Positions 1-53,516 of a stretch of 53,516 bases of DNA are shown here, piece after piece. This DNA comes from a virus. The notes beneath the pieces are model-generated. The model saw only the letters and a program-made list of their open reading frames with translations. It searched no databases and was not told where the DNA came from. A program made the translations under genes and the position numbers. The stretch is taken from positions 1-53,516 of IMG/VR virus record IMGVR_UViG_3300037840_000123; one strand, written 5' to 3'. Positions within the stretch are counted from its first letter, which is position 1; every line of letters starts with the position of its first letter.

Positions 1-38
1 TACGCCGCCGCCGCCAACGCCGCCGCCGCCGCCAACGC
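1..38. other. Terminal direct repeat, left copy
   Basis: Bases 1-38 are identical to 53479-53516. The joined circle keeps the reading frame of the Ala-rich gene: 53479 and 1 are both first codon positions. This supports a complete circular or circularly permuted genome of about 53,478 bp, with the caveat that the overlap is internal to a minisatellite. Confidence 0.85.
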
Positions 39-138
39 CGCCGCCTACGCCGCCGACGCCAACGCCGCCGCCGCCGCCAACGCCGCCGCCTACGCCGCCG
101 ACGCCAACGCCGCCGCCGCCGCCGCCAACGCCGCCGCC
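1..138 (+). repeat. 45-bp minisatellite coding Ala/Asn/Tyr repeat
   Basis: Three in-frame units of 15, 15 and 16 codons built almost only from gcc with aac, tac and gac at fixed positions. A fourth 14-codon unit lies at 53437-53478 at the other end of the contig, so the circle holds about four units. Such near-perfect codon repeats are easily collapsed in assembly. Confidence 0.95.
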
Positions 139-261
139 GACGAATCCAAACATCCTAAAGACTTCTATTTCAATCTCTCGGCGTCGCTGGCACTGGAAAC
201 GCTCAGGGAGTTGAAAAGTCCGGGGGTGGCGTTGCTCAAGAAGAAAAGAGGCCGCAAATGA
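1..261 (+). CDS. C-terminal part of Ala-rich repeat protein (continues from 52975)
   Basis: This is the 3' part of a gene that starts at 52975 and runs off the right end. The frames match across the 38-bp terminal overlap, giving a joined protein of about 254 residues. This part encodes three units of a roughly 15-residue repeat, consensus Y-A4-N-A5-N-A3 with two Asp variants (residues 1-46). A non-repetitive tail of about 40 residues follows, ending in a lysine/arginine-rich stretch with a TGA at 259-261. The N-terminal half at the other contig end resembles a hypothetical family common in environmental phages; its Ala-rich tail recalls Imm-5-like proteins, from memory only. Function unknown. 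Inference: the repeat is probably a long alanine helix. Confidence 0.75.
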   Translation, partial: YAAAANAAAAANAAAYAADANAAAAANAAAYAADANAAAAAANAAADESKHPKDFYFNLSASLALETLRELKSPGVALLKKKRGRK

Positions 262-339
262 CGCAGTCGCAAAAGTACGCGAAGCGAGGACACGAGAGAG
301 GGCCGGACCATCCTCAACCTGGAGGAGCTGGTGGAGGGG

Positions 340-450
340 ATGTTGTCGCCAGCGTTGTCCGAAGACTGTAATCGAATTGACGCGGTGCATGGAACGCCGC
401 TGCCAGTCGAAGCGGAATCCGAGCAGGAATTTGAGAGGCGAACGCGATGA
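340..450 (+). CDS. Hypothetical protein, 36 aa
   Basis: A small acidic protein starting at ATG 340 behind a GGTGGAGGGG purine stretch. Its TGA overlaps the next start (ATG 447) by 4 nt, as do many neighbours, which supports translation. The frame stays open upstream to 262, directly after and in frame with the stop of the Ala-rich gene, but there is no ATG in that stretch; GTG 331 is an alternative start. No family recognised. Confidence 0.45.
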   Translation: MLSPALSEDCNRIDAVHGTPLPVEAESEQEFERRTR

Positions 451-869
451 CCTACATTGAGATGACAGCTTCACGTTGGCTAGAGAAGGCGCGGGAGCAT
501 CAGGTTAAGCTGCGCAAGTTGATAGCGGATTACCATCCATCGGCCCGGCGTCCGGCGGCATTGAAACGGGAAGCCGTATTGATGACTGATGGCGAAGCAG
601 TAATAGTGGACGCAGCCACGATGCCGATTACGGCTCCAGCGGCAGAGCAGGCGTGCCAGCATGTGCGAACACAGATTCGCAAGGAGGAGCCGGACGACCC
701 ACTTACCCGTTGGGATAGAGCTATTACCAGTGGCGATATTGGCGAGATTGATTCCCTGCTCAATGGTGCGTGGTTCGGGGTTCCTGAGTCAACAGGATGC
801 TGGAATATCCCCGGATTCAACGAGGCGGTGGATTTGATGGACGATCCACCAATGGAGCCAGAGCGATGA
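447..869 (+). CDS. Hypothetical protein, 140 aa
   Basis: Starts at ATG 447 overlapping the preceding stop by 4 nt and ends overlapping the next start (ATG 866). The first 30 residues are basic and probably helical; the C-terminal half is acidic and Pro-rich. No known domain recognised. Position in a tightly coupled early operon suggests an accessory or host-takeover role, which is inference only. Confidence 0.65.
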   Translation: MTYIEMTASRWLEKAREHQVKLRKLIADYHPSARRPAALKREAVLMTDGEAVIVDAATMPITAPAAEQACQHVRTQIRKEEPDDPLTRWDRAITSGDIGEIDSLLNGAWFGVPESTGCWNIPGFNEAVDLMDDPPMEPER

Positions 870-1018
870 TCCCCCCAATCGAAGCACAGGCGATCCTCGA
901 CCGCCGGCACAACTGGGAGCAGCCCTCGCGCTGGCAGCGTGTCCTAAGCTGGCTGGGCGGACTGGCGATCTCACTGGCGTGCTGGGCAGTGATGGCGTGG
1001 GCGTGGTTTGGGCGCTAA
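866..1018 (+). CDS. Single-pass membrane microprotein, 50 aa
   Basis: ATG 866 overlaps the upstream stop by 4 nt. An N-terminal soluble part of about 27 residues is followed by one hydrophobic segment (about residues 28-47, rich in Leu, Ala and Trp) and ends at once with Phe-Gly-Arg. This suggests a small inner-membrane protein with a short C-terminal tail. An upstream in-frame ATG at 797 lies inside the previous gene and is less likely. Function unknown. Confidence 0.55.
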   Translation: MIPPIEAQAILDRRHNWEQPSRWQRVLSWLGGLAISLACWAVMAWAWFGR

Positions 1019-1036
1019 GAGGAAGGCGGTGAGGAC

Positions 1037-1306
1037 ATGAGCGGGGAACGGGAAGTTAGAGCACTCGAAGCTGACAAGTTCATGAACGAGTTCAAGGATT
1101 CGCCCGAATGGAAGGTCGAGAATAAGAATCCATTTCGCTGGCCGCATACCTTTGCCGCGAAGTGTGCCGCCGCCTTCGCCCGCCGTCAGGTAGTCGAGGA
1201 ACTGCGAAGGCTAGCGGGCGTTACTCACGGTATGGGATTCAAGCAACCGATTGCCGTTGAAGATTGGCTGAGACTTCGGGCCAACGAGATCGAGGCCGAG
1301 CCATGA
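1037..1306 (+). CDS. Hypothetical protein, 89 aa
   Basis: ATG 1037 follows a GAGGAAGG...GAGG ribosome-binding region. The protein is charged and mostly helical, with an Ala-rich central helix and an acidic C-terminus. No family recognised. The stop overlaps the next small ORF start at 1303. Confidence 0.6.
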   Translation: MSGEREVRALEADKFMNEFKDSPEWKVENKNPFRWPHTFAAKCAAAFARRQVVEELRRLAGVTHGMGFKQPIAVEDWLRLRANEIEAEP

Positions 1307-1383
1307 TTTCAGTCGCAGCTAAAGACCGCGAGGGAATTGCAGGTACCAGTATGACGGCCAAGGCGCACCAAGGAGGAAAGTGA
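1303..1383 (+). CDS. Hypothetical microprotein, 26 aa
   Basis: A 26-codon ORF whose ATG overlaps the upstream stop by 4 nt and whose TGA overlaps the next ATG (1383) by one base. It contains the AAGGAGG ribosome-binding site of the next gene near its end. It may be translated or may only couple its neighbours; no function can be proposed. Confidence 0.3.
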   Translation: MISVAAKDREGIAGTSMTAKAHQGGK

Positions 1384-1820
1384 TGATGGACGATAAGCCA
1401 TATCAGGATTACGTGAAGCAGGCGCAGCACTATTTAGCAATCGGCAACGATAAGATTTATCTGTTCAATGATAGCGCGGAGCCGCCTTGGGACATTGCTA
1501 CACACTGTGAACCAGGAGGAAGCCACAGACTCGACATCAGCACCAGTGTGCGATTCTCAGGCAAGCATCCTTGTGGTCTAACGTTCTCGTGGACATTTGA
1601 TATTGAACCGCGATCTGCGAACGGTTCAGGGCGTTACCACGTTGATGCAGAATCCATCCAGCGAGTATTGGCGAAGATCAAGGAACCGGCCCGGCAACAA
1701 TTCTGCGACTATCTCATCGACTGCGCGGCGACGATCGAGAAACGGGCCGATGAATACCAGAAAGAAGCCAGCGCGCAGTATGGACAAGCCAGCGCACTAC
1801 GAGCCGCAACGAGAGTATGA
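1383..1820 (+). CDS. Hypothetical protein, 145 aa
   Basis: ATG 1383 is chosen because AAGGAGG ends 7-8 nt upstream; GTG 1380 and ATG 1386 are in-frame alternatives. An aromatic-rich N-terminal part is followed by a Cys/His-containing middle, a charged helical region and an Ala-rich tail. No family recognised. The stop overlaps a tiny ORF at 1817. Confidence 0.6.
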   Translation: MMDDKPYQDYVKQAQHYLAIGNDKIYLFNDSAEPPWDIATHCEPGGSHRLDISTSVRFSGKHPCGLTFSWTFDIEPRSANGSGRYHVDAESIQRVLAKIKEPARQQFCDYLIDCAATIEKRADEYQKEASAQYGQASALRAATRV

Positions 1821-1882
1821 CGACCAAGGCGCAAACGCGAAGCCAAGAGCTAGAGTTAATCGATGTGGAAACGGTCGCATAG
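1817..1882 (+). CDS. Possible 21-aa ORF running into tRNA gene
   Basis: ATG 1817 overlaps the preceding stop by 4 nt, and the TAG stop (1880-1882) lies inside the first bases of the tRNA-Asp gene. It has no other support and may be spurious. If translated, ribosomes would run into the tRNA 5' end. Confidence 0.15.
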   Translation: MTTKAQTRSQELELIDVETVA

Positions 1883-1951
1883 GGGAGTCAGGCCGTCCCC
1901 GGCACCCTGTCACGGTGTAGATCGCGGGTTCAAATCCCGCTGCGACCGCCA
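1873..1951 (+). tRNA. tRNA-Asp(GTC) with encoded CCA
   Basis: A full cloverleaf can be drawn: acceptor GGTCGCA/TGCGACC (7 pairs), T8-A9, D stem GGGG/CCCC with an 11-nt loop containing GG, anticodon stem GCACC/GGTGT with one G-U pair, loop CTGTCAC giving anticodon GTC (Asp), 5-nt variable loop, T stem GCGGG/CCCGC with loop TTCAAAT, discriminator G, and CCA at 1949-1951. Phage tRNAs usually support codon use or replace host tRNAs cut by defence nucleases; which applies here is unknown. Confidence 0.95.
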
Positions 1952-1967
1952 GATTTGAGTTGGAGGC

Positions 1968-2354
1968 GCGGGAGCGCAAGGAGGCTGAGTAATGGCAATG
2001 ACTATCAAGGTACAGGTGGAGATTTATCGCGAAGGTGAAGTCGAGCCTGACGAATGTCGATGGCTTGAACTGTCGCGGGACGAGGAAGCTGACGAGATGC
2101 TCATTATTCGATTGCCGGATGGCCGAACCAGCATAACCGTTGGGACGGATGAGTTACTCGCCGGAGTTGCCGCGATCAAGCAGCACATTTAACAATCGGG
2201 GAGCGCAAGGAGGGACAGTGAACTACAAAGAATACCAGAAGCATCAGCAGAAGGTGGCCACTGACGATTCGCCTTACTTTCAGTGTCCGTGCGAGAGATG
2301 CGCCCACTATCGGGCTGTATTTGCGGACGAATTAGAGAGGGAGCGCAAGGAGGG
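1968..2354 (+). repeat. Start-associated repeat, family 1 (three copies)
   Basis: The 15-mer GGGAGCGCAAGGAGG occurs at about 1970, 2199 and 2339, each time carrying the Shine-Dalgarno core and followed within about 15 nt by a start codon (ATG 1992, GTG 2218, ATG 2358). Repeated sequences tied to gene starts are known as start-associated sequences in some mycobacteriophages; this set is of that kind. Confidence 0.85.
1992..2192 (+). CDS. Hypothetical protein, 66 aa
   Basis: ATG 1992 follows AAGGAGG within the first start-associated repeat. A small acidic protein with alternating beta-type segments, including a probable hairpin around the Pro-Asp-Gly-Arg turn, and a C-terminal helix. ATG 1998 is an alternative start. 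No family recognised. Confidence 0.6.
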   Translation: MAMTIKVQVEIYREGEVEPDECRWLELSRDEEADEMLIIRLPDGRTSITVGTDELLAGVAAIKQHI

Positions 2355-2358
2355 GTAA
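2218..2358 (+). CDS. Small zinc-finger-like protein, 46 aa
   Basis: GTG 2218 is preferred because AAGGAGGG ends 5 nt upstream; longer in-frame extensions overlap the previous gene. The C-terminal half holds Cys-Pro-Cys-x2-Cys-x-His, a compact potential zinc site, followed by a charged helix. The DNA encoding the C-terminus doubles as the next start-associated repeat. Function unknown. Confidence 0.55.
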   Translation: MNYKEYQKHQQKVATDDSPYFQCPCERCAHYRAVFADELERERKEG

Positions 2359-2612
2359 TGGCGAAGTGGATTAAATTTGAGCCCTTTCTGCATGTCGAGG
2401 GCCGCAAGACGGTAATCTGGCGCGTGATTAGTACGTCCGACATTGGCGTCCTACTCGGCGATATTCGCTGGTATGGCCGCTGGCGCAGATACTGTTTCTT
2501 TCCAAACAATGACTTGGCGCTGGTCTTCGAGCAAGATTGCTTGCGCGACATCGCCCAATTCTGCGAAGACCAAACCAAGTTGCATCGACAGAAACCGAAA
2601 GCAGGGGACTGA
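2358..2612 (+). CDS. Hypothetical protein, 84 aa
   Basis: The TAA of the previous gene overlaps ATG 2358 by one base (TAATG), and AAGGAGGGG lies 5-6 nt upstream, so this start is well supported. The sequence is aromatic- and Arg-rich with several beta-type segments and a C-terminal helix with two Cys. Unrecognised family. Confidence 0.6.
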   Translation: MAKWIKFEPFLHVEGRKTVIWRVISTSDIGVLLGDIRWYGRWRRYCFFPNNDLALVFEQDCLRDIAQFCEDQTKLHRQKPKAGD

Positions 2613-2613
2613 A

Positions 2614-2667
2614 ATGAAGACTCTGTGCGGGTTCGCCGGGAGGGAAAGATGTACTGGCGCGAGGTAA
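2614..2667 (+). CDS. Possible 17-aa ORF
   Basis: ATG 2614 starts 2 nt after the previous stop and the ORF ends at 2667, overlapping the start of the next gene. It carries the GGGAGGGAAAG site that serves ATG 2649. It may be a coupling ORF or spurious. Confidence 0.2.
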   Translation: MKTLCGFAGRERCTGAR

Positions 2668-3146
2668 GTAAGTGCGACCGAACAGCTATCACGTTCGCGG
2701 CTCCGCACTACAGCATCGCCAAGCCGCTCTCGGCAGAATTGGGGCCACCCGGCCAGAAGATTGTTCTCTTCGGGGAAGATGGTCGCGCACTCTGGGGCAG
2801 TCATCGGCCTGCGCCGTGGGCATTACGAACGCACGGAGTCAAGCGAATGGATAGTTTCACGGGGCACAACTGCTTTATCTTTCGCAATGATGGTGGGCCG
2901 CAAAGCTCAGACATCATCCGACAGGCAGTAGCAATTACAGCGATTGAATGGAACCTAGCGCCATTTATCACCTATGTGGCGATTGATAAGGTTAGGCGGA
3001 AACGTGACCCCGGCAGGTGCTTCATCAAGGCTGGATTCCGTAAAGTCAGTCGCAAGGAAAAGACGAAACACGGGCCAATGCTGCGGTTTGAGATGGGACT
3101 GGACGAGGTTAGAACCTGTGTTCAAGAATTTATTCGTGGAAACTGA
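2649..3146 (+). CDS. GNAT-like phage protein, 165 aa
   Basis: ATG 2649 follows GGGAGGGAAAG. The protein recalls a widespread environmental-phage family with a conserved core of the type Trp-Gly-Ser near residue 55, Phe-Arg-Asn with Ser-Ser-Asp-Ile-Ile-Arg in the middle, and Arg-Lys-Arg-Asp-Pro-Gly-Arg-Cys then Ala-Gly-Phe-Arg towards the C-terminus. I recall this as GNAT-like, related in fold to the Mu Mom DNA-modification protein. Acyl transfer to DNA or protein is therefore possible but unproven; the family link is from memory and no catalytic residue is assigned. It sits among small early genes. Confidence 0.5.
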   Translation: MYWREVSKCDRTAITFAAPHYSIAKPLSAELGPPGQKIVLFGEDGRALWGSHRPAPWALRTHGVKRMDSFTGHNCFIFRNDGGPQSSDIIRQAVAITAIEWNLAPFITYVAIDKVRRKRDPGRCFIKAGFRKVSRKEKTKHGPMLRFEMGLDEVRTCVQEFIRGN

Positions 3147-3147
3147 T

Positions 3148-3456
3148 ATGAGACTTCTGTGCGCGTTCGTGGTGCTCTCGGGAATGGCTATGGGGCAACG
3201 TTTCCCAGGTTGCCTGTCCTTCATTCCGTCTGACTGGCATGTCGATAATGTTACCGTCGATTGCGAGAAGAAAACGATCTCGGGCCTGCCGCCCGTTATT
3301 GCGCTTAACAGGAAAGTCGAGCCAGAGAATGTCCCGGCGATCCGCGTGAAAGACTACTGCTACATCGAGGGCGGATTAACGCCGGAGGATTGGAAGAAAT
3401 CGCCGCACCCTAGCTTTGCTTCCACTTTGAAAATTAAATGCCGGGCCGAGAAATGA
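3148..3456 (+). CDS. Exported small protein with four cysteines, 102 aa
   Basis: ATG 3148 begins 2 nt after the previous stop. The first 16 residues form a typical signal peptide: a basic N-terminus, a hydrophobic core, and a small-residue end before Gln. The mature part has four Cys (after Pro-Gly, Val-Asp, Asp-Tyr and Ile-Lys), consistent with two disulfides outside the cytoplasm. No cell-wall or receptor family is recognised. An early-operon export signal suggests superinfection exclusion or envelope modification, which is inference. Confidence 0.55.
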   Translation: MRLLCAFVVLSGMAMGQRFPGCLSFIPSDWHVDNVTVDCEKKTISGLPPVIALNRKVEPENVPAIRVKDYCYIEGGLTPEDWKKSPHPSFASTLKIKCRAEK

Positions 3457-3689
3457 ATTGCCAACTATGTAACAAATATTCGAATGGTCGTCCATATTGC
3501 CCTCCGTGTGACCGCCTGGTCGCAGCCGCCGAGAAAGAATTCGAGCAGTGGTGGGCAGCAAAAGCGTGGAGTCGCGGCAGAATGCGGGCCGCGTATAGAA
3601 ATGTAGCACGGGCAAGTTGGATGGCAGCACACCCTATTAAATTGTTGCATAAGCGCGTGGAGAAACTGGAAAAGGGGGCCAACCGATGA
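3453..3689 (+). CDS. Small zinc-ribbon protein, 78 aa
   Basis: ATG 3453 overlaps the upstream stop by 4 nt; ATG 3438 is an in-frame alternative. The N-terminus carries a four-Cys zinc ribbon: Cys-x2-Cys at residues 3-6 and Cys-x2-Cys about 10 residues later. A Trp/Arg-rich helical tail ending in Lys follows, of a nucleic-acid-binding type. Function unknown. Confidence 0.55.
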   Translation: MNCQLCNKYSNGRPYCPPCDRLVAAAEKEFEQWWAAKAWSRGRMRAAYRNVARASWMAAHPIKLLHKRVEKLEKGANR

Positions 3690-3931
3690 CAACTGAGCGC
3701 GGCGAGGGCTGGCGGACACTGGCCAAGAAGGCGATGGCGATTTCGAGTTTTCCTGAGCGCGATTACGCAATGATGTCGGTAGATCAGGTGGCCGACATTT
3801 TGAAGCTGGTGGCGAAGATCGTCTGGCTCCGTGAGCGCGATGATGCAGGAATGGGCTGTTCGTTTCCCAACGACGAACTGCTGGCCGCTATTTCCGAGAA
3901 GCTAAAGGAGGAATGTAATGGACTTCATTAG
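3686..3931 (+). CDS. Hypothetical protein, 81 aa
   Basis: ATG 3686 overlaps the preceding stop by 4 nt. A largely helical protein. Its C-terminal segment (Glu-Leu-Leu-Ala-Ala-Ile-Ser-Glu-Lys-Leu-Lys) is encoded by a copy of the second start-associated repeat and recurs at the end of the 4999-5148 gene. This shows that coding tails and ribosome-binding sites are shared between genes here. Confidence 0.6.
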   Translation: MTTERGEGWRTLAKKAMAISSFPERDYAMMSVDQVADILKLVAKIVWLRERDDAGMGCSFPNDELLAAISEKLKEECNGLH

Positions 3932-4184
3932 TAGCAATGTATTTGACACTTCGCAGTATTTTACGGCCAAAAATGAGCAGGGCCAGATCGTTGCTCAGAT
4001 TGTCCGCAATGATTCGCCGACAGCTCCATCAAACTTTTGGGGCTATCGTATGTTGATACCCGGACTCGGAGGAAAATCGCAGGGTAAGCACCTGCGGAGA
4101 TTTGGGCCATTTGGCAGTTTCGACGAGGTGAAAAAAGCTATCGAGGACGACTTCGCTATTTCCGAGAAGCTGGAGGGAAGATGA
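3918..4184 (+). CDS. Hypothetical protein, 88 aa
   Basis: ATG 3918 follows AAAGGAGGAATGTA. An N-terminal region of alternating polar and hydrophobic residues is followed by a Gly-rich loop and an acidic helix. The C-terminal Ile-Ser-Glu-Lys-Leu-Glu-Gly-Arg is again encoded by the repeated linker. No family recognised. Confidence 0.6.
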   Translation: MDFISSNVFDTSQYFTAKNEQGQIVAQIVRNDSPTAPSNFWGYRMLIPGLGGKSQGKHLRRFGPFGSFDEVKKAIEDDFAISEKLEGR

Positions 4185-4312
4185 TTCAGGGTACGGTAAC
4201 GTCAAATTACACTTGGGCGATTGAATGGACATACGCATGGGAGTTTGGAGTAGATTTATGGGGCGCAGTCATGACCCCGGAGACGAGCGGGAAGCTGGAG
4301 GGAAGATCGTGA
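4181..4312 (+). CDS. Hypothetical protein, 43 aa
   Basis: ATG 4181 directly follows GGAGGGAAG and overlaps the previous stop by 4 nt; the TGA overlaps GTG 4309. A Trp-rich small protein whose C-terminal codons coincide with the partial start-associated repeat. No function proposed. Confidence 0.4.
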   Translation: MIQGTVTSNYTWAIEWTYAWEFGVDLWGAVMTPETSGKLEGRS

Positions 4313-4491
4313 GCCAAATAGCTGGTATTGCGCTGATGGTTGACCCGCTTATGCCGAAGGATGAATTTTGGATTATCCGCACCGGCAGAAGCGAGACGTT
4401 TCGTGTCCACGAAGGGCCGCAAGCTGGAGAAGACCTAACCGTGTGGCTATCGAAACCGTGGATAGTAAAAGTATTCAATCTGGGAGTCTAG
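4309..4491 (+). CDS. Hypothetical protein, 60 aa
   Basis: GTG 4309 overlaps the upstream TGA and follows GGAGGGAAGATC. ATG 4225 in the same frame would overlap the previous gene and has no clear ribosome-binding site. A beta-rich small protein. No family recognised. Confidence 0.5.
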   Translation: MSQIAGIALMVDPLMPKDEFWIIRTGRSETFRVHEGPQAGEDLTVWLSKPWIVKVFNLGV

Positions 4492-4493
4492 CC

Positions 4494-4634
4494 ATGACCC
4501 CGACGAGCGAGAAGGGAAGCAAGCCGCCAGCACGATGCAAAGATTGCGGCGGCCGGTTGATTGTAACCAAGTGCGGCACTACGCACGTATCGGTGCAGGC
4601 TTTGATTAAGTGCCAGCAGAAAGCAGGACGGTGA
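4494..4634 (+). CDS. Small zinc-ribbon protein, 46 aa
   Basis: ATG 4494 begins 2 nt after the previous stop. Contains Cys-x2-Cys-Gly-Gly near residue 14, a further Cys in Lys-Cys-Gly and another near the C-terminus, compatible with one zinc site. The N-terminal Ser-Glu-Lys-Gly-Ser-Lys-Pro is encoded by a 21-bp sequence duplicated at 4658. Function unknown. Confidence 0.5.
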   Translation: MTPTSEKGSKPPARCKDCGGRLIVTKCGTTHVSVQALIKCQQKAGR

Positions 4635-4678
4635 GCCATGAAGAACGAAGCACCGCAGAGCGAGAAGGGAAGCAAACC
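4505..4678 (+). repeat. Start-associated repeat, family 3 (two copies)
   Basis: GAGCGAGAAGGGAAGCAA followed by RCC occurs at 4505-4525 and 4658-4678. The first copy encodes part of the 4494 gene; the second precedes ATG 4679 and encodes the same Ser-Glu-Lys-Gly-Ser-Lys-Pro peptide in a 14-codon ORF. This suggests a recent local duplication. Confidence 0.8.
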
Positions 4679-4682
4679 ATGA
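4638..4682 (+). CDS. Possible 14-aa leader-like ORF
   Basis: A 14-codon ORF from ATG 4638 to a TGA overlapping the next start (ATG 4679) by 4 nt. It repeats the N-terminal peptide of the preceding gene. It may be a remnant of a duplicated gene that now couples translation. Confidence 0.25.
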   Translation: MKNEAPQSEKGSKP

Positions 4683-5002
4683 CACCCGACAGTTTAAGTG
4701 AGGGCGTTTATATTGCACTAGGCTGTTGGTTTGTGATTATGGTTACGCTGGAGGTGCTGTTTCGCCGAGCGGTTAACCGAACCATCCGGCAGGTAGACCG
4801 CTGGCAGCACAGGAACAACCTACAGAGGGCAGCAAACGCAGGTGAATCGGCCATAGAGTTCCATGCGATGCAATGCACCTACTGCGGCGGGTTCCACTCA
4901 GAAGACGACTGGGAATGCCCGGTGCGCGAAATTCATCTGGCAGCGGTGATCTACCACCGCTTACAAAGAGAGTTCTCATTGCGCAAGCCTCGGGCAGAGT
5001 GA
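4679..5002 (+). CDS. Membrane protein with cytoplasmic zinc motif, 107 aa
   Basis: ATG 4679 follows GAGAAGGGAAGCAAACC. One strongly hydrophobic segment lies at about residues 9-27. It is followed by a basic stretch, a helical region and a Cys-x2-Cys plus Cys-Pro motif near residues 64-80 that could bind zinc. The basic flank after the membrane segment predicts a cytoplasmic C-terminal domain. No family recognised. Confidence 0.55.
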   Translation: MTPDSLSEGVYIALGCWFVIMVTLEVLFRRAVNRTIRQVDRWQHRNNLQRAANAGESAIEFHAMQCTYCGGFHSEDDWECPVREIHLAAVIYHRLQREFSLRKPRAE

Positions 5003-5148
5003 GGGAAGCTGAGCGGCAACCCTATTCATTTTCGACAGGGTCATGGTACTGGCACGTTAATTCGCAAGAGTTGCTAGGTGCCGATACTCAGGAGGAACTG
5101 CTGGCCGCTATTTCCGGGAAGCTAAAGGAGGGTAAGTATGGAAGTTAA
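4999..5148 (+). CDS. Hypothetical protein, 49 aa
   Basis: GTG 4999 overlaps the upstream TGA by 4 nt; an ATG far upstream (4873) lies inside the previous gene. The short Trp/Tyr-rich protein ends in the Ala-Ala-Ile-Ser-Gly-Lys-Leu-Lys tail seen at the end of the 3686 gene, encoded by the start-associated repeat. It may be a truncated relative carrying only the shared tail. Confidence 0.4.
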   Translation: MREAERQPYSFSTGSWYWHVNSQELLGADTQEELLAAISGKLKEGKYGS

Positions 5149-5356
5149 CAAGCAACGTGACCGGGACTGTTTCGCAAAGGCAGTCTCACGAGATCAATTG
5201 ACATTCACCGTAGTTGAGCAGGATATGAGTTCCTCGAAAGTGATCTGCGAATGGATCAAGGAAAACATTGAGACGTGCCCTGCCGAGAAATTAGAACACG
5301 CTTTGGCCGTTGCAATCAAGATGCGAGAATATCCGAAGCGCAAGCACGCGGATTGA
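5138..5356 (+). CDS. Hypothetical phage protein, 72 aa
   Basis: ATG 5138 follows AAAGGAGGGTAAGT and overlaps the previous gene by 11 nt. The core reads as an Asp-rich N-terminus, a beta segment (Phe-Thr-Val-Val), then helices with Ile-x-Glu-Trp-Ile and a Tyr-Pro-Lys-Arg-Lys C-terminus. I recall similar small proteins in environmental phages, but no function is known. Confidence 0.6.
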   Translation: MEVNKQRDRDCFAKAVSRDQLTFTVVEQDMSSSKVICEWIKENIETCPAEKLEHALAVAIKMREYPKRKHAD

Positions 5357-5389
5357 GGAAACCGCTATTTCCGGGAAGCTGGAGGGAAG

Positions 5390-5971
5390 ATGACTGCGGA
5401 AGAAATCAGAAGGTGGGACAAATTATTCGACGATAAAAGCGTGACGGCGGAGACGGCGAGGGCACGAGCGCGGATAGAAATTGCTGCCCAACTGGCAACA
5501 TTAAACGAGAATTTGATTAAACTCATTGAAAGGTTGAGGCGCCATCCTGAATGCGAAGGCTGGAAGCCCTCCGTCCCCGCCGAGCCAGCTACTTGCCCGA
5601 CGGAAGTAAGTTGTCTAACGTGCGGAAGACTGTTTCCGGATGATGGCCATTGTTCTTACTGCAATCCGCGCATCGCGGAAGCAACCGCTCCCCGCCCACT
5701 CGCGCCTCAATTCACTTGGAGATGTATCGACCCATATCGCGCACAGTGTCCGGTTGTAATTCAGACGCACCAGGACTTTCATATCAACGAACGCCCTGTT
5801 TGCGCGCTTTGCAACGCCGAAATGTTCCGAGACAAGGCCGGCGATAAAGTTTCTGAGGGGCCGGAGACGCCTGTATCTCACTCCGTGGTTGCTGGTGACA
5901 ACACTGCGGCTCCAACACCGCAGTCCCCTCAGATTGTCTCAGATTGTCTCAGAGGGACGTTATGCGATTGA
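5390..5971 (+). CDS. Multi-zinc-ribbon protein, 193 aa
   Basis: ATG 5390 follows GGAGGGAAG. The N-terminal 65 residues are helical, possibly coiled coil. A zinc ribbon follows at about residues 70-90 (Cys-x2-Cys ... Cys-x2-Cys) and a second Cys-x2-Cys near residue 138. The tail is low complexity and contains a 10-bp tandem duplication (agattgtctc twice, 5931-5950). Likely nucleic-acid or protein binding; no specific family. Confidence 0.55.
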   Translation: MTAEEIRRWDKLFDDKSVTAETARARARIEIAAQLATLNENLIKLIERLRRHPECEGWKPSVPAEPATCPTEVSCLTCGRLFPDDGHCSYCNPRIAEATAPRPLAPQFTWRCIDPYRAQCPVVIQTHQDFHINERPVCALCNAEMFRDKAGDKVSEGPETPVSHSVVAGDNTAAPTPQSPQIVSDCLRGTLCD

Positions 5972-6008
5972 TCGCCCATGCTCAGCCTGCGGAGACGGGG
6001 ACACGGAG

Positions 6009-7223
6009 ATGAAACATCACACCCATCACGCTCCGTTCCGGATGCCGCTCGAAGGGCCAGACGCCGATTTGCCGCAAGCCGCTTGTCCTGATTGTCCTCA
6101 TCCGGCGCACGAGTACGTGTGTAGCATGCAGGTGAACGGGGTGTACTGCTATTGCGGCGTAAAGACTAAATTACCCGCTCCCGCGAAGCCCGGGCGCATC
6201 GCGGAAGAGGCCGCTCCCCCGGACGTAATTTCGTTAGCCCAAGGATTCGCCATGAGAGTAATCGATTACTTTGGCACTGGGCCAATTGACCCCAAACTGG
6301 ATGTTGATATTTTCCTGCGGCAGAAAGCTTATGAGTTGCGCGATGCCTGTCAGAAGGCCGGGGCTTGCGCTGTGACGCTCTCCAGTCACGGCGATTACCG
6401 GAAAACAGACTGTGAGAATTGCGGAAGGATGCGTGTCGAGAAAGACGGCATCTGCGAAAAGTGCAAATGGAACAATGACACACACCAGCTCTCCAGTGAG
6501 CCTAACGTTGATTGGGAGAAGACCGCCGCATCTCGCGGTAAGCAAGTGCAAGAGTTGGAGGAGGAACTTATCGCCCTTCGTGGAAGTTTCTGCCCACCCC
6601 ACCTCCAATTGTTCAACGATGGCCACTTAGAGCCACTTGATAATTGCGTTGTTTGTATCCGAAATGAGCGAGATGAATTACGGCGATTCTATGGGGCCGA
6701 ATCTACCGCTGAGACGCCCCAGATAGATAAATGTTCCGAGTGTGGAGTGCGCCGCGATAATCACCGTTACCACCGATTCCGTAAGAACGGTTATGCAAAG
6801 TGTGGGAACTGTGGTGCTTCTTGGAATGCGAAGATTGAAATCTGCCCTAAGTGTGGAGATGTCCCTAAATTCCCCGAAGCGATACCACGAGACATCGCAT
6901 CCCCCGCGCCAGCTGCCACGCCCGATCACGAAACGATTGAAGCTAACTTGTCTGACGTTGCTCGGAAGTGTTTCGATGCCTACGACATGTATAAGAATGC
7001 TTGGTTACGCGAGATGGGTGGCGTAATTCGCCCTAAATGGCACGAGATTGACGGCTTCGTACTGCGGATGCGCGATATTTATCAGAAAGCGCAGTGTGTA
7101 GACCGCATCAAGCAAATCATGTCGAAGGAACTGAAACGTGAAGGCGCAACCAAAGACAGTCTATTCGATGCTGTGTTCAAATTTCTCGCGGAGGATGGTC
7201 ATGACGAAGTTCCAACAAACTGA
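6009..7223 (+). CDS. Large multi-zinc-ribbon protein, 404 aa
   Basis: ATG 6009 is chosen over upstream in-frame codons, which overlap the previous gene. Six or more Cys-x2-Cys units are spread through the first 270 residues: His-rich N-terminus with Cys-x2-Cys, Cys-Tyr-Cys-Gly, Cys-x2-Cys-Gly, Cys-x2-Cys-Lys, Cys-x2-Cys-Ile, Cys-x2-Cys-Gly repeated. They are separated by a coiled-coil-like stretch (about 175-195). The C-terminal 120 residues are Cys-poor and helical. It looks like a mosaic of zinc ribbons, and fusion or recombination between neighbouring small zinc genes is plausible. Function unknown. Confidence 0.6.
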   Translation: MKHHTHHAPFRMPLEGPDADLPQAACPDCPHPAHEYVCSMQVNGVYCYCGVKTKLPAPAKPGRIAEEAAPPDVISLAQGFAMRVIDYFGTGPIDPKLDVDIFLRQKAYELRDACQKAGACAVTLSSHGDYRKTDCENCGRMRVEKDGICEKCKWNNDTHQLSSEPNVDWEKTAASRGKQVQELEEELIALRGSFCPPHLQLFNDGHLEPLDNCVVCIRNERDELRRFYGAESTAETPQIDKCSECGVRRDNHRYHRFRKNGYAKCGNCGASWNAKIEICPKCGDVPKFPEAIPRDIASPAPAATPDHETIEANLSDVARKCFDAYDMYKNAWLREMGGVIRPKWHEIDGFVLRMRDIYQKAQCVDRIKQIMSKELKREGATKDSLFDAVFKFLAEDGHDEVPTN

Positions 7224-7440
7224 GGCGGCTTCCACGCCCGAATTGTGCTACAAGGCGATAACGTATCACCTGATTGCGGGAGCCTCAAGCTATGCCTGCA
7301 TGTTGCCCAAAGGCCACGAAGGCGAGTGCCAACCGGGCGGCAACTGCTTCAAGCATGGGAAATATGTCGGTGCTACTCGGTGCCCCAAATGGCCCGATTG
7401 CGCGACGCCCCCAATTCAGCGGCCTCCCTGGAGAGGATGA
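7201..7440 (+). CDS. Cys/His-rich hypothetical protein, 79 aa
   Basis: ATG 7201 is preferred because GCGGAGG ends 6 nt upstream; ATG 7195 is an alternative. Contains six Cys and several His (Cys-x-Leu-Pro-x-Gly-His, Cys-x5-Cys, Cys-Pro-x4-Cys), suggesting metal binding. Overlaps the end of the 6009 gene and is followed by a 4-nt overlap with the next start. Confidence 0.5.
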   Translation: MTKFQQTEAASTPELCYKAITYHLIAGASSYACMLPKGHEGECQPGGNCFKHGKYVGATRCPKWPDCATPPIQRPPWRG

Positions 7441-8075
7441 GCGCGATGGAAACGAAATCTCAACTTTTGCTGCGAATGGCCGCGTGGATGAAAGAGCATC
7501 TGCATGAGCACGCAGAGACGGATGAACTTTGCGGAGAGTGTACGGCTTGGGAGTGTGCTGCGCGTCATCTCCGGCTAGAGGCCGGGAATATGCCACTCCG
7601 GGAACTAGCCGATAAGGTCGTCACTACCCGAACCAAGTGGCTTGAACAACACGGTGTGCCAATTTCCCCAGAGTTCTCGGAGTTCGCCGAAGCGATTGGT
7701 AATCTCGTGGATGCCGCCTACTGTGGAGCCTCTCCCGACCAAAATATACACCTGACGGAAATGACGACTCGCGCTCATGGAGCCGAAGCACGCCTCGAAG
7801 CTGCCGAGAAGGAACTGGCCGCTGCGTGGAAGGATGCCAGCATGGAATTGCCGGACGAAGACGAACTGGTATTGATTGCGGTGCGCTGTGAAGCTGAAGG
7901 CCACGATGATGTTACGCAGCGATGGGAGGAAGTTCACAGCGGCACCATTTACCGAGCCGACACGACGAGACAGTTAATTGCGGTCACCGAGGATAGCGTT
8001 GAGTACTCTGACGATGAAGTGTTGGGCTGGCAACCGCTTCCTCCCGCTCCGTCACAGGGAAAGGAAAAGGCATGA
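7437..8075 (+). CDS. DUF551-like C-terminal domain protein, 212 aa
   Basis: ATG 7437 overlaps the previous stop by 4 nt. The N-terminal part has a Cys-x2-Cys-x4-Cys cluster near residue 30 and a coiled-coil-like stretch. The C-terminal 75 residues match the DUF551 pattern: Trp ... Leu-Pro-x2-Asp-Glu-x-Val-Leu ..., an acidic middle, and a closing Trp-x-Pro-Leu-Pro-x-Ala-Pro. DUF551 is common in phages and prophages and has no known function. It is translationally coupled to the downstream regulator gene. Confidence 0.6.
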   Translation: MSAMETKSQLLLRMAAWMKEHLHEHAETDELCGECTAWECAARHLRLEAGNMPLRELADKVVTTRTKWLEQHGVPISPEFSEFAEAIGNLVDAAYCGASPDQNIHLTEMTTRAHGAEARLEAAEKELAAAWKDASMELPDEDELVLIAVRCEAEGHDDVTQRWEEVHSGTIYRADTTRQLIAVTEDSVEYSDDEVLGWQPLPPAPSQGKEKA

Positions 8076-8317
8076 GCCGCGCCGCGAGTAAGAAGCGAAT
8101 TGTCCATCGCAATAACCTCGGTTGCGTTTTGCGATGCTGGCGACTGATGAAAGACCTCGGTCTGCGCGACGCCGCCAAGCAAATCGGCATCGGTGGGGCC
8201 ACCTTGATGCGAATCGAGCAGGGACGCGAACCGGACTTCCGCACTGTGATGCGGATTCTTAAGTGGTTAGAGCGGAGCGAAACCAATCAACTCAGGGGAG
8301 GGAAGGAACGAAGATGA
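8072..8317 (+). CDS. XRE/Cro-type HTH regulator, 81 aa
   Basis: ATG 8072 overlaps the preceding stop by 4 nt. Residues about 15-65 form a Cro/CI-type helix-turn-helix: Arg-x2-Lys-Asp-Leu-Gly-Leu-Arg-Asp-Ala-Ala-x2-Ile-Gly-Ile, then the recognition-helix segment Thr-Leu-Met-Arg-Ile-Glu-Gln-Gly. Size and fold fit a small DNA-binding repressor. Candidate targets are the inverted repeats at 51242-51319 and the region at 9755-9884. It lies at the distal end of the early operon, so feedback control is plausible. Confidence 0.75.
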   Translation: MSRAASKKRIVHRNNLGCVLRCWRLMKDLGLRDAAKQIGIGGATLMRIEQGREPDFRTVMRILKWLERSETNQLRGGKERR

Positions 8318-8568
8318 CGCTGAGTGACGCAACGAAGCAGCACATCTCGGAATTGCGTCTGCCATTCTGGGCTGATCCTGAATCTCACATTGAACTGTAT
8401 TTGGTTCACGATCCTCAACTGGGATGGCTGCATGGCCCTTGGGTAAAACTCTATGATCGTCACGCGCAGGCCGCATTGGGAATGGAGTGCCCACAGGTGC
8501 TACTAGTAACTATATTCTTAGACGAAAATAGATGGGAGAAATTCGAGTCGGCCGGGAGGACATCGTGA
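8314..8568 (+). CDS. Hypothetical protein, 84 aa
   Basis: ATG 8314 overlaps the HTH gene stop by 4 nt, with GGGAGGGAAGG 7-10 nt upstream. A mixed alpha/beta small protein with several Trp. No family recognised. It is the last well-supported rightward gene before the repeat-rich intergenic region. Confidence 0.55.
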   Translation: MTLSDATKQHISELRLPFWADPESHIELYLVHDPQLGWLHGPWVKLYDRHAQAALGMECPQVLLVTIFLDENRWEKFESAGRTS

Positions 8569-8756
8569 GCCAAGGAGAGAGCGGACACGCGACACGTTTC
8601 GCGACACGCCCTTGTCGCGTTTCTTGTCGCGTTTTGTCACAATTTTTCTGTAAGTTATTGAAAATAATCAAAACTCATGTCGCGACTTATGTCGCAAACA
8701 CGTGCGGCGACAACAAACCCACACTCTATAAGAGTGTGGTTTGTCGCGTGTCGTAA
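8565..8756 (+). CDS. Doubtful 63-aa ORF over repeat cluster
   Basis: GTG 8565 overlaps the upstream TGA by 4 nt and has GGGAGGA nearby, so translation could start. However, the body is made of the TGTCGC repeats, an AT-rich tract and a hairpin, and the protein is low-quality (Cys/Val/Thr-rich, no domain). More likely the region is regulatory. Confidence 0.2.
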   Translation: MSQGESGHATRFATRPCRVSCRVLSQFFCKLLKIIKTHVATYVANTCGDNKPTLYKSVVCRVS

Positions 8757-8776
8757 AACCTACTGAACCTTGTCGC
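8589..8776. repeat. TGTCGC/GCGACA iteron-like cluster with AT-rich tract (candidate origin)
   Basis: The hexamer TGTCGC or its complement occurs nine times: 8589, 8601, 8613, 8625, 8678, 8690, 8707, 8742 and 8771. The first four are spaced exactly 12 bp apart, and 8678/8690 also by 12. A clearly AT-rich stretch (about 8640-8677) separates the two groups. Phased repeats beside an AT-rich tract and next to a RepA-like gene are the usual make-up of an iteron origin; a repressor or partition site is the alternative. TTTGTCACA at 8633-8641 is one base from a DnaA box. Confidence 0.7.
8707..8747. terminator. Inverted repeat between convergent genes
   Basis: CCACACTC (8719-8726), loop TATAA and GAGTGTGG (8732-8739) form a perfect 8-bp stem, extended by ACAAA/TTTGT with one bulged base and by outer GCGACA/TGTCGC. 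It lies just before the end of the leftward ATPase gene. It could act as a bidirectional terminator or as part of the origin. There is no long U-run on either side, so intrinsic termination would be moderate. Confidence 0.5.
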
Positions 8777-9656
8777 GTTTTTTAGCTCGTTGGGCAGTTC
8801 TGAGATTGCACTTCATGGCTCGCGCTACCTCGGCGGGGGTAGCAAGCGGATGGTCGATCAAATACTCCGCAGCGCGTTCCTGGATGGTTGAGGCGTGGTA
8901 TTCGACCTTAGTGACCAGCTTCCCTTCGGTTTTTAGGACCAGATCGAAAGACGGAAGTTCGTTGCCCATCTTTGAATCGACCTGAACCGTGATGATCGTA
9001 CCGTGCTGGCTAATGGTTTTCTCAAAGTGCATCAGGGTAAGGAAGTTTGCGGCTTGGGTCACGGTGCCGGCAGCGCGCTTGTTTTCCATATTCCACGGAG
9101 AATGGGTAATTACCGTGATAGGCGCCCTTCTGGATACCCTGACAAAGACTGCGTTGACCGGCCCCATATCGGACTGCTCTTTCCAGTCCCGGCCACCTAG
9201 TAGCCCTTGGAGAGTCGAAAGTACCATCCAGTCCGGCTTTACCTGGTCGATCAGTGTCATCAACTTGGCTTCCGCGTCCGTCAGGTTAAACGGGCCTGTC
9301 GCAGCTAAAGTAAAGCTACACCCCTCTCTGAGCGGCGGCAGCCCCTTGGCGAGCTGCTGGACGCGGGATTCGACCAGTATTTGAGGGTCTTCAGTCTCGA
9401 CGTAGAGCACCCTTTTCACGTTTGGGCAGGCAAAGTGTCCCCAGACAGTATGAGTAGTCACCGATTCAAGGGCCGCATAAAGCCAGTTGAGGCTTTTACA
9501 GGCATGGGGAAGGCCACTGACCAGAGTGCCAGACTGCTCAAGCAGCAGTCCTTCAATGATCCATTTGGGCTGAATCAGAGGCTTATTTTTGATTTCGTCG
9601 AGGGTGGATAACAGCCAGTGGTCTGGTATCTTCGCGTCAAATGGCGAATTCGACAT
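8760..9656 (-). CDS. RepA-like/AAA_25-type ATPase with eroded Walker motifs, 298 aa
   Basis: Starts at ATG 9656 behind GAGGAG. The overall plan fits RepA/AAA_25 RecA-like helicases. Residues 48-55 (Gly-Leu-Pro-His-Ala-Cys-Lys-Ser) occupy the P-loop but have Cys where Gly is expected before Lys. Residues 83-90 are the Val-Leu-Tyr-Val-Glu-Thr-Glu strand. The Walker B strand (about 143-149) has Ser-Thr instead of Asp. Thr-His-Ser near 184-186 matches the sensor strand. The last 45 residues form a helix-turn-helix. It is the only leftward gene between two rightward operons and ends beside the TGTCGC cluster. Likely role: replication initiation or helicase loading, or a DNA-binding regulator if ATPase activity is lost. 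Confidence 0.7.
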   Translation of the reverse strand: MSNSPFDAKIPDHWLLSTLDEIKNKPLIQPKWIIEGLLLEQSGTLVSGLPHACKSLNWLYAALESVTTHTVWGHFACPNVKRVLYVETEDPQILVESRVQQLAKGLPPLREGCSFTLAATGPFNLTDAEAKLMTLIDQVKPDWMVLSTLQGLLGGRDWKEQSDMGPVNAVFVRVSRRAPITVITHSPWNMENKRAAGTVTQAANFLTLMHFEKTISQHGTIITVQVDSKMGNELPSFDLVLKTEGKLVTKVEYHASTIQERAAEYLIDHPLATPAEVARAMKCNLRTAQRAKKRDKVQ

Positions 9657-9660
9657 AAGT

Positions 9661-9712
9661 TCTGTGCTCTCCTCAAAAGAGCTGGCGGGGAAGTTTTGAG
9701 GCCTTCCCCGCC
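9661..9712 (-). promoter_or_regulatory. Structured leader with pseudoknot-capable hairpin over the RBS
   Basis: On the minus strand GGCGGGGAAG (9712-9703) and CTTCCCCGCC (9693-9684) form a perfect 10-bp stem. Its 9-nt loop contains CCTCAAAA, which is perfectly complementary to TTTTGAGG (9678-9671), overlapping the Shine-Dalgarno. The Shine-Dalgarno is itself in the loop of GCTCT/AGAGC. The two helices interleave, so an H-type pseudoknot masking the ribosome-binding site is possible. Confidence 0.6.
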
Positions 9713-9754
9713 AAGGGAGGGCTGTGGGAGCAGCCATCACGGATTGACTCCCCC

Positions 9755-9782
9755 AGTATACCCATGCGGCAACCGTTCGCAA
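9755..9782 (-). promoter_or_regulatory. Sigma70-type promoter for the leftward ATPase gene
   Basis: On the minus strand, -35 TTGCGA (9782-9777), a 16-bp spacer and -10 TATACT (9760-9755). Transcription would start near 9748, giving a leader of about 90 nt that contains the structured element at 9661-9712. Confidence 0.5.
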
Positions 9783-9827
9783 GCAGTTTTACGTTCAAGT
9801 TCGAGCGAAGCGAGAAGGGAACCAGGT

Positions 9828-9836
9828 TTATCCACG
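9828..9836 (+). promoter_or_regulatory. Near-consensus DnaA box
   Basis: TTATCCACG differs from the strict box TTATCCACA only in the last base. It lies between the two divergent promoters. One 9-mer with one mismatch can arise by chance. Confidence 0.35.
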
Positions 9837-9855
9837 GATTTATTTCAGAAAAGAC

Positions 9856-9884
9856 TTGACAAGCTATTACTAAGCGCATATTGT
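9856..9884 (+). promoter_or_regulatory. Strong sigma70-type promoter of the second rightward operon
   Basis: Perfect -35 TTGACA (9856-9861), 17-bp spacer, -10 TATTGT (9879-9884). The predicted start of transcription is 9890-9892, at the GTG of the next gene. Divergent to the promoter at 9755-9782. Confidence 0.7.
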
Positions 9885-9891
9885 GGCTTTC

Positions 9892-10029
9892 GTGAAACCG
9901 AAACAGTGCAAGTTCAGCAAGTGTAGGAACTGGTTTATTCCAGAAAAAAGAACCCAGCGGTACTGCTCGGCCAATCATCGCAACCGGGCTGGGCAGGAGC
10001 GGCTGAGAAAGCGAGCGAGGGCAAAATGA
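9892..10029 (+). CDS. Zinc-ribbon protein, possibly leaderless, 45 aa
   Basis: The frame is closed upstream by TAA at 9871, so only GTG 9883 or GTG 9892 can start it; GTG 9892 coincides with the predicted transcription start and no Shine-Dalgarno is present. The protein has Cys-x4-Cys, then Tyr-Cys-Ser-Ala and His, and a very basic Arg/Lys tail. This is the pattern of small phage zinc ribbons that bind nucleic acid. The TGA overlaps the next ATG by 4 nt. First gene of its operon, so a regulatory role is plausible. Confidence 0.6.
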   Translation: MKPKQCKFSKCRNWFIPEKRTQRYCSANHRNRAGQERLRKRARAK

Positions 10030-10415
10030 GTCTCAACGTCAAGTTGCTGAGGAAGATCAAGAAGCACATTCTCAAAGAACCGCGCCGATTCTTTATGTAC
10101 GACGTGATTCAGACTGGGCAACCACGTAAGGAAACTTACACAGATGATAGAGGTAAACAGGTCAAATTTCCTTCGTGTGGTACTGCCGCCTGCATTGCGG
10201 GATGGGCCTGCGTGCTCAATCAAGCACCAGTGAGCATGCGGGAGGCTGAATACCTCCTTGGAATAAACGGCCAAGAGGGAACAAATCTTTTTCTGGTGGA
10301 TTTCTGGCCGCAGCCATTTCAGGATAAGTTCAACAATGCGAAAACCGGGATTGTGCGCGCCAAGATTGCCGCTGCCCGTATCGACCACTTCATCCAGACC
10401 AAGGGGGCCAAATGA
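10026..10415 (+). CDS. Conserved phage protein with CGTAACIAGWA-type motif, 129 aa
   Basis: ATG 10026 overlaps the previous stop by 4 nt. After a basic N-terminus comes Ser-Cys-Gly-Thr-Ala-Ala-Cys-Ile-Ala-Gly-Trp-Ala near residue 51, then a helical stretch with Ala-x2-Leu-Leu-Gly, an aromatic Phe-Trp-Pro-x-Pro-Phe segment and a C-terminal Ala-rich helix. I recall this layout from many phage and plasmid proteins of unknown function. The two conserved Cys may bind metal or be catalytic. Confidence 0.55.
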   Translation: MSLNVKLLRKIKKHILKEPRRFFMYDVIQTGQPRKETYTDDRGKQVKFPSCGTAACIAGWACVLNQAPVSMREAEYLLGINGQEGTNLFLVDFWPQPFQDKFNNAKTGIVRAKIAAARIDHFIQTKGAK

Positions 10416-10684
10416 CTTCCTCTCAATTCCAGCAAATCTCGCTCGAACTCGATACCGGCCTCTCCAGGCTGCGCCATGAGATCGCCCAGCGGGGAGAGGA
10501 CAACTTTGACCCTTATCTGTTCGCTCAGGGACTGCTGCTGAAGCTGCGGGTGGCCTTCCATTTGATCGGGAAGCAACTGCTCGAACAACGGGAGACCGTT
10601 TCCGATCTTCAGTACCAGAATGAGCAGTGGATGGGTCAGATATGGCCAAAGGAGATGAATTGTGTCGAAACCGAAATTCTGTGA
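10412..10684 (+). CDS. Hypothetical helical protein, 90 aa
   Basis: ATG 10412 overlaps the previous stop by 4 nt. Nearly all helical with heptad-like Leu spacing, so a coiled coil or small oligomeric protein is likely. The last codons overlap the next gene, which starts inside it. Confidence 0.55.
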   Translation: MTSSQFQQISLELDTGLSRLRHEIAQRGEDNFDPYLFAQGLLLKLRVAFHLIGKQLLEQRETVSDLQYQNEQWMGQIWPKEMNCVETEIL

Positions 10685-10889
10685 AGTCGTGATTCCACCA
10701 GCGGGAGCCAGCGTGTTTCCGTCGCACTCTCTTGCCGGATACAACGTGTGTTCGGACTACGAAGGCGATGCTGGTCGCCATCTCTTTTTTCGCAAGCCTG
10801 AGTCTGTCGCTGCTCCCAAAACGAGAAAGCCGCGAGCGAAGAAAGCTACTCCTTATAACCCAGTACATGGAGAGCCTGCTGGCTACTGA
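10662..10889 (+). CDS. Hypothetical basic-tailed protein, 75 aa
   Basis: GTG 10662 follows AAAGGAGATGAATT. The first half is beta-type with two Cys. The second half has a Lys/Arg/Ala/Pro-rich stretch around residues 50-65 that may contact nucleic acid. No family recognised. Confidence 0.5.
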   Translation: MSKPKFCEVVIPPAGASVFPSHSLAGYNVCSDYEGDAGRHLFFRKPESVAAPKTRKPRAKKATPYNPVHGEPAGY

Positions 10890-10891
10890 AA

Positions 10892-11389
10892 ATGACCGTT
10901 TCCTTTACTATCCCCGGCACTCCCAAGGCCAAAGCCAGACATCGTACCGTCTGCTTATTGCGCTGCCCCGCCTGCCAGCGGCAGACGATGGGGTCGCACT
11001 GGGAGTGTCCGCATTGCGGCCACAAGGGGCTGACGTTCATAAAGAATGAAAACTACGCCGATACCGACCAGAAAAATTATGAGCGTTTCGGCGCGATGTG
11101 CGCCCAGCAGGGCATGATTGGCAGTGAAAAATTCGTCGGCCCCTCGCAGGTCACCTGCACGTTTCTGTTCGGTATTCCGAAAACTGGGGCCAACAGCAAG
11201 AAGCAAGAAGGCGACTGGCACACGCAGCGGCCCGATGTGGACAACTGCAAAAAAAGCGTGCTGGATTTTTGTAACGCGCTGGTTTGGGCGGATGACTGCA
11301 TTATTGCCCGGATTGTCGGAGAGAAGCGATGGACACTAGGAGTGCCACAGACTTTGGTGACAGTGCAGTCCTTGGAGAGTCTCGCATGA
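10892..11389 (+). CDS. rusA: RusA-family Holliday junction resolvase with zinc insertion, 165 aa
   Basis: RusA nucleases resolve four-way DNA junctions formed during recombination and replication. The N-terminal Pro-Gly-x-Pro-x-Ala-Lys-x-Arg segment is followed by an inserted four-Cys zinc ribbon (Cys25, Cys28, Cys39, Cys42) that the classical 120-residue RusA lacks. The core motif Arg-Pro-Asp-Val-Asp-Asn (Asp115, Asp117), the following helix, Trp-Ala-Asp-Asp (Asp134, Asp135) and Lys145 match the catalytic site. It precedes the nuclease/annealase pair, a typical phage recombination module. Confidence 0.9.
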   Translation: MTVSFTIPGTPKAKARHRTVCLLRCPACQRQTMGSHWECPHCGHKGLTFIKNENYADTDQKNYERFGAMCAQQGMIGSEKFVGPSQVTCTFLFGIPKTGANSKKQEGDWHTQRPDVDNCKKSVLDFCNALVWADDCIIARIVGEKRWTLGVPQTLVTVQSLESLA

Positions 11390-11598
11390 AAGTAAAAGTT
11401 TGCCGTCATTGCCGAGAGCCAATCGGAAGGAAAAGTAACTACCATGTCTGGTATCACCACTTGGATGACGGCCCCGACGCTTACCTTCAATGCAAGTGCC
11501 AGTGCGATGAGTGTTCGTTAATTCCGGCGGTGGAACCGCCCGGAGGATGGCAAGGAGCGGCTGATCCCTGCTGCGATGGAGAGGTAGCCGAGCCGTGA
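11386..11598 (+). CDS. Cys-rich small protein, 70 aa
   Basis: ATG 11386 overlaps the RusA stop by 4 nt. Contains Cys-x2-Cys, His residues, Cys-x-Cys-x-Cys-x2-Cys and a Cys-Cys pair, enough for two zinc sites. Shape and position resemble small DNA-metabolism accessory proteins, but no family is recognised. Confidence 0.5.
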   Translation: MKVKVCRHCREPIGRKSNYHVWYHHLDDGPDAYLQCKCQCDECSLIPAVEPPGGWQGAADPCCDGEVAEP

Positions 11599-11687
11599 AA
11601 ATCCTCAAAGAGATCGCCATCATCGGGATACTGGCAGTGGTTGGGACGGCGCTGGTGCTGATGATTTTGAATGTACTGGTGAAATGA
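11595..11687 (+). CDS. Single-pass membrane microprotein, 30 aa
   Basis: GTG 11595 overlaps the upstream TGA and the TGA overlaps the next ATG (11684), each by 4 nt. After a Lys-rich start, about 22 residues are continuous Ile/Leu/Val/Ala/Gly, a clear transmembrane helix. Function unknown. Confidence 0.45.
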   Translation: MKILKEIAIIGILAVVGTALVLMILNVLVK

Positions 11688-12547
11688 TGATCTATCTCGA
11701 CGCCACAGCCCTGAAAGCCTGGAGTGACTGCCGGGAGTTTTACCGGAACCGGGAGATCCTGAACCGCGTCTCGGCGGTTCCCAACATACATTACGAATTT
11801 GGTAAATATGTCCATGCTGCGGTCGAAGAATTCTGGAAGGGTGAACCATTCGAGAAAGCGTTGGCAGTCGCCTCCGAGATGTCGCTCTTGTATCCAGTAA
11901 AATCTCTCAGCCCTACAGAGATGCAAACGTGGCAGCGATTGATTGAGGGACTGCCAGACGTTCTGGCAGCATACTTTGATGCTGTCGAGTATTCGCCGAC
12001 GCAGTTGATCTGGTGCGAGCAAGAGTGGTCTCTACCCTACAACAGCGACGTGACACTCTGTGGACGACTGGATAGGCTGATGGTCGGTCCCCGGCTTGTG
12101 GATGTCAAAACAGCCAGCGAGATAAACCGTGGCAGCACTCCTTGGAAGCAGGCGTACCGAGAGGAGAAGCTACTTGACCTTCAATTTCAGTTGTACGACT
12201 ACTGGCTATCGAAGTCTGGAACGCCGCCGATTGAATGCTACCTCGAAGTCATCCTGAAACCGTACAAATCAAAAGCTGCGAGATATGAACGGATTGATCT
12301 GCCGGAAGTCATCACACCTTCTTACCGAAAGCGGTTCGAGCAGCAGTTGGCGTGGAAAATTTCAGAGATCACGCACTACATCAAGAACTACTCCGATCAG
12401 CGACCGTGGCCGATGGCCGGAGGCTTGGCCTGCACTACTAAATACGGAGAGTGTAGCTACGCTCCAATTTGTCGCTGGGGAGAAATTCCGAAGACACTGG
12501 TTAATTTCAAGCCCAGAGAAGAACACCTTTCAATACGCCGTACTTGA
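11684..12547 (+). CDS. PD-(D/E)XK nuclease, Cas4/RecB-like with four cysteines, 287 aa
   Basis: ATG 11684 overlaps the previous stop by 4 nt. N-terminal Ser-Asp-Cys16-Arg, then Gly-x2-Val-His-Ala (His motif), Gly-Arg-Leu-Asp near residue 128, and Leu-Val-Asp-Val-Lys-Thr near 138-143, which form the PD-(D/E)XK active site. The C-terminal Cys250-x6-Cys257-x5-Cys263 with Cys16 matches the iron-sulfur clamp of Cas4, AddB and related exonucleases. In phages this enzyme degrades or processes DNA ends and works with a single-strand annealing protein; the candidate partner is at 12826. Confidence 0.8.
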   Translation: MMIYLDATALKAWSDCREFYRNREILNRVSAVPNIHYEFGKYVHAAVEEFWKGEPFEKALAVASEMSLLYPVKSLSPTEMQTWQRLIEGLPDVLAAYFDAVEYSPTQLIWCEQEWSLPYNSDVTLCGRLDRLMVGPRLVDVKTASEINRGSTPWKQAYREEKLLDLQFQLYDYWLSKSGTPPIECYLEVILKPYKSKAARYERIDLPEVITPSYRKRFEQQLAWKISEITHYIKNYSDQRPWPMAGGLACTTKYGECSYAPICRWGEIPKTLVNFKPREEHLSIRRT

Positions 12548-12567
12548 CTTGATAAGGATAAAGGTTA

Positions 12568-12723
12568 ATGTCCGATCTGAAGACAGTTCAGTTTTTATCC
12601 TCAGTCGAAAATATTGCTATAGCTGCGATGGCAGTAGTAACTATGTCGGCAGTTGTGGCCCGGTTTTCGATCTTCTGTTGGCAGTGGGTCACTAGAAGTT
12701 TAAAGAGGGAGGGGGTGAAGTAG
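12568..12723 (+). CDS. Small membrane protein, 51 aa
   Basis: ATG 12568 after AAGGATAAAGGTTA. One hydrophobic segment (about residues 14-37, Ala/Val/Met-rich) with Trp at its end and a basic tail. Its stop codon lies inside the 5' arm of the structured element at 12718. Unrecognised. Confidence 0.5.
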   Translation: MSDLKTVQFLSSVENIAIAAMAVVTMSAVVARFSIFCWQWVTRSLKREGVK

Positions 12724-12791
12724 CGGGAGCTTCCCTGCGGGAAAGAGCCACAGTGCGGCTGGTGCTGTGCCCAAAGGTTCTCCCGCTACTT
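12718..12791 (+). ncRNA. Candidate three-way-junction RNA element
   Basis: Outer stem: 12718-12729 pairs perfectly over 12 bp with 12780-12791 (AAGTAGCGGGAG / CTCCCGCTACTT). Inside are TTCCC-TGC-GGGAA (12731-12743) and CACAGTGC-GGCTG-GTGCTGTG (12749-12769, 8 pairs including two G-U). No U-run follows, so it is not a standard terminator. It lies 34 nt upstream of the annealing-protein start. It could be a riboswitch-like leader, a processing site or a small RNA. Confidence 0.55.
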
Positions 12792-12825
12792 GATTCCCTT
12801 ACCCTAAATAAAGTGAGATGAAAAT

Positions 12826-13620
12826 ATGAACGAAGGAACCGTGGTTACTGCCAGCGATAAGGCCGCCCTCGCCAAGGAGGACATCAAGGAAAAGATACTC
12901 CGCCAGAAACGTGAGCAGGAACAGTCTGAAATTGACCAGCTCTGTTTGGGGGATTCCCTTGAATGGACCCGCCTCACTCCACAGGCGCAGATCCTCTACA
13001 TCCGCAGTAAGCGGTATTATGTTTCCGACAAGGATGGAAGCGCCTACATTTCCATGAAAGCAGTGGATGCGATGGGCATGGTCGGTTACGCGATGGAGAA
13101 GAAACTCTCCGTTCTGGGGAACGATATTTACCCACTGTTCAAGCGGATCGACGGCGAGTGGCGAGTCACCAATTTCGGGGTATCCTCGGAAGCAAGGGCG
13201 CGGGTGGCTAAAAATGAAGGAGTAAGTTTCGGCCCTCCGCATTACAAAGATGTCACCCGTCCTTGGCCAAGGAATTCCTTTAACTCCAAGCCTTTCTGGA
13301 CAGAGGAAGATATCGGCATCGAATGCACCATTAACATGTACGTGGGCGCCGTCTCGGAGCCGTGTGTGTTTACGGCGTGGCTCTCGGAATGGTATATGGG
13401 CAAGCCGGAGGACAAGGGACGCCGTAGCTTCTGGGACAAGAACCCTAGCTGGATGCTGATGGTAAGGGCCAAGGATAAAGCCATCACACTTGGCTCCGGT
13501 GTTGGACAAAGCGATCCCCAGCAGGATGATGTACCTGAAATACAGGTGGTTCCGCCAAGGCCGCAAGTGGTCTCGACCGAATTTAAGGAAGTACCGATCA
13601 AAACTCAAAAGGAGAATTAA
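12826..13620 (+). CDS. RecT/Bet-like single-strand annealing protein (divergent), 264 aa
   Basis: ATG 12826. The centre has features of the RecT/Redbeta superfamily: a charged N-terminal helix, a Glu-Glu-Asp-Ile-Gly-Ile-Glu-Cys-Thr strand near residue 165, a Phe-Thr-Ala-Trp-Leu-Ser-Glu segment, and Phe-Trp-x-Lys-Asn-Pro-x-Trp-Met-Leu-x-Val-Arg-Ala-Lys near 205, which recalls the Trp-x(3)-Pro-x2-Met-Leu-x2-Arg-Ala helix. The C-terminus is Pro/Gln-rich, as in many annealases. Its position after the Cas4-like nuclease fits a SynExo recombination pair. The assignment is by motif and context, not by close identity. Confidence 0.55.
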   Translation: MNEGTVVTASDKAALAKEDIKEKILRQKREQEQSEIDQLCLGDSLEWTRLTPQAQILYIRSKRYYVSDKDGSAYISMKAVDAMGMVGYAMEKKLSVLGNDIYPLFKRIDGEWRVTNFGVSSEARARVAKNEGVSFGPPHYKDVTRPWPRNSFNSKPFWTEEDIGIECTINMYVGAVSEPCVFTAWLSEWYMGKPEDKGRRSFWDKNPSWMLMVRAKDKAITLGSGVGQSDPQQDDVPEIQVVPPRPQVVSTEFKEVPIKTQKEN

Positions 13621-14256
13621 ATGACTGAATACAAGCGCATTCCCGCAGGAAAGTACGGCACCAGTAAAGCCCCTGGTCTGGAGATCATCCAATATCAGGG
13701 AGCGAAACTGCAAGACGACGGTTCCACCCGTCACGGCTTGCTGGTAAAGGCGATCTCCATTTCCAAGGAGCAAGCGGAAGCAGCGGTGAAGGCGTCAGCC
13801 AACGGCTCCAATCTATCGGATGCGGTAAAAGCTTACATGCTGGAGCCGGAAGTGCCGGATGGAACCCAATTCCTGAATGTAACCTTCCGTCCGGAATGGC
13901 TGACGGCGGAAGCGGTCGCCTTGGCCTTCAACAAGGAAACCTGGGTGGAGTTTGGAGCCAAGCCGAACCTGGATGCGACTTCCAATCTGAAGGCATCCAT
14001 CACCGAGTTGGCAGCCACTTTCCTGTCATCCGAGCAGATCCAGCAGGAACAACCGCTGATTGACGCATACGACAAGATTGTGACCCAGATCCGCATCAAT
14101 CTATCGACGCTGCTTCATCTGGAACGAGCCGCCGGCATGCCGTTCACCTTTGACCCGGATTTCGAGAAGTTCAAGGGAACCAAGTTCTCCGGCAGAGTGA
14201 CCGAAAAACCGGGAACAGGTGGCCGGGGGCCGATGTTCAATGTCTATGTGGACTAA
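13621..14256 (+). CDS. Hypothetical protein of the recombination operon, 211 aa
   Basis: ATG 13621 follows the previous stop directly, with AAAGGAG upstream. A beta-rich first part (Gly-Lys-Tyr, Tyr-Gln-Gly), a central Ala/Glu-rich helical region and a flexible Gly-rich C-terminus. Position after the annealase is where phages often keep an SSB or recombination mediator, but no OB-fold signature is clear. Confidence 0.6.
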   Translation: MTEYKRIPAGKYGTSKAPGLEIIQYQGAKLQDDGSTRHGLLVKAISISKEQAEAAVKASANGSNLSDAVKAYMLEPEVPDGTQFLNVTFRPEWLTAEAVALAFNKETWVEFGAKPNLDATSNLKASITELAATFLSSEQIQQEQPLIDAYDKIVTQIRINLSTLLHLERAAGMPFTFDPDFEKFKGTKFSGRVTEKPGTGGRGPMFNVYVD

Positions 14257-14694
14257 ATGATTCCCGCCGAGCACAAACTCGGATTGGAACCATTGTGGTT
14301 CACTGGGAAAGAGTGGGCTGATGGAACAGCCCACCACTTCCTCCGGCAGCAGTTTGAATTGCGGGTTCGCCAGCAAAGGATGCGATCACAATCAAAATCC
14401 GGGCCATCGGTTGACACCTCCGATCCGGTGTCCGACTGCGATCAACAAGCCCGTCCTGTCGCTTCGCTCCACACCACGGGCAAGTATAGCAGGACAACCC
14501 GCACTGGAAACGCTTACTACGACGCGCATTATGTCGGTTTCTATGACCATTTGCCGAGACGGCATCAAGTCGGACTAAAAGCGTGTGCACGGCTAATCCA
14601 ACGGGCCGAACCGTTGGTGGGGGTTTGGGAAGGGGGCGAAGCCCCTTTCCCTCTATACGGGAGAATGAAATGCTTACTTGTGAGCGGGTGGTAG
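14257..14694 (+). CDS. Doubtful 145-aa ORF
   Basis: ATG 14257 directly follows the previous stop but has no Shine-Dalgarno. The protein is Arg/Gln/His-rich without a visible domain, and long alternative frames exist on both strands here. The 3' end includes the GC-rich hairpin at 14632 and overlaps the next gene. The 14257-14669 interval may instead be non-coding or decayed. Confidence 0.25.
   Translation: MIPAEHKLGLEPLWFTGKEWADGTAHHFLRQQFELRVRQQRMRSQSKSGPSVDTSDPVSDCDQQARPVASLHTTGKYSRTTRTGNAYYDAHYVGFYDHLPRRHQVGLKACARLIQRAEPLVGVWEGGEAPFPLYGRMKCLLVSGW
14632..14651 (+). terminator. GC-rich hairpin
   Basis: AAGGGGGC-GAA-GCCCCTTT forms 8 pairs including one G-U with a 3-nt loop, followed by CCCTCT. 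It lies about 20 nt before ATG 14670. It resembles a weak terminator or an RNA-stabilising hairpin; there is no strong U-run. Confidence 0.4.
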
Positions 14695-14960
14695 TCAGAA
14701 ATAAAGGCAACTATGACATTTACGGAAAGCTGATCAAGTGGCATGAGAAGTGTGGACTTCGGGCCGAGGAGCATGAACTGACTGGTCAACTGGCGATAGT
14801 GAAGGCAGTTCTCTGTGGCAGGCATTATCTGGAAGCCCTAGAAGAGATCAGGAAGCAATCTCTGGGGATCGGTAAGCCCAACTATCATACCAAGGCCAAG
14901 GAACAGATGGACTTCAGTGATATTGGTCGCTCAGATGCGAGCGAAGCGAGCAGGCAATGA
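14670..14960 (+). CDS. Hypothetical protein, 96 aa
   Basis: ATG 14670 after GGGAGAATGAA. Cys/His residues in the first half (Cys-Glu-Arg, Trp-His-Glu-Lys-Cys, Leu-Cys-Gly-Arg-His) could bind a metal. The C-terminus is polar and encoded by the purine-rich GCGAGCGAAGCGAGC stretch. No family recognised. Confidence 0.5.
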   Translation: MLTCERVVVRNKGNYDIYGKLIKWHEKCGLRAEEHELTGQLAIVKAVLCGRHYLEALEEIRKQSLGIGKPNYHTKAKEQMDFSDIGRSDASEASRQ

Positions 14961-15182
14961 GTGGCCCGTCCCCGCCACCTCCAGTGCAAGCGTGGGCACG
15001 AAGACTGGGAGCCGTATACCCGGAAGACTCCCCAGGGGAAGCTGTCCACGACCCGAAGGTGTAAGCTGTGTCATCGGCTGAGTGGCAGCAGAAGCTGGGA
15101 AAAGAAGAAGGCGCTAAGGTTAATCCGATTCATGGAGGCATTTCATGGAAATATTCCGGTGGCTGAGCCGTGGATGTGGTGA
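14961..15182 (+). CDS. Zinc-binding HNH-like small protein, 73 aa
   Basis: GTG 14961 follows the previous stop. Cys-Lys-Arg-Gly-His near residue 9 and Arg-Arg-Cys-Lys-Leu-Cys-His near residue 33 form a plausible zinc knuckle, followed by a very basic helix. The pattern recalls the zinc part of small HNH proteins, but the full catalytic His-Asn-His set is not visible. The end overlaps the next gene by 38 nt. Confidence 0.5.
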   Translation: MARPRHLQCKRGHEDWEPYTRKTPQGKLSTTRRCKLCHRLSGSRSWEKKKALRLIRFMEAFHGNIPVAEPWMW

Positions 15183-15462
15183 GCCGGGAACGAATGCCCG
15201 GATGCGACGGCTGCTGGGTGCCAGACCAAAAGCGTCCCGCTATGTTCATGCCCAGCCCAAAGATGTCACCGGCATCGAAAGGGTGGCTCTCGAATATGCA
15301 GCGGAAGCGGCTATAGACGGATTGCTAGAGATACCCATCTGTGATCTTCCAGCGGCGTATCTCATGGGAGAAGTCAAGCTGTCAACTGACGATTTATACG
15401 TTCCCGGTTCCCGGTTGCCACGGCATATTGGGAGGTGGGTGGCGGAAGAGGAAAGAGGATGA
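15145..15462 (+). CDS. Hypothetical protein, 105 aa
   Basis: ATG 15145 is supported by GGAGG 6 nt upstream although it overlaps the previous gene. A basic N-terminal third is followed by an acidic helix-rich domain. The TGA overlaps the next ATG by 4 nt. No family recognised. Confidence 0.5.
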   Translation: MEIFRWLSRGCGEPGTNARMRRLLGARPKASRYVHAQPKDVTGIERVALEYAAEAAIDGLLEIPICDLPAAYLMGEVKLSTDDLYVPGSRLPRHIGRWVAEEERG

Positions 15463-16061
15463 CCTGCCATAACATCCTTCTTGGCGACGGCAATTCCTGG
15501 CAGTGTTTGGATGTGAGCAATTCCGCTCACTGCCACATCTCGCTCCGCTCGCCGGAGATTATGATTGCATTTCTCGTCATTATCGTCCTACTATTGATTG
15601 GAGCAATTCTCTTGGACCGACACTTTCACAAAGAAGAAATCGGGCTGCTGCGGGACATCGACCGCACCGAACGGAAGATTCTTGAACAGCTTGAACCGAG
15701 ACTGAGCTTCATCAAAATCAAATTTCAAAGGGGTAAGATTATGGCAGAAGGACCGGTAACACTTTCAGTTGGGCAGAAGACAACCGCATCCATCGACGGG
15801 TTTGACCAGAACGGGGCACCCTATTTGGGTGTCATTCCACCCGTTACGTTCTCCATCGACAACTCAGCAATCGCCTCATCGACACCGAACAGCGACGGCG
15901 TGACGGACGTGGTGGCTGGGATATCGGCTGGCGTGGCTAATCTGACGGCTACACTGACCAACGCCGCTGGCACCAAACTGACCGATACCGAGACGGTGAC
16001 CGTTACCGCCGTGGTTCCGGTGCTCAGCTCCATAAAGGTGTCGTTCTCCGCGCCCGCGTAA
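15459..16061 (+). CDS. Membrane-anchored Ig-like (Big_2-type) protein, up to 200 aa
   Basis: ATG 15459 overlaps the previous stop after GAGGAAAGAGG. One frame covers three parts: a Cys/His N-terminus, a strong transmembrane helix (starting at Met of ATG 15561) plus a charged coiled-coil stretch, and an Ig-like domain of about 105 residues (starting at Met of ATG 15741). The Ig-like part has the Val-x-Leu-x-Val-Gly-Gln opening and Asp-Thr-Glu-Thr-Val-Thr-Val-Thr strands seen in phage Big_2-type proteins. Both internal ATGs have usable ribosome-binding sites (GGAG; AAGGGG), so separate short products are possible. Ig-like phage domains usually bind cell surfaces. Confidence 0.6.
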   Translation: MTCHNILLGDGNSWQCLDVSNSAHCHISLRSPEIMIAFLVIIVLLLIGAILLDRHFHKEEIGLLRDIDRTERKILEQLEPRLSFIKIKFQRGKIMAEGPVTLSVGQKTTASIDGFDQNGAPYLGVIPPVTFSIDNSAIASSTPNSDGVTDVVAGISAGVANLTATLTNAAGTKLTDTETVTVTAVVPVLSSIKVSFSAPA

Positions 16062-16070
16062 CTCAGGATG

Positions 16071-16096
16071 GGGCTGCCGCAAGGTGGCCCTTTTTT
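16071..16096 (+). terminator. Rho-independent terminator
   Basis: GGGCTGCC (16071-16078), loop GCAA, GGTGGCCC (16083-16090) give 8 pairs with two G-U, followed directly by TTTTTT (16091-16096). It lies 10 nt after the Ig-like gene, a clear intrinsic terminator for the rightward operon. Confidence 0.85.
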
Positions 16097-16102
16097 AAAT
16101 AT

Positions 16103-16178
16103 GCCGCTGTAGCTCACAGTGAGCACCGGACTTTTAGCCCGGAGGACGTTGCGAGTAACGACGCAGCCTGCGGCTCCA
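16103..16178 (+). tRNA. tRNA-Lys(TTT)-like element with abnormal D and T loops
   Basis: 76 nt including a 3' CCA. Acceptor GCCGCTG/CTGCGGC (6 of 7 pairs, T-T mismatch), T8-A9, D stem GCTC/GAGC perfect, anticodon stem CCGGA/CCCGG (4 of 5 pairs), loop CTTTTAG (U33, anticodon TTT, A37), 5-nt variable loop, T stem GTTGC/GCAGC (5 pairs, one G-U). The D loop is only 5 nt and lacks GG. The T loop is 10 nt and lacks TTCRA, so the normal elbow contacts cannot form. It begins 6 nt after the terminator. It could be a divergent tRNA, a decayed one or a tRNA mimic. Confidence 0.5.
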
Positions 16179-16191
16179 AAATTGGAGGCTT

Positions 16192-16620
16192 ATGAAACGA
16201 CTCGCATTGCTGTCCATCTTTCTCGCGCTGCCACTGCTGACCGGATGCGCCAAGCAGGCCGCGACCGCTCCCGTCCCCGGCTGCAACAACTCAACCGACT
16301 GCACCGCTGCACGGGCCATTGGCGACGCACAGGCGGCCATCCATTCCATCAAGACCTGGGAAGTATGCTCAGATTCCGCTTTCCCGGCCACAGTGACCTT
16401 CGATGGCCAGACAGCGTCTTGCACGGCTACCGCTGGCCCATTCCCGAAGGCATTCCGTAAGCCACTGTTCGACGCGGAAAACGCTTACAACATCGCGCAG
16501 GCGGCTGGCCTTGCCTACCACTCAGGAGTGACGACCAATCCGGCTGCGTTGTCTGCGGCTGTATCGCAGATGACAGCAGCTATTACTGCGCTGCTGAATC
16601 AGACCGGGAGCGTTAAATAG
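16192..16620 (+). CDS. Lipoprotein, 142 aa
   Basis: ATG 16192 after GGAGGCTT. The N-terminal signal has two basic residues, a hydrophobic core and the lipobox Leu-Leu-Thr-Gly-Cys, so the mature protein should be lipidated at Cys19. The mature part has three further Cys and an Ala-rich helical C-terminus. Phage lipoproteins often block superinfection or act as spanin-type lysis partners; which applies is unknown. Confidence 0.7.
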   Translation: MKRLALLSIFLALPLLTGCAKQAATAPVPGCNNSTDCTAARAIGDAQAAIHSIKTWEVCSDSAFPATVTFDGQTASCTATAGPFPKAFRKPLFDAENAYNIAQAAGLAYHSGVTTNPAALSAAVSQMTAAITALLNQTGSVK

Positions 16621-16621
16621 C

Positions 16622-16882
16622 GTGGAATCGCAGGCACAAAACGCACCACAGTTAACTGAATACCAGATTCACATGCTGTTGCTTGAGGCCAGCACTAAAT
16701 GCACGCTTACGCCGGAACCGCACGAGTTTCACGATTCACATGCTGGATATGATGGCTTGGGTTATGACAGAAGGCCACGTATTTACCGAACTCTTTGTCC
16801 GCGCGTGGCCGATGAAATGTTTCGGCTTGGAGTAGACGTGGTGAAACGATATCCCTACCTGCACCCGAAAGGAAATCTATGA
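16622..16882 (+). CDS. Hypothetical protein, 86 aa
   Basis: GTG 16622 directly after the previous stop. Polar, with His and Tyr-rich middle and a basic C-terminus (Lys-Arg-Tyr-Pro-Tyr). No family recognised. The end overlaps the next ATG by 4 nt. Confidence 0.45.
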   Translation: MESQAQNAPQLTEYQIHMLLLEASTKCTLTPEPHEFHDSHAGYDGLGYDRRPRIYRTLCPRVADEMFRLGVDVVKRYPYLHPKGNL

Positions 16883-17214
16883 GCTTGGCATTGCTCCTGC
16901 TAAATCTGCTCCCCGGCGTTATTGGCCAGTTCCCCGGCATCTCAACCACCATCAAGAGCATCATTGGCGACATCACAGCCTCGCTGGGCGCCATCTTCGC
17001 GTCAGGCGTGGTCTCGCAGCCTTCGGTGAACACGGCTCTGGCGGCGTGGGCTGGCGTCTTAGCGGCCCTGAAGGCGCAAGCCAACCTGCCAGCAGCTACC
17101 TTGGCAGCGATCTCTCAGCTTGAGATCGCGGTGCAGGCAGCCTTGTTGCAGGATGAGGTACTGGCGAAGTCAGTCAATTGGGGTGCCATCAACCCGATCG
17201 CGCCCGTGGCTTAA
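16879..17214 (+). CDS. Hydrophobic Ala-rich phage protein, 111 aa
   Basis: ATG 16879 after GAAAGGAAATCT. A hydrophobic N-terminus (Leu-rich, residues 2-15), further hydrophobic helices and an Ala/Leu/Gln-rich C-terminal half ending in Pro-Ile-Ala-Pro-Val. Similar small proteins occur in environmental phages near lysis genes. Its TAA (17212-17214) overlaps the stop of the convergent endolysin gene. Confidence 0.55.
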   Translation: MSLALLLLNLLPGVIGQFPGISTTIKSIIGDITASLGAIFASGVVSQPSVNTALAAWAGVLAALKAQANLPAATLAAISQLEIAVQAALLQDEVLAKSVNWGAINPIAPVA

Positions 17215-17690
17215 GAAGCGTTGACTTCGGCCCAGAAGGCTGCTTGACCTTCATTTTGATAGATTTGGCGCGCTTCGTCGTTCGGGGTGACTGGGAACCG
17301 GCCCGTAAGTTGCAGGTGAGGGTCATCTTGCAGTCTGAGCCAGTTGGCCCCAGAAACCAGCCCCAGAGAGACGCCAACAGCTTCCATGCGCTTCCACTGC
17401 GGGTGGGAGGCATTCCAGTCCACTGAGCCATCAGGATTGAGCACAGCGCAGTCACAGGCTACTCCGAAATTATGCCAGGATTCTCCACCTTTGGCGTTGG
17501 TCACGATATTCCCTGGTGCCGTTCTCCCTTGTGCGTAAAGCGCATTCTGCTCAGCCCACGTCCGCAGCCCGGCGGTCACGATGATCTCAATACTTTCCTG
17601 CTCAAGCATTTCCGCAAGCGTGGTGATCTTGTCCGCCAGCGCCGGATTGACGAAGGAGAGTTTAACCTCACTGGATGCATTCAGGCCCAT
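17211..17690 (-). CDS. Endolysin, M15C/VanY-type peptidase, 159 aa
   Basis: Starts at ATG 17690 behind GCGGAG. The zinc-peptidase motif Ser-x-His73-x2-Phe-Gly-x-Ala-x-Asp80 and the later Asp-Asp-Pro-His125-Leu match the metal ligands of L-alanyl-D-glutamate (D-Ala-D-Ala type) carboxypeptidases used as endolysins, with Thr-Ala-Gly-x-Arg-Thr upstream. It cleaves stem peptides of peptidoglycan for host lysis. Lacks a signal peptide, so a holin is needed. Last gene of the leftward operon. Confidence 0.9.
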   Translation of the reverse strand: MGLNASSEVKLSFVNPALADKITTLAEMLEQESIEIIVTAGLRTWAEQNALYAQGRTAPGNIVTNAKGGESWHNFGVACDCAVLNPDGSVDWNASHPQWKRMEAVGVSLGLVSGANWLRLQDDPHLQLTGRFPVTPNDEARQIYQNEGQAAFWAEVNAS

Positions 17691-18313
17691 GTAAACTCCG
17701 CATTCTGGATGAGTTCTGAGAACGTCCCACTGTTGGCGCCAAGATCGAGCTGCACCTGAAAGTTGGCGGAATCTGCCCAATTCGACTGTATGGCCTTCAG
17801 GTTCCCGAGACTTGAGGGTATCGGGAATATCAAACCATCAATCTCGACCGAAACAATCGAGTAGGTTTTCGCCCCAGTGTCGAACTTATAGACGTAGACA
17901 AAGGTATGCCACACGCCTGGAGTGAGCTTTCCCGGCTTGAACCCGGTGTCAATCCAGTTGCCCTGCGCGTTCGATATTTGTAGCATGCCGCCCTCGGCAT
18001 AGTTGAGTTGCGAGGAGAAGTTATAGATGTAGGTGGCAATCGAGACCTTGGTATCGAACTCCAACGCCTGTGCGGCGGTCAGGGAATCCGCATCCACCAT
18101 CACCTGAAACGACAGCGACAGGTTCCCGGTATTTGGACAGATGGGCCGGGAGATCGCCGCCAGCCAGTCGGCATATTTCGGCCCTTCGGTGTAGAGCAGC
18201 ATGAGGCCGCCAAGCTGGAAGAATCCGTAGTTGGTGGGCGAGACCCCGCCGATGTTTGCCCCGACTTCTTTCTTCCAGTCGGGGAGAGATTGAAGCTGGG
18301 AATCGGTAATCAT
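17681..18313 (-). CDS. Lectin-like (jelly-roll) protein, 210 aa
   Basis: ATG 18313 overlaps the upstream stop by 4 nt. The middle and C-terminal parts show strand-rich patterns of concanavalin/LamG-type folds: a Ser-Leu-Ser-Phe-Gln-Val strand, Tyr-Ile-Tyr-Asn-Phe, Gly-x-Trp-x-Asp-Thr-Gly and Gly-Val-Trp-His-Thr-Phe-Val-Tyr. Probably a virion-associated carbohydrate-binding protein or a companion of the endolysin. No catalytic motif seen. Confidence 0.55.
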   Translation of the reverse strand: MITDSQLQSLPDWKKEVGANIGGVSPTNYGFFQLGGLMLLYTEGPKYADWLAAISRPICPNTGNLSLSFQVMVDADSLTAAQALEFDTKVSIATYIYNFSSQLNYAEGGMLQISNAQGNWIDTGFKPGKLTPGVWHTFVYVYKFDTGAKTYSIVSVEIDGLIFPIPSSLGNLKAIQSNWADSANFQVQLDLGANSGTFSELIQNAEFTWA

Positions 18314-18489
18314 TTGGTGGATGCTTTCTCCTGCTGATCGAAGTGAGGATACGCGATCGCCAGCAATTCCTGCACGGTAATCTTCTGTTTCAGTGTCCGC
18401 AGTTCCACCTGGATGTCGTGCTGGCCCCACGCGCTGACGTCCGCCTTCAGGATTGATCCATCCGGCGCGTCATACTCAAAGTGGGCCAT
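18310..18489 (-). CDS. Hypothetical protein, 59 aa
   Basis: ATG 18489 is preferred (AGGAGCAAG upstream); a longer frame extends into the previous gene. A short protein with beta-type opening (Phe-x-Tyr-Asp-Ala-Pro-Asp-Gly) and a C-terminal helix. Unknown; its position between lectin-like and membrane genes suggests the lysis/tail region. Confidence 0.5.
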   Translation of the reverse strand: MAHFEYDAPDGSILKADVSAWGQHDIQVELRTLKQKITVQELLAIAYPHFDQQEKASTK

Positions 18490-18715
18490 CTTGCTCCTTT
18501 GCTGGCACTCCGGCCACGGTGACCGAGTGCGCGTCGCGCTCATCCTGGCGTCCCTGCGCCTTGGAAGCCAGCACCAGCTGATCCAGCCGGCTGTTGACCG
18601 CTTTGTGTACCTCATTCAGCTTGTAGATGACCGTAATGAGGCCACTCACTGCCACGATAAACGTAGGTGCGCCACTGATGAGCAATGCGATGTAATCTGG
18701 CTTGGCGGCTTGCAT
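18476..18715 (-). CDS. Membrane protein with coiled-coil tail, 79 aa
   Basis: One transmembrane segment (about residues 8-31) followed by a charged heptad-type region (Lys-Leu-Asn-Glu-Val-x-Lys-Ala-Val-Asn). This recalls XhlA-type lysis accessory proteins. Starts at ATG 18715, overlapping the upstream stop by one base. The tail overlaps the next gene by 14 nt. Confidence 0.55.
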   Translation of the reverse strand: MQAAKPDYIALLISGAPTFIVAVSGLITVIYKLNEVHKAVNSRLDQLVLASKAQGRQDERDAHSVTVAGVPAKEQDGPL

Positions 18716-18927
18716 CAGTTTGGCCTAGGAGGCTTGTCTTGATGCTCCCAATCCGTTCCAGCCCTGTCGTCTACGGTCGGCGAGTAGGGAACCGGCTCAT
18801 CGAATAGCGATGAATACTCGTAGATTGCCGAGCCATTCAGCGCAATATAGCGGGTCTTGTCCGGCCATGCGTCCCGCCATGCGATTTGACCTGCCTCCAC
18901 ATCTGCGATTGCGTCATCATAGGTCAT
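18715..18927 (-). CDS. Tad2-like (DUF2829) protein, candidate anti-Thoeris, 70 aa
   Basis: The sequence has the DUF2829 signature: Phe/Tyr-x2-Ala-x3-Val-x-Ala-Gly-x2-Ala-Trp-Arg-x-Ala-Trp at the start, then Arg-Tyr-Ile-Ala-Leu, a variable middle and Asp-Asp-x-Ala-x-Thr-Asp-Trp-Glu near the end. DUF2829 is now called Tad2: such phage proteins bind and sequester the signalling molecule of Thoeris defence. ATG 18927 overlaps the previous stop by 4 nt. The assignment rests on the visible motif only. Confidence 0.6.
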   Translation of the reverse strand: MTYDDAIADVEAGQIAWRDAWPDKTRYIALNGSAIYEYSSLFDEPVPYSPTVDDRAGTDWEHQDKPPRPN

Positions 18928-19262
18928 TGTGCTGCTCCCGTGTGAATGATATTTCCTTGTTCATCCCGAACCGTCTGCCAGCCAAACTCCTTGCCCGCAA
19001 AACTGCTGCATGTGCTCTGCTGCTCGAATACAACATCGTCAGTCTCGCCCGCCTCAAATTGGGGGTCGGGCATGTTCCGGCAGACATCGAACACGAACGG
19101 CTTGCCGCCGCCAACATCCACTAGATAGCGATAAGGTTCAATCGCCCGGACAACGTGCATCCGGTAGCTGCCGGTATGATCGTACTGTTCGAGTGAGTGC
19201 GCCCCCCAGCCCATCATCAGACCTATGAGAAACACGAATACCCGGAGCCCCCGCTCACTCAA
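18924..19262 (-). CDS. Membrane-anchored protein, about 112 aa
   Basis: The open frame extends upstream to ATG 19475, but that part overlaps the 19255 gene in another frame, so TTG 19262 is proposed as the start. A short N-terminus is followed by one hydrophobic segment (Val-Phe-Val-Phe-Leu-Ile-Gly-Leu-Met-Met) and a hydrophilic domain with two Cys. Possibly periplasmic; a spanin or lysis role is conceivable. The start is uncertain. Confidence 0.45.
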   Translation of the reverse strand: MSERGLRVFVFLIGLMMGWGAHSLEQYDHTGSYRMHVVRAIEPYRYLVDVGGGKPFVFDVCRNMPDPQFEAGETDDVVFEQQSTCSSFAGKEFGWQTVRDEQGNIIHTGAAQ

Positions 19263-19473
19263 TGTAGGGGAACGGCTCCAGGTCGAGCTTGGACTCGAAA
19301 CGCGCACAGTTGGTGCGAAGGTCGCGGAGTTCCCGGGCCTGCCCGTCCAGTTTCTTGCCCAGCGCATCGTTACGTTCGAGATAACGTATAAACAGCTTGC
19401 AGCAAAGACCAAATATGCCACTCGCTGCAAGTAGAAGGAGGCTGTTGATAAATCCAATCCACGAAATAGCCAC
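19255..19473 (-). CDS. Membrane protein with coiled-coil tail, 72 aa
   Basis: GTG 19473 has GGGAG 8 nt upstream and is preferred over TTG 19572. One transmembrane segment (residues 3-25) is followed by a charged coiled-coil-like region (Leu-Glu-Arg-Asn-Asp-Ala-Leu-x-Lys-Lys-Leu). Same architecture as the 18476 product; both sit between holin-like genes and the endolysin. Confidence 0.5.
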   Translation of the reverse strand: MAISWIGFINSLLLLAASGIFGLCCKLFIRYLERNDALGKKLDGQARELRDLRTNCARFESKLDLEPFPYIE

Positions 19474-19499
19474 ATCGTTCACTCCCGGCGAAAGTTGGT

Positions 19500-19670
19500 T
19501 TAGCGCGGTACTATTCCGATTAGATGCCCGCCCGCACCCAAGGTCAGCAGGAAAGCCAAAAGTCCCGTCCAAAACATGATCTTGCCAATCTCAGCTAGTT
19601 TCGGATTGGCGCAGAGGGCGAACATCAGTAGACCGATGAGCGCGACGAGCAGCGAGAAATATATTTCCAT
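19500..19670 (-). CDS. Two-helix holin-like protein, 56 aa
   Basis: ATG 19670 is preceded by AAGGAG with a 7-nt spacer; stop TAA at 19502-19500. Two hydrophobic segments (about residues 5-21 and 32-54) are separated by a short charged turn (Asn-Pro-Lys-Leu-Ala-Glu). Size and topology fit a class II holin, which would form the membrane lesion for the endolysin. No sequence family can be named. Confidence 0.6.
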   Translation of the reverse strand: MEIYFSLLVALIGLLMFALCANPKLAEIGKIMFWTGLLAFLLTLGAGGHLIGIVPR

Positions 19671-19672
19671 GG

Positions 19673-20119
19673 TTAGGCTCCTTCTTGTTTTCTTGTTTCC
19701 GGTGGTGGTGGATTTGCGATCATTGACTTTGGTAAAGGTGCTGGCATCTGCGGCAGCCAGTCCTTGAGATATGGTACTTTACTCAGCGCGAAATCCAATA
19801 GGTTATCGACGCCTAGCCCAAAGAACAGCGCGAACACGGCGTAGTGGGGAATTGCCGAGTGAAATTGCGTATTCCAGTGGAAGAATGTAAGCACGGTGCT
19901 CAAAAGCTCCGGGTAGAAGGTAAGCCAATAAACCCCGCCGCCCGCGATGGCCCGCACCAGAAGCGGAGGCCAGCAACGCTGAAAGAACTGCCCATAAGTG
20001 TTGGCAATCGGATTCGGCCCGTTGACGAGGTAGTAGGCCCGTTTGAGGATGTAGGTCAGTTCGCCGATGACGAACCAAAGCCACAGCCACGAAAGACTCC
20101 ATAGCGGATTCGTTGTCAT
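19673..20119 (-). CDS. Multi-pass membrane protein, 148 aa
   Basis: ATG 20119. Three probable membrane segments: a Trp/Leu-rich N-terminal helix (residues 7-30), a helix around 52-78 and one around 90-112, then a Pro-rich cytoplasmic tail. In the lysis region a second holin or holin regulator is possible. No family recognised. Confidence 0.55.
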   Translation of the reverse strand: MTTNPLWSLSWLWLWFVIGELTYILKRAYYLVNGPNPIANTYGQFFQRCWPPLLVRAIAGGGVYWLTFYPELLSTVLTFFHWNTQFHSAIPHYAVFALFFGLGVDNLLDFALSKVPYLKDWLPQMPAPLPKSMIANPPPPETRKQEGA

Positions 20120-20126
20120 GGTTCCC

Positions 20127-20558
20127 TCAGTTCACATTCGGCACTGCTGTTACCGGCCCCGGCGTTTGCGGTGGTGCTGGTATCTGAGCACAACCCTCGG
20201 CTGAGAGTGTGCTCTTGAGACCTCCGCTGCCGACGGCTGCCGCTTGGTAATAGAGCGCGGTTGCCCCAGCCGGAATATTGTTGTCCTGAAAGGCCACTGT
20301 TCCGCCGCTTGAAATCAGTCCGGTCACGTAGGGCGTTGTACCCTCGGTACCGGAAGTCGTGCCGCGGTAAAGGTTGTAGCTAACTACTGTCGGCGGCTGA
20401 GTGGATGCCGCAAACGAGACCTGGACGCAAACTGCCCCTACTGGTTGACCGGGGCAACCTTGGGTGCCAATGGTCGAGCTACAGCTTGTTGCGGCCCACG
20501 CGTTCACTCCAGAAGCGCATAGCCAGCTCAAGCCGATCAGCCACGCCAGTTTTCTCAT
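20127..20558 (-). CDS. Secreted Fn3/Ig-like protein, 143 aa
   Basis: ATG 20558 after GGAGGATTT. The first 22 residues are a signal peptide ending Val-Asn-Ala-Trp-Ala. The mature part has a Fn3-like pattern (Val-Ser-Tyr-Asn-Leu-Tyr-Arg-Gly-Thr ... Tyr-Tyr-Gln-Ala-Ala-Ala-Val) and a Pro-rich tail. The same Tyr-Asn-Ile-Tyr-Arg-Gly-Thr motif occurs in the 32478 tail protein. The start region overlaps the LuxR-type gene by 80 bp. Confidence 0.6.
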   Translation of the reverse strand: MRKLAWLIGLSWLCASGVNAWAATSCSSTIGTQGCPGQPVGAVCVQVSFAASTQPPTVVSYNLYRGTTSGTEGTTPYVTGLISSGGTVAFQDNNIPAGATALYYQAAAVGSGGLKSTLSAEGCAQIPAPPQTPGPVTAVPNVN

Positions 20559-20679
20559 AAATCCTCCGCAAGACATTCTTGACCGCGCTCTCCGTGATGC
20601 CCAGCCGGAAGGCAATCCACTGGTTCTTCCAGCCGATAGCTACGAGCTTAATCACTTCCCGTTGCCGTGAATTCATCAT
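20479..20679 (-). CDS. LuxR/GerE-type HTH protein, 66 aa
   Basis: Nearly the whole protein is a GerE helix-turn-helix: Ser-x-Arg-Gln-x-Glu-Val-Ile-Lys-Leu-Val-Ala-x-Gly-x-Lys-Asn, then Ile-Ala-x2-Leu-Gly-Ile-Thr-Glu-Ser-Ala-Val-Lys-Asn, then Tyr-Glu-Lys-Thr-Gly-Val. It lacks any sensor domain, as in small phage response-regulator-like proteins. Starts at ATG 20679 (ATG 20676 also possible), overlapping the previous gene. It could regulate phage or host genes; it is an unusual neighbour for tailspikes. Confidence 0.8.
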   Translation of the reverse strand: MMNSRQREVIKLVAIGWKNQWIAFRLGITESAVKNVLRRIYEKTGVADRLELAMRFWSERVGRNKL

Positions 20680-22652
20680 GGCAATAATGGATCGAGTCCT
20701 GAAAAATTAACCAACATGCTATCGAAATATACAAACCCGCCGCCAGGGACATCGGCCCCGGAGAACACACCGTAGAATATCGAAGTCCAGTTGACGGTTT
20801 GCGCCGTTCCCGTTAGTGTAGTCCCAAGCTGCGCCACGATGTAACCGCCGCTCGAATAAGCCGGTCCGGGGCAAGTCTGCGCGTACGACACATTGTTTCC
20901 GCTTACCGTGATACTGGAGAAAGTTCCGTTCCATGCTGCCGGACTAGCGTCTTCAAGAACAATCGTTTTCCCGGTAATCACATTTCCATCGGCGGGCAAT
21001 CCGGCGGTGGTCAGTGTCGTAGTTCCAGCCGTGCAGGAGGCTCCGGTTATCGGTGTCGCCGTGTAAAGCTTGATGGTGTGGTTCGTCGAGGCGTTGTTCG
21101 AGAAATAAATGTCAATCCAGTACCACTCGTTTGTGATGATGGCCCAACTGGATGTTGTGTCCGTTCCGCCTTGAGTCGTGATCTCGATGTTGCAGGCGCT
21201 TTTGACATTCGCGTCAACATAGTTGTTTCCGTTGACGCCCTTCAGGGAAATGAAGTTGCCGCCGCTGGTCGAGCAATTCGCGTCCCAGTTGAACCACATG
21301 CCAAAACTGATTGGCCCGAACGTCGAATAGCTGGACTGAAAAGAATCTCCCGGAGTAAACGCCCAGCGTTCCTGCGAAGCCCCGTCCCCCGTGAATACGG
21401 TTCCTAGAGTGCCCGCCCCGGCCGCCGTATTTGACCCATCCCCCAGTCGTCCGGGTGGACTGATTGGAGGTTTGTTGGCGGCTGTTCCCGCAGTCATCTT
21501 GCCATTTTGCGGACCTTGGTCTGCCCAATTCCCTCCCGAGAATCCGAGAGTAGAAGCAGCCAAGCACGCTGCTGTGAGGGATGAACCGTTGGTGCAACTG
21601 TCGAAGCCGATGTACATGCCCTCCGTAAAGGGCGAGGGATTGTAGCTGAATGTCATGCCGCGCGTGAAGGCCGTGGCGCTGGTGATTGTCCATGCGCAGG
21701 GAGTCGTGGTTTGCGCTCCAGCAAAACCCTCCTGAGTGCCCGCCGAGTAATTTTGGTTTGCCGCTGAATATGGCGCATTCACGGCACTGATTGCGATGTT
21801 TCCCGTGTCCCCGATAACCGCGCAGGTCTGTATTGGGCTTGTTCCGCTGGATGTCTGGGCCGGGCCTGTGATGGTGGTCGAGGCCGTGGGAATCCATTGC
21901 GCGGTGTCGTTGTCCAACCCAACCTGAGATGGACTTACACCCGGATGCCATTCAGTGATAAAGACGTGTCCTGTAGCCGTTTGCGGGACGGCCGTAGGAG
22001 TAAATGTTGCGCCGCTGGTTCCACCCGTCCAGATGTGAGAGTTATCCGGGCTGCCAGTAACCTTGTAGATCACCATCGACGAACCATTGTTACCGATGTT
22101 CACAGGAACCGGATAGTAGACAATTCCGGTCGCGCCGCTTGTCGCTTGGGTGACTGTCTCTCCGACTGTGAATGTTCCACTCGTCACCGAGCCCGCCGTG
22201 GGAGCGATGAAATAGAACGTCAGCGGCGACGTGCCGCCGTTTGTATAGGACGGAAGAACATAAGTGCATCGCGGAATCCACGTAACACTATTGAGGCCGT
22301 TGCTGCATCCAACACCGGCAAGCTGTACATTGCTTCCAGCGGATGTGCCCAGAGTATAAGTCTGCGCACCGGCAACAAAGACGGGGGAGAATGTTCCGTC
22401 GCCCAACTGGCCACTATCCGAATAAATGACGTAGAGGTTCCCAGCCGTCAGGTTGCCCGTGCTCATCGTCACTGAGGCTTGATAGACGCCCGAAGGCGAG
22501 GCATAGCCGCTTTGGACGAAGGTAATAGGGGGCGTCCCCGGAGCTACAAGCATCCCCTTGGAGATGACCATTCCCTTGGAGACCTCTATTCCCTGCCCGA
22601 AGGCGAGAGAGCATAACAGCGGAATCCAGAGACCTTTTAGTAAATGACGCAT
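20676..22652 (-). CDS. Secreted-type tail fibre/adhesin with LamG-like domain, 658 aa
   Basis: ATG 22652 overlaps the previous gene by 16 nt. A signal peptide of about 20 residues precedes a Gly/Thr/Ser-rich beta-strand protein. The region around residues 440-560 (Gly-Met-Trp-Phe-Asn-Trp-Asp ... Trp-Tyr-Trp-Ile-Asp-Ile-Tyr) fits a LamG/concanavalin lectin domain. Likely a host-surface adhesin. A signal peptide is unexpected for a virion protein. Confidence 0.65.
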   Translation of the reverse strand: MRHLLKGLWIPLLCSLAFGQGIEVSKGMVISKGMLVAPGTPPITFVQSGYASPSGVYQASVTMSTGNLTAGNLYVIYSDSGQLGDGTFSPVFVAGAQTYTLGTSAGSNVQLAGVGCSNGLNSVTWIPRCTYVLPSYTNGGTSPLTFYFIAPTAGSVTSGTFTVGETVTQATSGATGIVYYPVPVNIGNNGSSMVIYKVTGSPDNSHIWTGGTSGATFTPTAVPQTATGHVFITEWHPGVSPSQVGLDNDTAQWIPTASTTITGPAQTSSGTSPIQTCAVIGDTGNIAISAVNAPYSAANQNYSAGTQEGFAGAQTTTPCAWTITSATAFTRGMTFSYNPSPFTEGMYIGFDSCTNGSSLTAACLAASTLGFSGGNWADQGPQNGKMTAGTAANKPPISPPGRLGDGSNTAAGAGTLGTVFTGDGASQERWAFTPGDSFQSSYSTFGPISFGMWFNWDANCSTSGGNFISLKGVNGNNYVDANVKSACNIEITTQGGTDTTSSWAIITNEWYWIDIYFSNNASTNHTIKLYTATPITGASCTAGTTTLTTAGLPADGNVITGKTIVLEDASPAAWNGTFSSITVSGNNVSYAQTCPGPAYSSGGYIVAQLGTTLTGTAQTVNWTSIFYGVFSGADVPGGGFVYFDSMLVNFSGLDPLLP

Positions 22653-25600
22653 GTTGTACCTGGGTTCACCGATCCAGAAGGAGTTGTGCCTGTCAATGTT
22701 CCAGTGAGTAGAAACGTCCCCGATGTGCCGCTGTTCGACTGGATCACACCCGAAGAAGACCATGGCTCATTGGTAACGTTGCTGACACTCGCCCCTGTCA
22801 GGATTGTCTGATTGGAGGTTGAAGTTGTGGAAGTCACGCTCCCGGCGGTCGAAGTGCCCGTCAGGGTCGAATAGATGATTGCATTCCCATTCACTCCCAC
22901 GGGAGCCTGCGCTGCCGTGTAGCCCAGAGCAAAAGTGTCGCTTGAAGTCGATGTCGTATAGGTGCCGGAACATTGCCATGCCCAAGTCGTCGCCGTGGCC
23001 GGAAGTGTCCACGAGCAGATGGTGTAATGGGTTCCGGTCACCGTCATATTCACAACGGCTGTCAGTTTGCAGCCATCCAGGGTAAGCTGGGTCAGCGTGT
23101 TCATGCTCAGGTAGGGGGTCGTGCCTGGAGTTGTGATTGTTGGCCCCGTGCCGCTTAATGCTAGCCCCGCTCCAGTGACCGTGCCGCCCGCATTAACGTT
23201 GCCTCCGCCGATGCCGACCGAAGTCGCCGCCGTGCCCAGCGTTGTTGCAACCACTAATCCGCCGGTAATCGAGGAAGCCGCGCTGGTCGCATCGACGATG
23301 CCTAATGTGTGGCCTCGGGTAAATATCGCATTGCTGCCCGCAACCGGAGGCGTGAGATACATATTGAAAGCGTCGGTGAAAGTCTGACTCGCTGACGCTG
23401 AAGCATAAGTAGGGCCAGGAAAGAAAATCTCGCGCTGGAGAGCAATGGTTCCAGTCGTCGCCCAAGTACGGGTTCCGGTGACGCCTAAAATGCCGGGAGA
23501 TTCTGTTCCGGCTGTCTGGCCTGTATCCGTAGGAATCGTGATCTGCCAATATGGCAGCACGCCGGATGTTCGCGCAGCCGGAGTGTGGATAGTTTCTGCG
23601 GTGAAGGTGTTGATTGCCGCCCATGTTTGAGCAGCCGACAATGCACCCACGCAACCCTTGTTGGCGGTATTGAACCACGCAATCGGACAGTGAGCGGTAG
23701 AGTCCATAACGAAGCCGCTGCCGCTTGCGATGCTGGCCGGTTCCGTTCCTTCAACGCCGAATAATTCCGCTCCGGTGCCGGGAGTAGTGACCACTGGGGC
23801 CGTGCCAAAATACGCGTTACCGAGAGGGTCGACGGTGAAAACTCCCGTATTGTTGGCACGAAAATCAATGATTCTGGAGGTTGTTGCCGATGCCGTATTA
23901 GTGACATTGAACAGCAAGCCTTCCCCTGTCAAGGAGGCGTTATTCCAAAGCGCCTCGAACTGGGCCACAGGCGTAGCGACTGTATTCGTAACGCTCCCCT
24001 GAGCGACTTCTAAAGGCGTAGCTGTCGAGTTAGTCGCTGTGCTCAACGCTACAACCGCTTGATTCGCCAGCCCATTGGTCAGAGTTCCGTTTATGGCTGC
24101 CGAGGTCTCGCCCACGTCAAAGATGTCTTGCGCGTCGGTAGTTAATGCACCATTCCAAGTTTCATTGAAATTACCATTGGCGATAGTGGTATTTGCGGTC
24201 GCCGCTGTCACCGCCGAAAGCCCAAGAGAGCTGCCGCCGAAAGCGCATTTGCCGTTATAGCAATCTATGGCAACATTGGTGAGCGCGTCTGCGGGATTCG
24301 CGTCTGTAAACGAAACCTTCCCTGCAATATCAAAATCGTAATTAGCAAATCCCAGATTATTCGCGGGCGTGAGCGTATTTGAATTCTGCTGGTCGATGAA
24401 TGTGTCCGTGATCTGATTCACGCCTTGAACTACGGCACGAATGTTTGAAGCTTCGACAGTGGCCGCGGTTCCGACTTCAACCAGCGCCGTGCAGGCTCCC
24501 GTAACATGGTTTGCGCACGAGCCGTCAATCCTGTCTACATTGACCCCTGCTATAGTCGCGGGAACTGCCAGCGGACATTTAATATCGCAGACGGTGTTGG
24601 CATAGCCCAGCGCGAGGCCGATACCCTTGTTCTCGAAATGCAGGTCTTTGAGCGTGCTCAGATTAGAGTCAAACAAGAAGGCGATATTTTGGGGAGTCGC
24701 GGAGGTTGTACAACCGTGTCCATTGGCGAACGAGACATCGTGAACTTCGCGCACCGCTGTATTGATGTCCACAAAATCAATCGTGGTCGCCACGCATCCG
24801 GAGGTTCCGCCGTCGTACGGCCCGAAGAATAGATGCTCATAAGGGCCGGAATCCTGAGCCTGGCCACCTTCGACATCGAGACCGATGTCGGTATAACCCT
24901 GAAATATTACGTTCGCGTACTTCGACTGTTCCGCCGAGAACCAGTTCATGCCCGCATCGCATCCCGCGATCTGGTTGCAGCCCAGCGTCATATTCTGAAT
25001 GACGATTCCGTAAGTAGCGGAGGGCGTGCCACTCTGCGAGTCGATTCCTAACCCGGTCAGCGGAGCCTTGATAATCCAGTTTGCGGTCGCAGCGATTGCG
25101 CTTTGGTAGCCGGGATTCTCGGTGATGATGGCATGAGTAGAATCCGTGATTTTCCCAAGAATCCCGTAGATAACATTTGCGCCCGACCAGACCATCACTT
25201 CATCGCCAAGATTCGCCGCAGAAAACGTCAGCCCGGAGCCGCCAACCGTGAGAGTCACCGTCTGCGAGTAAGAACCGATAGGGGTCACTGCCGAGGCAGC
25301 AATCGTCGCACTGCCGAGAACTGTACACGCATTGCCGCCGGTGCCCGCTGTAGCTCCGGACTCGCAGGCAAGGAATGTTCCAGCATTCGCCAGCAAAGTG
25401 CTTCCGGCCACCGGCGTGGCTCCGGGCTTCTGTCCCATCGGCCCGCAGCCTTGCATTCCCACATTGCTGTGATTGGCGACGTTGCCGGGAACGGGAATGC
25501 CGTTGGTGAGAATAATCGGGACATTGGTCAGTGTCACCCCACACGGCATGAGGATGGTAAAACTCGCGGGAGCAGAAGCGGCGAAATAGGGGTTCACCGC

Positions 25601-26350
25601 AAGCAGCGGTTGACCACCACTTTCACTTGCTCTTGTGCCCAATTCTCCTCGCGCATCAATGACGACTCCGGTGGAATTGGAAGTGGCAGCGGCGGCCAGG
25701 GCAGCCTGAATCGCGGTGCCGGTATCGCTTCCCGTAAATGATGTGCTTTGCAGGGTCGGGCAACTTGTGGCGTAGGTGGTAGAGCCGCTTGAATTAACAA
25801 GTGGACATCCCTGGGTGCCGGAGGGTGTTCCATTCGTTGCGGTGATTGTTCCGCTGCCTGAAGTAGACAAGGAGCCGCCCGAGCCGATGACTAGCGCGTT
25901 TGTGTTGGTGCCAGACGTAATGGCGCTGAATGCGGATGATCCCGACGACGATCCCAGCTTCGAGGTCTGCTGGTTTCCGTTCAGCGAGATGCTGGCGGAA
26001 CCGCTGGTCACAGTCGCCCCGCATATCTGAAAACTGTTTCCGGCTGCAACCGTGATCCAGTAGGTGCCATTGGCGGTGATCGTAGACTGCGAAGTGGATG
26101 ACCCATAAGGAGTCACGGAGACATTAGAGGCGCTGTTACCGATAGTGAGAACAGCTTGGAGCGTCCCCGACCAGACGGTAGAGCCAACGCCGATGCCTAT
26201 TGTGCCGGATTTCGAGAGGTCAAGCGATGGCGTACAACTGGATCCGCCGCCAGTGGATGGAATCGAGTAAGGGCCGGCGGAAGTGACGTTCTGGGAGAGC
26301 GCCGATGCCGTCAGCAGGATGAGAGATGCGATCAGTATGCGTATGCTCAA
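22637..26350 (-). CDS. Large secreted-type tailspike, 1237 aa
   Basis: TTG 26350 is proposed because AAGGAGG lies just upstream and the next residues form a clear signal peptide (Ile/Leu-rich core, Ala-Leu-Ser-Gln cleavage). The first 230 residues are Ser/Thr/Gly-rich. A parallel-beta-helix (pectin-lyase-like) region follows at about 240-700, with Asp-x-Arg-Gly-Glu and Leu-Gly-Cys-Asn-Gln-Ile motifs. The C-terminal third is a repetitive beta-rich shaft. Likely binds or degrades surface polysaccharide. The start codon is uncertain. Confidence 0.7.
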   Translation of the reverse strand: MSIRILIASLILLTASALSQNVTSAGPYSIPSTGGGSSCTPSLDLSKSGTIGIGVGSTVWSGTLQAVLTIGNSASNVSVTPYGSSTSQSTITANGTYWITVAAGNSFQICGATVTSGSASISLNGNQQTSKLGSSSGSSAFSAITSGTNTNALVIGSGGSLSTSGSGTITATNGTPSGTQGCPLVNSSGSTTYATSCPTLQSTSFTGSDTGTAIQAALAAAATSNSTGVVIDARGELGTRASESGGQPLLAVNPYFAASAPASFTILMPCGVTLTNVPIILTNGIPVPGNVANHSNVGMQGCGPMGQKPGATPVAGSTLLANAGTFLACESGATAGTGGNACTVLGSATIAASAVTPIGSYSQTVTLTVGGSGLTFSAANLGDEVMVWSGANVIYGILGKITDSTHAIITENPGYQSAIAATANWIIKAPLTGLGIDSQSGTPSATYGIVIQNMTLGCNQIAGCDAGMNWFSAEQSKYANVIFQGYTDIGLDVEGGQAQDSGPYEHLFFGPYDGGTSGCVATTIDFVDINTAVREVHDVSFANGHGCTTSATPQNIAFLFDSNLSTLKDLHFENKGIGLALGYANTVCDIKCPLAVPATIAGVNVDRIDGSCANHVTGACTALVEVGTAATVEASNIRAVVQGVNQITDTFIDQQNSNTLTPANNLGFANYDFDIAGKVSFTDANPADALTNVAIDCYNGKCAFGGSSLGLSAVTAATANTTIANGNFNETWNGALTTDAQDIFDVGETSAAINGTLTNGLANQAVVALSTATNSTATPLEVAQGSVTNTVATPVAQFEALWNNASLTGEGLLFNVTNTASATTSRIIDFRANNTGVFTVDPLGNAYFGTAPVVTTPGTGAELFGVEGTEPASIASGSGFVMDSTAHCPIAWFNTANKGCVGALSAAQTWAAINTFTAETIHTPAARTSGVLPYWQITIPTDTGQTAGTESPGILGVTGTRTWATTGTIALQREIFFPGPTYASASASQTFTDAFNMYLTPPVAGSNAIFTRGHTLGIVDATSAASSITGGLVVATTLGTAATSVGIGGGNVNAGGTVTGAGLALSGTGPTITTPGTTPYLSMNTLTQLTLDGCKLTAVVNMTVTGTHYTICSWTLPATATTWAWQCSGTYTTSTSSDTFALGYTAAQAPVGVNGNAIIYSTLTGTSTAGSVTSTTSTSNQTILTGASVSNVTNEPWSSSGVIQSNSGTSGTFLLTGTLTGTTPSGSVNPGTTCVIY

Positions 26351-26364
26351 TTTGCCTCCTTTTC

Positions 26365-28185
26365 CTAGCGTGTTACCGTACAGCGTACTACCATGGCCGC
26401 GGGAGTGATGTTCCCGGCGGTCGGATTCGAGAGCCACACCGTCACCGTGTTCGACGTGACCACGGGCGGCAGCATCTGAATCCCGGTTTGCCATGTAGCT
26501 CCAGGCGCGGCATTGAGAGAGCACTGTGCTACGTCGGTTGCGAGTGCCCCAGTGATGGTGATGGGCGTCTGCGACTGGGAGTTGCCGCTCGCGATCAGGG
26601 TTCCGGCTGTAGTCGTGGTCCCCGAACCAATCCTCACGGCAATGATGTTCGGTCCAACTCCGGCACTCTGTGAGATCGTTGGAGAATTGATTAGTCCGAG
26701 GTTCCCTCCAGCTACGTCACCCAAGCTGAATAGGCCGCAGCCCCCCACGCCGGTCGCGCTAAAGGTGCTGTTATTGAGTGGCATCATGTTGCCGCTTGAC
26801 CAGAACGAGGCACACGCTCCGGCCGTCACCAGGTTGTTAGGATTGGCCCACGTGCCGACCATCGTGATGCCCTCAACTCTCACCTTGGCAGTAGAGAGTT
26901 CGAGGTCGATCGGGGCAGTCACCGGCGTCAGGGTTGAAGAAAAACGGCCTCCAATAAGGTTTACGCCATTGGCTGCGACCGCCGTGTTTGGAACTGTCAG
27001 ACATGTACCTGACGCACCATTTACCTCGCAGTAGAGTCCGAGGAAATTGGCGTTATCGACAAAGTTGGCAACAATGGCAACCTCATTGAGGTTGTCGGCT
27101 TCCGCTGAACAGCCCACGCAGTTGAAATTATCTACCGGGTTGGACGCACTTCCCAGCCACCACTCATGCGCCGATGAATTCAGGCTGCGACAGTCCACTC
27201 CGGTAAATTTGGCCTGAATGTTTAACAGGTCGTATCCGATTGGGCCGGCTGCCCGAACAAATGTGCTGTTACAACTGGCGTCCACCACCGCGCCGGTATT
27301 GCCCCAGCGGAAGGCGGCGACGGTTGCCGCTACCGTCGGCATATCGATCATCACATGATCCAGCATGGTTCCGCCCACGCCGTTGTCGATGTCTACAAAC
27401 ACGGGAGGGGAGGTTCCGGTTGCATTCAGGCAAAAGTTCCGGAGGGTGGTACCTTGTCCGGCCGCTCCGGTAATCAAAAATGGAGCCGATGCGCCTCCCG
27501 TCCAGGTAAGAGTAGTGGTGCAGTGGACTCCCGCGTTCTGATAAGCGGCCCCAGCCCCCTGAATGGTCAATGGAAAGGATGGAGTGATCTGGGTGGGAAT
27601 AGTAAAGTTTCCCGGCGGAACCATCAACATACATCCAGGAGCCAGGTTGCAGGCAGCAAATGCCGCGCTGATAGACGGGAACTGGTCCGCCCAGATGACG
27701 CGCTCACCGGAGAATCCGTTCAGCGGGGATTTCGACTGCTGGTAGCCCAAGTTTCCACCGGGGGTAGACGCTCCGGAAGGCGGCGGCAGGAATGCGGATT
27801 GCGACTGGATTTGTGTGGAGATATCTTGTGACGAAGTCAGCGAGAGCGGAGTCATGGTGAAACAGGTCAGCGTGCTCAGTGATGGCGAAGAGCAGAAGGA
27901 AAATTGCCATTGCGGGTTGGCCGAGGATGGCTGGATCAAGGAGGTATTGGTCAGCGAGATCGAGAAATGACCGAAGGAATCAAGGGCAGAGATGACCACG
28001 ACAGGATTGACCGGGTTGGTATTATTGACTGTCCACGACTGGCCGGAGGGAGCAAGAACGGCGCGGCCGCTTCCCCCGGCGTAAAGGACGCCGCTTGGGT
28101 CCTGAACGGTTCCTGTGACGGTGATCTGCTGGCTCCACGAGAGAGGAGTGAGCAGCCACAGGAGGATTGTCAGTCGTCGTATCAT
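26365..28185 (-). CDS. Secreted-type tailspike with pectin-lyase fold, 606 aa
   Basis: ATG 28185 overlaps the previous stop by 4 nt. Signal peptide of about 19 residues (cleavage before Gln-Gln), a Thr-Val-Gln-Asp-Pro-Ser-Gly carboxypeptidase-regulatory-like opening, then a right-handed beta-helix from about residue 165 (Ser-Ile-Ser-Ala-Ala-Phe-Ala-Ala-Cys, Pro-Pro-Gly-Asn-Phe-Thr-Ile). This is the classical tailspike depolymerase architecture. Catalytic residues not assigned. Confidence 0.7.
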   Translation of the reverse strand: MIRRLTILLWLLTPLSWSQQITVTGTVQDPSGVLYAGGSGRAVLAPSGQSWTVNNTNPVNPVVVISALDSFGHFSISLTNTSLIQPSSANPQWQFSFCSSPSLSTLTCFTMTPLSLTSSQDISTQIQSQSAFLPPPSGASTPGGNLGYQQSKSPLNGFSGERVIWADQFPSISAAFAACNLAPGCMLMVPPGNFTIPTQITPSFPLTIQGAGAAYQNAGVHCTTTLTWTGGASAPFLITGAAGQGTTLRNFCLNATGTSPPVFVDIDNGVGGTMLDHVMIDMPTVAATVAAFRWGNTGAVVDASCNSTFVRAAGPIGYDLLNIQAKFTGVDCRSLNSSAHEWWLGSASNPVDNFNCVGCSAEADNLNEVAIVANFVDNANFLGLYCEVNGASGTCLTVPNTAVAANGVNLIGGRFSSTLTPVTAPIDLELSTAKVRVEGITMVGTWANPNNLVTAGACASFWSSGNMMPLNNSTFSATGVGGCGLFSLGDVAGGNLGLINSPTISQSAGVGPNIIAVRIGSGTTTTAGTLIASGNSQSQTPITITGALATDVAQCSLNAAPGATWQTGIQMLPPVVTSNTVTVWLSNPTAGNITPAAMVVRCTVTR

Positions 28186-28355
28186 GCCCGCTTCCTTTTG
28201 CCGCGATGGTATCCACCACGCTTGGTGAGTCGGCCTTCGTCGGCCATTCCTTCGGCTTCACCAACTACGGCCTCCCCAGGAACGCCTTCTCGACGAAGTT
28301 TAGAAATCTTGATCCTTATGGGGGACTTGCGGTCGCGTTTCTTCTTCCTGCTCAT
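28182..28355 (-). CDS. Lys/Arg-rich microprotein, 57 aa
   Basis: ATG 28355 and TGA 28184-28182 overlap both neighbours by 4 nt. About one third of residues are Lys or Arg, clustered at both ends, with an acidic middle. Nucleic-acid binding or a virion role is possible. One of three basic microproteins in the late operon. Confidence 0.5.
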   Translation of the reverse strand: MSRKKKRDRKSPIRIKISKLRREGVPGEAVVGEAEGMADEGRLTKRGGYHRGKRKRA

Positions 28356-29860
28356 CTCTGGTCTCCTTGACCTGCACCTACAGTCTGCGTGAGTTGGCCG
28401 GCGAATGGCAACGGGCGAGGAGGAGGATTGACCCCTCTTCGCAGCATCCGCTCGGGTCTGCGTAATCCTTCAACTGCAATATCCCCGGCGGCCCGGCCCG
28501 CGAAAACGTCCGCCAAGCCATGCAGGAATTGTCCCGAGAACAGCGATCCCAGCATCGAGCCGACGTTCTCGGATGCCCGTCGCGATACCCAGTCCATGTC
28601 GCCGGAGGTACGGTCGAGCTGATCCATCCTCCGTTCAGCCTGTTGCTGGATTTCCTTGAATGCTCCGTAGCGTTGCTTCAGGTCGGAGTAGCCGGATAAC
28701 TTCCACTCGATCTGATCCTGTAGAGATTCCTTGACGGCGGTCATTACCGATACCGGATCACCAGAGCGGATCGCTTGATATTGTGCATCTGGTGGGAGTT
28801 TGCGAAACTTGTTGAGTTCGGCGTTGATGTCCTGCACCACTTGTTCCGCCTGCGACAGATTCATCGGATTGCGGATGAGGCTCTGCTCGATATTGGTCGC
28901 TTCGTCCTGAATCATCTTGGCCTCAGGGGGAAGTACATCTGTAGGGGTGGTACGAATTTTCATCCACGGAGTGATGCGTTTGCGTACCATATCGCCTACC
29001 TGTATCGCGTCGATCTTCCCGGCGGTAGGCGAACGGCGATAGAGGCGGCCAGCGAGGTCAGCGGCAGCCCCACGGCGGCCTTTCTCGGCGAAGTCGCGCA
29101 GCTCGGGGAAATCCTTGACCTTGGATTGCTGAAGGTCGCCTCGGAGATATTGGTAAGCGCGGCGGAGCGCAGGAACATCTTTGGTAGTGGGACGAAGCGA
29201 TCCGACGAATGCGCGCTCCTCGCGTGCAAACAGTCCCGGCATGACACGGGAAATGGCCCCTTCGGTGGCGCGGAGAGTCTGAGCCGCAGAAGGAGCGCCG
29301 CCCAGGATTTGTGCGCCGCCGCTCAACGCCTTCTGCGCTCCTTCAGGGGTCGTAATTCCTTCCTTCACTCCTTCATAGATATCGCCTACGCCATGTGCAC
29401 CATAGGCGGCCCCTTGTGCGGTGAGCAGAGCGCGGGCGGCTTTACCGACGGCTCCGGGCAGCTTGGCCATCTTGGCCAGTCCTGCCGTGGCGATTGACGC
29501 TGGGGAAGTCAACGACGAAGCCGTCTTCGAGAGATCGGACATGAATCCGGTGTTGAATACCCGGCTGGCTGCGTCTCCCGGTGACTCATTTAGCTTCGGT
29601 GGGCGGTCGCGTTCGGAATCCAGCGACTGCATGGACTCGGTGCCTCCTGTCGCCCACTTTACGATGCCCTCAGGAGTCACCAGCCCCTTATTGACGTAAT
29701 CCCAGCCCTTCTGGAACAGGGAGCGGTCTACATTGCCGGTCTCATCCACCGGGAAGTATCCCTGCGACATGGCCCGGCCAAGCTGGTCTTCAGGCAGCAT
29801 GAACTGCTGGCCACCCTTGGTGACCTTGACCTTCTTCGGCGATGTGGGTAGCTCACTCAT
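28352..29860 (-). CDS. Internal virion / ejection-type protein, 502 aa
   Basis: Long, mainly helical, Ala-rich and charged, with a hydrophobic stretch around residues 120-165 and no enzyme motif. In podoviruses such proteins lie between tail and tailspike genes and are ejected to form the channel across the envelope. Starts at ATG 29860, overlapping the previous stop. Assignment by position and composition. Confidence 0.5.
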   Translation of the reverse strand: MSELPTSPKKVKVTKGGQQFMLPEDQLGRAMSQGYFPVDETGNVDRSLFQKGWDYVNKGLVTPEGIVKWATGGTESMQSLDSERDRPPKLNESPGDAASRVFNTGFMSDLSKTASSLTSPASIATAGLAKMAKLPGAVGKAARALLTAQGAAYGAHGVGDIYEGVKEGITTPEGAQKALSGGAQILGGAPSAAQTLRATEGAISRVMPGLFAREERAFVGSLRPTTKDVPALRRAYQYLRGDLQQSKVKDFPELRDFAEKGRRGAAADLAGRLYRRSPTAGKIDAIQVGDMVRKRITPWMKIRTTPTDVLPPEAKMIQDEATNIEQSLIRNPMNLSQAEQVVQDINAELNKFRKLPPDAQYQAIRSGDPVSVMTAVKESLQDQIEWKLSGYSDLKQRYGAFKEIQQQAERRMDQLDRTSGDMDWVSRRASENVGSMLGSLFSGQFLHGLADVFAGRAAGDIAVEGLRRPERMLRRGVNPPPRPLPFAGQLTQTVGAGQGDQR

Positions 29861-30950
29861 TCGGTGGCGGAGCCTCCGGCGTCACGGGTTCGAGATCGAG
29901 TGGTGCTTCGGTCACGTCAGGAGGAGCCAGCAACTGCTGCATCACATCCGGCCCCAGCATCCGCTCGTTCACCTTCTGGAATCCCCGTAGATTACGTTTA
30001 GTATAGGCCAGCACTCCTAATGTCACGCTGGGATTCGCCAAGGGATTGCCGCGTTGGGCCTGAAGCCGGGCAAACGCTTCCGGTCCACGGAATCCCTGCG
30101 CGCCGAGTGGGCCACGCAGGAGATTGACGTGTTCGGTCAGGGCGGCGAAGGCGGTAGCCACGGCAGACTCCTGCGGGGTGAGGGAGACGCCACGAGAAAC
30201 GAGGGATTGTACCTTCCCCTGCGGGTCAATGGTCAGGTCGATCTTCGACGCCTTGAGAAGATCGGTGAGCACGCTGGCATTCTTCTCGATAGTGTCGATG
30301 GCTCCGATGGCGGAATTGACCGCGACTGCGTTGGTGCCAGCGGAACGAAGAGTGGCGGATAGTTTCTCACGCTCGGCGAAACCACGCTGCTGCTGCTCTT
30401 GGGAGAATTTCTGCGACTTGCGTTGACGCTCATCGGCTGCCGCGCGAGCATCCTTAGCGCGTTGATTAGCGTCCTCCCGGTATTTCTTCGACCGGGCCTC
30501 AATTCCTGCCTCCGAATCGGCTTTGTCTATTTCAGTCTTAACCGCGCCAAATCCTTCTTTATAATTCCCCTGCGATGCGTACATCCCCCAGATATCCTGC
30601 GCCGCCTGCTTGCGCTTAGGGTCGGCAATAGAGTCGATGGCTTTATGGGCAGCGGCAGCAAATCCCTCATCCTCCGGCCTCATTGCGAAGTCCTTGACTG
30701 CCATCGAGCCGTCAGGATTCTGGGTGAGCGCATAAATCTTGTTGCCGATGGTCGTGAATCCCTTGTAAGCAGGACGGGTTGCAGCAGACTTGGCGGTATC
30801 CAGTTGCTGCCGGGTAACGTCCATGCCAAGCTGTTTCTGGAGTTGGTCGAGCTTCTGGCCCTGCGTGGCGAGGTTGATCTCCTTCCCCTCCTGGATATCG
30901 TTCCCAGTGCGCCCGGCTTCTTGCAGAATACTTGTCAAAAGTGCGCCCAC
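29853..30950 (-). CDS. Virion-associated helical protein, 365 aa
   Basis: GTG 30950 is preferred: AGGAGGGAG lies just upstream and the codon overlaps the previous stop. Highly helical, Gln/Lys/Ala-rich, with a long charged coiled-coil region (about residues 150-205). No enzyme motif. Position suggests an internal/ejection or tail component. Confidence 0.5.
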   Translation of the reverse strand: MGALLTSILQEAGRTGNDIQEGKEINLATQGQKLDQLQKQLGMDVTRQQLDTAKSAATRPAYKGFTTIGNKIYALTQNPDGSMAVKDFAMRPEDEGFAAAAHKAIDSIADPKRKQAAQDIWGMYASQGNYKEGFGAVKTEIDKADSEAGIEARSKKYREDANQRAKDARAAADERQRKSQKFSQEQQQRGFAEREKLSATLRSAGTNAVAVNSAIGAIDTIEKNASVLTDLLKASKIDLTIDPQGKVQSLVSRGVSLTPQESAVATAFAALTEHVNLLRGPLGAQGFRGPEAFARLQAQRGNPLANPSVTLGVLAYTKRNLRGFQKVNERMLGPDVMQQLLAPPDVTEAPLDLEPVTPEAPPPNE

Positions 30951-31528
30951 TAGATGCTCCCTCCTAAGCTGCTGGTATCGCCGCTGTTCAACCCGCCACT
31001 GGGATCGTAGCTGGCCGGGAACGGCCACGTCAGGCCAGCGGTCGAGCTGGGAGCGATCGGGACTCCGGTTGGCGTGGGGGCGGTAGCCGCCGGATTCGGC
31101 TTGAACGAGTTAAGGAACAGACTCATCGCCGGGCCAAGATTGGTTGGCGGGCGGAAGGTTCCCGCCGGAAGGCCAAGCGACTGGAGAACCGCCTGCATGG
31201 CTGTGTTCTGGTTCTGCTGGTAGAACGGGGCGAGGGCTTGAGACTCGGAGGCGGCGAAAATTCCCGGCGCCTGCGAGAGTCCACGGGAGGCGAGGTTACC
31301 TTGGACTTGATTGCCAACCGCTTGCGTGAGGCCGTTGTTCAGCGGTTGCTGAATCTTGGCCGCCATCTGCGCAAGAAGCTGGGGATTTTTCAGCAGGTTC
31401 ATCACGAAATTTTGGTATTGGCCAGCCTTGTTACCTTCGAGGATATTGCCGACCTCGCCCGCGCCGACAAGTCCGCCGGAGAATAGCTTCTGCCAGTTCT
31501 GTGTGAAGAAATCGCCTAGTCCGTCCAT
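30950..31528 (-). CDS. Virion-associated protein, 192 aa
   Basis: ATG 31528 after CGGGAGC. N-terminal helix, a Gln/Asn-rich central region and a Pro/Gly/Ser-rich C-terminus. Such composition is common in small internal virion proteins. No family recognised. Confidence 0.5.
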   Translation of the reverse strand: MDGLGDFFTQNWQKLFSGGLVGAGEVGNILEGNKAGQYQNFVMNLLKNPQLLAQMAAKIQQPLNNGLTQAVGNQVQGNLASRGLSQAPGIFAASESQALAPFYQQNQNTAMQAVLQSLGLPAGTFRPPTNLGPAMSLFLNSFKPNPAATAPTPTGVPIAPSSTAGLTWPFPASYDPSGGLNSGDTSSLGGSI

Positions 31529-31531
31529 AAG

Positions 31532-32032
31532 TTATGCTCCCGCCAACAAACCTTTGAAATCTCCGCCTGACAGTAACTGACTGAATATATCGCTTCCTCC
31601 ACCGCCACCGGGAGAGGGTGATACCGGATTTGGCTGAGGCCGGGACAGCGCGCTCAGGATGTCACCGCCTCCCTGAGAGGAAGAGGCCGGAGTCAGCCCT
31701 GAATTCCCTCCAGCGTTGAGGCCAAATAAATTGTTAATGGCCGCCTGAATATTTCCCGTTGCCTGCGGATCGTTGCCGAGGCCGGACTGAGACGCTCCCC
31801 ATTGGGCCGCGTATTCGGGAGACACGGAACCTCCGGTTTGGGCCTGCAAGGTGGGGAGCGCGGAGGATACCGCAGCCGTCTGAGCCGCGTTTTGCGGCTG
31901 GGTCAGCGGAGCCGGTGTAGTGGTTGGCTTCGGCGGAGTTCCCGATGGCTGGTTGGCCAAGTCGAGTCCAATAGTGGTCCCGGTGGTAGCCGCCGCTGCA
32001 ATCAATGGAATGAAGGGGATGACGAACGGCAT
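31532..32032 (-). CDS. Virion-associated Pro/Gly-rich protein, 166 aa
   Basis: ATG 32032 overlaps the previous stop. A hydrophobic N-terminus (residues 1-17) is followed by low-complexity Pro/Thr/Gln and Gly/Ser regions. The C-terminal Asp-Ile-Phe/Leu ... Leu-Leu-Ser-Gly-Gly segments are repeated. It may insert into membrane during ejection, by inference from composition only. Confidence 0.45.
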   Translation of the reverse strand: MPFVIPFIPLIAAAATTGTTIGLDLANQPSGTPPKPTTTPAPLTQPQNAAQTAAVSSALPTLQAQTGGSVSPEYAAQWGASQSGLGNDPQATGNIQAAINNLFGLNAGGNSGLTPASSSQGGGDILSALSRPQPNPVSPSPGGGGGSDIFSQLLSGGDFKGLLAGA

Positions 32033-32481
32033 TAAGGCATCCCCCTTAGCGGCATGGGAGCTGCCAGTAAAGTCAGGCCGTTCTTGACAGCTTGTCCTCC
32101 CAGTTTGGTGACAATACGAGCCAAGGAGGATTCCTCCTCGCGAGTTTCGTCAACAATGACCATGTAACCCTTGAAGCCGCGCTTATGGAGGGTAGATTTG
32201 AATACCCGCAACATCCGCAATAAATTAGTGGATGGCAGGCCGGGAATGATCTGTAACCGCCAGATTATCGCCATTCCATGACACGGAGACGCCATCAGTA
32301 TTCCAGTAAGCTCACCCGCGAATTCCGTTACCCATATCCACTCCGGATCAAGCTGACCGAGAATATCGAACCCAATATTAAGTGTCGATGGTATCTGCTC
32401 GCCGGGATAAAGATGACGGACACGGGTCGCAGGAGTCAGCCACTGGAGCACGTTGTCATGGATGATCGGCTGCGTCGTCAT
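32032..32481 (-). CDS. GNAT-like protein in the tail module, 149 aa
   Basis: The fold pattern fits a compact GNAT: a strand with Trp-Val-Thr-Glu-Phe-Ala-Gly-Glu-Leu-Thr-Gly-Ile, then Ile-Trp-Arg-Leu-Gln-Ile, a helix, and Phe-Lys-Gly-Tyr-Met-Val-Ile-Val near residue 104. The acetyl-CoA loop is not obvious. GNAT-like genes do occur in podovirus structural modules. ATG 32481 overlaps the previous stop by 4 nt. Confidence 0.45.
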   Translation of the reverse strand: MTTQPIIHDNVLQWLTPATRVRHLYPGEQIPSTLNIGFDILGQLDPEWIWVTEFAGELTGILMASPCHGMAIIWRLQIIPGLPSTNLLRMLRVFKSTLHKRGFKGYMVIVDETREEESSLARIVTKLGGQAVKNGLTLLAAPMPLRGMP

Positions 32482-35297
32482 ACCACCGCCCCCGTTGCCA
32501 CAAGTCCCACTGGACGAGGTTCGAGGTGAAATCCAAAAGAATCAATTACTATCGGCCCAAACCCGCTGATGACCGCATCGAACCTGTCGTTGGTCGCCAG
32601 CACGGGACACTCTACCGCGAAGTCTCCTGATGAGGACGGCATTGACACCTGGAGCGTGTCCTGGGAAATTCCAGCCACTCGCGGCCTGATGAACAACGAG
32701 GAATTATTCTGCTGGCCCCGTACCATTATCCGGCGGCAGAACAGGCGCTCATCGGGATCCTTGGACGCTACGGCAGGAGTCCGCATCTGCCATGCGACTT
32801 GAGTGGGAGAGGAGCTTCCGGCTACGGAAGTCGCCCATTCCACATCCGCTGCCTGCCATCGCTGGAGCGTGCCATCCAGGTAGGAGCCGAACAGGGTGAC
32901 CACCTGCGATACCACGGTTCTCACCTGAATCATGGTGGATACGGGGAATGGAAGATCAACCACCGACCACGCTTTCAGGGTAAGGTCGAAGCAAAGAATG
33001 CGGGTCAGCATTCCATTCGACGATCCCTGGCCGAGGTTGGCCACCGGAATCGCGGTGACGTACATCGGAGGATTAGCGGTCTGCGCCGACCACGCTACCG
33101 ACTGCCACGACTGGTCGATGGGGACGATGTCCACCAAGTCGGGATCGTCGTTGATAAACAGGTACGGTTGAATCTGCGGCGAGATCACGCGGTCGTTCAC
33201 GCCGTCGAAGATGGCGAATCCTAAATGTGCAATGCGGCCAATGCCGAATCCGGGGATGAACTGAAGCGTTCGCGGACACATACATCCCATGTCAGTCTCG
33301 GCTCGTTGGATGGCGAAGTTATCGGACCCGAATACGCCGACAATCTGGTAGACCGCGTATTGTTTCATGGCTACCATGGAGCCTTCCGGCGGAATACCCT
33401 GTGCGGTGATGGTGAAGACAGCGAGGCCCATGCCCTCGGTGCCGTCGTCCTTGTCGAGGAAAGCCTGGTTAATCGGGTTCCACGACTGAAGGTTATTGAT
33501 GTCGCACATGCGGAGCGAGCAGGGGCCGTCGAGACCGGTGGAAGTGTTCGACGGGGAAGTATTGAACATCCACACCGAGCCGGAGTAGACGGCGATATGG
33601 GCGCATCCGGGGGGCGGAGGAGCGGCGGAATTCAAGGCACCTGCGTTTACCCAGATAACCGATCCATCGGCCACGGTGGCTCCCACGGCGGTAGGGAAAG
33701 AAGGCTGAGAGCCGCCGGAAGTTCCTCCCTGGATCGCTTTATAGTAGAAGCCGTTTGAAACGGTTGGCGTAATGATGGAATTGACCGCGTAGGCCACGGC
33801 CGTAGTCCATACCGGATACGAGGGAGTGAAGGTAGAAATCACCGGGACGGTGGTGATGACCATGCGACCGCCCGAGGATGATCCAGCACCGATGGCATTG
33901 GGATTTACGATTTTGATGTGAGTGGTGTCGGGAAGCGCGATCACGACGAAGGCCGAAGCCCCATTGCCGTTTGTGTTGTAGGCGTTATTGGTGATGCCTT
34001 CGAGATAGATATTGGCCCCAAGGGCCTGCGTGAGGTTAAGCCCATGGGGGCCGGAAGTCTGGATAGTAACGACTCCGTTCGCATCCACTGAGATCGAAGT
34101 GATTCCGGTTTCACCGGCTGGATTCGTAGGAGTTCCACTATGGTCGGAATAGACCTGCGGCGCGAACCCGTTGCCTAACGCCAGTACGGCCTGATTAGTG
34201 AACTGCACGATCTGAGGAATCAGGCTAACGCCGCCCACGATACCACCGGAAGGAGTTGAGCCTTGTTGTCCGCCGCCGCCGAATGTTCCGCCTCCGGGAA
34301 ACCCGTCAGGGAAGCGAACATCGGCAGGGAAGAATGCCGCAATGAGTTCATCGTTATAAAGGATCCCATAAGAGGCCGGGCGCATGACGTAGAGCGCGGT
34401 CTGCTGGGTGGTATCAGCAAGAGGAGGCGACTGGCTGAAGAAGAACGTTCCTCCCGTTGAGGACTGCACGGGAGAGTGGGTGCCCCCTGTAAGCGATAGA
34501 ACGGAGTTCGAGATATTGTAAGAGACAACGTAGGTGCCATTCAGGACAGAGTTGGAACCGGCAGTATAGATACCGGAACCTCCGCCAGAAACCTGGAAAT
34601 CAGCCGCCAGTGTCAGCACGTAATTGGCGGGAATAGCCTGCTCGATCAGGGAGGTCACGGACAGGGTGACCCCAAGAGTGGCTGCTCCGGTGTCCGTATA
34701 GGCAAGGGCCGTGACTGGCAGGCCCACACCAACCAGCAAGGTCTCGCTGCCGGAGGCCGTGCCCCGGTAGATGTTGTAGGCAACAGCATTGGGAACAACG
34801 TTCCACGCTAGCGCGACAGAAAGGTTGCCGCCGGAAGGAGTGGCTGAGACTTCATTAGATGCGACAGTCTCTCCGCCAACGCCGTCGAGGGCAGTCACAA
34901 CGTAATACTGCTTAATGCCGGTAGAAAGAGAGCCTCCAGCGGCTAGGGTGGCGGTAAGGTTAGCGGGCGCTCCTAGTGGCTGGTCGAGAGCTTTCATTAG
35001 GCGGAGATAGTAGGGAGCGACTCCGGTCGGCTGGAAGAAGAATTCACACATGGCCCGGCCGCGACCAAGGGTGGGGACACCGTTGTAGGCATTTACGATG
35101 GCGGAACCGTCTACAGTTTTCAGGGCGCCGCGCTTAGTCGCCAAAAGATTGGAGGCACGGGGAATGGAACCTTTCGGTTGGGTCAGAACGCCGGTCGAGG
35201 CATCAACCATTTTAGGAAATGGTCCGAACGAAACCGGCTTCATCGCAGCCCCCGATCGCGAGACGCAGTGGTAGAGGCCGTACGGGATTTCTTCCAT
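32478..35297 (-). CDS. Nozzle/tail tubular protein B-like, 939 aa
   Basis: Large beta-rich protein following the adaptor gene. After an N-terminal segment, residues about 105-230 hold a Fn3-like insert (Ala-Tyr-Asn-Ile-Tyr-Arg-Gly-Thr). The C-terminal half has a recurrent environmental-phage signature: Val-Ala-Met-Lys-Gln-Tyr-Ala-Val-Tyr-Gln, Thr-Asp-Met-Gly-Cys and Phe-Ile-Pro-Gly-Phe-Gly-Ile. Lengths and order fit the gp12-type nozzle of short tails. Start is ATG 35297, with ATG 35243 as an alternative. Confidence 0.6.
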   Translation of the reverse strand: MEEIPYGLYHCVSRSGAAMKPVSFGPFPKMVDASTGVLTQPKGSIPRASNLLATKRGALKTVDGSAIVNAYNGVPTLGRGRAMCEFFFQPTGVAPYYLRLMKALDQPLGAPANLTATLAAGGSLSTGIKQYYVVTALDGVGGETVASNEVSATPSGGNLSVALAWNVVPNAVAYNIYRGTASGSETLLVGVGLPVTALAYTDTGAATLGVTLSVTSLIEQAIPANYVLTLAADFQVSGGGSGIYTAGSNSVLNGTYVVSYNISNSVLSLTGGTHSPVQSSTGGTFFFSQSPPLADTTQQTALYVMRPASYGILYNDELIAAFFPADVRFPDGFPGGGTFGGGGQQGSTPSGGIVGGVSLIPQIVQFTNQAVLALGNGFAPQVYSDHSGTPTNPAGETGITSISVDANGVVTIQTSGPHGLNLTQALGANIYLEGITNNAYNTNGNGASAFVVIALPDTTHIKIVNPNAIGAGSSSGGRMVITTVPVISTFTPSYPVWTTAVAYAVNSIITPTVSNGFYYKAIQGGTSGGSQPSFPTAVGATVADGSVIWVNAGALNSAAPPPPGCAHIAVYSGSVWMFNTSPSNTSTGLDGPCSLRMCDINNLQSWNPINQAFLDKDDGTEGMGLAVFTITAQGIPPEGSMVAMKQYAVYQIVGVFGSDNFAIQRAETDMGCMCPRTLQFIPGFGIGRIAHLGFAIFDGVNDRVISPQIQPYLFINDDPDLVDIVPIDQSWQSVAWSAQTANPPMYVTAIPVANLGQGSSNGMLTRILCFDLTLKAWSVVDLPFPVSTMIQVRTVVSQVVTLFGSYLDGTLQRWQAADVEWATSVAGSSSPTQVAWQMRTPAVASKDPDERLFCRRIMVRGQQNNSSLFIRPRVAGISQDTLQVSMPSSSGDFAVECPVLATNDRFDAVISGFGPIVIDSFGFHLEPRPVGLVATGAVV

Positions 35298-35301
35298 CGC
35301 T

Positions 35302-36552
35302 TCATGGTCCGGGGATGATTTGGCCTCCTGCTATTGTATTGTTAAAAATATTAGGCCGCTGTGACGCATATCCGCTGACCTGAACCTGGCTGACGACGCC
35401 CTTATTTGCCAGCATCCACTTCGTCGCTTCATCGAAACACTGCTTCTCCAGATCCGCCGCCGCCTTCATGTCCAGCTCGTTCTTCTTGGCCTGCGCCAGC
35501 ATGTAGAGCGGGAGAATGCCTTCCCATCCCATCGGCACCGGAAGCTGCTGATAAGCCTGCCCCGGCGAGAGCAGGTTCGAGGGAAGGATGCGCTTGCCGC
35601 ACCAGAACAGACTTAATTCGGTGACAGTGGTTCCCAGGGGCCACGCCTGCGCGAGTGAGCCGCCGATGCCGCGAATAAGGCCAGAGATGGCACCGCCGGC
35701 GAGAGACGCATAGGCCACGAACTCGGTGCCGATCTGTGCAAAGCCGAATGGGAGAAGAAACGCGCCCGTGTTGGCGATGGCAACAGAGGAATCCGCGGCC
35801 CCCATCCCGGCGGTGGTTGCGGTCATGCCCGAGGAGCGATCCGGCTGGTAGCTGACTTCAATCACCTGCTGGTTGGAAAAGATGGATACCGAGACGTTCG
35901 AGAGCACGGAGGTCGAGACTGCGTTGCGGCGGAAGAAGTCGCCGCGCCGCCCACCCTGCACCCAGTAGCCGCCGTACCACACGTCGGATATTTCCACCCA
36001 CTCGCCAGGGAGGACGTAAAGCGGCTGGCCTGCGACGGTAGGAACGCCGCAGTAGTCGAGGAGACCGCCGGTCACGCGGGAGATTTTATTCAGCCCCTCG
36101 TTCATCCAGTCGTAAAGGACAGCGGCAGAGAAGGCTTTGCCGTCGGAGTCCATCATATAGGCGGAATTGCGCGTTGGGGGAGCGCCGAATCCGGTGGGCG
36201 GGGCGGAGATGGTGAACGGAGAGGTAGTGGACTCGACGAATTGAATCTCGGTGCCCGGCGCACCGTTGGGAAGGGTAAGATAGGCGCGGATGGCTACCGC
36301 TCCGGGGAGGAGAGCAGAGCCGATGGATATCCCCTGGTTAGCTCCAACGATAAGACCGGCAGCCTCTCCGGTCGGGGCGGTCTCTCCCCAGGGATTGCGC
36401 TGAGTGATAACACAGGCGTAGGTGCCAACCGGAAGGGTGCTTCCGGCAGAAGTCACCACGCCGGACGAGACCGGAGACGGAATCGGCAGAGTCGGCGGAA
36501 GATCGGGGATCTTCGCCCGCGTGCGGAAGATCATATCGCCGATCAATGACAC
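35302..36552 (-). CDS. Head-tail adaptor / tail tubular A-like protein, 416 aa
   Basis: ATG 36552 overlaps the preceding stop. A beta-rich N-terminal half is followed by a helical C-terminal region (Pro-Leu-Tyr-Met-Leu-Ala-Gln-Ala-Lys-Lys-Asn-Glu-Leu-Asp-Met). Together with the next large tail gene this resembles the gp11/gp12 pair of podoviruses. Assignment by order and size more than by motif. Confidence 0.5.
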   Translation of the reverse strand: MSLIGDMIFRTRAKIPDLPPTLPIPSPVSSGVVTSAGSTLPVGTYACVITQRNPWGETAPTGEAAGLIVGANQGISIGSALLPGAVAIRAYLTLPNGAPGTEIQFVESTTSPFTISAPPTGFGAPPTRNSAYMMDSDGKAFSAAVLYDWMNEGLNKISRVTGGLLDYCGVPTVAGQPLYVLPGEWVEISDVWYGGYWVQGGRRGDFFRRNAVSTSVLSNVSVSIFSNQQVIEVSYQPDRSSGMTATTAGMGAADSSVAIANTGAFLLPFGFAQIGTEFVAYASLAGGAISGLIRGIGGSLAQAWPLGTTVTELSLFWCGKRILPSNLLSPGQAYQQLPVPMGWEGILPLYMLAQAKKNELDMKAAADLEKQCFDEATKWMLANKGVVSQVQVSGYASQRPNIFNNTIAGGQIIPGP

Positions 36553-37307
36553 TACTTCGCCTCCAGTATAACTCCGTGCCCGGCCTGTTCGGTCACCATC
36601 GGGTAGCTGTCCGGCGGAAGAAAGTAGGGAAGGCCTTCGGAGACATCCCAGTGCTCGCAGAGGACTCCGCCGTGGCCGAGGATTTTGAATCCGGCTTCCT
36701 TGACCGCGCGGCAGAAATAGGAATCCTCATTCCCCTGCGCCTTCAGCTCGAACAATTCCTGCTCCTTCATCTCGGCCAAGGGGCGGAATTTATAAGGCTG
36801 GTCGTTGATCTCGTCCACGGTCTTGAACCACGGCTTAGGGAGATCGGAGAATAAGGAAGTATCGATCAGCATGCAACCAGCGCCGATGGCGGAGCACTCG
36901 AAGACTTCGCCGGATTTCCATTCCCAGAACGGTCCGCTGCCAGATTCGCGGAATACAATCGGTTGTGCCGGATCGGCCTTGATGCAGTAGATACCGCCGA
37001 TGATTTTGAACAGGGGGTCAGCGAGCTGGCGCTGGCGTAGTTCGTAGAGGAGCTTGTTAACGGCAAAGTGGGGAGGGACGACGTCCTCGTCGAGAAACCA
37101 CAGGTAGCCGATTTTCTTCTCCAGCGCCTGCTCGACGATAGTAGTGCGAGCATCAGCCACTTCCTGAGACTTGGTGATGAAGTAATGGAGTTTGGTGTTG
37201 ATCGGCCAGCCCTGAACCGCGAGCGCAATTCCCCATTCTGGAACGGTGGGTTTGCCGCTGAGGGGGATGCCGACCGCAAGCCCCCGGTTGATGACTTTCA
37301 TGTCCAT
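36552..37307 (-). CDS. GT-A-type glycosyltransferase, 251 aa
   Basis: N-terminal Gly-Ile-Pro-x-Ser-Gly then Val-Ala-Asp-Ala-Arg and Tyr-Leu-Trp-Phe-Leu-Asp-Glu-Asp-Val near residue 70 match the nucleotide-sugar and DxD-type metal site of GT-A enzymes. Later Ala-Ile-Gly-Ala-Gly-Cys-Met-Leu-Ile and Glu-Asp-Ser-Tyr-Phe-Cys-Arg fit the acceptor/catalytic half. It lies between capsid and tail genes, so it may glycosylate virion or host surface components. Confidence 0.7.
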   Translation of the reverse strand: MDMKVINRGLAVGIPLSGKPTVPEWGIALAVQGWPINTKLHYFITKSQEVADARTTIVEQALEKKIGYLWFLDEDVVPPHFAVNKLLYELRQRQLADPLFKIIGGIYCIKADPAQPIVFRESGSGPFWEWKSGEVFECSAIGAGCMLIDTSLFSDLPKPWFKTVDEINDQPYKFRPLAEMKEQELFELKAQGNEDSYFCRAVKEAGFKILGHGGVLCEHWDVSEGLPYFLPPDSYPMVTEQAGHGVILEAK

Positions 37308-37331
37308 GTAGATGTCCTCTTCCTAAAAGTT

Positions 37332-37361
37332 GTGGGGCGAGGCTGTCTAAGCCTGCCCCAC
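37332..37361 (-). terminator. Hairpin terminator or attenuator in the late operon
   Basis: On the minus strand GTGGGGC-AGGCT, loop TAGAC, AGCCT-(C)-GCCCCAC form 12 pairs with one bulge, followed by AACTTTT. It lies between the 37394 gene and the glycosyltransferase, so it may limit read-through from capsid to tail genes. The U-run is short. Confidence 0.55.
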
Positions 37362-37393
37362 TGTACCACTAAGCCACCCTGCAAGGATAAAGA

Positions 37394-38116
37394 TTAGCCG
37401 ACGGTTCCTGATACCTCCACATCCATGACGGCGGTCGGAGCGGTGCCGCCAAGGGTATAGTTCACATCCACCTCGGTCACATTGATGTCCACCATGAAGG
37501 GGATGACGAAATCGAAGCCGGACTCGGACAAAGAGCCGGCAGTCGAGGTGCCGGAATTGGCATAGTTGCCAAGCAGGGTGATGGTCGCCGATGCCAGGGC
37601 GCTGGTGATGGCTGCGGAAGTGGACAGAGTGATCTGGCCGGCAGACTGATAGCTGGCCACGGTCGAATAAAGGGGAAGCGTCTGGCCCGCGTTACCGGCT
37701 TTCGAGATTGCGATAGCGGCTCCGACCTGCGATGGAGTGAACGGGTTCGAGGCCGAGGTCACTACCTTGAGATTGGTGGTTGCCATCGCTCCGTTGGTGG
37801 CAAGCGAGACGCCGCCGGGAGTGACAGAGACGCCGGGGACGGTAGCCACTACAGGATCGTTGATGTAGATGGCGACCACCGAGGTTCCGTCGTCCACGTT
37901 AACGATTAGCGACAGGAGAGTGGGGGAAGTGCCGCCAAACTGATAGAGCTTCACCCGCACGTAACCGGAGGTGATCGCCGGCGTCAGTCCGGTCAGGGAG
38001 ATTTGTGCCTGCACGGTTCCCGAAAGAGCGTTATTGACCGACATAAACAGGGTGTCATTCTTGATCGGCGAGCCGAAGCCGGGAAGGATGCGGGCAATGC
38101 TGCGTGAAAATGTCAT
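37394..38116 (-). CDS. Virion protein next to capsid, 240 aa
   Basis: ATG 38116 after CAGGAGAC. A beta-rich, Ser/Thr/Ala-rich protein with repeated strand patterns (Val-Val-Ala-Ile-Tyr, Val-Asp-Ile-Asn-Val-Thr-Glu-Val). Position directly downstream of the major capsid gene suggests a head decoration or head-completion protein. No family recognised. Confidence 0.5.
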   Translation of the reverse strand: MTFSRSIARILPGFGSPIKNDTLFMSVNNALSGTVQAQISLTGLTPAITSGYVRVKLYQFGGTSPTLLSLIVNVDDGTSVVAIYINDPVVATVPGVSVTPGGVSLATNGAMATTNLKVVTSASNPFTPSQVGAAIAISKAGNAGQTLPLYSTVASYQSAGQITLSTSAAITSALASATITLLGNYANSGTSTAGSLSESGFDFVIPFMVDINVTEVDVNYTLGGTAPTAVMDVEVSGTVG

Positions 38117-38138
38117 TTCAATGTCTCCTGTTACTGCA

Positions 38139-39137
38139 TTACGCGATGCTCGTGATGGACAGAGCCGTCCTCGGGTTGACATTAGTCAACTGAAGAACCA
38201 CAACTACCCTAGAGACTACGACTTCCTGGTTGCTGGCCATCAGCCAGGGGCGGATGATGAAGTATCCGCGATTGTGGTAGTTCATCCAGAAATACTTCGA
38301 GTTCCACATCCATCCGGTCCCGGCGGTCGCGTACTGCGAAGCCAGCACGGTGCAGTTGTTGAACCGGAAGTGGTAGCGGATCGAGGTCTGCACCGGCTCT
38401 TTGTCGCTCATGTTGTTGATGGAGCGGATGATGGAGGCGGTCGAGGTGCCGGCCTGGGTGAACTGAATCTTGAAATTGCCGTAATCGGTGTTATTCAGCA
38501 AGAGCGTGTCAGGCTCGTCGTAACCGAAGACGATGGACTGATAGGCTTGCTCGGCGACGGTCGGTGTTAGGTGAGCGGAGCCGGCGGATACTGAGGTAGC
38601 AGGATTCCACGCGGTCGTGGTCGATCGGTTGATGCCCGCGATGGTGTTGTTCTGGGTGCCGATCCACGCCGGAATATTGTCGAGGTCAATGGAGGTATTC
38701 TGCGGCGCGGTACCCCAACCCGCGCGGGCCAGTTTAGGGAGGAGAGAGGCCGCGCAAGCTTGCATCTTTGCCTTCACCACGTCAATGGCAGACGCCCCGC
38801 CAGAGCCGAGAATGATATCAAGCACTGGAACCGCACAGGATTGGTAGTAAGCGCGCCACACCTGGTTCGCGGGCTGAATGGAATCTACGACGGAGGTATT
38901 CAGCACCTGGTCGCCCCAGAACGCGCCGCCGGTCGGTTCCTCCTGAGTAAGGAGCGGAAAGACGAGTTCAGCGCCAGTCACGTGCTTTCCGGAACGCTGG
39001 AATGCCCAGTATTCAGGGGACGGATTCAGGACAATGTCGGACATGAATGGGGCGATTTTTTTCTGGCTTATGCTGTCCAGAGTGTTCTGCATGAGCGCGC
39101 TAGGACTCTGGATACCAGTACCTGTAACTCCAGCCAT
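38139..39137 (-). CDS. Major capsid protein, 332 aa
   Basis: ATG 39137 after AAAGGAAGGT. Size, position after the scaffold gene, an N-terminal helical arm (Met-Gln-Asn-Thr-Leu-Asp-Ser-Ile-Ser), and the C-terminal Arg-Gly-Tyr-Phe-Ile-Ile-Arg-Pro-Trp-Leu with a hydrophobic beta tail fit HK97-fold capsid proteins of environmental podoviruses. Forms the icosahedral shell. Confidence 0.75.
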   Translation of the reverse strand: MAGVTGTGIQSPSALMQNTLDSISQKKIAPFMSDIVLNPSPEYWAFQRSGKHVTGAELVFPLLTQEEPTGGAFWGDQVLNTSVVDSIQPANQVWRAYYQSCAVPVLDIILGSGGASAIDVVKAKMQACAASLLPKLARAGWGTAPQNTSIDLDNIPAWIGTQNNTIAGINRSTTTAWNPATSVSAGSAHLTPTVAEQAYQSIVFGYDEPDTLLLNNTDYGNFKIQFTQAGTSTASIIRSINNMSDKEPVQTSIRYHFRFNNCTVLASQYATAGTGWMWNSKYFWMNYHNRGYFIIRPWLMASNQEVVVSRVVVVLQLTNVNPRTALSITSIA

Positions 39138-39263
39138 ATTACCTTCCTTTCAACAACATAGCCGTAAATAGGCTAAAGCGTTGACCATCCCCGCAGGGGG
39201 TGATTTTTCTCGTTCGTGTGGACAGTGTCCCCACTTACCTTTAGAACAAATCTGCCTTCGTTC

Positions 39264-40082
39264 CTACTGAACGATGTCCTCCGGAGTCAGAGTACCGAGT
39301 TCAGACAGCATCCGGGCGAGATCGGGATCGGCGGTCACGACGTCTCCCAGGTCTTCGAGGTTCTTGGACGGGTCGATGGTGGTCGCGGCGCGATCGATAC
39401 GACCCGAGGCGGAAGTGGGGCGGCCACTGGTGGCTAAGCGTCCACGGGTCACGCCTTCCTTGAATCCTTCCTCGCGGGCAGACTTGCGAATTTCTTCGAG
39501 ATCGTTGGCCCGGGTCAGGTCGAGGATGGCCTTCTCGACCGACGGAAAGCCGTACTCGTCGAGGATTTTCTGCTGGGTCGCATGGCCGAGGACTTTATTC
39601 ATGTCCCAGTCTTTGTACTGGTCGGATTTCTTCAGCCGTTCGGCGTTGGCGGAAAACTGCCCTTTCCAGCGTTCAGTGGCGAAGATGGTCGCGGCCTGCT
39701 TGAGCTGGCCGGAGAGCGTATCATAATTGGCCTTCGCATCTTTCAGTTCTTTCTCCAGGGGAGAGAGACGCTTGCGGACCGGCGCCCAATATTCGGCGGA
39801 ATCGAAGTCATCGCCAGCGTCAGACGCGGTGCGAACGACGGCGGCGGATGCAAGTTCCTCCTGCTTCTTGGTCAGTTCCGAGAACAAGGTGGCGGACTTT
39901 GTGGCTAGCTCCGCCGCGGCCTCACGATCGCGCTTGGCTGCCTCCAGTTGCTCGGACAGCGCCTTCTGCTGTTTCTTGGTAAGATCGCGGAAGCTGCCCA
40001 GCTTTACCTTGTTTCCCTTCAACTCAAATTCCGTGTCATCGGGAAGGTCGGTCGTGTTTGCGAGAATTTCTTCGAGGGTCAT
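39264..40082 (-). CDS. Capsid assembly scaffolding protein, 272 aa
   Basis: Acidic, almost entirely helical. The central coiled coil (about residues 30-150: Lys-Lys-Gln-Gln-Lys-Ala-Leu-Ser-Glu) is followed by a polar, Thr/Ser/Arg-rich C-terminus typical of capsid-binding tails. Lies directly upstream of the major capsid gene on the minus strand. It would line the procapsid and be removed before packaging. Confidence 0.75.
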   Translation of the reverse strand: MTLEEILANTTDLPDDTEFELKGNKVKLGSFRDLTKKQQKALSEQLEAAKRDREAAAELATKSATLFSELTKKQEELASAAVVRTASDAGDDFDSAEYWAPVRKRLSPLEKELKDAKANYDTLSGQLKQAATIFATERWKGQFSANAERLKKSDQYKDWDMNKVLGHATQQKILDEYGFPSVEKAILDLTRANDLEEIRKSAREEGFKEGVTRGRLATSGRPTSASGRIDRAATTIDPSKNLEDLGDVVTADPDLARMLSELGTLTPEDIVQ

Positions 40083-40094
40083 TTTTTATTCTCC

Positions 40095-40526
40095 TTAGAA
40101 ACTTGCCTGCGCCGGCGATCCGCCCTGCTGGGGAGGATTCGCCGCGCCCATGGCGATTGGATTTCTGACCGCCGCGTCCACGTTCCCCGCTTGGCTGATC
40201 TCTTTAATCACCCGGTCGAACTGGGGGATCAGCTTTGACAACTGGCCGGAGACGTTCGGCAGCCGTTCCAGATTCTGTACCATCAGCACTGCGCACATCT
40301 GTTTCATGGTCTTCAGCTGGCGCAGAAGCATTCCCGGATCCGCGCCCTTGAGTTCCGATACTTGCTGCGCGTAGTCGGATGCTGGATCACCTCCTTGCGG
40401 AGAGCCGCCGGCAGTCATCGGGGAAGCCGCTGCGGCAGGACCGCCGCCCGAAGGAGTAGCACCTCCAGCAGTGCGGGCTTGCAGGGCGGCCAGCACGGCA
40501 GCTATCGGATTTGGTTGAGCAGACAC
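40095..40526 (-). CDS. Hypothetical virion-module protein, 143 aa
   Basis: N- and C-terminal Ala/Gly/Pro/Ser-rich linkers flank a helical core (Gly-Met-Leu-Leu-Arg-Gln-Leu-Lys-Thr-Met-Lys-Gln). Between portal-side and scaffold genes, so possibly a head assembly factor. No family recognised. Confidence 0.5.
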   Translation of the reverse strand: MSAQPNPIAAVLAALQARTAGGATPSGGGPAAAASPMTAGGSPQGGDPASDYAQQVSELKGADPGMLLRQLKTMKQMCAVLMVQNLERLPNVSGQLSKLIPQFDRVIKEISQAGNVDAAVRNPIAMGAANPPQQGGSPAQASF

Positions 40527-40742
40527 TTATTTCTTCTTCGTCCCGTCGGTTTCGATGCAATAGACAATATCGAGAGGGTCGGCCAGCTTGCCGCCGAGGC
40601 ACATGCCGGGAGCCACGCCCGCCATATCATTCGGGGGGACGAGTTCGTCGCCCTCGGCGTCGATGTTCAATGGGCCGAGGATGTCGGGAAGGGCTTTGGT
40701 CGGGCGGCCGTAAGTATCTGGGTATCCGGATTTCTTTGCCAT
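40527..40742 (-). CDS. Hypothetical protein, 71 aa
   Basis: ATG 40742 overlaps the previous stop by one base. Acidic-basic mix with two Cys and a Lys-rich C-terminal end. No family recognised; part of the head module by position. Confidence 0.5.
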   Translation of the reverse strand: MAKKSGYPDTYGRPTKALPDILGPLNIDAEGDELVPPNDMAGVAPGMCLGGKLADPLDIVYCIETDGTKKK

Positions 40743-40981
40743 TACTTTTTACCTCTCTTCTCCGGCCATGACCGGAATTCTACGTCAGGAACTTCTTCCC
40801 CATCCGGCGCGAAGCCGCAATGGTTGGGAGGGAGGTATCCAGCAAGCGCGGGATTATTATCGTACTGCATCCCGGAATATGAATCGATGGCGGGGGACAG
40901 AGTGACAAAGCGCCGCTCCGTCTGGAATGGAACCCGGTTCACTCGTCCCCTGGCATCGTCTTGCACGGAGAAGACCCTCAT
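40742..40981 (-). CDS. Hypothetical protein, 79 aa
   Basis: ATG 40981. Arg-rich N-terminus, a Pro/Gly-rich middle with a single His-Cys, and a basic C-terminus. No family recognised. Confidence 0.45.
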   Translation of the reverse strand: MRVFSVQDDARGRVNRVPFQTERRFVTLSPAIDSYSGMQYDNNPALAGYLPPNHCGFAPDGEEVPDVEFRSWPEKRGKK

Positions 40982-41012
40982 CTTTCCGGTTTACTGCGTT
41001 GGACAACTGAAA

Positions 41013-41057
41013 CTACTTACGCTTTCCACGTTTGCCGCCGCGATGCTTTTTCGCCAT
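41013..41057 (-). CDS. Extremely basic micropeptide, 14 aa
   Basis: ATG 41057 is preceded by AAGGAGCAACACT, a good ribosome-binding site. Nine of the 14 residues are Lys, Arg or His. A real short product is plausible because a strong ribosome-binding site has no other start to serve here. Function unknown. Confidence 0.35.
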   Translation of the reverse strand: MAKKHRGGKRGKRK

Positions 41058-41121
41058 AGTGTTGCTCCTTTCCGGTGGAGCACCTTCATACTGAAGGGAG
41101 CAACCTCCACCAAAACTAAAC

Positions 41122-41265
41122 TTATCGCCGGCGTCCGGCTCGCATCCCCCGGCGTTTGTGCGCCTTTGCGCCAGTCGATCTCATCCCTTTGTCTTCTTCA
41201 TGGTTCGCCGGATGCTTGTCCGCCATCTTGTGCGGAGGAAATCGTTTCACCTTGCGGGATTTCAT
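41122..41265 (-). CDS. Lys/Arg/His-rich microprotein, 47 aa
   Basis: ATG 41265 overlaps the previous stop by 4 nt; GGAGG lies upstream. Over 40 percent of residues are Lys, Arg or His, with an Arg-Arg-Arg C-terminus. Could neutralise DNA or bind RNA; protamine-like packaging help is speculation. Third basic microprotein of the late operon. Confidence 0.5.
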   Translation of the reverse strand: MKSRKVKRFPPHKMADKHPANHEEDKGMRSTGAKAHKRRGMRAGRRR

Positions 41266-41519
41266 GCGTATGCCTCCATGCGGCGGGCGGATGCGAAGTT
41301 TGCCGGATCGTTGACGTATTCCATCATATTCAGTGCCTGAGACTTCAGATGAGCGTGAAAGGATGGTTCGTCAAGATGCGCGACGTTACAGTGCGGCTCG
41401 AAGAAAGATGGATACTTGCGCCCGTCGACGGCGAACTGGGCCAGCCATTGTTCTCCGTCGCGCCGGAGGACCAGTAGCTCGAAGTTGTGACCGTCCAGTT
41501 CGGGATCGAGTGCGCTCAC
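41262..41519 (-). CDS. Hypothetical protein, 85 aa
   Basis: GTG 41519 is proposed as the start; longer extension upstream only mirrors the neighbouring gene. A compact alpha/beta pattern (Phe-Glu-Leu-Leu-Val-Leu, Leu-Ala-Gln-Phe-Ala-Val) with several His. No family recognised. Confidence 0.45.
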   Translation of the reverse strand: MSALDPELDGHNFELLVLRRDGEQWLAQFAVDGRKYPSFFEPHCNVAHLDEPSFHAHLKSQALNMMEYVNDPANFASARRMEAYA

Positions 41520-41542
41520 ACTGAGAGGAGTAGCAGGGGAGG

Positions 41543-41785
41543 TTACTGAATAGCAATGTGGGCGTTGGCGTAGTTGGCGTATTCGGAGTAAGGAACGCCA
41601 ATGCGCCAGTGGCCGCGCGGCTCGCGCCGGAGACGGTAGCCAAGGGTAAGGATGAAGCCGTCGTGGCACCACAGGCGGATGCACTCGTCGGATTTCGAGA
41701 ACATATCGGCGAGGACGGAGAGGGGGATCCATGCGATGTCGCCGTCGATGCGGATGGGGCGGCGGTAGCGGAGGGGGCGGGTCAT
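41543..41785 (-). CDS. Hypothetical protein, 80 aa
   Basis: ATG 41785 overlaps the HNH gene end by 4 nt. Arg-rich start, then an HTH-like stretch (Leu-Ala-Asp-Met-Phe-Ser-Lys-Ser-Asp-Glu-Cys-Ile) and a beta hairpin, so possible DNA binding. Not a recognised family. Confidence 0.5.
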   Translation of the reverse strand: MTRPLRYRRPIRIDGDIAWIPLSVLADMFSKSDECIRLWCHDGFILTLGYRLRREPRGHWRIGVPYSEYANYANAHIAIQ

Positions 41786-42333
41786 GCCACTACCTCTAGC
41801 GTCTGCCTATGTGGGCACACTCCAGTAAACCTCATCGCACAGTTACAATTCCAACAAAGAACCCGAAACCCCTCAGGAAAATTATTCTGCTTCAGCCAAG
41901 TATAAAAGGCAGCACCGTATCTCTTTATAGATTCTCGGTGCTTGGTTCCTCCACCTTCGACGTGGTCAATGGTAAGAAAGTCAAGCGTAGCTTCAGCACA
42001 ACAAGCGCATGATCCTCCATAGTGTTGCAACACTTCTATTTTTGTTTTCCTACGATACCCCTTGTATTTCTCTGGATGCTCTCGACAATAACGATTGTTT
42101 GATTCGCGCACCCTGTCTCTATTTTTCTCTACCCATTCACGTTTTTTGGTCAACTTCTTATCGCGATTAGCCCAATGGTAGGCGCGGGCAGCGGCGCGTA
42201 TCTTGTCTGCATTTTTGGCGTAGCATCGCTGATTCCATTCCTTTACCTTGTCGGGATGGGCACGACGATACTCGCGCATATCGGCAATCGACTTGGCTTT
42301 CTCTTTAGCGGTTTTTCTTTCCCAAGAAGTCAT
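41782..42333 (-). CDS. HNH endonuclease, 183 aa
   Basis: A long basic coiled-coil-like N-terminus (residues 1-95) is followed by an HNH domain: Cys-x-Cys-Cys near residue 110, Leu-Asp-Phe-Leu-Thr-Ile-Asp-His-Val-Glu-Gly-Gly with the catalytic His, then Leu-Cys-Trp-Asn-Cys-Asn and Gly-Val-Cys-Pro-His. Likely a free-standing homing endonuclease inserted just downstream of the portal gene. Starts at ATG 42333. Confidence 0.8.
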   Translation of the reverse strand: MTSWERKTAKEKAKSIADMREYRRAHPDKVKEWNQRCYAKNADKIRAAARAYHWANRDKKLTKKREWVEKNRDRVRESNNRYCREHPEKYKGYRRKTKIEVLQHYGGSCACCAEATLDFLTIDHVEGGGTKHRESIKRYGAAFYTWLKQNNFPEGFRVLCWNCNCAMRFTGVCPHRQTLEVVA

Positions 42334-42336
42334 AAA

Positions 42337-44085
42337 CTAGCGAGGTCTTTTTATTTTAGCCATAGCCGCCAACTCTAGCTCCCTATTTTTTTGTTCGGCA
42401 AGCTCGGATGCGTTGGGAATATCTGCTGCTTCTAAAACTGCTGAAGTAGGCAGCATCCCCGCTTTCCCGAGCGCGGCCACAACCGAGCGCATCGCCGAAG
42501 CTGACATCACCCGCAGGGAGCCTTCGTCGAGGAATGCGTCGTAGTCGGAGTAGTTGGCAATGGGAGACCATTCAACGTAAGAGAGGTCGCCCTTGTCGGG
42601 GACGGCCATCTTGTCGGCGATTCCCTTGTAGCGGGCGTCCACGTAGAAGACGATCTGAGCCAGCCGCTGGAGGGACTCGGCGAGGAGTCGCGCACGAAGG
42701 CGGGTCTGATACTGGGACTGCCACAGGGAGGCGTCAAACAGGTCGGGGGAAATGTTGCCCGCGCCTTGTTGGCCCTGGCGGCCCTTCGAGAATCCCTGAA
42801 GTTCGTCCTGGAGGGCGAGTAGGGACGCCGGAAACGTCATCATGTGCTGCGGCAGGGATTGAGGGTTGAGCACCACCGGGGGCTTCGAGTTCGGATTGAT
42901 CATCAGGATTTCGCCGGGAAGCCAGCCGATGGCTTGCGGATCAAGACCGCAATTGGTCTCCAGAACGATCACGCCGTTATTAGTGCGGATGATGTTCTCG
43001 GTGAACTGGGCGTAGAGGCGCTCAGAAAGGTTCTGGAGGTCGCGGGTGAGTTTGATCGGCGGCGGCCCCCAGATATTGTGCAGGGTGGGCATCGCGGACA
43101 GGCGAACAAGGGGAAATGTGCCCCGGTCATCGTCAGGAAGCTGCGGGCACCAGTTGTTGCCGTCGGCGAGAATGATCTGTTCACAGTCGGTAATCCAGCG
43201 GCCGTCCGGATAGGTGTACTCGAACCGGGGATGGACCAGCAGCCGGGAGATGGCCTTCGAGCCGAGATTCTCCTCTACTTTCTGCCGCGTGTTGTCGAAC
43301 AGGTAGGTATGGCGGACGCGTACGCGGTTGGAGCGGAAGATTTTCGTCTGCGGCGATTCTCCCTGCTGCGACAAGGGGGAATACTCCGGGAACTCCAAGG
43401 AGCCTTCCTGGAGACCGTAGGGATCGGCATCGCCGGACTGGTAGACGCGGGGCCGGACGAACCGTCCGTGCTCCGGCCACTGGCGGCGCACGTCATCGAT
43501 ATACATCCAGTCCCACCACTGTACCCATGACCAGTCGGCTTCGGAGGTGGAAAAAGGATCGGGGGCGACGGTCTCGGGATCGCGGGATTCAAGCCAGGTG
43601 CGGCCCTTGCCCCGGCGCGCGTTCGGCTGGAACCCAACCTGGAGCCATCCGAGGTTAGTGAGCATGGCGTTGATGGTGGCGAACAGAATGCGGTTGTTGT
43701 AGCAACCCTGGCGCCAGTTGGCCTGGTAGTATTTCTCCCTGGCTTCGTCGCGTTTACCCTCGGTAGCGATAAATATCTTAGGAGAGGAATCGGTGATATC
43801 GGTGGCTTCGTTCAGGACAAGAGTCTGGAGTTTGGGAATACGGACGCGGGGCCGGAATGAGGGGAAGTTTCCGATGTCGTCGTCGAGGGAATAGAACTCC
43901 TTGACTTCTCGGAAGTAGTCGCGGCCCAGGTGCTTATCGCGCTGGGCCAGGGAGACTCTCTCCAATTCATCCAGTTGGCGGCAGAGGGCGCGGTCGGCGT
44001 CGTTGGTGAGAGAAGCGGAGGAGGATTTCTTAGTGGTAATAATTTTATCGTAACCCACAAACCCGAAATTTGGCCCCGCGCTCAC
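42337..44085 (-). CDS. Portal protein, 582 aa
   Basis: GTG 44085 overlaps the preceding TGA and is chosen as start. Large helical/beta protein between TerL-side genes and scaffold/capsid, with portal-like features: Glu-Phe-Tyr-Ser-Leu-Asp-Asp-Asp, the Pro-Lys-Leu-Gln-Thr-Leu-Val-Leu-Asn helix and the central Ile-Lys-Leu-Thr-Arg-Asp-Leu-Gln-Asn-Leu stem-type helix. Forms the dodecameric DNA gate of the head. No frameshift seen. Confidence 0.75.
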   Translation of the reverse strand: MSAGPNFGFVGYDKIITTKKSSSASLTNDADRALCRQLDELERVSLAQRDKHLGRDYFREVKEFYSLDDDIGNFPSFRPRVRIPKLQTLVLNEATDITDSSPKIFIATEGKRDEAREKYYQANWRQGCYNNRILFATINAMLTNLGWLQVGFQPNARRGKGRTWLESRDPETVAPDPFSTSEADWSWVQWWDWMYIDDVRRQWPEHGRFVRPRVYQSGDADPYGLQEGSLEFPEYSPLSQQGESPQTKIFRSNRVRVRHTYLFDNTRQKVEENLGSKAISRLLVHPRFEYTYPDGRWITDCEQIILADGNNWCPQLPDDDRGTFPLVRLSAMPTLHNIWGPPPIKLTRDLQNLSERLYAQFTENIIRTNNGVIVLETNCGLDPQAIGWLPGEILMINPNSKPPVVLNPQSLPQHMMTFPASLLALQDELQGFSKGRQGQQGAGNISPDLFDASLWQSQYQTRLRARLLAESLQRLAQIVFYVDARYKGIADKMAVPDKGDLSYVEWSPIANYSDYDAFLDEGSLRVMSASAMRSVVAALGKAGMLPTSAVLEAADIPNASELAEQKNRELELAAMAKIKRPR

Positions 44086-44387
44086 TGAATCGGCTCCGTT
44101 TCTTCCAGGGGAACATGCGCACTGAGCCATTCCGCGATCTGATCCCCCGGCATCTCGCCGCCGGCAGTGTCGGCCTTGCGGAATTGCTCGATGTCGATCA
44201 GCATTCCAACCATGTCCTTGGCGGTAATGAGGCCGGAGGATACGAGGACGGAGGCGTTTCGGGATACTTTGTCTTCAAGGTCGGTCCACGCCTTGTTACG
44301 GCCCTCGCGGCGCAGGTCGGCGAACTCGCGGAAGACTTCTTCGAGGACTTGGGCGGCGTTGCGGACAAGGTGGGCATCCGGTCTCAG
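44082..44387 (-). CDS. Hypothetical protein, about 101 aa, possible CTG start
   Basis: The helical C-terminal part (Val-Arg-Asn-Ala-Ala-Gln-Val-Leu-Glu-Glu-Val-Phe) is convincing, but no ATG, GTG or TTG lies near its beginning. CTG 44387 overlaps the upstream TGA in CTGA form, just as ATGA overlaps do elsewhere here. An in-frame ATG at 44618 would require a 235-bp overlap with the neighbour's C-terminus. Start unresolved. A head-completion or small-terminase-like role by position only. Confidence 0.45.
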   Translation of the reverse strand: MRPDAHLVRNAAQVLEEVFREFADLRREGRNKAWTDLEDKVSRNASVLVSSGLITAKDMVGMLIDIEQFRKADTAGGEMPGDQIAEWLSAHVPLEETEPIQ

Positions 44388-44833
44388 CCCTCTAAGGGAA
44401 TCGTTTCCACTCTCTGTCTCGACAGAAATTCCCGGCGAATCCGGGCCGCGTTCGCCAGGGCGATCCCCCGGCGTTCGATTCCGGCGAGTTCGGCCTCGCT
44501 TCGCGGGCGGGTCGCTGACGGCGGAGGAGAGGTAGCTGGCGGACTGGGTGCGGGATGAGACGGAGATGGACTCAACGGGTCCTGCGGAGATGCGGGAGCT
44601 GGCGCCGTCAACGGCCATACGGCAAGGTTCCTCGTACCGAATCGTAGCACAAGTTCGTCGGATTGCAAGTTGGTGTCTTCGGTGACGTAGGGAGGCGCGT
44701 CGGCGGACTGCATCTGACGCAGGTGGACGAGGGGAATGCGGAGTTCCCCGCCGCCGCGTTCGAGACAGAGTGCGCCGAGCAGGCAGGTGAGGTAGTGGAT
44801 GCGGGATTCGAGGGAACGGTCAGTGGGAGGCAT
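44384..44833 (-). CDS. Hypothetical protein with Pro/Ser-rich linker, 149 aa
   Basis: ATG 44833. The N-terminal 70 residues form an alpha/beta unit with two Cys. A Pro/Ser/Ala-rich linker (about residues 78-110) follows, then a charged C-terminal helix (Glu-Ala-Glu-Leu-Ala-Gly-Ile-Glu-Arg-Arg-Gly). No family recognised. Confidence 0.5.
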   Translation of the reverse strand: MPPTDRSLESRIHYLTCLLGALCLERGGGELRIPLVHLRQMQSADAPPYVTEDTNLQSDELVLRFGTRNLAVWPLTAPAPASPQDPLSPSPSHPAPSPPATSPPPSATRPRSEAELAGIERRGIALANAARIRREFLSRQRVETIPLEG

Positions 44834-45051
44834 CAGTCATCTCCGGTTCTAACGCCGAACAATTCGTTCATGGTAACGTGAGCCGCCTGGTCAAGCATCC
44901 ACTTGAGTTCACGGTAAGTACAGTTGGTCTTTACTGTGATCGCATCCTCGGATTCCAGCAGGATGACGACCCGTTGCGCTTTTTCTACTGCCGCAAGCGC
45001 CTGCATCAGGACTTCCTGCGGAGGCTTATCGCTGGTATCTATGCCGCCCAT
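44833..45051 (-). CDS. Hypothetical protein, 72 aa
   Basis: ATG 45051 overlaps the TerL stop by one base. Helical with Lys/Glu and an internal beta segment (Val-Val-Ile-Leu-Leu-Glu-Ser). Unknown; between TerL and portal genes. Confidence 0.5.
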   Translation of the reverse strand: MGGIDTSDKPPQEVLMQALAAVEKAQRVVILLESEDAITVKTNCTYRELKWMLDQAAHVTMNELFGVRTGDD

Positions 45052-47864
45052 CAGACGACTCCTAAAGTTTCCCGGCAGCGTTTCTTCATCGCCGCGCTGC
45101 CCGAACCACGAAAGATGTTGGCGAGGTCGCCCTTCAACCATTGCGTCGTATCAGGCTGTACGCGGAGCTTCGATAGCGCCGACGATGAGCGATCCTTGTC
45201 CATGACGTTCGCGGTGAACGACATGATGTTCGGGGGAGGATACTGGGAAGCGGCGACGACGGCCAGCATGGAGCTTATAAGGATATCATCATGGCCGTAT
45301 TCGACCTCCCAACGCAGGCCGCCGGACAGAGTGCAGAGATCCATCTGGCGGATCAGTTCCTCGTCCTTGGGACGGAGGCCGCCGGGGAGGTTCTTCATCC
45401 CGTCGCGGAGTTTTCCACGGAAGGTCGAGAAGAGGAGATCGCGGGTGCGGGAAGTGGTTTCCCAGCCTTGGGACTTGGAGCGGGCAGCGGAAGCCACCTT
45501 GTCGTCCTTACCCTTCCAGATGTAAATATTCGGATAGAAATATTTATCGCGGAGAGTGTTGTTGCACCATAGGCCGAGATTGCCGGTGAGTTCAACAATC
45601 ACCATCGCATTGTTGTACCAGCGGCCTATCTTGTCCACGTTCTCGGCCAGTTCAGGAATGGAGATTTGGTTGGAGGCGAAGCGGGCCGCGATATCTCCGG
45701 TGGAGCCGTTATAGACGGTGATAGCCTGAAAGTCTCCGGATTCGATGCCACGGGAGCAATCGACGCCTACATAGTACCAGGCGCGCTCAATGGGGAGTTC
45801 CCAGATCAGAGTGGGGTAGGTGGCGCGGGATTCTTCAAGGACGATCTTGCCGCCGGAGCGGGCCAGCTTTCCCTTATTGATCGGGGGGGCTTTGGTCGAG
45901 ACCGCGTAGTTGATTTCCTGCGGGGTGAAGGCAGGGTCGCCGGTGGCGATGAAAGCTACCTCAGGCGTGTTGTGAGAGAGAAGTCCGTTTGCACAAAAAG
46001 CGTGCATATCTTCGATGGTTACATCAAATACTTCCTGCTCTCCTGCACGCTCTATACTCACCACTTCGTCTAGATATTCAATCTTGGCGCGGCGGGTATG
46101 GTTTGTCCATCGCGGCTGATAACCCTTACGGCAATTCTTCCGCTCGCTGATGAATCCGATCTCTCGATTGAAAATTATAGACTCCTCTGTTCGAAGATCA
46201 AGAGTGTTGGCCATTCCTTTATTTTTTGTCTTTCTACTCTTGACTCGGCTGGTGATTCCAAACCCCAACAGGAGAAACTGAACGTCTCGCAGAAATTCAG
46301 GATACTTGGAAAATAATGACACTCGTGGCTGCCCGTATCCATTGAATCCATCGGACTCAAACAGTCCGCGCAGAAATTCACGCACTACTTCACGAGGAGA
46401 CCGCCAGATACAGGGAGGAACACACACTTTACGAATCGTCCTATCGTGACCTCTCTGCTCTCTCAGAATACCTAGATGATTAGCGTACTCCCTAAATCCG
46501 GTTCGGGTCACTCTCACATCCGAACATCCCTTTTTACTCCCAGTCTTGCGGGTCTGGTGCGCTCCAAAAAATTGATCAAACAGAAACTCAACATCTCTAA
46601 CCACATCCTGATCAAGACCGCAGCACGCAATAGAAATCACATTGCAAGAGTAGGAACCGTCTCCCATGAAGTATCCGAGAAACCTCCCTAACTCTGGAGA
46701 TACCGTGATTGAATGTTCCGACATCACCATGTCACACCAATGAACCACATCGTACTGGCGAGAGAAGGTAGGACGAGCGAGTCTGATCTTCTTGCCCACT
46801 GAATCACATAACCGGAGAAGATTTCCGTTCTCATCAATCATCGGGTGATTTCCGGTTCCGATGATTTCTCGTCCAGCTGCGGTGGTCGCCTTGACTACTT
46901 CGTGGACTCCCTGAGAGCTGTAGTATTTTATTTTTCCGCTCTCGGTGGTGTAGTTGGCGCGAGCTTCCCGAATTGGAATGATGCCAAACTCTTCGGTGGA
47001 AATGCGGGTGTCTCCGACTAGGCACCAGGGATATTCCTGCGCGAACTTCTGGTCTGAGCCGTCGCATTCGCCTTCGAGCACCATTCGCATCCATGCGACC
47101 TGAGCGCGAGTGCAGGAGAAGGGCTTGGCCATGAGTTCGCGTTCCAGGTCGGATGCGGGAGCGTCTTCGGCTTCGAGTTCATCGCGGACGCAGGCCGGGT
47201 CTTGCAGCCAGGAGAGGAAAATTGGAGTGAAGCCGTTCCATTTCGGGGGGCGGGTGTTGGCACGCACCCAGAATTCATAGAAGGTCTGGCCAATACCGGT
47301 GCGGCCGAAGGCGGTGGATTCCAGGATTACGGCGGTGTCAGGCGCCTTGCTAACTGCCGGAAGCATTCCAAGAAAAGAATCAGCTCCAGGATATTGCGCA
47401 GCCTCCGAAAGATGAAGAAAGGTGAGAGTCAATCCACGACCGCCGCCAACACTTCCAGCAGTCGCAATGTCCAGATGGGAATCACCAGCCGCGTGATTGA
47501 AAATGATCTGGCTGGCGCGGACATCGCAGCATTTAGTCTTCTGGTTGAGTTCGAGCGCAAGGTCTCTGGGGACACGGAATAGTCCTTTCTGGCTGACATC
47601 TTTCAAATGGGCGACGATCAACGCGTGGGCTTGGGCGCGGGCGAGGCAGTGGCAGAAGGCCAAGGCGTCGAAGTAGGAGGACATACCGACGCGGCGCGAC
47701 TTGAGGACAATATTGCGTATCCATTTATTTTTCTCGTAGGCACGCCGGGTCAGATCATGTGCCTTGGCTTGGTTGGGATTGAAGATGAACGGGACGGAGA
47801 TATTTTTTTCCCGATCTTTTATTGAAAGCTTTTGTAGCAGCGCTCTCGACCTATCCAAGTTCAC
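45051..47864 (-). CDS. terL: Terminase large subunit containing an intein, 937 aa precursor
   Basis: GTG 47864 after GGAGGACAC. ATPase: residues 56-63 (Ser-Arg-Arg-Val-Gly-Met-Ser-Ser) form the P-loop variant typical of TerL; Thr-Phe-Leu-His-Leu-Ser-Glu154 is Walker B with the catalytic Glu. After the intein (residues 281-632) come Tyr-Val-Gly-Val-Asp-Cys-Ser-Arg-Gly (first nuclease Asp), Val-Ile-Val-Glu-Leu-Thr and His-Asp-Asp-Ile-Leu (further acidic ligands), a RNaseH-type nuclease. The spliced protein is 585 residues, normal for TerL. It cuts and pumps genome concatemers into the head. Confidence 0.95.
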   Translation of the reverse strand: MNLDRSRALLQKLSIKDREKNISVPFIFNPNQAKAHDLTRRAYEKNKWIRNIVLKSRRVGMSSYFDALAFCHCLARAQAHALIVAHLKDVSQKGLFRVPRDLALELNQKTKCCDVRASQIIFNHAAGDSHLDIATAGSVGGGRGLTLTFLHLSEAAQYPGADSFLGMLPAVSKAPDTAVILESTAFGRTGIGQTFYEFWVRANTRPPKWNGFTPIFLSWLQDPACVRDELEAEDAPASDLERELMAKPFSCTRAQVAWMRMVLEGECDGSDQKFAQEYPWCLVGDTRISTEEFGIIPIREARANYTTESGKIKYYSSQGVHEVVKATTAAGREIIGTGNHPMIDENGNLLRLCDSVGKKIRLARPTFSRQYDVVHWCDMVMSEHSITVSPELGRFLGYFMGDGSYSCNVISIACCGLDQDVVRDVEFLFDQFFGAHQTRKTGSKKGCSDVRVTRTGFREYANHLGILREQRGHDRTIRKVCVPPCIWRSPREVVREFLRGLFESDGFNGYGQPRVSLFSKYPEFLRDVQFLLLGFGITSRVKSRKTKNKGMANTLDLRTEESIIFNREIGFISERKNCRKGYQPRWTNHTRRAKIEYLDEVVSIERAGEQEVFDVTIEDMHAFCANGLLSHNTPEVAFIATGDPAFTPQEINYAVSTKAPPINKGKLARSGGKIVLEESRATYPTLIWELPIERAWYYVGVDCSRGIESGDFQAITVYNGSTGDIAARFASNQISIPELAENVDKIGRWYNNAMVIVELTGNLGLWCNNTLRDKYFYPNIYIWKGKDDKVASAARSKSQGWETTSRTRDLLFSTFRGKLRDGMKNLPGGLRPKDEELIRQMDLCTLSGGLRWEVEYGHDDILISSMLAVVAASQYPPPNIMSFTANVMDKDRSSSALSKLRVQPDTTQWLKGDLANIFRGSGSAAMKKRCRETLGVV
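45969..47024 (-). mobile_element. Intein with LAGLIDADG homing endonuclease in TerL, 352 aa
   Basis: Residues 281-632 of TerL. It begins with Cys (Cys-Leu-Val-Gly-Asp-Thr-Arg), has block B Gly-Thr-Gly-Asn-His-Pro-Met, two dodecapeptide motifs (Leu-Gly-Tyr-Phe-Met-Gly-Asp-Gly near 396 and Leu-Arg-Gly-Leu-Phe-Glu-Ser-Asp-Gly near 498), and ends with block F Val-Phe-Asp-Val-Thr-Ile-Glu-Asp and His-Asn before Thr633. All splicing residues are present, so it should be active. Removing it joins Glu-Tyr-Pro-Trp to Thr-Pro-Glu-Val-Ala-Phe, a conserved TerL segment. Confidence 0.92.
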
Positions 47865-47912
47865 GTGTCCTCCGAAAACGAACCCGTGCCGTTGATGGAT
47901 TGGTAGATAACA

Positions 47913-48500
47913 TTAGTGCCTCGACAATCCAGAGACCGTCCTCGCCAACTGATAGCCATGCGTGTAACAGAGCATCGAGCAGCACACGGCCGGTTCGGAG
48001 ACACGCACGCCGTCCTTGATAATAAATGCCCCATCGTCGCGGAATACCCATTTACCATCGGGAATCTGGCCACGGCACTGGGCAACGACTGATTTCGCCA
48101 CCTTGGATTTGTGGAGCTGGGCCCAGCAGGTGAGCATCCGGGGAGCGGTGGTCTGCCGGCGGAGCACGATCTGCGAGGCGGATTCATAGGCGCGCTTGAA
48201 GTCGGATAGACAGGCGAGCGCCCGCGCCAATGGAGAATGCTCCCAGTCGATGTCGTGGTAAGTCGCGTCTTTGGTCACCTTGCCGTGGGGGATCAGGTGG
48301 GAGGCGCGGGACTTGCGGGGGCGTGCGTTGGGACGGGGGGTGGAGAGGGCGACGGAGACTTTCTCGTCCTCGCTCAGCACCACGTCGGCGACAGGAGACT
48401 TAGTGGTTATCGGTTCCGCTCCAGCCTCGTCTAATTGTTCAACGGCCTTGCGTTCTCGCGCTTCGGCCTCGGCGATTGCGGAATCGATGATGTCAGCCAT
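47913..48500 (-). CDS. Protein upstream of TerL, possible small terminase, 195 aa
   Basis: ATG 48500 after AGAGGAGTCGC. A helical acidic N-terminal part (residues 1-50), a basic linker (Pro-Arg-Pro-Asn-Ala-Arg-Pro-Arg-Lys-Ser), then a helical C-terminal domain with several Cys. Directly upstream of terL, where TerS usually lies; a clear HTH is not visible. TerS is a guess from position. Confidence 0.45.
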   Translation of the reverse strand: MADIIDSAIAEAEARERKAVEQLDEAGAEPITTKSPVADVVLSEDEKVSVALSTPRPNARPRKSRASHLIPHGKVTKDATYHDIDWEHSPLARALACLSDFKRAYESASQIVLRRQTTAPRMLTCWAQLHKSKVAKSVVAQCRGQIPDGKWVFRDDGAFIIKDGVRVSEPAVCCSMLCYTHGYQLARTVSGLSRH

Positions 48501-48669
48501 GCGACTCCTCTACGGCAGGATTCTTGTCTGGGTATTCCAAGAATTTCTGCTCGCCACATTTGGTGCAGTAGAGAGAGCGTACATAACTAACCCCCTGCCT
48601 GCCTTCTGATTCAGCCACAACAAAATTGTGGCCAGCTTGTTTACAGTGTATCTGTCCGACTTCATTCAT
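48493..48669 (-). CDS. Small zinc-binding protein, 58 aa
   Basis: ATG 48669 after AAGGAGTGTGAGCGT. Contains Cys/His (His-Cys-Lys-Gln-Ala-Gly-His) and Tyr-Cys-x-Lys-Cys-Gly about 25 residues later, a classic four-ligand ribbon. The end overlaps the next start by 8 nt. Function unknown. Confidence 0.55.
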   Translation of the reverse strand: MNEVGQIHCKQAGHNFVVAESEGRQGVSYVRSLYCTKCGEQKFLEYPDKNPAVEESHG

Positions 48670-48673
48670 ACGC

Positions 48674-48775
48674 TCACACTCCTTCTTCCACGATAAAATT
48701 ACAAAACAGGTAGCGCGTTCGGACTTCGCAGGCGATGATCGGATAGAACAGTTCCGGATTACCCCATTGTTTCAT
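48674..48775 (-). CDS. Microprotein, 33 aa
   Basis: ATG 48775 overlaps the preceding stop (TGATG) and the ORF ends 4 nt before the next start, containing its ribosome-binding site. Aromatic-rich with two Cys. Short and unrecognised, but the coupling supports translation. Confidence 0.35.
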   Translation of the reverse strand: MKQWGNPELFYPIIACEVRTRYLFCNFIVEEGV

Positions 48776-49035
48776 CACGCACTCACCCGCCTTCTTCCCA
48801 TATCGAACATCTTCGGTCGCTGGGCCATCTCACGCTCTTTCGCCGAGGCTTCCTGCACCTTTTTCACCTGGTTCGCCCAGCGCGCATGGTCAACCGTGCG
48901 GGGACGGGAGACCGCCCAAAGGAGATGGCAGGTGGCGCAGGTGAACATGTAGGATTCGTCGGTTTCTCCGAGAAGGCGGAGCTGGGAGCGGGGACATTTC
49001 CCTTCTCGAAAGTTGGGGCATCGGGGAAGATTCAC
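48775..49035 (-). CDS. Zinc-ribbon protein, 86 aa
   Basis: GTG 49035 overlaps the preceding TGA by 4 nt. Cys-Pro-x4-Gly-Lys-Cys and Phe-Thr-Cys-Ala-Thr-Cys form a zinc ribbon in the first 36 residues, followed by a charged helical tail. Pattern common in small phage proteins; function unknown. Confidence 0.6.
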   Translation of the reverse strand: MNLPRCPNFREGKCPRSQLRLLGETDESYMFTCATCHLLWAVSRPRTVDHARWANQVKKVQEASAKEREMAQRPKMFDMGRRRVSA

Positions 49036-49196
49036 GTCCGTTTACTCCCGCGAACCTGATTACGCATCGGATGCCTCTTCTCGTCGTCCTTCTGCCACTT
49101 TCGCATGTTGTTAAGTTCCACGCGATCTTCAGCGGGAGTCTGATTGGGGTCTCCGATGTGGCGACGAGGAGAAGTCTTTTTGGGATGATTAGGCAT
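49032..49196 (-). CDS. Hypothetical basic protein, 54 aa
   Basis: ATG 49196, TGA overlapping the next GTG. Arg/Lys/His- and Asn-rich without Cys; possibly unstructured and nucleic-acid binding. No family recognised. Confidence 0.45.
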   Translation of the reverse strand: MPNHPKKTSPRRHIGDPNQTPAEDRVELNNMRKWQKDDEKRHPMRNQVRGSKRT

Positions 49197-49338
49197 TGTC
49201 GGGGTCCCTGAGATCGTCGAACACCCGGCGATTGACTTCCTCCACTTCCTTCTTGGGGTGATCGGGATCGTCGAGCACGATACGACCGGATTCGATGTCG
49301 ATCGGGTCGGGCAATCTGTCTGAAGGCGGCTTGGTCAT
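49189..49338 (-). CDS. Hypothetical acidic protein, 49 aa
   Basis: ATG 49338 after CGGAGAGGAAACAGAA. Asp/Glu/Pro-rich, with a helical C-terminal half. The longer upstream frame overlaps the zinc-ribbon gene at 49335 and is not preferred. Unknown. Confidence 0.45.
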   Translation of the reverse strand: MTKPPSDRLPDPIDIESGRIVLDDPDHPKKEVEEVNRRVFDDLRDPDNA

Positions 49339-49490
49339 TTCTGTTTCCTCTCCGTCATCGAGCGGTCGTCGGTCGCCAAGGCCCGGCAGTCCCGGTTGGG
49401 GCATCTCTCGGGAGGAGTGTCCCCGCGCGGAAGCCAACGCCAGTCGCAGCAGGTGCAGCGCCAGGCGCAGGTGGTGATGGATACAATCAT
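49335..49490 (-). CDS. Zinc-ribbon protein, 51 aa
   Basis: ATG 49490 overlaps the previous stop by 4 nt. Cys-x3-Cys-x-Cys-Cys, Trp-Arg-Trp-Leu-Pro-Arg-Gly and Cys-Pro-x3-Cys form a ribbon typical of small phage proteins of this class. Function unknown. Confidence 0.6.
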   Translation of the reverse strand: MIVSITTCAWRCTCCDWRWLPRGDTPPERCPNRDCRALATDDRSMTERKQK

Positions 49491-49705
49491 AGTCCAGCGT
49501 GCCCCGCATCCGATAGCATCCGTTTTAATTCTTCTTCGTAGAGCGCTTGGGATTCACGCCATGATACTTCGATGTGGGACACGAGGTCGGCTTCAGAGAC
49601 CAGGCGCCATAGCCATAGGGGAACCCAGTCTCGCTTGGTGAATAGTCGGCGAGGGTGACGCTCGATCATTACTGACTGGGAGTAGGGGAGGTGGTCGCGT
49701 TCCAT
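49487..49705 (-). CDS. Hypothetical protein, 72 aa
   Basis: ATG 49705. Arg- and Trp-rich first half, acidic helical second half. No family recognised. Confidence 0.5.
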   Translation of the reverse strand: MERDHLPYSQSVMIERHPRRLFTKRDWVPLWLWRLVSEADLVSHIEVSWRESQALYEEELKRMLSDAGHAGL

Positions 49706-49765
49706 GAGATAAGGGTCTCCTGCTACGAGAGGTATAACACGAGATGGCAGAGTGCGCCAAGGGAA

Positions 49766-50341
49766 TTATTTCTCCTCGGGCCGCCGCATCACGAACAGGA
49801 CGTCATCCTCCAGTTCCCCGACGCGCATCAACTCCTTCGGCCACGGCTGCGGGGACTCCTCGACCAGCCGGCGGTGCCCGGACTCGGGCGGCTGCAAATC
49901 TTCAATCACGTAGTAGCCGCCAGGAGCCAAGGACCAGCCAAGGACGGACAGCGACAGGAGTTGGTGGGCCAGGAGATGGGATCCGTCATCGACGATGAGG
50001 TCGCAGGGTCTTACTTCGACCGCGATACGCTCCAGATCGATCCGCTGTGACTGGTCGCAGTAGTAACACCTGATGCGCGACGACGAAAGGAAGGAGGATT
50101 CGTTGATGTCCACCCCGATGATTTCAGTGGAGGGGAAATAATCCGCCCACATCCGCAGCGAGGCGCCGTCGTCTATGCCGATGCCGATCTCCAGTACCCG
50201 CTTCACTGACTCGCGTCGGTCACTGAACAGGGAGTGGTAAGTGGGAGTGTAGTTGTGCCCGACGGGGGCGTGGTGGCAGGGGACGGCGGAACATTTATCG
50301 GCGCGATAGCGGATGGCCAGATTGCAGAGGGGAGTGGTCAT
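49766..50341 (-). CDS. Class I SAM-dependent methyltransferase, 191 aa
   Basis: Motif I: Val-Leu-Glu-Ile-Gly-Ile-Gly-Ile-Asp-Asp-Gly-Ala-Ser near residue 49, followed by Ile-Ile-Gly-Val-Asp-Ile (motif II acid) and Asp-Leu-Ile-Val-Asp-Asp-Gly-Ser-His (motif IV-type), then Gly-Tyr-Tyr-Val-Ile-Glu-Asp. This resembles sugar/antibiotic-type methyltransferases often found in phage and polysaccharide clusters. Substrate unknown; could modify surface glycans with the phage glycosyltransferase. Confidence 0.75.
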   Translation of the reverse strand: MTTPLCNLAIRYRADKCSAVPCHHAPVGHNYTPTYHSLFSDRRESVKRVLEIGIGIDDGASLRMWADYFPSTEIIGVDINESSFLSSSRIRCYYCDQSQRIDLERIAVEVRPCDLIVDDGSHLLAHQLLSLSVLGWSLAPGGYYVIEDLQPPESGHRRLVEESPQPWPKELMRVGELEDDVLFVMRRPEEK

Positions 50342-50757
50342 TGGAGAACACGTTTCCTTTCCCGCTCAAGAGAGCAATGCTCAGAGTGGGTTAGTAGCTG
50401 CATGTGATCTGGATTCTGACACAATTTATTTCGACACTTATGGTCTATCTCAAGGCCGGGAGGTATCAACCCGCGCCTAGATTCGTAGGCAAACCTGTGG
50501 GCAAACACCTTTCGCTGGCCAACGCTAAACTTTCCATACCCTCCGCGTTTGTACCGCTGGCCTCTCCATGCCCAGCACTCAGATTTAGAGAGAACAGCTA
50601 CCTTGCTCCAGAATCTAACCTCTGGAGATGGCCGGGGATGAATATAGAACTGCCGTTGGCACTCATGAGAACAGTAGGTAGTAGCTCTCCAACGTTCGAT
50701 TGGGAATGAACATACACGGCACAACCCCTTCGTAATTTTCCGATGAGAGCGAAGCAC
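50338..50757 (-). CDS. HNH endonuclease with N-terminal zinc ribbon, 139 aa
   Basis: GTG 50757 is proposed as start; it lies 5 nt after a -10 element and the TTG at 50790 overlaps the -35. The N-terminal Cys-x2-Cys and Tyr-Cys-Ser-His-Glu-Cys form a zinc ribbon. The HNH domain follows: Cys-Trp-Ala-Trp-Arg-Gly, Gly-Tyr-Gly-Lys-Phe, Ala-His-Arg-Phe-Ala-Tyr, then Leu-Glu-Ile-Asp-His-Lys-Cys-Arg-Asn and Cys-Gln-Asn-Pro-Asp-His. Probably a homing endonuclease at the head of the late operon. Confidence 0.75.
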   Translation of the reverse strand: MLRSHRKITKGLCRVCSFPIERWRATTYCSHECQRQFYIHPRPSPEVRFWSKVAVLSKSECWAWRGQRYKRGGYGKFSVGQRKVFAHRFAYESRRGLIPPGLEIDHKCRNKLCQNPDHMQLLTHSEHCSLERERKRVLQ

Positions 50758-50762
50758 GCCAA

Positions 50763-50790
50763 AGTGTAGCACCCCATTAAGAAAAGTCAA
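50763..50790 (-). promoter_or_regulatory. Late-operon promoter candidate
   Basis: Minus strand -35 TTGACT (50790-50785), 16-bp spacer, -10 TACACT (50768-50763). The predicted transcription start falls at the HNH GTG (50757), so the message would be leaderless. It could drive the whole 33-kb leftward block. Confidence 0.5.
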
Positions 50791-51241
50791 GTGGGCTTTT
50801 ATACCAAACTAAAACAGGGTAGGAGTTTATAGGAGCGTTCCTCGCGCGCAACGTTGGTCGGACGCTCGCTTCCTCGACCATCCCCTCGCGTTTTCGCGCA
50901 TGGGTGGGTAACGTCCCTGGGAGGATTACATTGATGCGCGTCTATATAAAGGAGGTGGCACACGTCGGCGGGCCGGCGCCATCGGGTATAGCTCGGAGTG
51001 ATAGCGGTACTGGTCAGAATAGCTGTCGCGTGGGAGGGAAGGAGGCCGGCGTGGGCGGTGAGGATGTTTCCTTCGCCTCACGCCGGCGCGCGACGTTAGC
51101 CATGAAAGCCGCGTGAGCTTCAGCGGCAGGGACGCGACCTTGCTTACGGATGGACGCGTGCGCGTGGAGTGCTCCCTTGCGTGCGCGAGCTTTCCTCGCT
51201 GTTTCTCGCGTAAACAACATGCGCCCATGCTACGCCAGCCT
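50791..51241. other. Intergenic region between divergent operons
   Basis: About 450 bp separate the leftward and rightward operons. Overlapping ORFs occur on both strands; only the minus-strand 51014-51220 ORF has protein-like composition. A full AAAGGAGGTG ribosome-binding sequence occurs at about 50947 on the plus strand without a convincing gene behind it. Otherwise no feature is seen. Confidence 0.5.
51014..51220 (-). CDS. Possible basic protein, 68 aa
   Basis: ATG 51220 has no clear Shine-Dalgarno. The predicted protein is Arg/Ala-rich, with a helical Ala-Glu-Ala-His-Ala-Ala-Phe-Met-Ala segment and a Pro/Thr-rich tail, similar in style to small phage proteins. Competing frames exist on both strands. 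Low confidence. Confidence 0.35.
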   Translation of the reverse strand: MLFTRETARKARARKGALHAHASIRKQGRVPAAEAHAAFMANVARRREAKETSSPPTPASFPPTRQLF

Positions 51242-51319
51242 GTGCAAATCTGCACGATATTGAAAATGAATTTCAATTTCAATATAAGTTGTTGATTCAA
51301 TGGTTAATAAACACCATTG
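51242..51319. promoter_or_regulatory. Operator-like inverted repeats before the early promoter
   Basis: Three inverted repeats: GTGCA-4-TGCAC (51242-51255), ATATTGAAA-11-TTTCAATAT (51257-51285, with inner TTGAAA-5-TTTCAA), and CAATGGT-8-ACCATTG (51298-51319), the last overlapping the -35 box. Likely repressor sites; the XRE-type (8072) or RHH-type (52142) proteins are candidate ligands. Confidence 0.65.
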
Positions 51320-51345
51320 ACAAACATCATCATAATCATCATAAT
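51317..51345 (+). promoter_or_regulatory. Strong sigma70-type promoter of the early operon
   Basis: -35 TTGACA (51317-51322), 17-bp spacer, -10 CATAAT (51340-51345). The predicted transcription start is 51352, the A of the ATG of the next gene, so the message would be leaderless. The sequence between contains catcataat-type short repeats. Confidence 0.75.
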
Positions 51346-51351
51346 CATCAC

Positions 51352-51462
51352 ATGAAGCGTACTCACCCATGCAAGTGCAAGCGATGCGGGCACGACTGGA
51401 AGGCCAGTAAGACAGAGCCGAAGTCGTGTCCGGCCTGTAAGCGGTATGACTGGAATAAATAA
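51352..51462 (+). CDS. Zinc-ribbon protein, possibly leaderless, 36 aa
   Basis: ATG 51352 lies 6 nt after the -10 box and has no Shine-Dalgarno. Cys-x-Cys-x2-Cys-Gly-His-x-Trp at the start and Ser-Cys-Pro-x-Cys-Lys-x3-Trp at the end form a compact zinc ribbon recurrent in phage genomes. First gene of the early operon, so an early regulator is plausible; no function known. Confidence 0.7.
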   Translation: MKRTHPCKCKRCGHDWKASKTEPKSCPACKRYDWNK

Positions 51463-51483
51463 TCTGGGATGGAGGGTATGAGG

Positions 51484-51810
51484 ATGACGCAGCACACAAT
51501 CAAGATGTACGGCGAGATTAGCGGACCTATATGGATGCCCGCTGTGGATTGCACCAAGGAATTCAATGTCAAGCTAGTACGCATTCCGCGCAATGCTGAC
51601 ACGCGAGTCGCACACTCACATGGTTGGCCGATGGAAATTTCAGTTCTTCGGGATGCCCTGCTCACCATCACTAACGATGGAGACTTTCAGAACGCCTCTA
51701 TTACGTGGGCTGTGCTCGAAGTATCACAGCGCAAGGGCAACAAGACGATCACGCGGACGTGGGAACTGCGAGGCAAAGGCGAGAACGCGGATTGCTTCGC
51801 GCAAGCCTAG
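51484..51810 (+). CDS. Hypothetical protein, 108 aa
   Basis: ATG 51484 is chosen because GGAGGG lies 7 nt upstream; ATG 51469 and 51478 are too close to or before it. An alpha/beta protein with Asp/Thr-rich strands. No family recognised. Confidence 0.55.
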   Translation: MTQHTIKMYGEISGPIWMPAVDCTKEFNVKLVRIPRNADTRVAHSHGWPMEISVLRDALLTITNDGDFQNASITWAVLEVSQRKGNKTITRTWELRGKGENADCFAQA

Positions 51811-51878
51811 GAAACTCTCTTGCTCTGCTTCCGGCCTCGCAGCTTGGAGCGGAGTTGGATGGTTTCAAGGGAGGGAAT

Positions 51879-52142
51879 ATGCGACAAGTTTCTAGATGGC
51901 TTTGGACTTCAAACGCACACCCGATACCAAATCACGGATTCTCGTTTTCGCAACCAGTAAGCGCCATCAAGGCCAGGCAACTAATCCGCCAGGTTTGGGT
52001 AGACAATGGACCGGCTCGCCGTATGCCATCCGGCTTCAAACTGTCCGCCCCTGTCACGCAACTGCTGCGAACAGAGTCTAATGGTCCATCTATAAAGACC
52101 GTAGATGGTATTGACATTCTCCCGTTCAAGGTGATGCGCTAA
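51879..52142 (+). CDS. Hypothetical protein, 87 aa
   Basis: ATG 51879 after GGGAGGGAAT. Trp/Arg-rich N-terminus and a beta-type C-terminus. The TAA overlaps the next ATG by one base. No family recognised. Confidence 0.55.
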   Translation: MRQVSRWLWTSNAHPIPNHGFSFSQPVSAIKARQLIRQVWVDNGPARRMPSGFKLSAPVTQLLRTESNGPSIKTVDGIDILPFKVMR

Positions 52143-52291
52143 TGGATTCTCAAATCACATTCCGCATCGACCAGGCGACCAGGGACAGGATTCAGGAGCT
52201 AGCCGATGCGCGCAAGTGGACTTTTAGTCAGATGGCGAGGGAGTTGTTAGAACAGGCGCTGGCGCAATTCATGGAGGAGGCAAGGCGATGA
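52142..52291 (+). CDS. RHH-type DNA-binding protein, 49 aa
   Basis: ATG 52142 overlaps the previous stop. The pattern Ile-Thr-Phe-Arg-Ile-Asp, then Thr-x2-Arg-Ile-Gln-Glu-Leu-Ala-Asp and Ser-Gln-Met-Ala-Arg-Glu-Leu-Leu-Glu-Gln-Ala-Leu is that of ribbon-helix-helix (Arc/MetJ-like) repressors, which act as dimers on operator pairs. Candidate autoregulator of the early operon. Confidence 0.75.
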   Translation: MDSQITFRIDQATRDRIQELADARKWTFSQMARELLEQALAQFMEEARR

Positions 52292-52509
52292 CGTACACAA
52301 ATAAGGGAGAATTATCTGATCTAAATCTCACCAATAATCAGTGGCATTACGTTGAGAACGCCAGCAACGGCGGTCTTAGATTTTCTCTATCAGAAGCTGG
52401 CGAACGTGGCGAGGATGATTTTTACGAAGCGATCCGGCAAGAGTTGGCAAAACGGAGCAATGCGCCGCACTTCGTGAGCGAAGCGAAAAGCGGGGAGGTG
52501 GGAGGGTGA
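52288..52509 (+). CDS. Hypothetical protein, 73 aa
   Basis: ATG 52288 overlaps the RHH stop by 4 nt; GAGGAGGCAAG upstream. Asn-rich N-terminus followed by an acidic-basic helix (Asp-Asp-Phe-Tyr-Glu-Ala-Ile-Arg-Gln-Glu-Leu). No family recognised. Confidence 0.55.
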   Translation: MTYTNKGELSDLNLTNNQWHYVENASNGGLRFSLSEAGERGEDDFYEAIRQELAKRSNAPHFVSEAKSGEVGG

Positions 52510-52661
52510 CATTCGAACAGGCAATGACGAAGCTAGAATCCGACCGCAAGGCCATCGAGCAGGCGCTAAGCGGATTGGAAACCGTCAAGGGGTTGCACAC
52601 GATGGGCGAAGGACGACAGAGCCGTAAACCTATTCGCTTCGGTGCGCTGCAACCTTCGTAA
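52506..52661 (+). CDS. Hypothetical helical protein, 51 aa
   Basis: GTG 52506 overlaps the upstream TGA. The first 35 residues form an amphipathic helix of coiled-coil type; the rest is basic. No family recognised. Confidence 0.4.
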   Translation: MTFEQAMTKLESDRKAIEQALSGLETVKGLHTMGEGRQSRKPIRFGALQPS

Positions 52662-52724
52662 GCAGATGCAGCAGTAACGTCCGGGCACGCGGCGAGGTTC
52701 GGGGCCGCTGGGGAGGATACGACA

Positions 52725-52943
52725 ATGAGCAAGAAACATTTTATCGCACTTGCAGATGCTATCCGGTCGCACAATGAATACGCTGTGCGTGATGCCAACA
52801 CTACACCGTTTACTCACGAGCAGATGATTACCCTCGCGGAGTTCTGCCGCGATCAGAACGGCAGATTCAACCGCGAACGCTGGCTCGGCTACATCGCTGG
52901 TACTAATGGCAAGAACGGCGGCGCAATCAAGAAGGCCGCATAG
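52725..52943 (+). CDS. Conserved phage protein, 72 aa
   Basis: ATG 52725 after GGGGAGGATACGAC. Pattern Lys-Lys-His-Phe-Ile-Ala-Leu-Ala-Asp-Ala-Ile, then Leu-Ala-x-Phe-Cys, then Asn-x-Arg-Phe-Asn-x2-Arg-Trp-Leu-Gly-Tyr-Ile-Ala-Gly-Thr-Asn-Gly. I recall this as a widespread environmental-phage protein family without known function. A compact HTH-like helical fold is plausible. Confidence 0.65.
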   Translation: MSKKHFIALADAIRSHNEYAVRDANTTPFTHEQMITLAEFCRDQNGRFNRERWLGYIAGTNGKNGGAIKKAA

Positions 52944-52974
52944 GGCTAAGATGCGCTCGGGGAGGGCGCGGGAG

Positions 52975-53516
52975 ATGACGCAGGCCACGGCAACATTCGA
53001 CATCAAGAAGTTCAACGTAAAGGAATTCGACCGCATCCTTGCTTGTGGTCTCAGCCACGGCCTAGGTAAACGCGACGGCCAAGTGTGTATCGAAGCGGCC
53101 ATCTGTCAGGTCATGGGATTGCCGCATGGGGATGATCCGGGATGTGTGGCGGAATCGGTCAGGCGGTACAAGATTCGGCTGAATGACGGCAATTGGAGTT
53201 CGCCGCAAGCGCGGGCTGAGGGATTGCACGATCTAGGACTGGCGCAGCTGGGGAGCAAGGGCGTGGTCAAGGATGAGGAGTTCGCCGCGAAAATGGCCGA
53301 GAAGACGATTCGCGTGCTGATTCCGGCGCTGTTTCGGGATGTGCTCGGGGATAAGCCGGATTGTCTAGAAGCGGCGAAACGATGCGAGGATGAAGGGACA
53401 AGGGAGGCAGTTTTGGCTGCGAGGCATGTGGCGAGATACGCCGCCGCCAACGCCGCCGCCGCCGCCAACGCCGCCGCCTACGCCGCCGCCGCCAACGCCG
53501 CCGCCGCCGCCAACGC
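52975..53516 (+). CDS. N-terminal part of Ala-rich repeat protein (continues at 1)
   Basis: ATG 52975 is chosen because GGGGAGG lies 9 nt upstream; ATG 52951 is in frame but lacks such a site. Residues 1-154 form a charged globular domain: Phe-Asp-Arg-Ile-Leu-Ala-Cys-Gly-Leu-Ser-His-Gly near residue 19, Gly-Gln-Val-Cys-Ile-Glu-Ala-Ala-Ile near 36 and Gly-Asp-Asp-Pro-Gly-Cys-Val-Ala near 53. I recall this pattern from phage proteins of unknown function. Near residue 155 the Ala/Asn/Tyr repeat begins and runs off the contig, then resumes in frame at base 1. Confidence 0.75.
   Translation, partial: MTQATATFDIKKFNVKEFDRILACGLSHGLGKRDGQVCIEAAICQVMGLPHGDDPGCVAESVRRYKIRLNDGNWSSPQARAEGLHDLGLAQLGSKGVVKDEEFAAKMAEKTIRVLIPALFRDVLGDKPDCLEAAKRCEDEGTREAVLAARHVARYAAANAAAAANAAAYAAAANAAAAAN
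53437..53516 (+). repeat. Minisatellite, right-end portion
   Basis: One 14-codon unit (53437-53478), then 38 bases identical to the left end. The first codon of the array is the tac at 53437 after a non-repetitive coding region. Confidence 0.9.
53479..53516. other. Terminal direct repeat, right copy
   Basis: Identical to bases 1-38, with the same codon phase. Removing one copy gives a 53,478-bp circle, a multiple of three through the joined gene. Confidence 0.85.

Follow-up and report, generated by a model that had tools for sequence, protein, structure and literature searches.

Predicted signal peptides on the putative tail fiber genes of a podovirus-like lineage suggest fiber export before assembly

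Here we analyzed a 53,516-nucleotide stretch of viral DNA (IMG/VR record IMGVR_UViG_3300037840_000123, positions 1 to 53,516; hereafter the window), in which four neighboring genes each encode a predicted N-terminal Sec signal peptide. We consider it somewhat probable that these genes form the receptor-binding fiber or spike block of a podovirus, and that their products are exported through Sec, cleaved, disulfide bonded in the periplasm and joined to tails at lysis. The broader reading, a lineage of tailed dsDNA phages whose fibers are built outside the cytoplasm and reach the tails only upon lysis, which would divide virion completion between two cell compartments, is in our estimate an even call. 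Export and oxidative folding of the signal-bearing proteins are well supported by sequence patterns, and we infer that the products are actually exported and cleaved, sit on the virion and dock at lysis.

On the minus strand, the gene order is terminase large subunit with an intein, portal, capsid protein, small and large structural genes, and then the four signal-bearing genes. The features used here, all on the minus strand, are as follows.
42337..44130, minus strand: portal, SU10/P22-like (PF23899, SU10_portal, E 2e-5; PF16510, P22_portal, E 3e-4; both below curated cut-offs)
38139..39137, minus strand: major capsid protein, the query used for finding relatives
35302..36552, minus strand: SU10-type adaptor candidate (PF24175, SU10_adaptor, E 2e-4, below the curated cut-off)
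32478..35297, minus strand: conserved structural protein of 939 aa, tail nozzle candidate by its position
28352..31528, minus strand: three genes, probably for ejection proteins, in conserved order and adjoining the fiber block upstream; no signal peptide, no Cys
26365..28185, minus strand: putative fiber/spike gene 1 (606 aa, ATG 28185); signal peptide, NTD1 and variable distal part
28132..28185, minus strand: predicted Sec signal peptide of gene 1 (heuristic), MIRRLTILLWLLTPLSWS followed by QQ
~27763..28131, minus strand: NTD1 of gene 1, conserved mature N-terminal domain with a tail fiber N-terminal fold (profile and predicted structure)
22637..26350, minus strand: putative fiber/spike gene 2 (1237 aa, TTG 26350); signal peptide and second N-terminal domain
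26294..26350, minus strand: predicted Sec signal peptide of gene 2 (heuristic), MSIRILIASLILLTASALS followed by QN
20676..22652, minus strand: putative fiber/spike gene 3 (658 aa, ATG 22652); signal peptide and distal part, no family match
22596..22652, minus strand: predicted Sec signal peptide of gene 3 (heuristic), MRHLLKGLWIPLLCSLAFG followed by QG
20127..20558, minus strand: small signal-bearing protein (143 aa, ATG 20558), Ig/Fn3-like by eye
20493..20558, minus strand: predicted Sec signal peptide of the small protein (heuristic), MRKLAWLIGLSWLCASGVNAWA followed by AT

Profile searches of the PDB with core proteins gave nothing useful. In relative L044, the equivalent of a probable ejection gene of the window (L044:7852-9927) contains an SLT transglycosylase domain (E 5e-23). 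The terminase intein (gene at 45051-47864, minus strand) consists of a PF14890 splicing domain and a PF14528 LAGLIDADG endonuclease at approximately residues 281-651. The plus strand carries a phage tRNA-Asp gene at 1873-1951 and, at 16192-16620, a small lipoprotein-like product, possibly a spanin (MKRLALLSIFLALPLLTGC followed by A; lipobox LTGC).

The original prediction placed the four starts at 28185, 26350, 22652 and 20558, and all are present on the minus strand. Each product passes our Sec signal-peptide heuristic, which calls for a positive n-region, an uncharged hydrophobic core and small residues at -3 and -1 at the true N-terminus; it does give false positives, such as one SU10 surface protein. 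In the same order, cleavage is predicted after S, S, G and A, leaving mature starts of QQITV, QNVTS, QGIEV and ATSCS, so that the best site in the three larger products lies directly before Gln. The mature products contain 16, 24, 10 and 4 Cys. The gene 2 start is a TTG with an AGGAGG ribosome site, 58 codons inside the open frame. The lectin, Fn3 and pectin-lyase labels proposed earlier found no backing, with neither Pfam nor PHROGs giving a significant family match to any of the four products, distal parts included; their adhesin-like character, and the unexpectedness of exporting tail-type proteins, stand. Neither a direct search of the gene 1 product against viral contigs nor a comparison of the three large products with cultured phages returned a match, and the whole gene 1 product, when modeled by AlphaFold from one sequence, reached a pLDDT of 42, a model of such low quality that it was set aside. 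The second N-terminal domain, in gene 2, is common to four relatives, all signal-bearing (five signal-bearing proteins in all); it occurs in G009 and G021, both of which lack NTD1. The 143-aa product has a weak N-domain link to the signal-bearing protein G003_13312.

Relatives were found through the major capsid protein, at identities down to about 45%, yielding 36 loci in viral contigs and many more with a capsid profile; the same profile had no match in bacterial genomes and hence pointed to no host. For a first set of 21 relatives, a few of which are shorter fragments, we examined the stretch following the capsid gene, up to 20-30 kb in length. Gene order is kept as far as a group of large variable genes; this block holds the predicted signal peptides, with several such genes per genome. 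They occur in 55 of 63 fiber-block genes (at least 250 aa, 18 genomes) and in only 2 of 144 upstream head-tail core genes (Fisher p 8e-39, a value that overstates independence because related sequences share ancestry; the cross-genome pattern stands without it). Codon-shuffled N-termini pass the rule at 3.7% and core genes at 1.4%, which argues that the four signal peptides of the window are not chance. Of the two core genes that pass, one (G002_2101) is an adhesin-like signal-bearing gene inserted among core genes. Other apparent core-gene signals lay mostly at internal start codons and disappeared under a stricter rule. Signal-bearing genes are also inserted between capsid and tail genes at L040:16217-17899 and L060:9155-10114, the latter with NTD1. 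Signal-peptide prediction by this heuristic, a check suggested with the original prediction, upholds the observation and indicates, at the level of sequence, a pattern much broader than first seen.

The gene 1 product shares only its first ~140 residues with relatives, and the conserved mature domain within them, NTD1, is ~120 residues long. Iterated profile searches identified NTD1 in 26 proteins from 19 genomes (the window and 18 of the 21 relatives), directly behind a predicted signal peptide in every case; the +1 residue is Gln in 26/26 and the -1 residue is A, G, S or C. Two further proteins with both elements are found at L089 and L091. Of 24 relatives in a second set, 22 have NTD1, and 22 of its 26 copies there follow a signal peptide by the rule, plus one (L162) by eye. 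In total, 40 of 45 examined relatives have NTD1 and 51 of 54 copies, a few near-identical, lie directly behind a signal peptide. The signal peptides are less conserved in letters than NTD1 itself (23% versus 36% identity), which suggests that signal-peptide character is maintained rather than one particular interface.

If export is real, disulfides should leave a mark, and we therefore looked at Cys. Cys content is 2.16% in signal-bearing proteins versus 0.57% in core proteins (p 3e-21), and the count is even in 47 of 55 signal-bearing proteins (p 8e-8) versus 30 of the 52 core proteins that contain two or more Cys. Within NTD1, Cys residues come and go as pairs: columns 22/56 have both in 12 proteins and neither in 14; columns 92/111 have both in 16, one in 1 and neither in 9; columns 114/136 have both in 4 and neither in 22. 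All 26 first-set proteins have an even number of Cys in NTD1; when the second set is cut at a fixed 128 residues, two of its signal-bearing copies give an odd number. Mapped on the best tree, the first columns of the three pairs undergo 4, 6 and 3 changes, which is no formal test since few branches are well supported. Overall, the Cys pattern bears the signature of oxidative folding and supports real export.

The comparison of relatives with and without the signal, likewise proposed earlier, points the same way. Three second-set genomes (G026, G040 and G043) encode NTD1 from its own ATG, overlapping the stop of the preceding gene, with no signal peptide; these proteins, of 446, 226 and 226 aa, contain zero Cys. 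Because G040 and G043 are near-identical, the three amount to about two independent cases. Loss of the signal and loss of Cys coincide, as expected if the signal decides the folding compartment. In G026 the entire fiber block is signal-free and the NTD1 fiber occupies the same gene position. Spike-like block genes without a signal also occur at L055 (G018_15685, 1.5% Cys) and L048 (G010_14646, 0.24% Cys); together with the G026 block, they indicate that export is not obligatory in the lineage. In G040 (L182), the short Cys-free NTD1 gene is followed by a signal-bearing spike, as if anchor and fiber were split in two genes.

The AlphaFold model of NTD1 has a pLDDT of 92, with the first strand starting at mature residue 2. 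Against BFVD its best matches are phage proteins, fibers and spikes among them, including RcapNL (6e-5), the BRock tail fiber (6e-4) and LIT1 (3e-3). Its PDB neighbors are intradiol-dioxygenase-like beta sandwiches, with the Ur-lambda tail fiber N-terminal domain (9e7m) matching weakly (E 0.16); domain-level matches are modest, at TM 0.4-0.6. As modeled, NTD1 has the fold of phage tail fiber N-terminal domains. RcapNL_25 and LIT1 gp53 have no signal peptide and by eye start at the NTD1-like domain, so the signal here looks added before an ordinary fiber start. Family matches to tail fibers come from relatives and not from the window products: protein L048:10722-14642 of G010 combines a signal peptide, NTD1 and canonical tail fiber repeats (SPAFTGTPTAPTA...NTTQLATTAFV), with PHROG tail fiber matches to 1e-45. 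NTD1 genes have a conserved N-terminus and a variable distal part and lie after the tail and ejection genes. This kinship, the gene position, the variability of the distal parts and the absence of any other visible fiber gene in the window suggest that the signal-bearing proteins are virion receptor-binding proteins.

In the proposed mechanism, the phage would express fibers whose N-terminal end is preceded by a cleavable Sec signal peptide and export them during infection. Signal peptidase I would cut the signal, usually just before Gln, and the mature fibers would fold with disulfide bonds in the periplasm, a Gram-negative host being assumed. NTD1 would dock the fiber, and host surface polymers would be bound or degraded by the variable distal part. 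Particles would gain their fibers only at lysis, much as spike-less P22 particles accept tailspikes in vitro; the sole basis for this timing is the cytoplasmic formation of capsids and tails. Among the explanations originally offered for the signals, assembly outside the membrane fits best, given the NTD1 fold, the fiber repeats in L048 and a signal on almost every fiber candidate. Cytoplasmic fiber assembly is the rule in SU10, crAss001, LIT1 and RcapNL, where no annotated fiber or spike gene has a convincing signal peptide, and this counts against the export reading.

The main rival, which we rate as unlikely, is that the signal-bearing proteins are exported but never reach the virion, acting as secreted depolymerases, surface decoys or superinfection blockers while another protein, such as the 939-aa nozzle candidate, binds the receptor. 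The signals and the Cys pairing speak to export only, there are several signal-bearing genes per genome, and some members in relatives carry K1-lyase_C, GDSL lipase or beta-helix domains, all of which would suit a secreted role. However, almost every genome retains NTD1, with its tail fiber fold, whereas the distal part is variable, which is what one would expect if the domain docks to a conserved virion partner. Canonical tail fiber repeats occur in one member, the window shows no alternative fiber gene, and the signal-less NTD1 protein of G026 fills the same position. It is also improbable that the hydrophobic N-terminus stays uncleaved to act as a membrane anchor or as a peg for insertion into the virion. 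This case, named in the original prediction as the one that would refute it, draws on the weak cleavage sites of some window signals (S-W-S before Q), but it sits poorly with Gln at +1 and a small residue at -1 in 26/26 proteins, the low letter conservation of the signal, a first strand beginning at mature residue 2, and a Cys pairing that favors fully translocated protein.

Host capture, also raised earlier, would make these genes cargo adhesins that brought their own signals; it has a very small chance, despite the ASH/HYDIN Ig-type domains in some signal-bearing proteins. The genes keep strict synteny right after the probable ejection genes, and NTD1 is phage-type: its fold matches are phage fibers, and a short-pattern scan of 84,980 bacterial and archaeal genomes found no copy. 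The signal peptides themselves may be host-derived. That wrong start codons or chance hydrophobic starts produced the pattern is barely credible: only the TTG of gene 2, inside its open frame, hints at it, and it is refuted by the 21 of 26 NTD1 genes that have no start codon upstream of the signal and by the low pass rates of shuffled and core N-termini.

Tail fibers decide host range, and their folding and assembly are assumed to take place in the cytoplasm. If fibers are indeed exported in this lineage, virions would be finished outside the cytoplasm, at or after lysis; export would allow disulfide-stabilized fibers, and receptor-binding proteins would already lie outside the inner membrane before lysis. 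The lineage offers paired signal-bearing and signal-less relatives for experiments. In viral metagenomics, filters that use signal peptides to separate virion from secreted proteins could then mislead.

We searched the literature for tail fibers with signal peptides and found no report; the nearest cases are exported endolysins. These (fOg44 Lys44 and the SAR endolysins) have a phage-encoded signal that directs a late protein into the Sec pathway ahead of lysis (PMC6116005). They are lysis enzymes, whereas the signal-bearing proteins of the window are receptor-binding fiber candidates. In its terminase-portal-capsid order with downstream fiber genes, the window resembles SU10 (Kuravirus) and P22-type podoviruses, to which its portal and adaptor candidates have weak profile matches below curated cut-offs; the annotated SU10 fiber genes lack signal peptides and contain 0.2-0.4% Cys. 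To our knowledge, other tailed phages make their tail fibers in the cytoplasm. The filamentous phage proteins pIII and pVIII are virion proteins with cleaved signal peptides, but those phages assemble at the membrane and the window lineage consists of tailed dsDNA phages. The N-terminal domains of Ur-lambda Stf (PDB 9e7m), RcapNL_25 and LIT1 gp53 are like NTD1 in fold, N-terminal position and variable distal part; RcapNL_25 and LIT1 gp53 differ in that this domain, by eye, stands at the very start of the protein, where the window fibers would carry a signal peptide.
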